A stretch of DNA of 39,532 nucleotides from a virus. Positions within the stretch are counted from its first letter, which is position 1, and every line of letters starts with the position of its first letter. The DNA lies in IMG/VR virus record IMGVR_UViG_3300023174_000334, positions 1 to 39,532 of that record; one strand, written 5' to 3'. The notes under the pieces were generated by a model. The model did not search any database, was not told the DNA's origin, and was given only the letters and a program-made list of their open reading frames with translations. Of this stretch, positions 1 to 39,532 are shown piece by piece. A program made the position numbers and the translations under genes.

Positions 1-3000
1 GAACTGATTGCAGACTCAAATAAATTCTGGTCAAGTTGTCGCTGGCAGTGGTATTGTATACCACAGTATTGGTCAAATAAGTTGATGCACCGCTCCACGC
101 AGCCGGAACAACAACATCTTGATTGTTGACACGTATGGTATTGCCACTGGTCAAAGAAGGATTGGCATTGAGCGCTGTGATAATACCATATGCACGACTT
201 TGATTTATTTGGCGTTCTACTGCACCACCTTTGAAGTTTTGCACACTGCTGTTGGGCGCACCCACATACAGACTGCAATTATATTGACACAGGTCAGTGG
301 CATATCCGTAGTTTGAAAACTCTTCAACTGTGCTTTGATTTATTGTTTGTACCAAGCTAAACGCATTGGTTTCAATTTCAATTATGTCACCAATGTACAA
401 ATCACTGTTGATTGTGACAGTGTTGCCACTCACAGAGAATGTGTTGGCTGCACCTGGTGCGGCATCCAGTTCATTGGTCAAAAACACATTGTTGACCAAC
501 ACACTGACTGGTCCATACACTGTGCCTAACACAGTGAATGTTATGGTAGACCCATCCGTTCCGTATATGAATCGTTGCACATCGCGATCGTACACATACA
601 CTGTGCCTGCTTCTGAATTAGTGTCAACAGTGGTATATGGAGCTGAGATCAATACTTGACGCCCATCAGTGCTGGTGCTGACACTGTGGCCAAATCTATC
701 GCTGACTACGCTGGCTGGATTGACGATTGTGCCTGAATATTCAAAGTATCCTTCAGCTCTCACAAGAATAGTTGTTCCAGCAGCCGGACTGTTGACAAAT
801 GTCAAATCTCCAGTAATCGTACTAAAAGTATAATCAATGTTGGGACGTTGTAACACGTCATTGACCAGCACTGAAAAACTGTAAATGTTATCGGCAGTAT
901 ACAAGTATTCATTCAATGAGAACACTGTGACCAATGCGGGTGGTGTATAAGTTGGTGTGCCAGAAATACCGGTGACCACTCCTCCAGATACTGTTACAGT
1001 AACAGTGATGTTGTTTGCAGGACTACTGCCGCCGCCAAAATTTGCAGCAGGAATAGTGATGTTGTTTGCACTAGGCGTGCCATCAACGTATCCTGAGCCT
1101 CCACCGCTGAGATACACTGTGACAGTTCCTCTAACACGAGTGACGTTGAATGTTGCGCCTGAGCCTGTGGCACAAGTTGATGCCACATTGAAATATGTTT
1201 GATAATCCAATAACTCGCGACTGGTTCTCAAAATTTCAACAGCATCGCCTTCTGCAGGGGCTGTGGTAAATTGCACTGCGGTCAATGAGTTGATCACTGT
1301 GTAATCTGTACCAAGTAATTGTTCTTCACCGCCCACACTCACAGTCAACTGAGTGTTGGCGTCAATTTGAATAACACTGCCAATGGAATATGTGGTAGTA
1401 ACGCCATCGCCCAGTGCTTGTACTCGTTGTTTTTCCCAGTCTACTCGACCATAAGCATACACAGAGTTGGCACCAGGTGCACCAACATACATCCAACGTT
1501 CGTCCAAACTCATTGCCACGCTGTAGCCAAATTCTTCTGCGGCAGTACGAGAAACAGGACTGGTCAACAACTGCCATTGACCGTAGGGAATTTGTCCAGG
1601 TACCGACAACTGTGGATCGCGATAGATCACTGTGGCATAACCATTGTCAACAGCGCCGGTGGATCCCAGGCTGTTTGGTGCACCAGCGGCTGCCCAGGTC
1701 TGATTGCCAAAGTCCACACTGGTGCCGTAACCGCGAGCAGCAATTTGTCCGTTGAATGCTCCGCCGCTGACATCTAATCTATCCAAGGTCAACACAGCAT
1801 CCAATGGTGCCAGGGCCGAAATTGGTGAGTAAACATTGCTGTCACTCTTCACATATACATACACGCCACCGTGGCGTGGCAAACTGCTTAATGAGTACGG
1901 AGTCCAATATGCAGTATTGGAGATTGGCACTGGAGGACTGGTAGGCACTGCTTGTGAAGCTTGAAAAAATTCAGTTTGTATGGGATCCAACACAAACACA
2001 ATGTCATTGGCAGCATAAGTGTTTGCAATGTTCCACTGAGTGGCATTTGGCGGGAAACGATATCGTGGACTGCCAACCAAGGCAGCGGCACGGTTTTGTG
2101 CTTGTGCAATGGCGCTACCGTATTGTTCACCTTCGTCTACTTCAATGGGTGCCAGTTCAGAAATGCCTGAGAATACTTCTTGTTTTTGCAACACTGTCCA
2201 CAGGTCAGCACCATTGTTGTCCACCCAAACTTTGGCACCTGGTCGAATGGTGTTAGCATAAGGCAAATTCAACACGTCACTGGCCTGTGACACACGTTGT
2301 GTTTCTAATGTAAATCCAATGCCAACTCCATTGACCACTGTTCGATCACCGGTGAAGCTGAATGCAATAGTAACTTGAGTAAGACTGGGCCTTGTCAACA
2401 CAGTGTAAACTCCGTTTACTTCGGCGTCAAAGAATCTAATTATCAGTTTGTCATTGGCCTTGAGCCCATGCTGTTCGGTGAATATGACCAGGCTAGTGCC
2501 ATCCATGTTGTCACACACGTGAGCAATAATTCCTGGTACTGATTGTGCTCGATAGATGGCCCAATCAAAAGAATTAATTTTGGCCACCCAAATATTGGTA
2601 CCAACACCGATGGCATTGAGATTGGCTGACAAACTAAAAGTATCATTGATGTCAAACACAGTGATGTCAACATCATCCAAGTTCACGTATCCTGCTGTGG
2701 GCAATGCAGAATCTGTGGGCAAAGTTGTGGTAACCGGCAATATGTCAGGAGATGTTATGTTGTAACTTTCTCTCCAGATATCTGACACCAAAATAGATTG
2801 ATCTGCTTTGCTGGTCTGTTGTGGATAGACCACTTGAACAAGGCTGGGGTTGGAATCCAGCAATGCACGGTTCAATCTTAATTGGAAGAAACTGCGATTG
2901 GCATTGGCTCCGTATACTGCACGTTGCACCGCCCAGTTTTCATAGATGTTGTAGTCTGCTGATTCCTTGCCAAGATTGGCCTGTGCAAATAATTCAGCAC

Positions 3001-6000
3001 TGAGTATGGTACCTTTTGATCCCAAGAACTGTCTATATACATTGAGTTGAGTTACATCATCAAGATTCAACGATGCCATGTACTGGCGTGGTCTAAAGCC
3101 AATCAATCCGTAGCTTAACAAATCATTGTCGCTTTCCAGATTGGCTGTGTTGATGTTGTAACTGTTTTGCAGTTGGTTGGCTTTGTTGGCCAAGTTGGGC
3201 AACAGTCCCAATTCAATTTGTGTATAGTCGCTGGCCAACCAATCATTGGCATTGAATACTTCTGTAGGCTGTACAATGTAAGCAGCCGACCAATAAGCAC
3301 CTTTGTATTTTACAATTTGACCTTTGGTGTATGTTTGATATGGAGACCAATCTTGCACATTGTCTTGATTGAGAATGAAACCTTGGGCGTCGACACTGCC
3401 ATTCCACTCAGTGGTAGTGGCAGCAATTAGTGTCAGTCTGCTTTGACGTGCGCCAGTTATTGGTTGATAAATCAAGTCTCCAAACGCACTGGCGTTGTTC
3501 AACACTATCATGTGTTCGTAAGAAGTGTATTTCAAATCAATTTGACTCAGTGTCTGATCTGTTGCAGGCTCTACTATAAAAGTATTGTCAATACGTGTGA
3601 TAATAAGATCGCGAGTGGGTAATTCTTGGCGATTTTGATCTAAGATAATGTTTTCACTGGTCTGGGCCACCACGCTGTCAACCACTGCTTGTGGACGGGT
3701 TACCTGTAATCTAAATGCCAATGGGTTGAGGTTGATCAATGCATTATCATCCCACCCTTGTTGGCTCCAGTACAAAAATTCCGTGACCATTTGACTCCAA
3801 CTAAGGATATAGTTGTTGGTTACGTCATCAAAAATCAAACCTTGTCGTTCTAGATACTGCCCGTATCCCAACAAAAAAGTACTGACTGCTGTTTCGTCTG
3901 CAAATATAAATCCATAAGGTACCTGTGTAATAGTACCAGTGTAAAAAGTAGGAACTTGAACTGTGATGCCTGCAACATTGTAGGTTTGTAATTGTCCTGT
4001 GAACTGGCTTTGTTCAATATTAAAGAATGGTTGTGTGGTACTGTAGCCAAATACAGCGTACCCGCCTACAACTTTTTGTATTACCACAGCAGAGTAGCTG
4101 GCTCGATCAAATGGCTGATTTTTATACAACACAAGATCGTAACTTTCGTCAGGAATCAACAGTGTGGTATTCACTGAATTGGGACTGGATTTCTCCGTGT
4201 AAATTTTAATATACTGTTTGTCACTGAAGCTGGCCATTCTGTAACACAGTCTTACGTCAAGGAAGTCAAGATCCGCAGTGAGTTCTGCGGTACTGTCTAA
4301 TCCGCTTTGACGATTGTAATCCACAATCCAATTGATATAACTGGCCTTGCTAACACCGTTGCCGTAGACTTGAATGTCTCGAGCATTCAATCTGTATCGA
4401 TTGTTGTAAAGGTATTGATCAAATTCGGTGTTGTACTTGTACAAGTCACGATCAGCAAACAGTGCAAAGAATTTGGCAGGACGAGTCAGTGCCAACAATC
4501 GCATGGCCGCAAACGGGTAAGCACTTGAATTCCACCATGATGCTTCCACTGGGCCGCCATCCCCAACACTCCAACTTTTACGGAATGTTTGATCATTGTA
4601 GGTTCCTACCACAGCATCAAGTGGGCTCAACAAACCACCCTCGTCGCCTGTGGGTACCACTGGTTGTAGTTGAGGATACGGTCCTTGCCCGTATGGGCTT
4701 ATGGCCCAGGCGCCTTCGCGTGGTCCAGAATATGTTGGATCATCAGGATTTGTTGATGTGTATGATGCTGGACGGGCATACTGTGGCACAAATCTTGGAT
4801 TGATAGGATCAGCAATGTACCCTGCCGCTATGTCATCCCATAACACCAAGTTGTCTTGTGTGTAAGGGCCAACACCATACAAGGTATCCCACCAAAGTGG
4901 TTTGATACTCAACCCCAACATCTCCCAAGGAGTTAACTCAGGTTGTTGTGTGTCATAGTAATAGCGATAAATGCCGCGCCAGGCACCGGGTAAAAAACTG
5001 TTATCTAATCGACTTTGGCTACCACTGTAGTTATAAGAAAACGGATTACCAACCTGGTAGTTTTGTGTTTTGTAATCCAACTTGTTCCAGGCCACATAAC
5101 TCAAAAAGTCTGTGGACAAAATATTGTTGATGTCATCTATACTGTAACCAGTGGTTCTAAATTGTCCGGGTATGACATCGGATAATTCAATGGGAACAGG
5201 ATTTCCATCCAGTTTTAAATTGTTGAATATTCTTGTTTCAAATTCCAACAACACTTGGTCACGTATGTCATTGAATGTTTGGGTAATGCTGCCGTCGTGG
5301 CCAACAATGACTGTTTGTGTGCCATTGGTGGTTTTTTGCACAACAATTTCGGGACGAAACGCTGGATACAATCCCATTTTGGTTGGAGTGTTTGGTACAA
5401 ATGTGCCGTATGTTGCAGAATATTCTTGCAACAACAACACATCTCCCAGCACAAGATCAGTTAAAATTGTAATGCGAGGACCATCTGTGGCCACAACATA
5501 ATCAAGATCTCGTGTGAGAATTACATTGTTCAAATACACATTCATTCCAAGATAATTGGCTGATGTGTAGTTGTAAACTTGAATGGTGTCAAATGTATTT
5601 GTTGTGGTATTTGACACTGTGTATGTGGTAGTTTGATACACCATGCCAGCTGGCAACATGTCACTCCAATAAAACGGCTGTGCCTCTATTCGTCCCAGGG
5701 TGATGTCTGCCATTGCAGTATCAAGCACTTCACTGGTGGTGTCAAATTCTTGTATGGTTTGTTGTGTAACGGCATTCAACATCTGCCCTTTGAATTTCAA
5801 ATATTCGTTGCTGTTGTACTGCAAGCTGGCAAATATGTTGAATTTTTCGCTGCGCAGGAAATACCCAGCCAAGGTCAATGGAGAACTCTGTTGTAAAATA
5901 GTCAGGCCATAAGGAACTATGTTGCCTAAGTCTCTAGTGTTGTTGGCCCCAGTGATTGGTCCAACCAGGGTTGATAAATTTTCACAGATGCTTTCGTACT

Positions 6001-9000
6001 GTGTGCGAATTGTGCCCAAGGTAAAACTTGGACTGTTACCGTTCAACGGGTTGTTTTCTAAATTAATTGGCACCTGATAAAATGCCGTAGTACTGGTTTG
6101 ATCGCTCAATGCCAGTACTTCAATTATGTCAGTTGGTAGATATGTATCTACCAGCGTAATAGTTGTGCTGTTGGTTCCTAATGTATAAGTGTATTTTTCT
6201 GGCTTTATAAAATTAGAGCCCACATAAATTTTCAAAGGTGGCATCACTGTGGCGGTGCCCACAGCAACGTCTAATTTTAATGTTTGCCCAGTGTAAGTAA
6301 ATTTAAATTGTTGGTACTGCTGGCTGGTAGCCGCAGCCGTTTGCCATCCAATTAATTTTTTATAAATTGTTCTATCAGCATACTCTCTTGCGGCACCTGA
6401 GCTGATATCTGTAGTGATTGAAACATTGTCTTCAACATACAAAAATGTATCTTTGTACAAGTTGTTTTCAAACACAATGTCGCCAACGTTGTTGATATTG
6501 AGATATTGCAAAGGAAATTGCAATATAGGATCTAATATAGTGGTGTCACCGACTGCATAACTGAACAACTTGCTGCCTACGAATGTGCTGGATGGATATG
6601 TGGCTCTGTTGCCAAAGCTGATGCCATTTAAATCATAAACGTTGAACAGTGGTGCTTGTTGAACAGCGGTCTTTTGTTGTGCCAGTGCCCATTCAACACC
6701 ATCATACCAAAATGTTTCACCAGGATAAGTGTTGCCGTACAAACACACTGTGGATTGGTCCAACAGCACTTCGCCATCGCTGGCCAACACCAAATGAATT
6801 ATTGGTTGTGCAATCAATGGTGGTACAGTGTCAGGTGTAATAAATTGCACTATGTAAATGTTGTTGCGCACATTGGGATCTAAGTCAGCAGCAAAGATAA
6901 CTCTACTGCCATCAATCAGTGTGTAGCCATCTGTACTGTATCCAGTACTGCCTTCGATGTTACTGAGTGCATCAGTTTCTGCGAAATCAATTATGTCTAC
7001 TGGCTGCTTGCCTTCAGTTCCCATGTTGTACAGTCTGACGCCTGGCCTGAAACTGATGATAGGACGTTTGGCTCGATAGTTGTTGTCAAGGTCAGCTACA
7101 GTGTTGTTGTAACTGGCAGTGGCCTGAAGTACATCTATGTGGAACCAACGGTTACTACGAGTCCACGGATTTAGGTCTTGACTTGCTCGGTCAATGGTGA
7201 GATAATCTGGTTGGTTGGGTTCAGTTGCAATGGTACTGTCGTTGGCATCTTCTACATAGCTTTCAGGAGTAATAAAATTACTAACTGGCAACAGCTCAAT
7301 TGCTGTGCCTACACCTGCAACATAATATTCATTCAAACTAAATGCTGTGGCGGCCACTTGGTAAGAACCAGTGCTCAACACCACAGCCGCCCCATCTTTT
7401 ACAGAAGATATTGAAAATTGAATGCCATTGGCAGAAATTGATTTAATGTAATAAGTCTGGCCTGCGACAATACCAAAGGTGCTGGCATTGAATATAATTT
7501 GTTCACCTTCATACAATCCCACTGTGGTTTCGCAAGTGATATAATTAGACCCACCAACTGTGTCTATGCAAGTAACTGCCAGGGTGCCTGACCCGTAACT
7601 GGCAGGATAAATGTCGCCAGTGAATTTGACTTTTAGTCCGTTGGTAAACACCACGCCGTTGGGAGATGTATAATCGGACTGTCCTAAAATTTGATCAATG
7701 AAAATTGTGCTGGAATCTGCTGGTTCTAATAATCTAATGCGACCAAAAATTTCTGGATCTGTACCGTCTTGATAATACAACTCATCCAGTGCCGCAGTCA
7801 GCAATGGGATTTGTTTAAAGAATCCAGTGGCAAGTTTGTACCAACTGGTACTGCTGTATGTTCTACCATAGAGAACTGTGAATTTTTCATTGGTATTGAC
7901 ATTGCCGATTTTTGCCAGGCTAATGTATTCTACCCCTTCTCGATCAACAATGTTTATTTGCCAAACTTGATATCGATCTGACAGTGGTACTTCTGTTGCC
8001 AAATCAAAATCAGTAGAATCGTAACTGCCAACTTTTCCATTGTACGAATCCAGTCTAGGAAGAGGATCAAAAAATGTGGTTTGTACCCACCCATTGATGC
8101 TGTTTAAAAATACCAAAGTGCGAGCGTCAAGATAAGTTATCCCGTCGATGCCACCGGTCTGTGCAATAAAGTCATTCAACGGTTGATTGTTGATTTGATC
8201 AAATTCCAGTGTTGTTGCCAAATCAATTGGTCCTACATCTGCAAGATCATAATAAAATTGTTGCGTTGTTCTTTGTGGCACATTGAAAGAAACCACGCCA
8301 AGGTCTTCACCATTGTTGACAACGCCAACAATGTCTCGGTCGCCAATGTTGGGCGTGTAAGGTAACACTCCTGCGGTACCTGGATTGGTTTGAATCCAAA
8401 ATCCTGGACCAGTGCCCGACGCACTGTTAACAATGTTGAATGTGCCATGTAAATTGGGTTGATTTTCGGCCACATAATACAGCGTGTCCGGAGCATCTTG
8501 GGGTACAGTAAATGTTACCAACCCGGTGGCACTGCCGTTGCGTGTGACTCCAGAATTGTACGCACTACCAGTGCCTTGTACTATCGCAGTTTTGATCCAA
8601 AAAGGATACGGTGCATTCAGCGTGAGATTGAATACGTAAGTATTACCACGTGCCAATGTCAATGTTGGGTTTGGCAGTTGATCTATTAGATATGAACTGG
8701 TCCCACTGTTGGTCACACGATAATTTACAGTTTCTTTGGCATTTTGCGCCACTTGAAAAGTATAGTTGCCTCCACGCACAAGATCAAGTGTGGGATTGTT
8801 GCCTGCAACCCCTGAGAATGTGTACACACCATTTTCTCTCGTGACTTCAAAATTGTCATTGGTGGGTATTCCTCCAGTGTTTATTTCCACAGTTTGTGGA
8901 CCCGTGGGCACCCAGAAATATTGACTGAAGTTTACAAATGAGTCATAATCTACAAACGGATCCCAAGTGTAATATTCACTGTTGTACAGTTGGTCAGGTC

Positions 9001-9316
9001 TAGTTTGATCACCACCTTGGAATCCAATGGCATCATTTATACCAGGGTATGTTATGACATTCTTGATTTTGTCAGTGTCAGGTTCTAAGCTGATAACCCC
9101 TGGCTCAAGTTGATAGTCTTGGCGAGATTTGTCTGGTTCAATTACATACTTGTCATTGGGGTTGACACCAGGACCCACAGTGCGCCCAATGAAGCCTTGT
9201 GTCTTTTTAAATTTAGGCTCTTGTACCATTTGGTCAAGAGTAGCAGCCAAGAATTGCTTGTTGACTGGGGTTCTAAAAATTTCTGGTAAAAAATCAACTG
9301 ATCTTGTACGTGCCAT
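1..9316 (-). CDS. Giant baseplate/tail structural protein in the gp7 position (3' end outside window)
   Basis: The frame opens with ATG at 9316, overlapping the gp6 stop as TAATG, and I find no stop before position 1, so at least 3105 residues are encoded and the C-terminus is missing. The location directly after gp6 matches T4 gene 7, whose product is about 1030 residues, so this protein is at least three times larger. The N-terminus (MARTRSVDFLPEIF) leads into a conserved-looking region. Residues about 175-345 hold two or three tandem beta-sandwich units of the cupredoxin-like type seen in marine phage structural proteins (PTLTLARG, PFWIKT, APDTLYYV). Near residues 2527, 2600, 2875 and 3005 are FG-GAP-like repeats (FGYSVA...VGAP type). 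It probably forms or extends the baseplate wedge and may bind receptors. The structural role rests on neighbourhood; similarity to gp7 itself was not seen. Confidence 0.8.
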   Translation of the reverse strand, partial: MARTRSVDFLPEIFRTPVNKQFLAATLDQMVQEPKFKKTQGFIGRTVGPGVNPNDKYVIEPDKSRQDYQLEPGVISLEPDTDKIKNVITYPGINDAIGFQGGDQTRPDQLYNSEYYTWDPFVDYDSFVNFSQYFWVPTGPQTVEINTGGIPTNDNFEVTRENGVYTFSGVAGNNPTLDLVRGGNYTFQVAQNAKETVNYRVTNSGTSSYLIDQLPNPTLTLARGNTYVFNLTLNAPYPFWIKTAIVQGTGSAYNSGVTRNGSATGLVTFTVPQDAPDTLYYVAENQPNLHGTFNIVNSASGTGPGFWIQTNPGTAGVLPYTPNIGDRDIVGVVNNGEDLGVVSFNVPQRTTQQFYYDLADVGPIDLATTLEFDQINNQPLNDFIAQTGGIDGITYLDARTLVFLNSINGWVQTTFFDPLPRLDSYNGKVGSYDSTDFDLATEVPLSDRYQVWQINIVDREGVEYISLAKIGNVNTNEKFTVLYGRTYSSTSWYKLATGFFKQIPLLTAALDELYYQDGTDPEIFGRIRLLEPADSSTIFIDQILGQSDYTSPNGVVFTNGLKVKFTGDIYPASYGSGTLAVTCIDTVGGSNYITCETTVGLYEGEQIIFNASTFGIVAGQTYYIKSISANGIQFSISSVKDGAAVVLSTGSYQVAATAFSLNEYYVAGVGTAIELLPVSNFITPESYVEDANDSTIATEPNQPDYLTIDRASQDLNPWTRSNRWFHIDVLQATASYNNTVADLDNNYRAKRPIISFRPGVRLYNMGTEGKQPVDIIDFAETDALSNIEGSTGYSTDGYTLIDGSRVIFAADLDPNVRNNIYIVQFITPDTVPPLIAQPIIHLVLASDGEVLLDQSTVCLYGNTYPGETFWYDGVEWALAQQKTAVQQAPLFNVYDLNGISFGNRATYPSSTFVGSKLFSYAVGDTTILDPILQFPLQYLNINNVGDIVFENNLYKDTFLYVEDNVSITTDISSGAAREYADRTIYKKLIGWQTAAATSQQYQQFKFTYTGQTLKLDVAVGTATVMPPLKIYVGSNFIKPEKYTYTLGTNSTTITLVDTYLPTDIIEVLALSDQTSTTAFYQVPINLENNPLNGNSPSFTLGTIRTQYESICENLSTLVGPITGANNTRDLGNIVPYGLTILQQSSPLTLAGYFLRSEKFNIFASLQYNSNEYLKFKGQMLNAVTQQTIQEFDTTSEVLDTAMADITLGRIEAQPFYWSDMLPAGMVYQTTTYTVSNTTTNTFDTIQVYNYTSANYLGMNVYLNNVILTRDLDYVVATDGPRITILTDLVLGDVLLLQEYSATYGTFVPNTPTKMGLYPAFRPEIVVQKTTNGTQTVIVGHDGSITQTFNDIRDQVLLEFETRIFNNLKLDGNPVPIELSDVIPGQFRTTGYSIDDINNILSTDFLSYVAWNKLDYKTQNYQVGNPFSYNYSGSQSRLDNSFLPGAWRGIYRYYYDTQQPELTPWEMLGLSIKPLWWDTLYGVGPYTQDNLVLWDDIAAGYIADPINPRFVPQYARPASYTSTNPDDPTYSGPREGAWAISPYGQGPYPQLQPVVPTGDEGGLLSPLDAVVGTYNDQTFRKSWSVGDGGPVEASWWNSSAYPFAAMRLLALTRPAKFFALFADRDLYKYNTEFDQYLYNNRYRLNARDIQVYGNGVSKASYINWIVDYNRQSGLDSTAELTADLDFLDVRLCYRMASFSDKQYIKIYTEKSSPNSVNTTLLIPDESYDLVLYKNQPFDRASYSAVVIQKVVGGYAVFGYSTTQPFFNIEQSQFTGQLQTYNVAGITVQVPTFYTGTITQVPYGFIFADETAVSTFLLGYGQYLERQGLIFDDVTNNYILSWSQMVTEFLYWSQQGWDDNALINLNPLAFRLQVTRPQAVVDSVVAQTSENIILDQNRQELPTRDLIITRIDNTFIVEPATDQTLSQIDLKYTSYEHMIVLNNASAFGDLIYQPITGARQSRLTLIAATTTEWNGSVDAQGFILNQDNVQDWSPYQTYTKGQIVKYKGAYWSAAYIVQPTEVFNANDWLASDYTQIELGLLPNLANKANQLQNSYNINTANLESDNDLLSYGLIGFRPRQYMASLNLDDVTQLNVYRQFLGSKGTILSAELFAQANLGKESADYNIYENWAVQRAVYGANANRSFFQLRLNRALLDSNPSLVQVVYPQQTSKADQSILVSDIWRESYNITSPDILPVTTTLPTDSALPTAGYVNLDDVDITVFDINDTFSLSANLNAIGVGTNIWVAKINSFDWAIYRAQSVPGIIAHVCDNMDGTSLVIFTEQHGLKANDKLIIRFFDAEVNGVYTVLTRPSLTQVTIAFSFTGDRTVVNGVGIGFTLETQRVSQASDVLNLPYANTIRPGAKVWVDNNGADLWTVLQKQEVFSGISELAPIEVDEGEQYGSAIAQAQNRAAALVGSPRYRFPPNATQWNIANTYAANDIVFVLDPIQTEFFQASQAVPTSPPVPISNTAYWTPYSLSSLPRHGGVYVYVKSDSNVYSPISALAPLDAVLTLDRLDVSGGAFNGQIAARGYGTSVDFGNQTWAAAGAPNSLGSTGAVDNGYATVIYRDPQLSVPGQIPYGQWQLLTSPVSRTAAEEFGYSVAMSLDERWMYVGAPGANSVYAYGRVDWEKQRVQALGDGVTTTYSIGSVIQIDANTQLTVSVGGEEQLLGTDYTVINSLTAVQFTTAPAEGDAVEILRTSRELLDYQTYFNVASTCATGSGATFNVTRVRGTVTVYLSGGGSGYVDGTPSANNITIPAANFGGGSSPANNITVTVTVSGGVVTGISGTPTYTPPALVTVFSLNEYLYTADNIYSFSVLVNDVLQRPNIDYTFSTITGDLTFVNSPAAGTTILVRAEGYFEYSGTIVNPASVVSDRFGHSVSTSTDGRQVLISAPYTTVDTNSEAGTVYVYDRDVQRFIYGTDGSTITFTVLGTVYGPVSVLVNNVFLTNELDAAPGAANTFSVSGNTVTINSDLYIGDIIEIETNAFSLVQTINQSTVEEFSNYGYATDLCQYNCSLYVGAPNSSVQNFKGGAVERQINQSRAYGIITALNANPSLTSGNTIRVNNQDVVVPAAWSGASTYLTNTVVYNTTASDNLTRIYLSLQSV

Positions 9317-12300
9317 TAAATTACTCCGCTGCCTGGGGCAGTACGTAGATTAGTACTAGTCAATGCTTCAATCACATCAATATTGTCGATGGTTGCACCA
9401 TTGGCAAATATTTCATTGGGCTGACTGCGAATTTCATACAAGTCGCCAAAACTCTTTTGTTGGTCCAGGGGTACTAATACCACAGAACTGATGATAGTGC
9501 CTAACTGTCTATGCAAATATGCTGCCAGCTCTGAGAAATAGAACGTGTCACCAAAATTCCATTTGTCAATGCTGAAATATGCATTCATCTCTGCCAACAC
9601 TGAGCTTTTAATTTCACTGGTACTGGCTGTTGAATTCTGCGCACGAATAACTTTGATTGTGGCTCGCAGTTGTTGTGCTGCCTTGGGCCCAAACAGTGGT
9701 TTGAATATCACAGGATTCACAATGATATTGTCTGAGATCATTTTGTAATCTTGTAAGTTTTGGTATTCTGTAGTGAGCTCATCAATTGTGGGCAAGTTTG
9801 GTTGTGGCACAGTGCCAGTGGTGTCTCGCAACCAATTTTGATAGGCGGTATAATAGCTCAGGGTCACAACATACAAGTCAATGATGTTGGTTGTTCCTGG
9901 ATCAATTCTATTTGTCAGTGGGCTGTTGTGGCGATACTGGAAATACAATGCTTGACGTCCAGTCCTAGCTATCCATCCTGATACTGCGATAATAGTTCTC
10001 ACACCTGTGACTGAAATACTTAGTTGATAAAATGCCTGATCAGTGTAGGCATAAAATACTTGTCCTGGCGTCCATTCGGTTTTGGCCAATTCAATGTCAT
10101 CCAGTGTGGCATAGTCATAATTCACAATGCCTGGTTCTACCAACAAGTAACGTTGTAAATTGTCAAAGTCCACTGTTTGTTGTAGGAACACAAAAGGCCC
10201 TGACGGTGAAGCTGGTCCCACAATTTCGTCAAAGAAGTCTGGATTGTCTGGCACCCCATCATTGTCTGAGTCGCGATAACTTACTAGTACTTGGAAGTCA
10301 TCAACATAGCCATCGCTTTCCACAGGTTGTCCAATAATTGTGGTATAGATATCACCTGGCAATGGTTGTGTTGAATTAGGCTGTGTGTTTACTGCCAACA
10401 CATTGACAAAATCTTTGATGATTGTACCTGTGCGGCTGTCATACACCAATTGGTCTTCGTAGAAGAAGAAACGAGTTTGCAACACTGATCCAAAGTTATA
10501 ACTCAACCCACGAAATGTGATTGTGTAGTTTTGATTTTGTACCACAAATTGTATCATCCAAGACGCATCAAGATTGGCGCCTGAGGTATTGCCAGCGTAC
10601 TGCTGACTCCAAGGTGCAGGATGATTGGGTCCAGTATAAGCATCAAGATTGGTACTGGTTATGATATACCAGGTGTAAGGCGTGCCAGTTATGCTACCAT
10701 TGCTGTCGTATCCCAGGCCAAAATTGCGATACAACAACAGTTGCTCGGTTACAGCTTGTTCTACTGAGTTAGGCAAGTCTGTGACAAACAACGGAATAAT
10801 AGTATCAACAATGGCGCCTGTGGGTACAAAGTTATTGATTGTGACAGGTCCTGCCCCAGAAGTTAAATTGCCTCGACCGCCATTGTATCCATCTCCTATG
10901 ATGAGTTGTGGACTGGCCCAAATTTCCATGCGTTCATCTGCTCGCATGGGGGTGCCTTGCACCAGTCTGTTGTTACGGTCAAAGTAGTAACCTGTGGGTG
11001 GAACAAACTTGATCAAGCTGCCAGGAATCACGTACTGAAACATTGTGGTGGTGGTTGTTCCAATGGGAATGGGTGTACCATTGGGCCAGGTAGCACTGGT
11101 TGTGGTATTTCTAAAATAGCCAGTGGTTTCATTGGCCATTGTGGTGCTTTGATTCCAGGTGTATCCACTCAACCAAGTGATTCCTGTTGGCTGAGTAGTA
11201 GAAGTAATTCTTGGAAAGTTTTGGTAGTAAAACTGTTTGACTGTGGGGCCAATCAATGCTGGTTGCAATTGATTGGTAATAACGTCAGCAATATCATTAC
11301 GATTGGTCCAGGAAAACAATATGGTAGGCAAGATATTTTGACGCCATATCCCGCCATCACTGCTGAATGTGTTGGTGCTTGAATACTTGCCTGTGTTGTC
11401 CACAAGGTCAAGGTATCGACTGGTGCCAATTGACGCACGATTCAATGCCTTTGATTTGATGATTGAATTGTAAGCAGTGTATGGAAAGAGGTTGTAGTCT
11501 TCTCCGTTGACCATGCGGTTTTGTGTGTAGTAACGGGCAGGGGCACGTTGTTTGATTTCAGCAATGGGTTCACGTGCTTGACTGTTGCTCACAGGACGTG
11601 TGATACCGCAGGTGAATGTAATAGTTTGCAAGTTGCCATTGCGATCAGTATAACTGATGGGCAACACAACGTTTTGCATTTCTTCAGGATTGATAATGTA
11701 TTGCAAACCATTACTTGCACGAACATACGCACGGAAAATGCCCACAGGAATTTCGCTGAACACTCCATCACCAAACACCATGGTGATTTGATCATTGGCT
11801 CGACTTGTGACTGAGTACACTGGTTGCAATGCATTGTCACGTTGTGCGGCAGCGGTATAAACATTGTCTACATATTGCCATTGTCTATTGATAGTGCCCA
11901 CATTGTCTAGCTGGAACAACCAACGGTCTTCGTTGTTGATACCTTCTATGTTGATGTCCACAGTGCGGTTGGCCACACGTTCAGCCAAGTTGAAATCTTG
12001 ATTCTGCAACACGCCTTGTTTGAACAAAAAGAAATATCCTGTGTTGGCTGATTGAAAGCCCAGTTGATCATTTCTAAACAACACATTGAATACTGTGTTG
12101 GGAGTGGGAGCTGGTTCGTACACATAATCACGTCCCACTGATGTTGAAGTCATGGCCTCAAATGGCATGTTCACATTGTCAACTGTGGCAGAATAAGGAA
12201 TCACAGGCAAGAAGCCAGGTACAAAATTGATTGCGTATTCGTCAGTTCTCACACCCAGAATGGTTTGACGATTACCTGGACGACCTACTTTTTGACTGTC

Positions 12301-12795
12301 TATCAATGACGCATTGATGATGGCTGTGAACTGTTCTTGCCAGTCGTTGTTGGTGGGGTCTGCCCAATTTACTGTGACATTGGCCAGATTGACACCGTTG
12401 TAGTCCACTACGTTTTCAGTGGTAGACACATTGAATACTTTGAGAAAACCTTCAGCGGCTGTGTTGCGTTTGGCTGTGTAACTCACTAGGTTTGCCAGGC
12501 GCACCACACTATCTCTACGTTCAGCAGTGTCCATGTAATTTTCACGAGTGTTTAAGTCTGTGCGAAACGCCAGTGCTTGCCCCATAAATGCCATGACGTC
12601 AAGCAAAGCAATAAATTCACTGGATTCAATGTAGTCATTGAATGTTTCAGGATAGTACAAACGCAGGTAATCAATGAAACTTTTGCGCAGTGTTTCAAAG
12701 TCATAGCTTTGAAAGTCAGCTTCGCGATAGGTTTGATAGATCTGTTTCCAATCTTCTACGCCGAATATCGCTGTTTGTCTTGTGGTTGTTGCCAT
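9316..12795 (-). CDS. 6: Baseplate wedge protein gp6
   Basis: Encodes 1159 residues. The N-terminal 130 residues are typical of T4-family gp6: a helical segment with FETLRKSFIDYL, then a block around FIALLDVMAFMGQALAFRTDLN and REN. T4 gp6 dimers form the ring of the baseplate wedge and bind gp25, gp53 and gp7. The T4 protein is about 660 residues, so this one is nearly twice as long, with extra beta-rich, Thr/Asn-rich sequence in the middle and C-terminal parts. The start ATG lies 47 bp after the gp25 stop and about 20 bp downstream of a late-promoter-like box. The stop overlaps the start of the giant gene (TAATG), which suggests coupled translation. Confidence 0.92.
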   Translation of the reverse strand: MATTTRQTAIFGVEDWKQIYQTYREADFQSYDFETLRKSFIDYLRLYYPETFNDYIESSEFIALLDVMAFMGQALAFRTDLNTRENYMDTAERRDSVVRLANLVSYTAKRNTAAEGFLKVFNVSTTENVVDYNGVNLANVTVNWADPTNNDWQEQFTAIINASLIDSQKVGRPGNRQTILGVRTDEYAINFVPGFLPVIPYSATVDNVNMPFEAMTSTSVGRDYVYEPAPTPNTVFNVLFRNDQLGFQSANTGYFFLFKQGVLQNQDFNLAERVANRTVDINIEGINNEDRWLFQLDNVGTINRQWQYVDNVYTAAAQRDNALQPVYSVTSRANDQITMVFGDGVFSEIPVGIFRAYVRASNGLQYIINPEEMQNVVLPISYTDRNGNLQTITFTCGITRPVSNSQAREPIAEIKQRAPARYYTQNRMVNGEDYNLFPYTAYNSIIKSKALNRASIGTSRYLDLVDNTGKYSSTNTFSSDGGIWRQNILPTILFSWTNRNDIADVITNQLQPALIGPTVKQFYYQNFPRITSTTQPTGITWLSGYTWNQSTTMANETTGYFRNTTTSATWPNGTPIPIGTTTTTMFQYVIPGSLIKFVPPTGYYFDRNNRLVQGTPMRADERMEIWASPQLIIGDGYNGGRGNLTSGAGPVTINNFVPTGAIVDTIIPLFVTDLPNSVEQAVTEQLLLYRNFGLGYDSNGSITGTPYTWYIITSTNLDAYTGPNHPAPWSQQYAGNTSGANLDASWMIQFVVQNQNYTITFRGLSYNFGSVLQTRFFFYEDQLVYDSRTGTIIKDFVNVLAVNTQPNSTQPLPGDIYTTIIGQPVESDGYVDDFQVLVSYRDSDNDGVPDNPDFFDEIVGPASPSGPFVFLQQTVDFDNLQRYLLVEPGIVNYDYATLDDIELAKTEWTPGQVFYAYTDQAFYQLSISVTGVRTIIAVSGWIARTGRQALYFQYRHNSPLTNRIDPGTTNIIDLYVVTLSYYTAYQNWLRDTTGTVPQPNLPTIDELTTEYQNLQDYKMISDNIIVNPVIFKPLFGPKAAQQLRATIKVIRAQNSTASTSEIKSSVLAEMNAYFSIDKWNFGDTFYFSELAAYLHRQLGTIISSVVLVPLDQQKSFGDLYEIRSQPNEIFANGATIDNIDVIEALTSTNLRTAPGSGVI

Positions 12796-12815
12796 TGTTT
12801 TTCTCGTCCGTGCTT

Positions 12816-12823
12816 TATTTATT
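12816..12823 (-). promoter_or_regulatory. Late-promoter-like box upstream of gp6
   Basis: The minus strand reads AATAAATA, matching 7 of 8 bases of the T4 late promoter box TATAAATA, about 20 bp before the gp6 ATG in the short gp25-gp6 gap. The gp55 gene at 22263 supplies the expected late sigma factor. A short AT-rich box can occur by chance. Confidence 0.5.
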
Positions 12824-12842
12824 GATAATAAAAACGGCGCAG

Positions 12843-13217
12843 TTATACGTAGCTGGCATTGCGTTGTTGTTGATCAAAGAATATGCTGAGTATTTCGGCA
12901 TTGGTAGTGTTGACTATGGTGATTGCAATTTGTATCATCATGCCATTTTCTTGAGGAAATACCTGTATGTCACTTAGTAATATTCTAGGATCGCCACCAC
13001 ACACACGTTGTATTTCGGCTCTGATGTCTTGTTGCAGTTGTTCCAGTTGATTTTCAAACAAAAACTCCCATATCACGGTGCCATAACCAGGGCGGCCAGG
13101 CAGCTCACCTTGACGAATGTTAAACGCATTCAACAGGTCTCGTTGAATCAATGGAAAATCAGTTAGAGTGAATTTCTTGTTTTGATTGATGGTGTTGAAG
13201 CCGATAAATGTGGTCAT
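12843..13217 (-). CDS. 25: Baseplate wedge protein gp25
   Basis: Encodes 124 residues, close to T4 gp25 (132). The sequence has the family pattern: an N-terminal strand region, a central RQGELPGRPGYGT followed by WEFLFE, and a helix (LEQLQQDIRAEIQRV) before C-terminal strands. gp25 is the conserved wedge core subunit shared by contractile tails, type VI secretion (TssE) and R-type pyocins. It joins gp6 and helps start sheath assembly. The gene follows the 589-residue gene by 21 bp and precedes gp6. No Shine-Dalgarno sequence is visible ahead of the ATG; a late-promoter-like box ends five bases upstream, so the message may be nearly leaderless. Confidence 0.95.
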   Translation of the reverse strand: MTTFIGFNTINQNKKFTLTDFPLIQRDLLNAFNIRQGELPGRPGYGTVIWEFLFENQLEQLQQDIRAEIQRVCGGDPRILLSDIQVFPQENGMMIQIAITIVNTTNAEILSIFFDQQQRNASYV

Positions 13218-13222
13218 GACAA

Positions 13223-13230
13223 TATTTATG
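13223..13230 (-). promoter_or_regulatory. Late-promoter-like box upstream of gp25
   Basis: The minus strand reads CATAAATA, a 7 of 8 match to the T4 late box. It sits in the 21-bp gap between the 589-residue gene and gp25, with its 3' edge five bases before the gp25 ATG. In T4, transcription starts about six bases after the box, which here would be at or next to the start codon. Confidence 0.5.
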
Positions 13231-13238
13231 GCTGAATT

Positions 13239-15008
13239 TTACCCGCCAGTTTCTTGAATTTTTGCCAATATTATTTTAAAGATGCGTAGTGCCCTGTCAA
13301 TGATGGCACGATCTTCGGCTATGTTGGCATTCAACTTTTCAAGTTTTAGCTGGAAGTTTGGATAATTCCCTGGGTCGTTAAAAATTTCAAGTCTAAGTGC
13401 AGTCACGTCATCTGATGCGTTGAACAAACCAATAGTTATAGGTTGTAGTCTTGCAGCCAATGCACCTATTTCTGCTCTGGTCAATGTGCTGGTTCCAGCT
13501 GCTGAATCGATCTTGGCGTTGGCGGTGTCTCGGATTTCCTGAAGTGTAGTCACTAGTTTTATAACTTCAGCTTTGATTTCTTTGTATCTGTCCAGCCAAA
13601 CAGTCTTAATTTTTTCGTTGCCGTAGTCAGTGCTGGGCACCTTGTCGTTGCCCACAACTCTAGTGGCAGCCGCGTCAACTGTGGCTCGATTCACTGTGTT
13701 CTGCGCTTCTCCAGGAGGGGCCTGTTGCTTCACAGCATCATTGAGCTTTTGATCAGCAGTGCCCACAGCAAATTTTGCATCAGCAAATTTTTTGTCAAAA
13801 TCAGCTTGCTTGCCAGCAGGCAATTGCCCCTTGATCCAGTCCACACCCTCAGCTGATGATTTAGAAAAAACTGCTGCCAGGCCGCCTTGCTCTTTGGAGG
13901 TCAATTCTTTGATCGGCAGTCCAAACTGGCTGGCCACTGACAGCCCTTTGCTCATTAAATCTTGTTGGGTCAAATTTTGTGCCGCTGGACTACTCAACAG
14001 TCCATCAAGACTGTTGATTCCGCTTTTGCCAGTCCACACTGTAGGGCTTTTTAGTACATCAGTGAGTTCATTGGAGCCTTGACTGAGGAATTTGCTTGCA
14101 GTGCCTGGTTTGATCAAGCCTGCTGTTTCTAATTGTGTGGCATCAAGTCCAAACTTGCCTACTCCTGCCGCGTTGGTGAATTGACTAAAATCTTGTCCGG
14201 TTGCTGTGCCAACAGCGGCCACAGTGGCTCTGACATCAACTGTACTGAGTCCGGCCATGGGCATGACTGCGGCGGCTGTTTTTGCAAAGTCAGCTGTGTT
14301 GATACCATCAGTCACAGGTGTGCCAAACAAACTGCTAACTTTGCCCACTGTGTCTTTGAGAATGCCTCCAGCAACACCCACTGCACCAGTAAGGCTGGTA
14401 CCTGTGGTGCCAGCCGCAATTGATTGTTTGGCTGTGTCTGCAATATTTTTGAAACTGTTTAACGCACCTTTGTCAGTGCCCGGAAACCCTGCAAATCCCT
14501 GTGAAAGTTCGGCTTTGGCAGCTTCAAGGCCGTCTTTGGCCTGTGTCTGTGCGCTGAGTACATCGCCGGGAGCAAATCCAGTGAGCCCACCTGCATCAGC
14601 TTGTTTTTTAAAAATTTCAAATGCTTGTTCTCGAGTCATGCCCGGCGGACCATTTAATGTGAAATTCTTTGATATTTCTGTGGGATCTGGTACTCCAAAC
14701 TGTTTGGCTATGGACGCGGCTTGAGCTTTTTCGGCGTCAGTCAGTGGTCTGTTTGGAGCAGTACTGGCTGGCGGATTGCCTTGTCGGCCACCATATGTTT
14801 TTCCGTCGTCTATTGGTCTGGAATTAGGTAATGGACCGAGTCCTCTGCGCAGACGCTCATTATTGGTTCTATCCCATATTATGGGATCGTTACCTGAATA
14901 TGTTAATTTGTCATCAGGTGTCTTGGCGTATAAGCCAGTCTCAAATGAGCTGGTTGCAGATCCAACTGACCCTTTGAGACTGTCCAGATTAAAATTAAAT
15001 TCGCTCAT
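13239..15008 (-). CDS. Ala/Gly-rich structural protein of unknown function
   Basis: Encodes 589 residues that I do not recognise as a named family. The first 110 residues are polar and Pro/Gly-rich. Residues from about 125 to 440 are Ala/Gly/Lys-rich and mostly helical, with several amphipathic segments (EQAFEIFKKQADAGG is one). The last 110 residues look like a coiled coil (KTVWLDRYKEIKAEVIKLVTTL and later helices). There is no signal peptide or membrane segment. The ATG overlaps the stop of the gp5-like gene (ATGA), and gp25 follows by 21 bp, so it is probably a virion or baseplate assembly protein produced with them. A hub-associated, tape-measure-like or chaperone role is possible but not shown. 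Confidence 0.75.
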   Translation of the reverse strand: MSEFNFNLDSLKGSVGSATSSFETGLYAKTPDDKLTYSGNDPIIWDRTNNERLRRGLGPLPNSRPIDDGKTYGGRQGNPPASTAPNRPLTDAEKAQAASIAKQFGVPDPTEISKNFTLNGPPGMTREQAFEIFKKQADAGGLTGFAPGDVLSAQTQAKDGLEAAKAELSQGFAGFPGTDKGALNSFKNIADTAKQSIAAGTTGTSLTGAVGVAGGILKDTVGKVSSLFGTPVTDGINTADFAKTAAAVMPMAGLSTVDVRATVAAVGTATGQDFSQFTNAAGVGKFGLDATQLETAGLIKPGTASKFLSQGSNELTDVLKSPTVWTGKSGINSLDGLLSSPAAQNLTQQDLMSKGLSVASQFGLPIKELTSKEQGGLAAVFSKSSAEGVDWIKGQLPAGKQADFDKKFADAKFAVGTADQKLNDAVKQQAPPGEAQNTVNRATVDAAATRVVGNDKVPSTDYGNEKIKTVWLDRYKEIKAEVIKLVTTLQEIRDTANAKIDSAAGTSTLTRAEIGALAARLQPITIGLFNASDDVTALRLEIFNDPGNYPNFQLKLEKLNANIAEDRAIIDRALRIFKIILAKIQETGG

Positions 15009-16507
15009 TTTGCTTGAATGGCTACTCCGGCTGGGACAGCAGGCGCACCGGGTGGCGGTGTAGGCTTGCCTTCTTCAAACTTTAACTTGGCATCAACTCC
15101 CAAGTTGTGATACGGATAAGGTTCGTGCGTGGGTGCTCTGGGCACAATGGTTTTTAGTGCCTTGGGGTCAGCTTCCCAGCCTTTGGCTGTGCTAAATTTT
15201 GTGTCATCAAGTTCAATTGTGGCAATAGGCTTGGGGGCCGTGACCGAAGCGGCAGCAGGACCATTTAGATCGATCCCGCCTGCTGTGAATTTCAAAGCGG
15301 TGCCGCCTGACCAACTTCCGTCAGCGCTTTGTAAACTTAGTGTGCCATCTGCTTTGACGCCCAAGGTGGCTTTGCTGTAGATTTTAAAATCATTTTGTGC
15401 AGTAATGCTTAAATCAGTTGCGGCTTCTATTGCAGTGCTTGCCTCGCTTTTGACTTGTATGTTGCGTCCAGCGTACATGTTGATATCACGATCGGCGTGC
15501 ATGTTGATGTCACCATTGGTACGAATATTCACTGAGTTGGTTGAGAACACATCCACTGTGCCTTCTGCACCAAACTCCAACCATGTTTGACCATTGGCAT
15601 GTGTGATGTAGAAAAAGTTGCCTGTGTCATTCATAGTGATTTGATGACCTTTGGCTGTTCGCAGTCTGAACAATGCGTTGGCACCATTAAGGTCACCATC
15701 ATCCATCACAAGAGTGTGTCCGCCCATGCGACCTATGACTTGTGCATCTTGTGGTTTTAGTTCGTTGCTTTGTATTTTTTTCAGTATGTCATTGGGCTTC
15801 ATACCACCTTGATAGATGGGTATACCGGGTGTTGAGATTCCAAACACTTTGCTGGGAGTTTCACGTTGGCTGCTGCTACGTATTGGGCCACGTTCAATGT
15901 CTCGGTTGAGACCTTGTTGAAACAATGCGCTGGCCACCACAGTGTGAACTGGTTTGATTCCATCAAAAAATTTGGGTGAGTTTATTAGGTCAATGTTGTT
16001 GGTATTGATTTCTGTGACTGGTAACAATTCGTCATTGGCAAAATATGCTTCTTGATTTTTGTTGGTTGTGGCGTATAATTCACTGCTGCCGATGGCCGGT
16101 ACCATATGCCCTAGGCCATTGCCGGGTACCACACCAATATAGTAACCCAATTGACGGTCACCATTGGCAAACACACACAACACAGTAATACCAATGTCTG
16201 GGGGAGTAAACCACATGCCATATGCATTTTGATTCTGAGCAAATTGACCAATTCCATTGCCAGAGGTGTTGCCAGCTGGAGTATATCCATAAAACCCTGG
16301 CAAATATCTCACTGTGACCCATTTGCTCGAATCTTCAGAGTCGCCACCACCAAATGTTTCAATGTACACTTGCAAACGACCAGCTCGGGTTGGATCCACA
16401 TTGTTTTTGACCACGCCATAGAATGGTCCAAACTCAGTGGGGGTTCCGCCACGGTCTGGTTTGTAGTTCTGAGGTGTACCTCTACTGCGTTGTAGTTCTT
16501 CTGACAT
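15005..16507 (-). CDS. 5: gp5-like baseplate central spike protein, no lysozyme domain
   Basis: Encodes 500 residues. Residues about 25-130 resemble the gp5/VgrG OB-fold (GPFYGVVKNNVDPTRAGRLQVY, a WVTVRYLPG strand, then PPDIGITVLCVFANGD and YYIGVVPG). Residues about 260-400 are short repeating strands (HADRDINMYAGRNIQVKS type) as in the trimeric beta-helix of gp5C and VgrG spikes. The T4 protein carries a lysozyme domain between these parts. Here residues 130-260 show no catalytic lysozyme pattern, as in several marine T4-like phages. The C-terminus is Pro/Ala-rich. An AAAGG Shine-Dalgarno sequence precedes the ATG, eight bases after the hub gene. It should form the needle at the tip of the tail. 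Confidence 0.85.
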   Translation of the reverse strand: MSEELQRSRGTPQNYKPDRGGTPTEFGPFYGVVKNNVDPTRAGRLQVYIETFGGGDSEDSSKWVTVRYLPGFYGYTPAGNTSGNGIGQFAQNQNAYGMWFTPPDIGITVLCVFANGDRQLGYYIGVVPGNGLGHMVPAIGSSELYATTNKNQEAYFANDELLPVTEINTNNIDLINSPKFFDGIKPVHTVVASALFQQGLNRDIERGPIRSSSQRETPSKVFGISTPGIPIYQGGMKPNDILKKIQSNELKPQDAQVIGRMGGHTLVMDDGDLNGANALFRLRTAKGHQITMNDTGNFFYITHANGQTWLEFGAEGTVDVFSTNSVNIRTNGDINMHADRDINMYAGRNIQVKSEASTAIEAATDLSITAQNDFKIYSKATLGVKADGTLSLQSADGSWSGGTALKFTAGGIDLNGPAAASVTAPKPIATIELDDTKFSTAKGWEADPKALKTIVPRAPTHEPYPYHNLGVDAKLKFEEGKPTPPPGAPAVPAGVAIQAK

Positions 16508-16515
16508 GTGTGCCT

Positions 16516-19512
16516 TTAGTTATCTCGTGCGCCCTTCTGGGGGCTGTATAAATTGTAGGTTTGATTGACTCGCCCAGGTGCAACTGGTGGCGGAGCGCCT
16601 GCTGGAGTGGTCCACAAATTGTAGCCTTGGTTGGCTCTCACTGTGCCAGGTGTGGACACAGCATCAGTTGCAGACGGACCCACAGTGACTCCATTGCTGG
16701 TTGGAGGCAGTGCTGGAGGCAACGGCCCAATTGGGAATCCCAATGCTGGGGGGAAAGGAGCACTGGCACTGGTGGTATTTGGCAATGGTAGACCTGGTGC
16801 CAGTTTTGCACCTGCAGCCAAAAACGATTGAGCAGATGTTCCTGTGGCTGCTGTAATTTGTGAAGCTAGTGTGTCTGGTAATGCCCCAACCCTGCCGCTG
16901 ACACCGCCAGCAGCGGCAATGGCCGCGCTGATATTTGGTGATGACGATCTTTCAGCTGTTGAGGCTGAGGTAGCATTCCCATCGCGTCCACCGTTGGGAC
17001 TACCGGGTGTTGTTGCTGTGTCTGCACGATATGCCGCACCTGCTGCCGCCAGTGCATTGTTTTCTGCCGCCGCAGTGCTTGCGGCCACAGTGTTTTTCTT
17101 TGACGGGATTGGAAAGAAATACATGCTGCCTTCAATGGTCTGCTCAAATTTTCCTTGACGGAATTCACTTATGACTTTGGTGGCCTGATACACCGTGCTC
17201 TGTATTGGTTGTCTGGCTTCACCATTGGCACCCGAATATGGATCGGCCAGGCCTGTGGCTATGTTGTAGTCTTGTGGACGTTGCCAGGAAATTTCAAACA
17301 TGACCTGATTGGCATCAAAGTTTATGGTACCATCAGGAAAAAATGGGGAGTAACTGAATTCAGTAGCACTGACCCCACCAGCCAAATCACCTTGTTGTAT
17401 CCAACCGGGATCTCCAATGATGCGTACTTTGGTTCGAGACATGTCGCCGGGACTGTACAGCACTTCTGAAGCATTGGATGCGATTTCATTGCCTTTTTCG
17501 GCAGACCCTTGACGACTCTCTGAGCTGGCCGCCATGTAGGTGTATTTAGGCAGTTCTCTCATACTTGCAGTGAACTTTTCTCGCATTTTTGCCGCGGCAC
17601 TATCGTTGGGAGTTTTTCCAGTCACAGTAATGTTGTATAACCCGTTGAAGTTGGCCTGAAAATCCAATACCGCGGTGTTTTGCCCTGTGAACCAAAACGG
17701 ATAACTTTTATGTACTCCTCGAAATTTACTCACAGGAAAATATTTTGAGTCAAAGTTAGGCACTTCATATTCACTGATGATAAATCTTATTTTGTAGGAA
17801 TAGTCGTTGCGAAGATTGTCATACTCACCTTGTTCAGCTTCCATGTTGATTTTAAACCATTGCAATGGTTTAGTGCGATCTGGATTTAATGATTCTGTAC
17901 CTTCTTCTTCGTTGTACGTGGTAAGAGCTTGATCATAGATATAACTGCTGTTGCGTATGGCCAAGTCAATGGCTTGCACCACTTGCATACCGGCAGTGAC
18001 ACTCCAGTTGCGACTGCTGATGTTCATTGCATTGGTCTCAGGCGAAATAGCCTGGTTAGCATTTTTACTGGCAGCGGTGCCCATGCCGGTTTGATTTTGT
18101 TCAACCTTTGCGCCTGGCAATCTAATTTGAGCGTCACGAATATTTTGTTTGCCATCGCGTCCGGCTACAAAAACCAGTTCATATGTGTCAGCTTTGCGAT
18201 ATATCTGCTCTGTGACCAATCTTTGTTGAAATTCATTCATGGCCCCCATTAGTCCCAGCTTGATAATTTTTTTGTCGGCAGCAGCATTGGCCTTGGGTGG
18301 CGAATTGTTGGCCCAGCTGGCTGCTAGAGCATTGTTGTCAGTGGCTGCTCGACCACCAGGTTGAGTTGATGCCCAGCCAGCTGCCAAGGCATTGTGTGCA
18401 GTGGTACTTTGACCAGGCGCATCAGCTGGAGCATTGCCCGAACTGTACACTGCATTGCCTCCCAACAGCTCGCCCACACTGGCTGCGGTCAGTTGCACAT
18501 CATACGGCACTGTGCCACGCCGTGTACCACCAGCCACCATTTGGTTGATGGGTGCGCAGTCAAATTCATACGTGACCAGTTTTGATCCCACACTCCAGTT
18601 GATTTTTTTAATGATAAAAGGAATAAATTTTTCCACCACAGCATTGGGATCTGTGAGCCCAGTGGCTGGATCCAAGGCACCAACTTTGACAAGGTTGCCT
18701 TTTTCATCATATCCGTACCAACGCAACACCATGAGATATGCTGTGGCAGTGTAGTTGATGGGTTGATTCTCTCCAGCAGTTTGTCCCATGTCTTGCACAG
18801 CCGCATACAGTCGATCCAGCAAGGTGATGTTGCCTGGCTCAATCACTGTGAATTTTAGACTGGTAACCATGTGTGCTGCCTGTGTTTGACGACCAGGCAA
18901 GGCATTGTCCAGGGTGATGGAATCAATGTAAAAGTCTTGTGGGAACGCAGGATTGCGGCCGTAGTCTTGATCATTGAACTCTTGAGCAAACTCTGCGCCA
19001 GGATCTTGACCATTGACTGAGCCTGTGCCTTTGCCCAAAAACCCACCAACATTGGTAGGAGCACCACCTGATTGAAACAACAAATTATAACCGTTGATGT
19101 TTTTTTTCTTGCTGCGAAGCAATCTTGTGTATTGTCTGGTGCTCATCAAGTACACACTGGCAGAATAAGTGTAGCTGGAAAAACGATCCAACACGTTGGG
19201 TTGTGGTTCTATTGCTCCGTCAGCATTGAGATTGCCTTGTTTGATGGCATTTTGTTGAGGAGTACTGGACCCAGCTGCTGATCCACCCGCGGCTGCAATG
19301 GCCGCGCCCATGTTGTAAGTTTGTGGGTTGTTGTCGTTGGCTAGGTTGTTGTTTTTCTGAATAGATGTGAGAATGTTGGTGTTGGTCTGATTTACAAAAT
19401 CTTGACCAGTCTGTTCAGCACCAGGTGCAGACTTGATATAGTCGCCAATCTGGCGGCGTTGTTCTGCCGCATTGTCTGGCAATACTGGTGGGGCTGCTGG
19501 TCCGTAAGCCAT
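16516..19512 (-). CDS. Large baseplate hub structural protein (gp27 position)
   Basis: Encodes 998 residues between gp53 and the gp5-like spike, the place expected for a hub protein that holds the spike. Residues about 110-370 and 490-720 look folded, with many aromatic strands (SSYTYSASVYLMSTRQYTRLL; TATAYLMVLRWYGYDEKGN). They are separated by Ala/Asn-rich linkers that contain repeats: AAIAAAGG occurs near residues 70 and 875, NALAAGWA/NALAASWA occurs twice around 375-400, and the C-terminus repeats an NQxYNL motif. The low-complexity parts may be flexible. I assign hub function from position and size; no specific gp27 motif was identified. The ATG is one base after the gp53 stop. Confidence 0.75.
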   Translation of the reverse strand: MAYGPAAPPVLPDNAAEQRRQIGDYIKSAPGAEQTGQDFVNQTNTNILTSIQKNNNLANDNNPQTYNMGAAIAAAGGSAAGSSTPQQNAIKQGNLNADGAIEPQPNVLDRFSSYTYSASVYLMSTRQYTRLLRSKKKNINGYNLLFQSGGAPTNVGGFLGKGTGSVNGQDPGAEFAQEFNDQDYGRNPAFPQDFYIDSITLDNALPGRQTQAAHMVTSLKFTVIEPGNITLLDRLYAAVQDMGQTAGENQPINYTATAYLMVLRWYGYDEKGNLVKVGALDPATGLTDPNAVVEKFIPFIIKKINWSVGSKLVTYEFDCAPINQMVAGGTRRGTVPYDVQLTAASVGELLGGNAVYSSGNAPADAPGQSTTAHNALAAGWASTQPGGRAATDNNALAASWANNSPPKANAAADKKIIKLGLMGAMNEFQQRLVTEQIYRKADTYELVFVAGRDGKQNIRDAQIRLPGAKVEQNQTGMGTAASKNANQAISPETNAMNISSRNWSVTAGMQVVQAIDLAIRNSSYIYDQALTTYNEEEGTESLNPDRTKPLQWFKINMEAEQGEYDNLRNDYSYKIRFIISEYEVPNFDSKYFPVSKFRGVHKSYPFWFTGQNTAVLDFQANFNGLYNITVTGKTPNDSAAAKMREKFTASMRELPKYTYMAASSESRQGSAEKGNEIASNASEVLYSPGDMSRTKVRIIGDPGWIQQGDLAGGVSATEFSYSPFFPDGTINFDANQVMFEISWQRPQDYNIATGLADPYSGANGEARQPIQSTVYQATKVISEFRQGKFEQTIEGSMYFFPIPSKKNTVAASTAAAENNALAAAGAAYRADTATTPGSPNGGRDGNATSASTAERSSSPNISAAIAAAGGVSGRVGALPDTLASQITAATGTSAQSFLAAGAKLAPGLPLPNTTSASAPFPPALGFPIGPLPPALPPTSNGVTVGPSATDAVSTPGTVRANQGYNLWTTPAGAPPPVAPGRVNQTYNLYSPQKGARDN

Positions 19513-19513
19513 G

Positions 19514-19816
19514 TTAGAATCCCAACACCGATCTGAGTGTGGTTATCTTGGGCAACAGTATTTGTGTGTTAGACACAAAATCCAAGGGCGGTTTTGTCAG
19601 TGTGTTGGGATTGCGTTGATAAAATACCCACCAAAGTCTAGCATCGCCGTACAGGTCATGTGCGAGCAGATCAGGTCTGTACTGATATGTTAAATTGATT
19701 GTGAACGACAAGTCATCACTTTGCGAAGGTATTGGTCTGTTGACCATGACATCCAGGAAAAATTGACTGTAGCCCGTGGTAAAGTACGGACTGGTTGCAT
19801 CATAATTGGCGCTCAT
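19514..19816 (-). CDS. 53: Baseplate wedge protein gp53-like
   Basis: Encodes 100 residues with the gp53-family pattern: YRPDLLAHDLYGDARLWWVF followed by RNPNTL and a C-terminal ILLP segment resembling the LysM-like end of gp53. T4 gp53 has 196 residues, so this is a short form that keeps the conserved core. In T4 it clamps neighbouring wedges through gp6 and gp25 during baseplate assembly. Its ATG overlaps the stop of the upstream gene as TAATG, and the hub gene begins one base after its own stop, so the three are probably translated together. Confidence 0.85.
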   Translation of the reverse strand: MSANYDATSPYFTTGYSQFFLDVMVNRPIPSQSDDLSFTINLTYQYRPDLLAHDLYGDARLWWVFYQRNPNTLTKPPLDFVSNTQILLPKITTLRSVLGF

Positions 19817-22152
19817 TACCAGAATCCTCCTTTGAGCAAGTTACCATTGGCAAATGCTTCCATGCTGAACTGTTGACTCTGCTGGCTGCGTGTTTGTATG
19901 GGCATGAGTGTGAGTTGTATTTCGCATTTGGTGGGCACATAAGTGGAATCAGCTATGTTGGTCACACTTTGCATTTCCAACAGGCCTTGTGCAGGAACTG
20001 CAGGCACAGCACCTTGTGGCAACAATGCGTTTTTCAATCTACTGACCACTGACGATATGGGATCATTGGCAGCTTGCGGTTTGGGAGATCTTCCGCCCAA
20101 ATTTGTGTTGTAATTGTTGGGCTTGGTTCTTATGTAGTCACAGTCATTGGGCATGCTGTAGTTAAATGTCTTGACCACACAGGGTTGGTTGTTGAATTGA
20201 TACTGTCCCAGACCAATGAGATACACCAAAGGAGGCGGTGCTCCACGTAGCGGATCTTTGGCTCCGTAGAACATCTTGGTAACTGAACGAAAGAAATGTA
20301 TCACAGCCAACAAGTAGTTGGCTTCGGCTGTGTCTTGCGCTGTGAACGTGCCAGTGATTTGTACATCGCCCACATAGGAACTTTTGTAAAATTGTCCACG
20401 ATAGTTTGAGTGTGTGAGCTCAACACTTTCGTAGTTGGCATTGTATGTGGTTTGTATGGTGGGCATGTAAGGAAACACCACACCATTGCTGGCTTTGAGT
20501 GGTTTCAGCAAGGTGTTGTTGTCATCCATGTACAAATACTTGGCACTGGGGGCCAGACGTAGTCGCACACGCCAATCACCATTGGCTGGCGCTTGAAATT
20601 CTGCTTGAACAGCTCCTTCTTCTTGTGCCTTACGTTTCATGGCAGCGGCTTGATTGGCCTGCTCTTGTTGATATGCAGCCGCGGCTGCTTCGGGATTTCG
20701 TGCGGCGGCGGCATTGGAGGCGGCACCACCAAACGGGCTCTTGGCTCCAGGGTCGGTGGCAAGGTTTACAGGGGCTGGGGTTCCTGTGACAGCTTCTGGA
20801 GAATAATTCGGATTGGCAAACACACCAGTGTTGGCTGGAGTATCTGGAACTGCGCCAGGTGTTGACACTGGATTAGCTTGAACTGTGTTTAAAACATTGT
20901 TTTGTGTTTCCGCCAATGACCCTGGTTCAACTGGTGCAGCAGAATATGATGCAGGCGTTGCAGTTTGATCTGCAACAACAGGTGGTTGAGGATTGTTGGC
21001 CGGATCATCTCCGGCTGTGGCCACAACATAACCAGGAGGTACAGGATTGGCTGCTGCCTGTGCTTTGGCCTGTGCTACTTCGCCTTGTTGTTGCGCAATC
21101 AGCTGTTTGTCTGCATCTATTAATTGTTGATTTTTAGCCGCAGCATCAGTGGCATTTGCTCGGTCAGTTGCGTATTTTTCAGCTTCGGCTCGCTTGGCAG
21201 CGGCATCTGGATCGCCTCGGGCGGCGGCGGCGGCGGCTTCTGCGTCTAATCGTTGTTGCTCGCTGCGAGAAAAAGAATTTGCATTGTCAAGCAACTGTTG
21301 TTGATTGGCTTCTCGACCGGCTAGATTTTTTTCATTGGTAGCAAGTGCAATTTCTTTTCCTGTTACATTTGCAGTATATCCAGTTTGCAACACAATTGGA
21401 GTGTTTGGTGCAGTAGGTGTTTGGTTGGTTGCAGGATCAGGACCGCCAACTGATTGCACAGGCGTGTTGGTTGATGACGTCTGATAAGTTGTGGTTGACG
21501 TGTTGGTGGTAGTATTGGGCACAGTTACTTCTGAAGGCGTTCCAGGAGTTTTTGCTTCTTCTGCCTGACTCGCTAACTTGTCCCGTTCACCTGCCAGTTG
21601 TTTGATTTGTTCTCGACGTGCTGCCTTTTCTTCAGGAGTTGCATTAGGGTTGATGGGGTTGTCTGCTTGGAATTTTTTTAATTCTGCATTTTTGGCGTCA
21701 GCTTGAGCTTGAATTGCTGAACTTTTTTCATTGGCTGTTGGCTGCGGAGTTATTATAGTGGTTGATCCACCGCCACTGACTTGCTCGGTACTGGTGGTGG
21801 TGTATGTGACGGGTGTTTTATTGCTGGGCTGGCTATCGGCTTTTACAGGATAAGCAACTCTTTCAACGTTTTTTGTTTCGCCAAGACTGTTATAGTATGC
21901 ATCTGATTCTGCTTTTTCCGCAGCGGTATAGGGTATGGTTTGTGTTCCAGAACCAACAATATGAGGACCTATTTGGCCACGGTTTGTGTTCTTCGTGCCG
22001 TCATCGTTGTATGGAACATCGTTGATTACATAGGTGGCTATGTCATTATCAGTGAGACCAGCCTGAGTCCACGCCTGGTCCTCACTCAAGCCTGATTGAC
22101 GAAGTTTGTTGAACGTTTCTGCTTTTTTTGGATCGTAACCTGCGGTGGCCAT
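19816..22152 (-). CDS. Baseplate tail-tube-cap-like protein (gp48/gp54 type) with long disordered N-terminal arm
   Basis: Encodes 778 residues. A small helical N-terminal segment (residues 5-40) is followed by about 450 residues of low-complexity Thr/Pro/Ala/Gln sequence, including an Ala/Glu/Gln-rich coiled-coil-like stretch at about 275-370. The folded part starts near residue 515. It has the pattern I associate with the tube-cap proteins of T4-like cyanophages: PTIQTTYNANYESVELTHSNYR, then ITGTFTAQDTAEANYLLA, FFRSVTKMFYG and YSMPNDCDYIR. Those proteins sit between hub and tube and start tube polymerisation. A TAGGA Shine-Dalgarno sequence precedes the ATG, and a late-promoter-like box lies further upstream. 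It is the first gene of the minus-strand block. Family choice between gp48 and gp54 is uncertain. Confidence 0.75.
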   Translation of the reverse strand: MATAGYDPKKAETFNKLRQSGLSEDQAWTQAGLTDNDIATYVINDVPYNDDGTKNTNRGQIGPHIVGSGTQTIPYTAAEKAESDAYYNSLGETKNVERVAYPVKADSQPSNKTPVTYTTTSTEQVSGGGSTTIITPQPTANEKSSAIQAQADAKNAELKKFQADNPINPNATPEEKAARREQIKQLAGERDKLASQAEEAKTPGTPSEVTVPNTTTNTSTTTYQTSSTNTPVQSVGGPDPATNQTPTAPNTPIVLQTGYTANVTGKEIALATNEKNLAGREANQQQLLDNANSFSRSEQQRLDAEAAAAAARGDPDAAAKRAEAEKYATDRANATDAAAKNQQLIDADKQLIAQQQGEVAQAKAQAAANPVPPGYVVATAGDDPANNPQPPVVADQTATPASYSAAPVEPGSLAETQNNVLNTVQANPVSTPGAVPDTPANTGVFANPNYSPEAVTGTPAPVNLATDPGAKSPFGGAASNAAAARNPEAAAAAYQQEQANQAAAMKRKAQEEGAVQAEFQAPANGDWRVRLRLAPSAKYLYMDDNNTLLKPLKASNGVVFPYMPTIQTTYNANYESVELTHSNYRGQFYKSSYVGDVQITGTFTAQDTAEANYLLAVIHFFRSVTKMFYGAKDPLRGAPPPLVYLIGLGQYQFNNQPCVVKTFNYSMPNDCDYIRTKPNNYNTNLGGRSPKPQAANDPISSVVSRLKNALLPQGAVPAVPAQGLLEMQSVTNIADSTYVPTKCEIQLTLMPIQTRSQQSQQFSMEAFANGNLLKGGFW

Positions 22153-22170
22153 GTTTTTATTCCTATACCT

Positions 22171-22178
22171 TATTTACT
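22171..22178 (-). promoter_or_regulatory. Late-promoter-like box at head of structural block
   Basis: The minus strand reads AGTAAATA (6 of 8 to TATAAATA), 18 bp before the ATG of the tube-cap-like gene and within the divergent intergenic region. It is weaker than the boxes before gp25 and gp6, but well placed to drive the whole block. Confidence 0.35.
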
Positions 22179-22209
22179 CAAATCAAAAACCATGTAGTTT
22201 AACAAGAGG

Positions 22210-22237
22210 TTGACAAATGTTGTAAACATGCTACAAT
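22210..22237 (+). promoter_or_regulatory. Sigma70-type promoter for gp55 with internal inverted repeat
   Basis: A perfect -35 TTGACA (22210-22215) and a -10 TACAAT (22232-22237) are separated by 16 bp, placing transcription start about 20 bases before the gp55 ATG at 22263. A GGAGA Shine-Dalgarno sequence lies between. The spacer contains the inverted repeat ATGTT-gta-AACAT (22217-22229), which could be an operator. A promoter read by unmodified host polymerase fits early or middle expression. Confidence 0.7.
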
Positions 22238-22262
22238 AAGTACATATCTGGAGACTCATTGC

Positions 22263-23159
22263 ATGACACTAATTGCAAAACCCGCACCCAAGGTTAACTA
22301 CCTTAACAACCGTGACATTTTAAAAGAAATACATTTAAGCAAAAACACCTACTGTAGTTTTAAAGACAGAACAACTGATCATCAGTTTGACATGATCTTA
22401 CCAAGTGTGGACAAAATCAATCAAAAGACCATTGCAGAAGCACGCCGCAATCGTGCTGACCGTCACAAACGTGAAACTGGCGAAGTGATTGATCCTAAAA
22501 AAATACCCAATACGGAAGTGGTTTTCCGTGTTATGACTTGGGAACACATACCCATGGCGCCCAAGAAAGTGCCCAAAACTGCCACTAAAAAGAAAAAGAT
22601 CGAAGACATCTTGGACTTGGATGACGTAGTAGAAGATCCCTTAGCGGACCTTGTTGAGGACGTTGTGCTGGATCCCACACACATGAGAGTTAACTTTCCC
22701 CCGTTCTGGCATTACAGACTGGACGAAAACAAAACCCCTGTGCTAGTGGGCAAAAGCCACTGGCGGGGCGATTTGGACTCTGGCGAGTTTTGCAAGGATC
22801 ATGGCAACATGACACGCAAACTGGCCATGATGTTTATGAAACTATGCGAACGCTATGCCACAAGATCAAACTGGAGAGGATACACATACAATGAAGAAAT
22901 GCGCGGACAAGCCCTGTTACAACTCAGTCAAATTGGCTTGCAATTTGACGAGTCAAAATCGCAGAACCCTTTTGCGTATTATACTGCCGCTATCACTAAT
23001 AGCTTTACTCGCATCCTGAACATTGAAAAGAAAAATCAAAACATCCGTGATGACATTCTTGAAATGAACGGACTCAATCCTTCGTGGACACGCCAAAACT
23101 CTGGCAAAGCAGGCATGGCTGCCATGAGTGGTCCGGTCACCACTACCTATGAAGAATGA
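22263..23159 (+). CDS. 55: Late-transcription sigma factor gp55
   Basis: Encodes 298 residues. The C-terminal part (about 178-285) matches the gp55 pattern: GNMTRKLAMMFMKLCERYA, NWRGYTYNEEM, a segment around NPFAYYTAAITNSFTRILN, then a basic helix ending NIRDDIL. These correspond to sigma region 2-like elements that recognise the TATAAATA late box. T4 gp55 has 185 residues, so this protein carries about 110 extra N-terminal residues, including a Lys-rich then Asp/Glu-rich linker (about 101-140). It would direct host RNA polymerase to the late promoters of the structural genes. It has its own sigma70-like promoter, and its stop overlaps the next ATG (ATGA). Confidence 0.92.
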   Translation: MTLIAKPAPKVNYLNNRDILKEIHLSKNTYCSFKDRTTDHQFDMILPSVDKINQKTIAEARRNRADRHKRETGEVIDPKKIPNTEVVFRVMTWEHIPMAPKKVPKTATKKKKIEDILDLDDVVEDPLADLVEDVVLDPTHMRVNFPPFWHYRLDENKTPVLVGKSHWRGDLDSGEFCKDHGNMTRKLAMMFMKLCERYATRSNWRGYTYNEEMRGQALLQLSQIGLQFDESKSQNPFAYYTAAITNSFTRILNIEKKNQNIRDDILEMNGLNPSWTRQNSGKAGMAAMSGPVTTTYEE

Positions 23160-24295
23160 GTCAAGTATATTGCACCGCACCATTCAATGGGTTGACTATC
23201 AGAGAAGATGGACATGTAAGAACATGCTGTACTGGAGAAGTCAGCCTTGGCAACCTCAATAGCCAGACCATTGAGGATATACAACATTCATCAACTTTAA
23301 GACAAATTCGTGAATCCATGCTCAATAACAATGCTCATGAGAATTGCGAATTTTGTGTATATCAAGAACAAACCAGCGGCCTTGCTTCCCTAAGAGAGCA
23401 TTATTTAAAATTTTATCCAAAGTATGACACGTTCCGATTAAAAAATATTGACGTTCGATGGAACAACACATGCAATCTCAGTTGTATGTACTGCACTCCA
23501 GAGTTTAGTAGCACTTGGGCTGAAAAATTAAACACAAGCAATTACAGTCCGGTAAAAAATTATCAGGATGACTTGCTGAGCTTTATATTAACGCATGTCG
23601 ATGATATAGATGAGATCACTCTGGTAGGCGGTGAGCCCATGTTGATGAAACAAAATTATGAATTAATTGCTAAATTACCCGATTCGTCTAGAGTTAGCAT
23701 AATAACCAATTTGTCTTACGATTTAGCACGGTTGCCTTGTACCCCAAATTTATTGAAGAGACCAAAAGAAAACACAGTATGGAACATCAGTTGTGAGAAC
23801 GTTGATCAACAATTTGAGTATGTTAGAACCGGTGGGCAGTGGCAACAAATGGAAACCAACTTGAAATTTTTAGTCCAGCATTGGCCTGACCAAGTTGTCA
23901 TTAACATGGTGTATAGTATGTTCAGTGCGTTTGACATTGTCGAGACTGTAGAAAGATTCTACCAAATTGGTATAAAAAAATTTAATTTTCAAACTTATTA
24001 TGGTCCATCGGCCGTGGATGTGTTTGCAATGCCAACTGCTGTGCAATCTCTAGCTGGCCAACAACTAGACACTGTTATAAAAACTCACTACAAAAATATT
24101 CATCCCGAAGATCACGATTTTTATCCCTTGGCAAATTTAAATTTAATCAAAACAAAACTAGCACAAGCACAAGGAGATGCTTGCTCAAGAAAAGAATTTT
24201 ATGAGCAAATTGCTTGGTATGATCAATGGTCAACCTTGAAATTCAAAGATCATTGGCCGCACGTGATTGATTTGGTTGAATTGCATCTTGAATAA
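23156..24295 (+). CDS. Radical SAM protein with N-terminal Cys-rich (twitch/SPASM-like) segment
   Basis: Encodes 379 residues. The radical SAM cluster motif CNLSCMYC (C106, C110, C113) and a GGEP motif (158-161) are clear. Ahead of it, residues 6-67 carry C6, C24, C25, C64 and C67 in a pattern like an auxiliary iron-sulfur twitch or SPASM domain (CTAPFNGLTIREDG, HVRTCCTG, NCEFC). That domain normally follows the barrel, so its position here is unusual. SPASM/twitch enzymes typically modify peptides or small molecules through a second cluster. No precursor peptide was recognised nearby. The start overlaps the gp55 stop (ATGA). The gene seems AT-richer than the gp46 region by eye. The substrate is unknown. 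Confidence 0.85.
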   Translation: MSQVYCTAPFNGLTIREDGHVRTCCTGEVSLGNLNSQTIEDIQHSSTLRQIRESMLNNNAHENCEFCVYQEQTSGLASLREHYLKFYPKYDTFRLKNIDVRWNNTCNLSCMYCTPEFSSTWAEKLNTSNYSPVKNYQDDLLSFILTHVDDIDEITLVGGEPMLMKQNYELIAKLPDSSRVSIITNLSYDLARLPCTPNLLKRPKENTVWNISCENVDQQFEYVRTGGQWQQMETNLKFLVQHWPDQVVINMVYSMFSAFDIVETVERFYQIGIKKFNFQTYYGPSAVDVFAMPTAVQSLAGQQLDTVIKTHYKNIHPEDHDFYPLANLNLIKTKLAQAQGDACSRKEFYEQIAWYDQWSTLKFKDHWPHVIDLVELHLE

Positions 24296-24316
24296 CTTTT
24301 TGGTATAGTGTACAAT
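24288..24316 (+). promoter_or_regulatory. Sigma70-like promoter directly before gp47
   Basis: TTGAAT (24288-24293) and TACAAT (24311-24316) are 17 bp apart. The gp47 ATG is only six bases after the -10 box, so transcription would start at or next to the start codon. No Shine-Dalgarno sequence is seen, suggesting a leaderless message; upstream read-through is the alternative. Confidence 0.5.
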
Positions 24317-24321
24317 AACGA

Positions 24322-25338
24322 ATGACAAATCTATTCAAAAAAGCCGCGGTCTTTACAGACATACACTTTGGTCTAAAAAGCAACAGTCAAACACACAACG
24401 ATGACTGTTTGGATTTTGTAAAATGGGCAACTGCTACTGCACGGGAACAAGGTTGTGAAACTTGCTTGTTTCTGGGCGACTGGCACAACAACCGGGCCAG
24501 TTTGAACATTGTCACCCTGAGTTATAGTCTAAGAGCATTGGAGCATATGAATGACAATTTTGAACATGTGTATTTTATTCCTGGTAACCACGATTTATAT
24601 TATCGCGATAAACGTGACATTCAAAGCGTGGAGTGGGCAAAGCACCTCCCTCGTGTTCAAATCTGCAATGATTGGTTTAGCGATGGTGATGTCGTTATTG
24701 CCCCTTGGCTATGTGGCGACGATCATAAACGCATACCCAAACTAAAGGGCCGGTACATGTTCGGGCATTTTGAACTGCCCGGCTACTACATGAATGCCAT
24801 GGTGCAGATGCCAGATCATGGCACCATACAGCGTGGAGACTTTGGCGGCTTTGATCAAGTGTTTACTGGGCATTTCCATAAACGCCAAACTGCCAACAAC
24901 ATCACTTATATTGGCAACTGCTTTCCACACAACTACGCTGACGCTGGAGATGATGAACGTGGCATGATGATCTTGGAGTGGGGTCAAGAAGCTAAATATT
25001 ACGCTTGGCCAGATCAGCCCAGATATCGTGTGTACGGACTAGCCAACTTGATTGACAATGCCACCACACTGCTCGCTCCAAAGATGCATGTGCGTGTGAA
25101 TTTAGATATTGAAATTTCATACGAAGAAGCCAACTTTATTAAAGAAACATTTATTCGGGATTACAATTTGCGAGAAATGGCCCTGATTCCCAACAAGACT
25201 GCTGGTGTGGATGTGGACCTTGCACCTGGTGATGTCAAGTTTGAGTCTGTAGATCAAATTGTTACAGATCAACTCACCAACATTGAGTCCGAATTTTACG
25301 ACAACAAATTATTGTTGCAAATATATCAAAATTTATAA
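24322..25338 (+). CDS. 47: Recombination endonuclease subunit gp47 (SbcD/Mre11 type)
   Basis: Encodes 338 residues, the same size as T4 gp47 (339). All calcineurin-like phosphoesterase motifs are present in order: D13-I-H15, GDWH (52-55), GNHD (88-91), GHF (148-150) and GHFH (183-186), which bind two metal ions. With gp46 it forms the Mre11/Rad50-type nuclease that resects ends for recombination-dependent replication and host DNA breakdown. In T4 genes 46 and 47 are almost adjacent. Here five kilobases of metabolic genes lie between them. The ATG follows the radical SAM stop by 26 bases, within a promoter-like sequence. Confidence 0.95.
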   Translation: MTNLFKKAAVFTDIHFGLKSNSQTHNDDCLDFVKWATATAREQGCETCLFLGDWHNNRASLNIVTLSYSLRALEHMNDNFEHVYFIPGNHDLYYRDKRDIQSVEWAKHLPRVQICNDWFSDGDVVIAPWLCGDDHKRIPKLKGRYMFGHFELPGYYMNAMVQMPDHGTIQRGDFGGFDQVFTGHFHKRQTANNITYIGNCFPHNYADAGDDERGMMILEWGQEAKYYAWPDQPRYRVYGLANLIDNATTLLAPKMHVRVNLDIEISYEEANFIKETFIRDYNLREMALIPNKTAGVDVDLAPGDVKFESVDQIVTDQLTNIESEFYDNKLLLQIYQNL

Positions 25339-25343
25339 TATCT

Positions 25344-26201
25344 ATGTTTACAATTTCATTTAAATCAATAACAAACGCCTGTATGGTGGCTGTGGCCATG
25401 ACTATTGGTTGTTACGAGGCTTATGAAATTTTCACTGACTTTTCTTCACAATGGTATTGGCTTGTGTTTGCACTGTTCTACAGTGTGGTAATAAACGAAT
25501 ACTTTGGACACCTTTGTTGCGGACACAAGTTGTTTGACATTGACACTCGACGAATTACCTATAAAATTCTTGTGTTTTTTAACTGTGTTGATCATGCCTG
25601 GGGTCCGCCCACAGCAATGGCATTGACTCATGCCAATCATCACATGTATGCTGATCAAGGACGCAAAGATTCTCTCAATCCTAGAGTACACTATACCACT
25701 TGGTTTTTGAATCCAATACATTATCTCTATACCATACCAACTGAGTGGCCAGACAAAGACAAATATTTTGAGACTCAAGATCGAATTTTTCATGACATCA
25801 TTCATGATTCATGGACACAATTTTGCGAAGATAACTCGCACTGGTTGACTGTGATTTACTGGGCATTATTGTATGTGATATTCCCACTGTTTTTGTTCAA
25901 AGTGGTGTTCTTGGGTCGAATGCTGGTGGGTGTGTACTCACAGTTTGGTGGCATTCTAGCACATGGTAAAAATATTGGCGGGTACAGAAATTTTGACACC
26001 AATGATCGGTCCTACAACAAATTGATTTTGCATTATTTGTGTTTGTGCTTGATACCAGCAATGCTACACAATAACCATCATGGCCATGCATATAATTTTA
26101 AAACAGGACATCGGGTGAAATTTTTTGAGTTGGATCTAAGTGTGTATCCCATGAGGATGATTAGATTTCTACTGGAAAAAAAGCAATCTTACACTGCATG
26201 A
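25344..26201 (+). CDS. Membrane fatty acid desaturase-like protein
   Basis: Encodes 285 residues with three histidine boxes typical of membrane di-iron desaturases: H56-X4-H61, HANHH (96-100) and HNNHH (242-246). Hydrophobic stretches at about 11-25, 37-52 and 165-195 can span the membrane, with additional ones around 72-82 and 228-242. The family (acyl-CoA/acyl-lipid desaturases and related hydroxylases) uses O2 and an electron donor to introduce double bonds in fatty acyl chains. A carotene or sphingolipid type activity cannot be excluded. The ATG is five bases after the gp47 stop. During infection it could alter membrane fluidity, but that is inference. Confidence 0.85.
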   Translation: MFTISFKSITNACMVAVAMTIGCYEAYEIFTDFSSQWYWLVFALFYSVVINEYFGHLCCGHKLFDIDTRRITYKILVFFNCVDHAWGPPTAMALTHANHHMYADQGRKDSLNPRVHYTTWFLNPIHYLYTIPTEWPDKDKYFETQDRIFHDIIHDSWTQFCEDNSHWLTVIYWALLYVIFPLFLFKVVFLGRMLVGVYSQFGGILAHGKNIGGYRNFDTNDRSYNKLILHYLCLCLIPAMLHNNHHGHAYNFKTGHRVKFFELDLSVYPMRMIRFLLEKKQSYTA

Positions 26202-26238
26202 TTACATTCACAAACAACCAATACGTAATTGGATTTAC

Positions 26239-26275
26239 TTTTAGATACCAACACTTGGTGTATCATTTTAGATAC
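26239..26275 (+). promoter_or_regulatory. Direct repeat plus hairpin upstream of the dioxygenase operon
   Basis: The 10-bp sequence TTTTAGATAC occurs at 26239-26248 and again at 26266-26275, a 27-bp period. Between them is an inverted repeat ACCAA-cac-TTGGT (26247-26259) that can extend through GAT/ATC. This is the only sizeable gap (115 bp) in the upstream half of the plus-strand block and precedes the ATG at 26317, which has an AGGGAGA Shine-Dalgarno sequence. It may be an operator or promoter; no convincing -35/-10 pair was found. Confidence 0.4.
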
Positions 26276-26316
26276 ATGAAGTTGCAAAAGAGAATAGATG
26301 CAGGGAGACAATACTT

Positions 26317-27405
26317 ATGAAAGTCAGCAAGATACCTGGACTAGGCAGATTTGGCATCTTTGTAGATGATGTGGATTTTGATCACCTCACCGATGAAGAG
26401 TGGATGGAAATTGGACGTCTACACATCAAGAATTTGGTAACTATTATCCGTAACACCAATGCCACCCTTGAACAATTTAATCAGCGAATAAATCAATTTG
26501 GTACTCAACGTCTAAATCTAACAAATATATTGATTACCAAATATAAAAAAACAATGATAGAATTATATCAAATGTTAGAACAAGATGACCCGGTGTTAGA
26601 ACAGTCTGATCGTGACATGCTTATAAGTGCAAAAAATATAGCATTGCACATAGGCTCTATGCACAAAGTAGAAGATGGATTCACTGAGCAGGGAATACCT
26701 AATGGCCCATTTCCTGAAGGCGAACTTGGATGGCACAGCAATGAGCCTGGCCACCTTACATCTGTGCCTGGTGTGGCCTTGTATGGTCGTCGAGGCATGG
26801 TAGGTAGTGCCACTGGATTTTGTACCACAGTTGATTGGTATGAACAACAAAGTGAAAGTTTTCGTAGTGAATTAGACGAAATGATTGTTATTCATCAATT
26901 TACTCCAGACAAATTTCTCAAAGGATTAAAAAGTAAAATTGCATTAAACATGCTTTACCAAACATCAGGTCCTGTACAAGGAAGCGAAGTGCCCATGGTA
27001 ATACAGAGTCCCGGCGGTATACGTGGATTGCATTATTCGTATACTTCAGTGTTTGGTATCAAAGGTATGAGTCAAAAAGAATCACAACGCATTTTTGACA
27101 TAATTGATCAAGGTATATTTCAAGATCAATTTTTGTATGACCATTGGTATCAACAAGACCATGACATGTTATTGTTTGACAATTCTATTACCACACATCG
27201 AAGAATAGGCAAAGCTGAAAATCGCATGGCAGCCAGACTAACGTTTGACTACACCAAATTGCAAAAAGGATTTTATCAACCTTATATGAATCATGGCAAA
27301 ATAGCTCGGCAGTATATTCAAGAAATCAAACAACAAATTAACAATGGCAACGCTGCTGATTTTCATGCTCCTACCATGATAGATTATTTGAGGACCTTTT
27401 TATGA
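26317..27405 (+). CDS. TauD-like Fe(II)/2-oxoglutarate oxygenase, copy 1, with HxN metal motif
   Basis: Encodes 362 residues. A TauD/TfdA-type layout is visible: WHSNE (139-143) at the proximal metal site, the distal histidine in NSITTHRR (H294), and R303/R307 in NRMAAR where TauD has its 2OG-binding arginines. The normal HxD/E carboxylate position is Asn142, with Glu143 next to it. This could still bind iron, shift to HxxE, or give a halogenase-like open site. Residues 1-36 are almost identical to the next gene product, while 45-130 differ. The stop overlaps the next ATG (ATGA). The AT-rich sequence differs from gp46. Substrate unknown; a non-TauD cupin family is a weaker alternative. Confidence 0.75.
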   Translation: MKVSKIPGLGRFGIFVDDVDFDHLTDEEWMEIGRLHIKNLVTIIRNTNATLEQFNQRINQFGTQRLNLTNILITKYKKTMIELYQMLEQDDPVLEQSDRDMLISAKNIALHIGSMHKVEDGFTEQGIPNGPFPEGELGWHSNEPGHLTSVPGVALYGRRGMVGSATGFCTTVDWYEQQSESFRSELDEMIVIHQFTPDKFLKGLKSKIALNMLYQTSGPVQGSEVPMVIQSPGGIRGLHYSYTSVFGIKGMSQKESQRIFDIIDQGIFQDQFLYDHWYQQDHDMLLFDNSITTHRRIGKAENRMAARLTFDYTKLQKGFYQPYMNHGKIARQYIQEIKQQINNGNAADFHAPTMIDYLRTFL

Positions 27406-28505
27406 AAATCAGCAAAATACCCGGGCTGGGCAGATTTGGAATTTTTGTAGATGATGTTGATTTTGATCACATCACTGATGAAGAATGGATGGAAATTGGT
27501 CGATTACATTTAACCAGTCTTGTGACTATTATACGCAATGTTGATCTTTCTCCTGAACAATATCAAGTCTTGATGCAAAAATGGGGCACTCCCAGAGATA
27601 TCAATGCATCTAAAATTTGTAAAAAATATCGTCTTCCAATGTCTCAACTGGTTGAAAAAGTAAAAACTGGCAGCACACAAGATCTTGATGCCGAAGATAT
27701 TTTATGGATTCAAGGAATCATCAACATATTGTTAGTAAAAGACAATCGTGTTTATCAAATGATGAAAGTCACCGGGCGGCGCAATGAAAAAGGCGAAGCC
27801 CTGGGTATGTTTTCCGAAGGCGAATTGCTATGGCACAGCAACGAGTCCGGTAATCTTACGTTTACTCCTGCAGTAAGTTTGTTGGCACATGAAGGTGTGG
27901 TAGGCAGTGCCACAGGATTTTTAACCACAACAGACTGGTATGAAAAACAATCTGAATCATTTCGCAGTGAGCTAGATGAGATGGTTGTTTTGCACAAATT
28001 CACTCCTGGCAAGATCAATCCTGGTCTGAGAGAGGAACAAGATTTTATCATGTATAAAAACATGTGCCCGGTAGACAACACACCCATTCCCTTGGTAATA
28101 CAAAGTCCGGGCGGCATAAGTGGATTGCACTACAGTGTCAACACTATTAATCAAATTCAAGGCATGAGTGAAGTTGAATCGCAAAAACTGTTTGATTGCA
28201 TAAACAAAGAACTGTTTGTTGATGAGTTCATGTATGATCACTGGTATCAAAACAACAATGATTTGTGCTTGTTTGATAACAGTATTACTTTGCATAGAAG
28301 GCTGGGCGGTATCACTGATCGCATGTGTTATAGAATACAATATGATTATTCAAATTTGATAGATCAGCCTTACATTCCGTATTTTCAAAAATCATTTGCA
28401 AAACAATACAAAAAAGAAGTGCGAGAAATAGTAAAATATCTGGGAATAACTGATTTTAAACTGCCTAAAAAAGCCTGGTATGAGTACCTTACTATGCTAA
28501 GATGA
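27402..28505 (+). CDS. TauD-like Fe(II)/2-oxoglutarate oxygenase, copy 2, with HxN metal motif
   Basis: Encodes 367 residues and is a paralogue of the preceding gene product. It keeps WHSNE (144-148), the distal H298 in NSITLHRR, and R307/R311. The shared blocks ATGF.TT.DWYE.QSESFRSELDEM and VIQSPGGI.GLHYS run through the catalytic half. The variable region (about 40-135) probably carries the substrate-specific part, so the two may act on different substrates or successive steps. Both ends overlap neighbours by ATGA, tying it to copy 1 and to the following radical SAM gene. The Asn in place of the usual Asp is retained in both copies, so it is unlikely to be a sequencing error. Confidence 0.75.
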   Translation: MKISKIPGLGRFGIFVDDVDFDHITDEEWMEIGRLHLTSLVTIIRNVDLSPEQYQVLMQKWGTPRDINASKICKKYRLPMSQLVEKVKTGSTQDLDAEDILWIQGIINILLVKDNRVYQMMKVTGRRNEKGEALGMFSEGELLWHSNESGNLTFTPAVSLLAHEGVVGSATGFLTTTDWYEKQSESFRSELDEMVVLHKFTPGKINPGLREEQDFIMYKNMCPVDNTPIPLVIQSPGGISGLHYSVNTINQIQGMSEVESQKLFDCINKELFVDEFMYDHWYQNNNDLCLFDNSITLHRRLGGITDRMCYRIQYDYSNLIDQPYIPYFQKSFAKQYKKEVREIVKYLGITDFKLPKKAWYEYLTMLR

Positions 28506-30400
28506 AAAAAAATATTGTAGTATACAGCCCTTCTAGATTTTCCAATGAAGTATGGTTACCAGTTCTCTGGGCACAAGCCAAAACATATTATGAACGCAAC
28601 GGTAAACATACTGACCAATGGAATTGGGCGCCTTGCACTGCCGACATCTACAGTGACGATTTAAACAAAGTAAAAATTACTCTGGGTCACATTGAACCTG
28701 ATGTATTTGCAGTGAGCCTGTATGTTTGGAATTACAACATTGGTCATAAAATAGCACAATGGGTCAAACAGCAATGGCCAAAGTGCATTGTTGTCACTGG
28801 AGGGCCGCATCAATATTTCAAATATGACGACGATTGGTTTGTGAAATATCCTTACATTGACGCCAGCTTGCCAGGTGAAAATTCTGGCGAGTTGTGTTTG
28901 CAACAGATTTTAGACAACGTTGACAATGACAACAGCATAGACTGGAATTTGGTAGCAGACGTTTGTTATCCGCATAAAACATCGCGACGTGCTGTGCGTA
29001 GCAAAAAAATTTCAACTACATCAGACAAACAAGATTTTGACTACAACTGGAGTGCGTTTGACAGTCAATTTGAATATCTAAAAAACTTTGCCAGCTTGGC
29101 CAAGACAGTTGACCCCACAATGAAAATACTCAGTATCATTGAAACCACTCGAGGTTGTCCGTATGGCTGCACCTACTGTGACTGGGGAGGTGGTATCAAC
29201 ACCAAGGTACTGAAAAAACCCATTGAAGTTGTCAAGCAAGACATTGATGCCATATGCCAGCTAAATTTGCATTTTTTATATTTTGCAGATGCCAATTTTG
29301 GAATCTTTGGCAGCAGAGACGTTGACATACTGCAATATCTTGCTGACCAACGATTGGCACACGCACAGTTTTTCAACACTGGCTACGGTGGGTTTGCCAA
29401 AACAGAAAACAAATTGTCGTACATTGAACAAATCTTAAAAATTGATTTGAAATATCAATTGAGTTTGCTCAACGAAATCAAATTGAGCCTGCAAAGTCTG
29501 GATCCAGAAGTATTAAAAATCATTGATAGAAAAAATGTTTCTTTGAGCAAACAAATGGCCATGCTAAAAAACATTACACCTTGGTATAAAAAACTTCCCA
29601 TTTACATTGAGTTGATTTATGGTTTGCCGGGAATGACCTTGGAGAAATTTTATCAAGAGTTAGATTTTTTAGGTGCTAAAAAATTATCTATCCAATGGTA
29701 TCCTTGGATACTACTTCCCGAAGCTCCAGCATACAGCAGAGAGTATCGAAACCAATATCAGTTAAAAACATTGATAAAGACGTCTGGGTGGTGGACCTAT
29801 GAAAACGAAACAAATAATTTAAATGAAATAGTGGTTGAAAGTTTTTCCTACAACCAAGATCAATATTTAGAAATGTTGCTGAGCAGTGGGCTGTACAAAC
29901 TTTTTGTACAAGGCGGGTACCTTCAAGACTTTGCCCAATGGTTACAGCATGATCAACAAATACCGTTGGGGCAATTGATTCAATCAATTTATCAAGAGTT
30001 TTTGCCAACTACCAAGTTTTTAGATCCAGTGGTCAATGCCTGGGAACAACAAATTTTACAAGATTCTACCACTGGATGTTTTATCAAAGTACAAGATCAA
30101 GATGTTTATCTTGGTCTGTATCTAGTAGCCATGGCATTTTTGCACCACAAAGAATTTACTTTGAAATTGGTAGAATGGGCCAAACAAAAATATCAGTGCC
30201 CTGCTCGTGTGTTTGACCAGGATCTCAAATTGGCCATACACAAGGACAATTTTGGTCACAAAACACAAGGATTGATACGATACAACTACAACAAAAAGTT
30301 TTTCAATATGAAAAATGAATTACGAAAAATGTTGTTGATGTTTGTTCAGTTTGCACATTCTGGGCATGCAATTCGAGGCCGGCGTTCATTTTTACTGTAG
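28502..30400 (+). CDS. B12-binding-type radical SAM protein, 632 aa
   Basis: Encodes 632 residues. Residues about 1-140 look like a cobalamin-binding Rossmann-type domain (NIVVYSPSRF; PDVFAVSLYVWNYN; CIVVTGGPHQYFKYDDD). The 4Fe-4S motif is RGCPYGCTYCDWG (C219, C223, C226), followed by a barrel with FADANFG and IELIYGLPGMTLE. The C-terminal 200 residues are unassigned. This architecture is used for methylation and other radical rearrangements, but the N-terminal domain may have lost B12 binding: no DxHxxG motif is seen, as in many family members. The ATGA overlap with dioxygenase copy 2 suggests one pathway. Two hand-counted lines are 32-37% GC. Confidence 0.85.
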   Translation: MKKNIVVYSPSRFSNEVWLPVLWAQAKTYYERNGKHTDQWNWAPCTADIYSDDLNKVKITLGHIEPDVFAVSLYVWNYNIGHKIAQWVKQQWPKCIVVTGGPHQYFKYDDDWFVKYPYIDASLPGENSGELCLQQILDNVDNDNSIDWNLVADVCYPHKTSRRAVRSKKISTTSDKQDFDYNWSAFDSQFEYLKNFASLAKTVDPTMKILSIIETTRGCPYGCTYCDWGGGINTKVLKKPIEVVKQDIDAICQLNLHFLYFADANFGIFGSRDVDILQYLADQRLAHAQFFNTGYGGFAKTENKLSYIEQILKIDLKYQLSLLNEIKLSLQSLDPEVLKIIDRKNVSLSKQMAMLKNITPWYKKLPIYIELIYGLPGMTLEKFYQELDFLGAKKLSIQWYPWILLPEAPAYSREYRNQYQLKTLIKTSGWWTYENETNNLNEIVVESFSYNQDQYLEMLLSSGLYKLFVQGGYLQDFAQWLQHDQQIPLGQLIQSIYQEFLPTTKFLDPVVNAWEQQILQDSTTGCFIKVQDQDVYLGLYLVAMAFLHHKEFTLKLVEWAKQKYQCPARVFDQDLKLAIHKDNFGHKTQGLIRYNYNKKFFNMKNELRKMLLMFVQFAHSGHAIRGRRSFLL

Positions 30401-30417
30401 ATTTACAGCAACAACTG

Positions 30418-30426
30418 TGCTATAAT
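30418..30426 (+). promoter_or_regulatory. Extended -10 promoter before gp46
   Basis: TGC-TATAAT is a perfect -10 with the extended TGn element, ending eight bases before the gp46 ATG at 30435. No good -35 is seen. A short inverted repeat CTGTA-gatt-TACAG (30395-30408) overlaps the previous stop codon. The transcript would have a leader of at most a few bases, with no Shine-Dalgarno sequence. Confidence 0.55.
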
Positions 30427-30434
30427 GCATCAAT

Positions 30435-32198
30435 ATGATTCAAATTAAAAACCTTACTGTACGTAATTTCATGAGTGTGGGCGCGGCCACACAAGGCATT
30501 GACTTTGATCGTCAGGACTTGACCTTGGTCTTGGGCGAAAACCTGGACCTAGGTGGCGACGGAAGTCGTAATGGCACAGGCAAGACCACTATCATCAATG
30601 CGTTGAGTTATGCCATGTACGGACAAGCATTGAGCAACATTCGCAAGGACAACCTTGTGAACAAGACCAATGCCAAGGGCATGATGGTCAGCCTGGACTT
30701 TGCCGTCAACGGCAAGAATTACAAAATTGAACGTGGGCGCAAACCCAATGTGTTGCGCTTCTTTGTGGACAGTGAACAACTCACAGCACAAGATGATGCA
30801 CAAGGCGACAGTCGCGAAACACAGGATGCCATTGAAAATGTATTTGGCATGAGCCATGACATGTTCAAACACATCCTGGCCCTGAACACCTACACCGAAC
30901 CGTTTTTGAGTTTGAAGGCCAATGACCAACGCACCATAATTGAACAGTTGTTGGGTATCACAATGTTGAGTGAACGTGCTGATCGCATCAAAGAGTTGAA
31001 TCGTGGTACCAAGGACGCCATCACACAAGAAGAATTCCGTATACGTGCTGTGCAAGAAGCCAACAAACGCATTGAAGAACAGATAGAAAGTCTGAAGCGC
31101 AGACAAACTTTATGGACCACCAAACATGCAGATGACCTTGTAAAACTACAGACAGCATTGCAGTCTTTACAAAACATCGATATTGACGCAGAAATCGCCT
31201 CGCACAAAGAACACGCTGCCTGGGATCAACGTCGTCGTGACATCAATGACTTGGCCACTCAAATCAGCAGAACCAAACTGGATGTTCAGCGTGAAGAAAA
31301 AACTGTGGCCAAACTTGTGAAAGAAATTGAAAGTTTGGAAGCACACACTTGCCACACCTGTGGTCAAGAGTTTCACGATGCCAAACACACCAAGGTGCTG
31401 GCAGACAAAAAACGAGACTTAGCAGATGCCGAAACCAATGCAGCATCGCACACAGCCGTGTTGGCTGAACTGCAAACGGCACACACCGAACTGGGTGTGC
31501 TGGGCAAACCTCCCGCCATGTTCTATGACAACGAAGATGATGCTTTCAAGCATCGCAGTACCTTGGAGTCACTGCAACAACAGATTCAAAGCAAACAGGC
31601 TGAATCAGATCCTTACACCGATCAAATCTCAGACATGGAGCATCAAGCTCTGCAAACTGTGACCTATGATCATTTGAATGATCTCACTAGAGTTCAGGAC
31701 CATCAAGAGTTCTTGTTGAAACTACTCACCAGCAAAGACAGTTTTGTTCGCAAAAAAATCATTGATCAGAATTTGAGTTACCTGAACGCACGACTCACAT
31801 GGTACTTGGATAGAATTGGCCTGCCACACACTGTGAAGTTTCAGAACGACTTGAGTGTGAGCATTGAAGAACTGGGCCGTGAGCTGGACTTTGACAACTT
31901 GAGTCGTGGTGAGCGCAATAGATTGATACTCAGTATGAGTTGGGCATTCCGTGACGTGTGGGAAAGTTTGTACAGCCCCATCAACATCTTGTTTATTGAC
32001 GAAATGATTGATTCTGGACTAGACACCCAAGGTGTGGAGAATGCATTAGCCTTGTTAAAGAAAATGACACGTGAACGCAACAAGTCAATTTGGTTGGTAT
32101 CGCACAGGGATGAACTGGCTGGACGGGTGGAGAACATCTTGCGTGTTGTGAAAGAAAATGGGTTTACCAGCTACAACACGGACGTAGATATTGCATAA
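30435..32198 (+). CDS. 46: Recombination endonuclease subunit gp46 (SbcC/Rad50 type)
   Basis: Encodes 587 residues, close to T4 gp46 (560). Walker A is at 46-52 (NGTGKTT). Two coiled-coil arms flank a zinc-hook C306-H-T-C309 (AHTCHTCGQEF). The ABC signature is LSRGERNR (489-496), with Walker B NILFIDE (517-523) and a D-loop after it, then a switch-region histidine in WLVSHRDE. It is the ATPase partner of gp47, driving DNA end processing for recombination. The hook CxxC dimerises the arms through zinc. One hand-counted line is about 53% GC. The stop is directly followed by the next ATG. Confidence 0.96.
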   Translation: MIQIKNLTVRNFMSVGAATQGIDFDRQDLTLVLGENLDLGGDGSRNGTGKTTIINALSYAMYGQALSNIRKDNLVNKTNAKGMMVSLDFAVNGKNYKIERGRKPNVLRFFVDSEQLTAQDDAQGDSRETQDAIENVFGMSHDMFKHILALNTYTEPFLSLKANDQRTIIEQLLGITMLSERADRIKELNRGTKDAITQEEFRIRAVQEANKRIEEQIESLKRRQTLWTTKHADDLVKLQTALQSLQNIDIDAEIASHKEHAAWDQRRRDINDLATQISRTKLDVQREEKTVAKLVKEIESLEAHTCHTCGQEFHDAKHTKVLADKKRDLADAETNAASHTAVLAELQTAHTELGVLGKPPAMFYDNEDDAFKHRSTLESLQQQIQSKQAESDPYTDQISDMEHQALQTVTYDHLNDLTRVQDHQEFLLKLLTSKDSFVRKKIIDQNLSYLNARLTWYLDRIGLPHTVKFQNDLSVSIEELGRELDFDNLSRGERNRLILSMSWAFRDVWESLYSPINILFIDEMIDSGLDTQGVENALALLKKMTRERNKSIWLVSHRDELAGRVENILRVVKENGFTSYNTDVDIA

Positions 32199-33683
32199 AT
32201 GGACGCAGTGATTGTTAACATACCAAGAATGGCACCTAGCCGGCCCAGTGCAGGCACAGCGCTGATCAAAAGTTTGTTGAACAACAATCATGTATCAAAC
32301 CAACTGGTAGATATCAACATTGATTTTTTCAATCGTTTTGCTGTGCAATACGGTGCAGAGCAGTTTCAAGAACTTGATAGATATTTTTACAATGACAACG
32401 TTGTATTGTCTGCTACCACAAACCAAAGTTATCAACAATTATTGACTGAGTGGATTCAACGCATTATTGCACTTGATCCCAAGTGGGTACTGATCAGCAT
32501 CTTTACCTGGCAATGTCAAAACTTTGCTAGAGACTTTGTCAAGCAACTTAGAACTGAAACCAAGGCCAAGATTGTGATAGGTGGTCAAGGTATGATCAAA
32601 AGTGAGAACACCAGTTTCAATGAAAACCCTTACTTTGCCAAAGAACTCTTGGCTTCGGGTGCTATAGACTATTACATACAAGGCGAAGCAGAAAAAGCCT
32701 TGCCTGAATTGTTGCGTGGCAATGTCACATTCCCAGGTATCAATTCTGACACATTTGCTGAACGCAGTGAAATGAATGAGGTACCTGTATACGACTTTTC
32801 TGATCACGACATCACAGCATATCACAGTGGGTATTCAGATGGTCAGTTGCCCTTGGAAAGCAGCCGTGGCTGTGTACGATCATGCTCGTTCTGTGATTGG
32901 CCTGTGTATGCCGGCGGATTTCGCAGCAAGCCCGGAGACCAGTTGTTTGAAGAGTGTGTGGGCTACTATCACCAACACGGAACAACCAACTACTACTTCA
33001 ACGACAGTTTGATCAACGGCGATTTAAAAGACTTTAGACAGTTCAATCGCAGACTGGTAGAATACTACGAACAGCACAACTTGCCAGATCGCACATTAAA
33101 ATACAGCGGCATGTACATTGTGCGCAAGCCCAATCAATGGCAGGAAGCGGATTGGGCGTTGATCAGTCGTGGCGGTGCAGATACCTTGTTGATTGGTGTA
33201 GAAACTGGATCAGATCGTGTGCGCAAAGAAATGGCCAAAGGATTCAACAGTGCAGACTTAGACTTTACTGTGCAAATGGCCAGTCGATACAAAATCAAAT
33301 TGTACTTCTTGATGATTGTGGGCTGGCCCAGTGAGACTCGGGCAGACTTTGAAGAAACACTAGATCTACTGCGCCGGTATCAACGTTATGTGGCAGATGG
33401 CACACTGATGGGCATCAACTTTGGCACCAGCCTGACCATAGGCGAAGGCACACCTGTTTATCTCAATCCAGAAAAGTTCGACCTAGTGGGCGTGGATGGC
33501 AAACGGCCAAACGATGTGTTCTGGATGCACCAGCACAACCCTGAACTCACCTACAAAGAACGTGTGCTACGGCGAATCGAAGCACAGGAACTGGCCATTA
33601 GTCTGGGCTATACATTCTGGAAAGGCGACGACCAGTTGACTTTTATTCGTAACAAGTACGAAAGGATTTTGCTTGAACATTGA
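32199..33683 (+). CDS. B12-binding-type radical SAM protein, 494 aa
   Basis: Encodes 494 residues. The first 180 residues form a likely cobalamin-binding-type domain (DAVIVNIPRMAPSRPSAGTA; WVLISIFTWQ; KIVIGGQGM; YYIQGEAEKALPELL). The iron-sulfur motif is SRGCVRSCSFCDWP (C225, C229, C232). The barrel continues with LLIGVETGSDRVRKEM and a FLMIVGWPSETRADFEETL segment typical of the MiaB/B12 radical SAM group. It differs clearly from the 632-residue enzyme. It begins directly at the gp46 stop and its 3' end overlaps the next gene by 11 bases, so it heads the radical SAM/PLP run. One line is about 57% GC. Substrate unknown. Confidence 0.85.
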   Translation: MDAVIVNIPRMAPSRPSAGTALIKSLLNNNHVSNQLVDINIDFFNRFAVQYGAEQFQELDRYFYNDNVVLSATTNQSYQQLLTEWIQRIIALDPKWVLISIFTWQCQNFARDFVKQLRTETKAKIVIGGQGMIKSENTSFNENPYFAKELLASGAIDYYIQGEAEKALPELLRGNVTFPGINSDTFAERSEMNEVPVYDFSDHDITAYHSGYSDGQLPLESSRGCVRSCSFCDWPVYAGGFRSKPGDQLFEECVGYYHQHGTTNYYFNDSLINGDLKDFRQFNRRLVEYYEQHNLPDRTLKYSGMYIVRKPNQWQEADWALISRGGADTLLIGVETGSDRVRKEMAKGFNSADLDFTVQMASRYKIKLYFLMIVGWPSETRADFEETLDLLRRYQRYVADGTLMGINFGTSLTIGEGTPVYLNPEKFDLVGVDGKRPNDVFWMHQHNPELTYKERVLRRIEAQELAISLGYTFWKGDDQLTFIRNKYERILLEH

Positions 33684-34230
33684 AATCTTTTTGCACTGCG
33701 AAACCAGACTGGGTATGCCACACATACGTTGCACCATAGACGAAGGTGCTCCATTCTTTGACGGCCCGGCACAGGAACATATCTCTGCCACGGTGGGCGT
33801 TGCACCCGGATTTCACGAACTGGTGATCAGTCACTACAACAAACAAGATCATGACCATGTGTTGGACAATGAAGGGCGTATCATCATAGACAAGCATGTT
33901 GAGATCCTGGGTATTGGCATAGATGACATTGCATTTAAGATAGACGAACTGCGACAAGCGCACTTCTATCCTGTGTATAATTCTGTGTATTATCAACAAC
34001 AACTGGCACAAGGTAATCCGCTGCCGCCCAGCATTTCGCCCAACTTGTACTTGGGCCACAACGGCATTTGGAAGTTGAATTTTCATACTCCGTTTGTGGA
34101 ATACATTATACAGAAACGCCGCAACCTGGCCATTAACCTGGACAACACTATTTTTCAAAGTGATGTTGAACTGCTGAAGCAAACCAAAGCCTGGATACAG
34201 GCACAACCGGATATTGTATGGAACACCTAG
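33673..34230 (+). CDS. Small beta-rich protein, module copy 1 (unknown)
   Basis: Encodes 185 residues. A TTG start is chosen because AAGGA lies six bases upstream and the reading frame there aligns with the N-terminus of its paralogue at 35233; the next ATG would remove the first strands. The two share an order of blocks: a GMPHIR or GLPNIR strand, a central ISHYNK or IEHYGK, a DK/DR..E...I.ID/VD segment, and a YLGHNGIWKLNF or FFGKNGTWRIAF motif near the end. The predicted fold is a beta-sandwich; a carbohydrate- or ligand-binding role is possible but unproven. It overlaps the next gene by 13 bases, so it probably works with the PLP-like partner. Confidence 0.75.
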   Translation: MNIEIFLHCETRLGMPHIRCTIDEGAPFFDGPAQEHISATVGVAPGFHELVISHYNKQDHDHVLDNEGRIIIDKHVEILGIGIDDIAFKIDELRQAHFYPVYNSVYYQQQLAQGNPLPPSISPNLYLGHNGIWKLNFHTPFVEYIIQKRRNLAINLDNTIFQSDVELLKQTKAWIQAQPDIVWNT

Positions 34231-35255
34231 GCAGACAGTTTGCTATCGCCATGGCCAAGGCACAGAATCCTGATGCTGACTTTTGGGCAGTGCGTTCTGC
34301 TGTCAACGGCTACTATATTGGCAGTAGAGTAGATCGAGATCCTGCTGTGGAAACTTTACTAGCTGCATCAATTCGGCCTGATGATATAGTACGTGCTGCC
34401 AACAGCAGTGATCAACTGCGGCAGTTAGAACAACGTTTTGCTGGTTGGATTCAACGCCACAGCACCAGCACCATTGTGGGATTAGACCAGTATGAGCCAG
34501 ACTACAGTGAAGGCAGCACACAGGCTTTTGATAGTTTTTACTTTAGACACAGACACAGACGCTTTCGTTGCTTTGTGGGAGAATACTTTTATCATCTCAA
34601 GACTTGGATCAGCAACAAAGCGGATTGGAATTTCGTCACAGAATCAGATCCGTTGCTGCCTGGCGATGCTCTTGTTTTGAGTGTGCCATTTTGCGACACT
34701 GTGGCACCAGTTGAAAACTATGATCGAATAATGTCCATATGCGATGCACAAAACATTCCTGTGCTCTTGGACTTGTGCTATTGGCCCATCTGTCATGACT
34801 TACACATTGATTTGCGTTATACTTGTATAGACACTGTGGCATTTAGTCTTAGCAAGGCTTGGCCTGTGGGCACTGCCCGAATAGGCATGCGATACACTCG
34901 CCCAGGCACATTCGATGGACAACGACTGCATCACAGCATAGGATACAACAACAATGTGGGTGCCATGATAGGCAACGTATTGTTAGATAATTTTAAACCA
35001 GACTGGATTCATACCTCACGTCAAAGTAAATACAAAACTGTGTGTGACGTATTCAACTTACAGCCTACCAACAGTGTGAACTTTGGCATTGGCGATGCCT
35101 CCTGGAATCGGTACAATCGCAGAGAACTGCTGAAGTCTTATCAACTGGACTTTGATCCTGCCTTGTTTGTAAATCGTATTTGTGTGAACCGAGTGTATCA
35201 ACACTGGGATTTGTTTAGGACTTTTTGTCGACATGAACTTAGCATTAAAATTTAA
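34218..35255 (+). CDS. Fold-type I PLP-enzyme-like (aminotransferase-like) protein, module copy 1
   Basis: Encodes 345 residues. Class I/II aminotransferase landmarks are present: a GSTQAF glycine-rich loop (about 99-104), an aspartate in VLLDLCYWP (D185) where D binds the pyridine nitrogen, and the presumed Schiff-base lysine K213 in AFSLSKAWPVG, followed by ARIGMR (R221). This pattern is shared with the 353-residue protein downstream. Substrate-binding features of named aminotransferases were not recognised, and the reaction could be transamination, decarboxylation or none. It overlaps both neighbours (13 and 23 bases), suggesting stoichiometric production with the two small proteins. It could also be a PLP-fold protein used structurally. 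Confidence 0.75.
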   Translation: MEHLGRQFAIAMAKAQNPDADFWAVRSAVNGYYIGSRVDRDPAVETLLAASIRPDDIVRAANSSDQLRQLEQRFAGWIQRHSTSTIVGLDQYEPDYSEGSTQAFDSFYFRHRHRRFRCFVGEYFYHLKTWISNKADWNFVTESDPLLPGDALVLSVPFCDTVAPVENYDRIMSICDAQNIPVLLDLCYWPICHDLHIDLRYTCIDTVAFSLSKAWPVGTARIGMRYTRPGTFDGQRLHHSIGYNNNVGAMIGNVLLDNFKPDWIHTSRQSKYKTVCDVFNLQPTNSVNFGIGDASWNRYNRRELLKSYQLDFDPALFVNRICVNRVYQHWDLFRTFCRHELSIKI

Positions 35256-35718
35256 AAATATACAAGACTGTAATGGTCTGCCTAATATACGTATTGTGAT
35301 CAATGACGCTGTGGTGTTTGAAAATACAGTGTGCCCGTTGATTACCGTACAATGCCATCCTGTGGACAACAAAATAAACTTGAGCATTGAACACTACGGC
35401 AAAGATCCTTCAACGGATACTGTGGTTGTTAACGGTGCTATTGTACAAGACCGCAGTTGCGAACTAGACACCATCGAAGTAGATGGCTACGACTTGCAAG
35501 AACTAAAGTGGCTGAGTGCGTATCACTGTGATGACGACAGTGTATTAGACAAATGTTTGTTTTTTGGCAAGAACGGCACATGGCGCATTGCATTTGAATT
35601 GCCTGCGCTGAAATGGATACTGCGCACCAGACATGAGATCAACCGCAATGATCCCAACTGGTCTGAAGATTATGAAAGTTATGTGAGTGCATGCAGACTG
35701 CTGAACAAATCAATTTAA
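35233..35718 (+). CDS. Small beta-rich protein, module copy 2 (unknown)
   Basis: Encodes 161 residues and is a diverged paralogue of the 185-residue protein at 33673. Shared elements are GLPNIRIVIND, NLSIEHYGKDP, a VDGYDLQEL segment and FFGKNGTWRIAF (NGxW motif) before the C-terminal helix. The insertion holding the Tyr/Gln-rich loop in copy 1 is shorter here. The start lies inside the preceding gene (23-base overlap) and the end overlaps the next by 28 bases. The repeated order small protein then PLP-like protein shows the pair was duplicated as a unit. No catalytic motif or membrane segment is seen. Confidence 0.75.
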   Translation: MNLALKFKNIQDCNGLPNIRIVINDAVVFENTVCPLITVQCHPVDNKINLSIEHYGKDPSTDTVVVNGAIVQDRSCELDTIEVDGYDLQELKWLSAYHCDDDSVLDKCLFFGKNGTWRIAFELPALKWILRTRHEINRNDPNWSEDYESYVSACRLLNKSI

Positions 35719-36752
35719 TACGTCGAATCAGTTGGGCGTTGGCCAAGGCCAGTGCTGAAGACTGCTTAGATACGCCTGGCGAGTTTGTATGGGCATATCC
35801 CAACAACTCACAGTTCTGGGAAGTGCGAGCACGTAGCCACAGCATATTCAGCAGTGGCAATGCCATCAAAGACTCAACAGTGATTGATTTTGTCAACAGT
35901 TTGAGTTTGAGTGAGCACCTTAGAGACTGCTGGATTGTCAACAAGTTTCAAGAAGCATTTCCTAGTTGGATTGCTGCTGGCACTAGATACCGGTTGCATA
36001 ACTTAGATCAGTTCCGGTATGTGGGCTTTTCACAAGGTACACAGGAATCTTTCCTGAACTGGTACATGATGCATAAAGACAAGCGACTGCGAGTGTTTCG
36101 TGGCGACTATTGGTGGCACATGGAGATCTGGCAGAAGGCCGGCTTCAACTGGCGGTACATTGATGATGACTTTGATATACAGCCTGGTGATGCGTGTATA
36201 TGCAGTTTGCCGTTTGCACTCACAGGTCAAGAGCATGAACGCTTTAAATGGCTGGTAGAACAATGTGACCGTCAAGGTGTGGACCTGCTGGTAGACTTTA
36301 TCTACTTGCCCAACAGCAACAATGTAGTTGACATTGACTTGAGTGCAGACTGCATCAAAGAAATAACATTCAGTCTCAGCAAAACGTTTCCTGTACAAAC
36401 AGCCAAGATTGCTGTGCGTATGTTGAAACACAAACCCAGCGATCCCATGCAAATGAGCAACGATGAAAACATCTGCAACAGATTAAGCAGCGGTCTAGCA
36501 TTGAGTCTGATACAGCAGTTTCCTGCGGATTACATGGTCAACAAATATCTGGATCAACAGCAACACTGGTGCGAGAGACTGGGATTACAGCCCACTGGCG
36601 TGGTGCATTTTGGGCTGGGCAACGACTACACAGCCACAGGCAGACAGCAAGAAACAAACTATCTAAGCCGCTACAACGAGCAACAAAACCGCTATAATTT
36701 AGGCATGTTATACGAAAATCAAAATCTTTTAAAAAATCTCCAATTATACTAA
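35691..36752 (+). CDS. Fold-type I PLP-enzyme-like (aminotransferase-like) protein, module copy 2
   Basis: Encodes 353 residues. It keeps the family pattern of copy 1: SQGTQESF (about 114-121) at the glycine loop, D202 in LLVDFIYLP, and K231 in TFSLSKTFPVQTAKI. Copy 1 and copy 2 align over most of their length but at low identity, so the duplication is old or the two have specialised. The glycine loop here reads GTQESF in place of GSTQAF. The 28-base overlap with the upstream gene places it in the same translational unit. Its stop ends the run, and a 42-base gap precedes the GIY-YIG gene. Whether both copies are active enzymes is untested. Confidence 0.75.
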   Translation: MQTAEQINLIRRISWALAKASAEDCLDTPGEFVWAYPNNSQFWEVRARSHSIFSSGNAIKDSTVIDFVNSLSLSEHLRDCWIVNKFQEAFPSWIAAGTRYRLHNLDQFRYVGFSQGTQESFLNWYMMHKDKRLRVFRGDYWWHMEIWQKAGFNWRYIDDDFDIQPGDACICSLPFALTGQEHERFKWLVEQCDRQGVDLLVDFIYLPNSNNVVDIDLSADCIKEITFSLSKTFPVQTAKIAVRMLKHKPSDPMQMSNDENICNRLSSGLALSLIQQFPADYMVNKYLDQQQHWCERLGLQPTGVVHFGLGNDYTATGRQQETNYLSRYNEQQNRYNLGMLYENQNLLKNLQLY

Positions 36753-36794
36753 GGCAGCATAACTATAACACGAAAGGCAATTCCCAAAACTCAC

Positions 36795-37223
36795 ATGACA
36801 TGGCAATATCAAGACACCCCAGTTGAGACTTTACCCGAAGAATGTGTGGGATTTGTTTATCTAATTACAAATAATCTATCTGGACGCAAGTACATAGGCA
36901 AAAAATTAGCAAAATTTTCAAAAACAACGTACAAGACAGTAAAACAAAAGAACGGCATCAAAAAGCGGAAGAAGATACGCACTAAGATCGACTCAGATTG
37001 GCGTGAGTACTATGGGTCAAGCCCAGAATTAACCGCAGACGTAATCACTTTAGGCACCGAAAACTTCACCAGAGAAATACTTTATTATTGCAAAAGCAAA
37101 AGTGAGTGCAGTTACATTGAGGCACGAGAGCAATTCAGTAGACGAGTATTGGAATCAGCAGATTATTACAACGGCCATATACAAGTACGTGTACATGGCT
37201 CACACATCAAAGATAAAATTTAA
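36795..37223 (+). CDS. GIY-YIG nuclease-like protein
   Basis: Encodes 142 residues. GFVYLI (19-24), with GRKYIGKK following (KYIG at 32-35), is the GIY-YIG signature. E109 in SYIEAREQ fits the catalytic glutamate position. A Lys/Arg-rich stretch (44-64) between signature and core should bind DNA. There is no obvious C-terminal DNA-recognition domain as in I-TevI, so it could be a small phage-encoded nuclease and not a homing enzyme. Similar single-domain proteins are common in marine T4-like phages. It is the last plus-strand gene before the convergent non-coding region. No clear Shine-Dalgarno sequence is next to the ATG. Confidence 0.75.
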   Translation: MTWQYQDTPVETLPEECVGFVYLITNNLSGRKYIGKKLAKFSKTTYKTVKQKNGIKKRKKIRTKIDSDWREYYGSSPELTADVITLGTENFTREILYYCKSKSECSYIEAREQFSRRVLESADYYNGHIQVRVHGSHIKDKI

Positions 37224-37604
37224 TCACGACTCTGTGTTGGGTGTTTGACCCAATCCCATTGAGCAACGGTGCAATACCCGGTGCAGACTTGGGCGTCAAA
37301 GGCAACTGTTAACTTAAGGCAGCAAATGGTTGGGGCAATGAGAAAAAGCAACCCCTGCTCATAGGACTTGGATCTATTTCGGGTTACTAGGGTTCCGTTG
37401 ATATGTGAAGCTAGAGTAGGGGGTACCGGTCAACCGCCTCCGTGTTGGAAACAACAATCTCTTTAAAATAGATGACTGCGGTCACTCAGATGATGCATTC
37501 AATTCACCGTGCATACGGTGAATTATGACCACAGTATCTAGATGATACTTAGAAGACAATCAGTTGATGAACGAAGTGAAATCAACAGATCTCGTTAGAG
37601 ATCT
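37224..37604 (+). ncRNA. Candidate structured RNA between convergent genes (unassigned)
   Basis: This 381-bp gap has no convincing coding frame but several strong pairings. There is a 6-bp hairpin at 37237-37253 and a TGTTG-GAAA-CAACA hairpin with a GNRA tetraloop at 37443-37456. A long stem at 37469-37540 (15 pairs, one bulge, one C-A mismatch) encloses a perfect 9-bp hairpin at 37501-37524. A GTTGAT/ATCAAC stem lies at 37563-37586. An H-type pseudoknot is possible at 37328-37362 (GGTTG/CAACC with ATGAG/CTCAT). I looked for tRNA, tmRNA, RNase P and group I intron signatures and found none. It may be an RNA gene, a 3' end processing or anti-antisense element, or part of a repair or packaging site. 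The strand is not certain. Confidence 0.4.
37587..37604 (+). terminator. Hairpin terminator between convergent genes
   Basis: AGATCTC-GTTA-GAGATCT forms a perfect 7-bp stem with a four-base loop and is followed by TTAAT, a short T-rich tail. It begins directly after the minus-strand stop at 37605, so it may end transcripts from both sides; the T tail is modest on each strand. Confidence 0.5.
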
Positions 37605-37946
37605 TTAATCGTCTAAGTTGGTATCTGGCCAATCTCTAAACAATGCATGTTGAATGTTTCCACTAACAAACTGATTGAATGATTTGTGTTTTGTTTCGAG
37701 ATCGCCTTTGAGTGGAGCAACACGTTTGAATGCACTATCCATTTGGCCCATGTCTTTGAACTCCATGATGATCATCCATTCTGGCATGTCGGCTATGCTA
37801 CGGAACCCCATTTTGCAACGTGTGATTCTGTAGGTTTCCATTCGTCCCTCTTCAACCAAATGATCAAAGAAACTTTTCATGCCGTTGACCCAGTCAATAT
37901 CTGAGATGTCGCCTTCTTTGTCTGCCCAAATTGTATATAAGTCCAT
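37605..37946 (-). CDS. Small conserved protein, possible DUF6614-like (unknown)
   Basis: Encodes 113 residues beginning MDLYTIWADKEGD. The strand-helix pattern with a WVNGMKSFFDHL helix, an RITRCKMGF strand, EWMIIMEF strand and a C-terminal helix suggests a ferredoxin-like alpha/beta domain of the dimeric type, and the opening resembles DUF6614 proteins. Function is unknown. It starts two bases after the 145-residue gene, with CTGGAG as Shine-Dalgarno, and ends at the terminator hairpin. Confidence 0.65.
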   Translation of the reverse strand: MDLYTIWADKEGDISDIDWVNGMKSFFDHLVEEGRMETYRITRCKMGFRSIADMPEWMIIMEFKDMGQMDSAFKRVAPLKGDLETKHKSFNQFVSGNIQHALFRDWPDTNLDD

Positions 37947-37948
37947 TT

Positions 37949-38386
37949 TTACTCCAGTGGTCCTAAGATTTCAAATCCGTCTATTTCGCTTTTGTACAGG
38001 TGTGCTTGTTCAAGATACAAGTAGCGGAATCCTCGTGCTCGGTATATGGCACACTCTGTTTTCATTGTTTCTATGCCCAGTCTCAGTTTGGGTTTATGGT
38101 AAGTCCATGCAAACTGATCGCATAGCGCATTGTGTTCGTCATAGCGTTTGATTAGGCTAAACGCCACCATTTTGCCACCATCAAAATATCCAAGCACGTC
38201 AGTTGACGGGTCGGTGTAGCGACTGTCGAAGATGGGCATTACACTGGCAAATCGTTTGTAATTACAGTATGTTTTGTAAATGTCATTGAGTGCAGCAATA
38301 TCTGGCTTGACCAAGATCATACAATCCACTGTGGCACGATAGTTGGTTTTGCTCAAATCAATTCTGGCAAACTGGTATCCACTCAT
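37949..38386 (-). CDS. GNAT-like acetyltransferase domain protein (tentative)
   Basis: Encodes 145 residues. The order of elements fits a GNAT fold: an N-terminal strand and helix, then a central pair of strands DVLGYFDGGKMVAFSLIKRYD, a helix, and a terminal region YRARGFRYLYLEQ where acetyl-CoA enzymes have a G-F-R-Y-type end. The classic R/QxxGxG/A loop is not clear, so activity is uncertain. Its ATG overlaps the preceding stop (ATGA), and the 113-residue gene follows by two bases. Alternative: a structural or tRNA-related transferase fold. Confidence 0.6.
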   Translation of the reverse strand: MSGYQFARIDLSKTNYRATVDCMILVKPDIAALNDIYKTYCNYKRFASVMPIFDSRYTDPSTDVLGYFDGGKMVAFSLIKRYDEHNALCDQFAWTYHKPKLRLGIETMKTECAIYRARGFRYLYLEQAHLYKSEIDGFEILGPLE

Positions 38387-38883
38387 CTTGGGTCCTGTCT
38401 ATGCTTGAATAACCCAGTCAAGTATTCCTCTGGCCAGGAGTGATAAAAACCTTTGGTACCCATCTGTTTGGCGGCTGTGTTTAACTTTGAAAGACTTTGT
38501 ACTAGCACCAGGGCGTATTTGCCTTGGTTCATAACAACGCCGTTGACATCTTCTACATCTGCAGGATGATCTTCCAATGCAAGGATGTCACGTGATAACA
38601 AAAACTCTGTGTTGGCATCTTCTATAGCTGTGTGAAAACGTGAGTACGGCCATTCTGCAGGATCATAAGCATACACAATGACTTCGTGTGCGCCCATGCC
38701 CCAACGTGATCTGTTTTTTAAATCAAAATAAGGATCAGCGCCAATCAACACTTGAATAGTTCTGTTGAGTCTGGCTTGCCGGGCAAACGGGCAAGGAGGC
38801 CAGCCACCCAGTGCAGGATGTGGAACTTCTACAAAAGTCTCACTCCATGTCAAGATGTCTTGTGTTACTGTTTCGATGTTCAT
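38383..38883 (-). CDS. Unrecognised protein with GGWPPCPFARQAR motif
   Basis: Encodes 166 residues of unknown family. The N-terminal ALGGWPPCPFARQARLNR block is distinctive and faintly recalls the cysteine motif of DUF1415 proteins, but no more than that can be said. Later parts have EVIVYAYDPAEW and RFHTAIEDANTEFLLSRD segments. There is no signal peptide or membrane helix. The ATG immediately follows the stop of the 72-residue gene, and the end overlaps the GNAT-like gene (ATGA), so the four genes form one operon with the gp26-like protein. Confidence 0.7.
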   Translation of the reverse strand: MNIETVTQDILTWSETFVEVPHPALGGWPPCPFARQARLNRTIQVLIGADPYFDLKNRSRWGMGAHEVIVYAYDPAEWPYSRFHTAIEDANTEFLLSRDILALEDHPADVEDVNGVVMNQGKYALVLVQSLSKLNTAAKQMGTKGFYHSWPEEYLTGLFKHRQDPR

Positions 38884-39102
38884 TTAAAAATACGGCAGTT
38901 TTGTTTTGTTGGTGGTTTCCATGTTTTCTTTGACCAAGTTGGCAATCATGGTTCTTTCAGAATAACTCATCTGCATGACTTGATCGTATGAGATTCCACC
39001 GCGCATGTGCCAGGACATTTTGATACTTTCGGCACGTATTTTATCAGCCTCCTGATCAAGTTGATCAATGTAATTGCTAACTTCTTCTGCTGTTAGAGTC
39101 AG
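38884..39102 (-). CDS. Small 72-aa protein with probable CTG start
   Basis: The frame between the gp26-like stop and the next gene encodes 72 residues in tight spacing: CTG at 39102 overlaps the gp26-like TGA as CTGA, and its TAA is directly followed by the next ATG. The product (TLTAEEVSNYIDQLDQEADK, then MSWHMRGGISYDQV and a C-terminal LPYF) resembles a small conserved protein found beside gp26 in T4-like marine phages, possibly a baseplate assembly protein like gp51. No ATG, GTG or TTG is present in frame near the start; an internal ATG would give only about 43 residues. No strong Shine-Dalgarno sequence is visible, so reinitiation at CTG after the gp26-like stop is inferred. Confidence 0.6.
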   Translation of the reverse strand: MTLTAEEVSNYIDQLDQEADKIRAESIKMSWHMRGGISYDQVMQMSYSERTMIANLVKENMETTNKTKLPYF

Positions 39103-39532
39103 GAGGCGGTTCCGAAAAAATTTGCCATGTCCATGCTCAACACTTGTTCGTAATCAGCACCGCACTCGGTGCATTTGAGTTTGACAGGTTTGAGTTCAGA
39201 TTTTTGTCGCAATCCAATGGCATGCTCTCGAACGAGATTAAACACTGATCTATCACAGTTGTTTAAGAATTCTTCTATGTGTTCTGGATCTGTTACAGTA
39301 GCAGTAGGAGTGCGTATGGCTGCAATGGTCAGCTTCATGGCTTCCATGGTCATCCTGGTAATGGTGCGCATGACTTCGGCCATTTGTTCCAGCTTTTGTT
39401 CGTCAGACACATCAACCTGTCCAGGAATCATGCGAATAATTTTTTGTTGCTCAAATTGTCGAAGATTGATAGCATTTTGTTGTTCATAAGTCATGGGCTG
39501 AAACATGATTTCTAAATCACCTGTTTCAACAT
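39099..39532 (-). CDS. 26: gp26-like baseplate hub/assembly protein (5' end outside window)
   Basis: The frame is open to the right edge, with residues VETGDLEI before the ATG at 39506, so the start may lie outside the window. From that ATG there are 135 residues: a Gln/Met-rich helical region (MTYEQQNAINLRQFEQQ), a helix with TRMTMEAMKLTIAAI, and a C-terminal C112-TE-C115 zinc-type motif, ending in ANFFGTAS. This arrangement with CxxC and terminal FFG resembles the T4_baseplate (gp26) family. gp26 is needed to assemble the hub in T4. The stop overlaps the next small gene. Confidence 0.65.
   Translation of the reverse strand, partial: VETGDLEIMFQPMTYEQQNAINLRQFEQQKIIRMIPGQVDVSDEQKLEQMAEVMRTITRMTMEAMKLTIAAIRTPTATVTDPEHIEEFLNNCDRSVFNLVREHAIGLRQKSELKPVKLKCTECGADYEQVLSMDMANFFGTAS

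Follow-up and report, generated by a model that had tools for sequence, protein, structure and literature searches.

Related systems in phages and bacteria

Islands rich in radical SAM genes have been noticed in T4-like and jumbo phages since 2010, with no function assigned to them (PMC2853527, PMC5332604, PMC7029224). In the T4-like Campylobacter phages CP220 and CPt10 they take the form of an exchangeable cluster of 10-12 genes, five of which encode radical SAM proteins (PMC2853527). What this module shares with the gene sets described here, besides its radical SAM genes, is a glycine/inosamine amidinotransferase together with NDP-sugar-transferase-like genes; however, no S-type protein and no trio of the kind that we call PLP1-S2-PLP2 is annotated in it, and the proteins are only distantly alike. 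A preliminary description of the present locus did not recognise its combination of genes, but given these published radical-SAM-rich clusters with an amidinotransferase (PMC2853527), it is not wholly unprecedented. The cluster of Pelagibacter phage Mosig EXVC030M is similar in bringing together an aminotransferase and MoaA-like genes with carbamoyltransferase, desaturase and TauD-type oxygenase genes beside tail fibres; unlike the trio, it has a single PLP gene with no S partner annotated beside it, and its sequence is far removed.

The tailoring of aminoglycosides employs the same kinds of enzymes and the same pathway logic, as seen in the twitch radical SAM dehydrogenase BtrN and a PLP aminotransferase, the B12 radical SAM methylases GenD1 and GenK, and the StrB-type amidinotransferase (PMC9012708, PMC5461906). 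These are, however, bacterial antibiotic pathways. Their aminotransferases belong to another subfamily, and we know of no CBM-like partner in them.

Gene content of the locus

The window is the whole stretch of DNA analysed, 39,532 nucleotides corresponding to positions 1-39,532 of the IMG/VR virus record IMGVR_UViG_3300023174_000334; the locus under study occupies 32199-36752. The relevant genes are as follows.

23156..24295, + strand: twitch-domain radical SAM protein, N_Twi_rSAM (NF033640, 214 bits)
24322..25338, + strand: gp47/SbcD-like metallophosphoesterase, the other border of an insertion hot spot (PF00149, E 3.4e-6)
25344..26201, + strand: probable membrane protein resembling fatty-acid desaturases (three His boxes; weak NF049918 match, E 4.9e-6)
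26317..28505, + strand: tandem TauD-family 2OG dioxygenases (PF02668, E 3e-14 and 6e-14)
28502..30400, + strand: second putative B12-type radical SAM protein, nearest to KedN5-like C-methyltransferases (PF04055, E 1.8e-8)
30435..32198, + strand: gp46/SbcC-like recombination subunit, conserved flank 5' of the trio (phrog_77, E 3.6e-99)
32199..33683, + strand: rSAM1, probable B12-type radical SAM protein, partner of S1 (PF04055, E 8.9e-12; PF02310, 29.6 bits)
33673..34230, + strand: S1, small homologue of S2, of the radical-SAM-linked lineage (TTG start; homology and tree lineages)
34218..35255, + strand: PLP1, predicted fold-type-I aminotransferase-like protein, motif SxPFCD (alignment A2; tree group 89/81)
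35233..35718, + strand: S2, predicted CBM60-like beta-sandwich with C-terminal helical hairpin, between PLP1 and PLP2 (model pLDDT 93.4)
35691..36752, + strand: PLP2, predicted fold-type-I aminotransferase-like protein, motif SxPFAL (model pLDDT 89.0)
36795..37223, + strand: SegE-type GIY-YIG endonuclease, conserved neighbour 3' of the trio (PF19835, E 1.3e-32)

The open reading frames run exactly as first described, in the order radical SAM, S1, PLP1, S2, PLP2 with overlaps of 11, 13, 23 and 28 bases, and an AAGGA-type ribosome site lies 5' of the TTG start of S1. Close loci keep the 23-base PLP1-to-S2 and 28-base S2-to-PLP2 overlaps; because gene order and overlaps both recur in relatives, they are not a product of chance. 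The motifs HYNK/HYGK, NGxW and SLSK were all found, and the proposed paralogy was recovered in a single comparison for each pair (PLP1/PLP2, 26% over 314 aa, E=2e-40; S1/S2, 23% over 142 aa, E=1e-9). The insertion hot spot bordered by gp47 and gp46 holds unrelated cargo.

The designation of the radical SAM protein as B12-type is likely, on evidence of uneven strength: rSAM1 matches the Radical_SAM profile clearly, whereas its score for the B12-binding domain falls below the cut-off of 32.1 bits. Its CX3CX2C motif (C225/C229/C232) is invariant in 9 aligned sequences, its best PDB match is 9ccb (E 4e-10), with OxsB, CysS and AprD4 matched weakly, and it scores far under the curated cut-offs of the named B12 radical SAM equivalogs (KedN5, PhpK, TIGR04072 and others). 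From its sequence, rSAM1 is likely a class B (cobalamin) radical SAM enzyme. The other putative B12-type protein (28502..30400) matches NF033712 at E 2.4e-42 with 145 bits, under the cut-off of 700, while the N_Twi protein passes the curated cut-off of NF033640 (214 versus 170 bits). The two tandem dioxygenases share 49% identity.

A conserved PLP1-S2-PLP2 unit

Neighbour counts over more than 50 related loci, with 52 PLP2 and 42 PLP1 genes, placed an S gene immediately 5' of PLP2 in 52/52 loci and immediately 3' of PLP1 in 39/42. Directly upstream of PLP1 lay gp46 in 25 of the 42 loci and an S gene in 8, and a GIY-YIG SegE-type gene immediately followed PLP2 in 28/52. S1-type proteins instead track the radical SAM gene (loci L010, L015, L018, L022, L098 and L102), one locus (L077) holds an S-type protein beside a radical SAM gene with no PLP gene, and S2 proteins form lineages separate from S1. 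Since PLP1 mostly occurs without S1, S1-type proteins accompany the radical SAM gene and the S lineages are separate, the units are radical SAM with S1 on the one hand and PLP1-S2-PLP2 on the other, and the trio is the stable conserved unit. Two PLP paralogues were also present in 7/7 long records having S. The preliminary description had proposed a duplicated pair, each small protein working with its PLP partner; the link of the second small protein to PLP2 stands, but that of S1 to PLP1 does not, and duplication as a pair is ruled out by the neighbour counts, L077 and the S lineages. As a whole, the earlier interpretation is partly supported.

In the window the trio adjoins gp46, not glycosyltransferases, a position that bears on whether its target could be phage DNA. 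Phages such as M6 use radical SAM and PLP enzymes to hypermodify thymidine. M6-like base-modifying genes have been noted (PMC9476957), so that phage-encoded radical SAM and PLP chemistry has a precedent, and adjacency to the recombination genes gp46/gp47 would be in keeping with base hypermodification here. However, 8 related records yielded no 5-hmdU DNA kinase of family PF18723 (weak evidence, as the positive control was also silent), the cargo of the insertion hot spot between gp47 and gp46 is unrelated, and carbamoyl-, amidino- and glycosyltransferase neighbours suit glycans better; we consider DNA modification very improbable.

Conserved residues of the PLP enzymes

The description of these proteins as PLP-like agrees with the predicted structure, a fold-type-I aminotransferase fold. 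With the PLP2 model (pLDDT 89.0), Foldseek led to HisC (E 8e-10), and VIA-align gave Z ~22 against C-S lyases and aminotransferases. The catalytic lysine K231, the pyridine aspartate D202, Y205 and the phosphate arginine R243, located by alignment to HisC, are invariant across 37/37 sequences of alignment A2. R334, which its sequence context suggests is equivalent to the carboxylate-binding C-terminal arginine R386 of AAT, is invariant in alignment A2 and missing from distant relatives (L065-L070). The cofactor pocket, on which the preliminary description had staked its reading, is essentially intact in both enzymes, and an operon of a B12-type radical SAM protein with two PLP enzymes stands.

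The fold and Lys231, Asp202, Tyr205, Arg243 and Arg334 are common to class I/II aminotransferases (PF00155; HisC, OvoB, Plu4, C-S lyases), but where these carry NPxNPTG, PLP1 and PLP2 have SxPF(A/C)x. The asparagine of this motif (AAT N194) is replaced by Ala in PLP2, Cys in PLP1 and Ala, Ser, Pro or Thr in relatives. The PF00155 profile gave 0 matches for the window's own PLP proteins and matched 17/37 aligned members at E<=0.1 (best 3.2e-6). Conserved residues and modelled fold together identify PLP1 and PLP2 as probable fold-type-I aminotransferase-like enzymes; because Asn194 is replaced, we treat them as a clan that has diverged within the superfamily and do not place them in a named aminotransferase family, and a PLP reaction other than transamination is possible.

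A CBM60-like fold predicted for S2

S2 had been called a small beta protein, and its AlphaFold2 model (pLDDT 93.4) is a beta-sandwich with two C-terminal helices. VIA-align matched 99 of its residues to CBM60 2xfd at 2.3 A, with Z 12.0; two CBM60-type entries scored 12.0 and 11.3, and the remaining entries 7.1 or less. CBM60 domains are calcium-dependent carbohydrate-binding modules (2xfd, 2xhh), from which S2 differs in its sequence (12-13% identity), and the S proteins in standing alone and having two extra helices. PF16841 weakly matched 2/29 S proteins (best E 0.0076) and had no match in 7 whole long-relative records, and sequence searches of Pfam, PHROGs and the PDB starting from S proteins returned nothing useful. 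Judged by its model, S2 is CBM60-like in fold, and S may be a glycan-docking subunit acting in trans.

Invariant residues are few in the S family (K57, I70, D73, G115), which would also suit a structural chaperone that binds no ligand, in a pathway for a small soluble metabolite (auxiliary metabolism or an antibiotic-like product); a carbamoyltransferase cluster of a jumbo cyanophage has been proposed as secondary-metabolite genes (PMC7824862). We regard this as unlikely, as a CBM-like fold points towards a polymer or a glycan and related clusters repeatedly adjoin tail-fibre genes.

Single-PLP operons, long relatives and a cultured phage

Single-copy PLP relatives have a StrB-like amidinotransferase in the same operon at 41/41 loci. 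Its nearest match in a PDB sequence search, inosamine-phosphate amidinotransferase 1bwd, reaches E 1e-94, whereas the ADI profile PF02274 misses it. These operons also hold a pair of 2OG/cupin oxygenases as well as radical SAM genes, one of which (m4) is nearest to 7wzv and to cytosylglucuronate decarboxylase. In long relatives, 6-13 twitch radical SAM genes occur together with carbamoyl-/amidinotransferases and glycosyltransferase-like genes, adjoining tail-fibre-like genes; in G008, S-PLP2 lies inside such a radical SAM/carbamoyl-/amidinotransferase set, and at L051 and L095 a DegT gene adjoins S-PLP2. Glycosyltransferase-like genes are common neighbours.

Searches by tblastn with PLP1, PLP2 and S2 detected no homologues in isolate phages, and only the distant single-PLP relatives reach the cultured phage Mosig, whose PLP-clan aminotransferase homologue (28%, E 2e-9) has radical SAM/carbamoyltransferase genes on one side and tail fibres on the other and is adjoined by Asp/Arg-hydroxylase-type oxygenases. 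A PLP protein from a Bacteroidota MAG used as query retrieved nothing further among viral contigs, and no paper was found on the trio or on PA5oct with radical SAM.

Those oxygenases would also fit modification of an amino acid or peptide, whether a small secreted metabolite or a virion-protein side chain; S would then be a subunit that recognises the peptide much as RiPP recognition elements do. Peptides are frequent substrates of twitch/SPASM radical SAM enzymes, the N_Twi protein of the window is nearest to SkfB in the PDB (E 9e-6), rSAM1 matches RiPP C-methyltransferase models, though under cut-off, and Arg334 suits an amino-acid carboxylate. Yet the modelled S fold is CBM60-like with no winged helix, an incidental look noticed no precursor-peptide gene, and both the inosamine-phosphate-type amidinotransferase and the frequent glycosyltransferase-like neighbours count against a peptide, which we judge somewhat unlikely.

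A possible sugar-tailoring pathway

We tentatively favour, at somewhat less than an even chance, a phage-encoded, aminoglycoside-like sugar-tailoring pathway in which PLP1, PLP2 and S take part and the target is tail fibres or a host surface glycan. Sugar was among the substrates that the preliminary description had listed alongside nucleotide and cofactor, and it agrees with this reading. A twitch radical SAM dehydrogenase like BtrN (PMC9012708), or a 2OG oxygenase, would oxidise an alcohol to a ketone. PLP1 and PLP2, an aminotransferase-type pair and perhaps a heterodimer, would aminate the oxidised sugar or cyclitol, with the amino-acid donor gripped by the conserved C-terminal Arg. Other phage enzymes would then amidinate, carbamoylate and C-methylate the product, which phage glycosyltransferases would attach, most likely to tail fibres or host surface glycan. 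S2 would be the subunit through which the PLP pair docks on this glycan or its carrier, and S1 would do the same for the radical SAM enzyme.

Several points count against this pathway. Sugar aminotransferases known so far are mostly of DegT type, the type encoded next to S-PLP2 at L051 and L095, not class I/II-like; Asn194 is lost, the CBM60 likeness is one of fold, and the trio of the window lies beside gp46. A more specific version of the sugar-tailoring pathway, which we think speculative and unlikely to be right in full, has CBM60-like proteins docking radical SAM and paired PLP enzymes in trans to edit glycan that the tail fibre or host surface already bears, with on-polymer amination by a PLP heterodimer. 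If true, such docking would be a new enzyme architecture and a phage-borne means of diversifying adhesion glycans.

One radical-SAM-rich gene set is now tied to a defined, conserved protein trio, with a predicted CBM60-like partner for PLP and radical SAM enzymes alike. The trio, this partner and the amidinotransferase always found near the PLP gene of single-PLP operons therefore give a concrete chemistry to test: alcohol, ketone, amine, guanidine. A homologue is available in the cultured phage Mosig, and the likely target of the chemistry is tail fibres or an envelope glycan. The trio itself is carried by a group of large bacterial viruses from lakes and seas.

Gene order and the conserved unit

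The five genes at 32199-36752 of the window stand in the order given by the preliminary description, and the overlaps of 11, 13, 23, and 28 bases that it reported are confirmed:

32199-33683 (+), rSAM1, radical SAM protein, probably B12-type
33673-34230 (+), S1, small protein homologous to S2
34218-35255 (+), PLP1, fold-type-I aminotransferase-like enzyme
35233-35718 (+), S2, small beta protein
35691-36752 (+), PLP2, fold-type-I aminotransferase-like enzyme

Sequence comparison also bears out the paralogy of PLP1 and PLP2 (E 2e-40) and of S1 and S2 (E 1e-9). The proposal that a small protein and a PLP protein were duplicated as a pair did not survive a survey of relatives. Scans of viral contigs recovered more than 60 related loci. 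Their constant gene order is gp46 - PLP1 - S2 - PLP2 - GIY-YIG; the trio is also present without the recombination gene gp46, in other gene contexts. An S gene lies directly upstream of PLP2 in 52 of 52 cases (PLP2 genes typed by motif) and directly downstream of PLP1 in 39 of 42, but directly upstream of PLP1 in only 8 of 42; these counts are of non-independent events, because several of the loci overlap as assemblies or nearly duplicate others. The conserved unit is the trio PLP1-S2-PLP2, not two small-plus-PLP pairs. PLP1 proteins form a single group in the tree (support 89/81), and PLP2-type proteins cluster together. Some marine loci (L046-L055 and L059) have S and PLP2 without an adjoining PLP1, and the sole long record of this kind (G008) encodes a second, very diverged PLP gene elsewhere, beside an S gene and a radical SAM gene.

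One trio is chimeric (L006:985-3504): its PLP1 and S2 (48% and 53% to those of the window) resemble the L011/L024 group and its PLP2 is 92% identical to that of the window, mixed affinities that suggest recombination within the trio. At another locus, a PLP homologue close to the contig end is split across two reading frames (L064:11279-12092), with an intact copy at 1416-2435.

Predicted structures of S2 and the PLP proteins

The S2 model (pLDDT 93.4) is a beta-sandwich with a helical hairpin and matches the CBM60-type entries 2xfd and 2xhh with Z scores of 12.0 and 11.3, compared to at most 7.1 for unrelated rows. Foldseek again placed these two entries at the top, but with E only about 2e-3, and the CBM60 profile PF16841 matched 2 of 29 S members weakly. 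BFVD contributed three similar folds, every one of them from uncultured Caudovirales.

The PLP2 model (pLDDT 89) has a class I/II aminotransferase fold. The preliminary description made its module depend on an intact cofactor pocket. Residues G116, Y140, H143, P174, F175, D202, Y205, S230, K231, R243, and R334 are invariant in 37 sequences; alignment to HisC and general knowledge of aminotransferases identify D202, Y205, K231, and R243 as the cofactor residues, and the sequence context of R334 suggests the substrate-carboxylate Arg. The pocket is therefore not broken, the outcome that would have counted against the module, but it is unusual, with the Asn of NPxNPTG replaced by Ala in PLP2, Cys in PLP1, and other residues across the clan.

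The radical SAM and S1 pair

The radical SAM gene and S1 form an optional insert. Profile searches identified rSAM1 as a radical SAM protein in none of the named families, probably with a B12 domain. An S-type protein adjoins a radical SAM gene of this kind at six loci (L010, L015, L018, L022, L098, and L102) and also at L077, a contig without a PLP gene; further S proteins neighbour radical SAM genes or lie close to amidinotransferases. In a tree of 64 S proteins, whose deep branches are weak, partner labels changed 5 times in all versus 18 in shuffles, and S proteins located between PLP1 and PLP2 clustered apart from S1. Only one S1 row (L008) carries the PLP-only label, and there the contig ends within the radical SAM gene.

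At L102:5779-6774 (minus), a very diverged PLP relative with the Lys motif SMHK adjoins an S gene, a B12-type radical SAM gene, and genes for tail-fibre-like proteins. A tandem pair of S-type proteins (L096:2783-3627, minus; the second judged by eye) has as neighbours an NMN-adenylyltransferase-like gene and what is probably a GT-A glycosyltransferase.

Insertion hot spot and radical SAM arrays

Across relatives, the interval between gp47 and gp46 (SbcD/SbcC-like recombination genes) and the region after gp46 are an insertion hot spot. The window's own interval (24322-32198) encodes a desaturase-like protein, a pair of TauD paralogues, and a KedN5-like radical SAM protein. Just ahead of gp47 comes a twitch radical SAM gene (23156-24295; NF033640, 214 bits). 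The TauD pair (26317-28505) is near-identical over the first 50 residues and 49% identical overall, as if by local gene conversion. The window, an IMG/VR virus record of 39.5 kb, has a gp46 closest to its counterparts in the jumbo phages PA5oct and Atu_ph07, at about 43-52% identity, and the opposite strand carries baseplate-type genes.

Six long relatives (at least 84 kb) each encode 6-13 NF033640 genes, several in one array. Tail-fibre-like proteins precede these arrays and, in our reading, putative GT-A-like glycosyltransferases likewise. A carbamoyltransferase follows in 6/6, and an AGAT/StrB-type amidinotransferase in 4/6 (motifs HGD and GGxSCCTQDxRR, with PDB matches at E 1e-14). In G008, S-PLP2 directly follows the array's carbamoyltransferase, and a DegT aminotransferase comes next. 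An array of about five tandem twitch genes together with the carbamoyltransferase, and in four cases the amidinotransferase, is conserved beside tail-fibre-like genes at L090-L095 (G001, G002, G003, G005, G007, and G008).

Radical-SAM-rich phage clusters are already known. In Campylobacter phages CP220 and CPt10, an amidinotransferase and five radical SAM genes make up an exchangeable cluster with no assigned function (PMC2853527), pelagimyophages carry radical SAM cassettes within the host-recognition region (PMC7029224), and one marine T4-like genome has 12 radical SAM genes (PMC5332604). A jumbo cyanophage carbamoyltransferase cluster was interpreted as polysaccharide decoration or secondary metabolite (PMC7824862); that the present genes make a soluble metabolite we consider unlikely. 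The literature searched held no description of the trio, the divergent PLP clan, or the CBM60-like partner.

Single-PLP relatives and a possible tailoring pathway

Further marine phages (L104, L107-L146) have a single PLP gene, whose operon is fixed as 2OG oxygenase, cupin-type oxygenase, PLP, and amidinotransferase. The amidinotransferase lies at most three genes after PLP in 41/41 loci, many of them near copies, and is closest to inosamine-phosphate amidinotransferase 1bwd (E 1e-94; StrB-like). Nearby in most loci are a radical SAM gene (m4; closest, by a weak match, to 7wzv and cytosylglucuronate decarboxylase), a gene that we read as glycosyltransferase-like (m5), and a twitch radical SAM gene. 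In T4-like L065-L068 and L070, PLP overlaps a twitch radical SAM gene, and in the cultured Pelagibacter phage Mosig the homologue has radical-SAM-like (MoaA-annotated)/carbamoyltransferase genes on one side and tail-fibre genes on the other.

By analogy, the PLP unit and S proteins may form an aminoglycoside-like tailoring pathway with CBM-like docking, the reading that we favour, though at somewhat less than even weight. Aminoglycoside biosynthesis uses BtrN to oxidise an aminocyclitol alcohol (PMC9012708), aminotransferases to aminate such ketones, and B12 radical SAM enzymes to methylate sugars (PMC9012708, PMC5461906). Here, a radical SAM or 2OG enzyme would produce a ketone and the PLP unit would aminate it; peptide or amino-acid chemistry in place of such a sugar substrate seems rather doubtful. 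In the tailoring pathway, decoration by amidino- and carbamoyltransferases would follow, then attachment by glycosyltransferases, with S proteins acting in trans as CBM-like docking subunits. The observations cover anatomy only, and we infer the substrate and its reaction, the heterodimer, the binding of sugar, and the target; DNA hypermodification as the outcome is very improbable.

A PLP-clan gene also occurs in a Pelagibacteraceae single-cell genome (L072), on a contig attributed to a bacterium of SAR11; the gene is of either phage or host origin. In the isolate Synechococcus phage S-SCSM2R (L149), the annotation shows a cluster that combines glycosyltransferases with radical SAM, inosamine amidinotransferase, and 2OG oxygenase genes.
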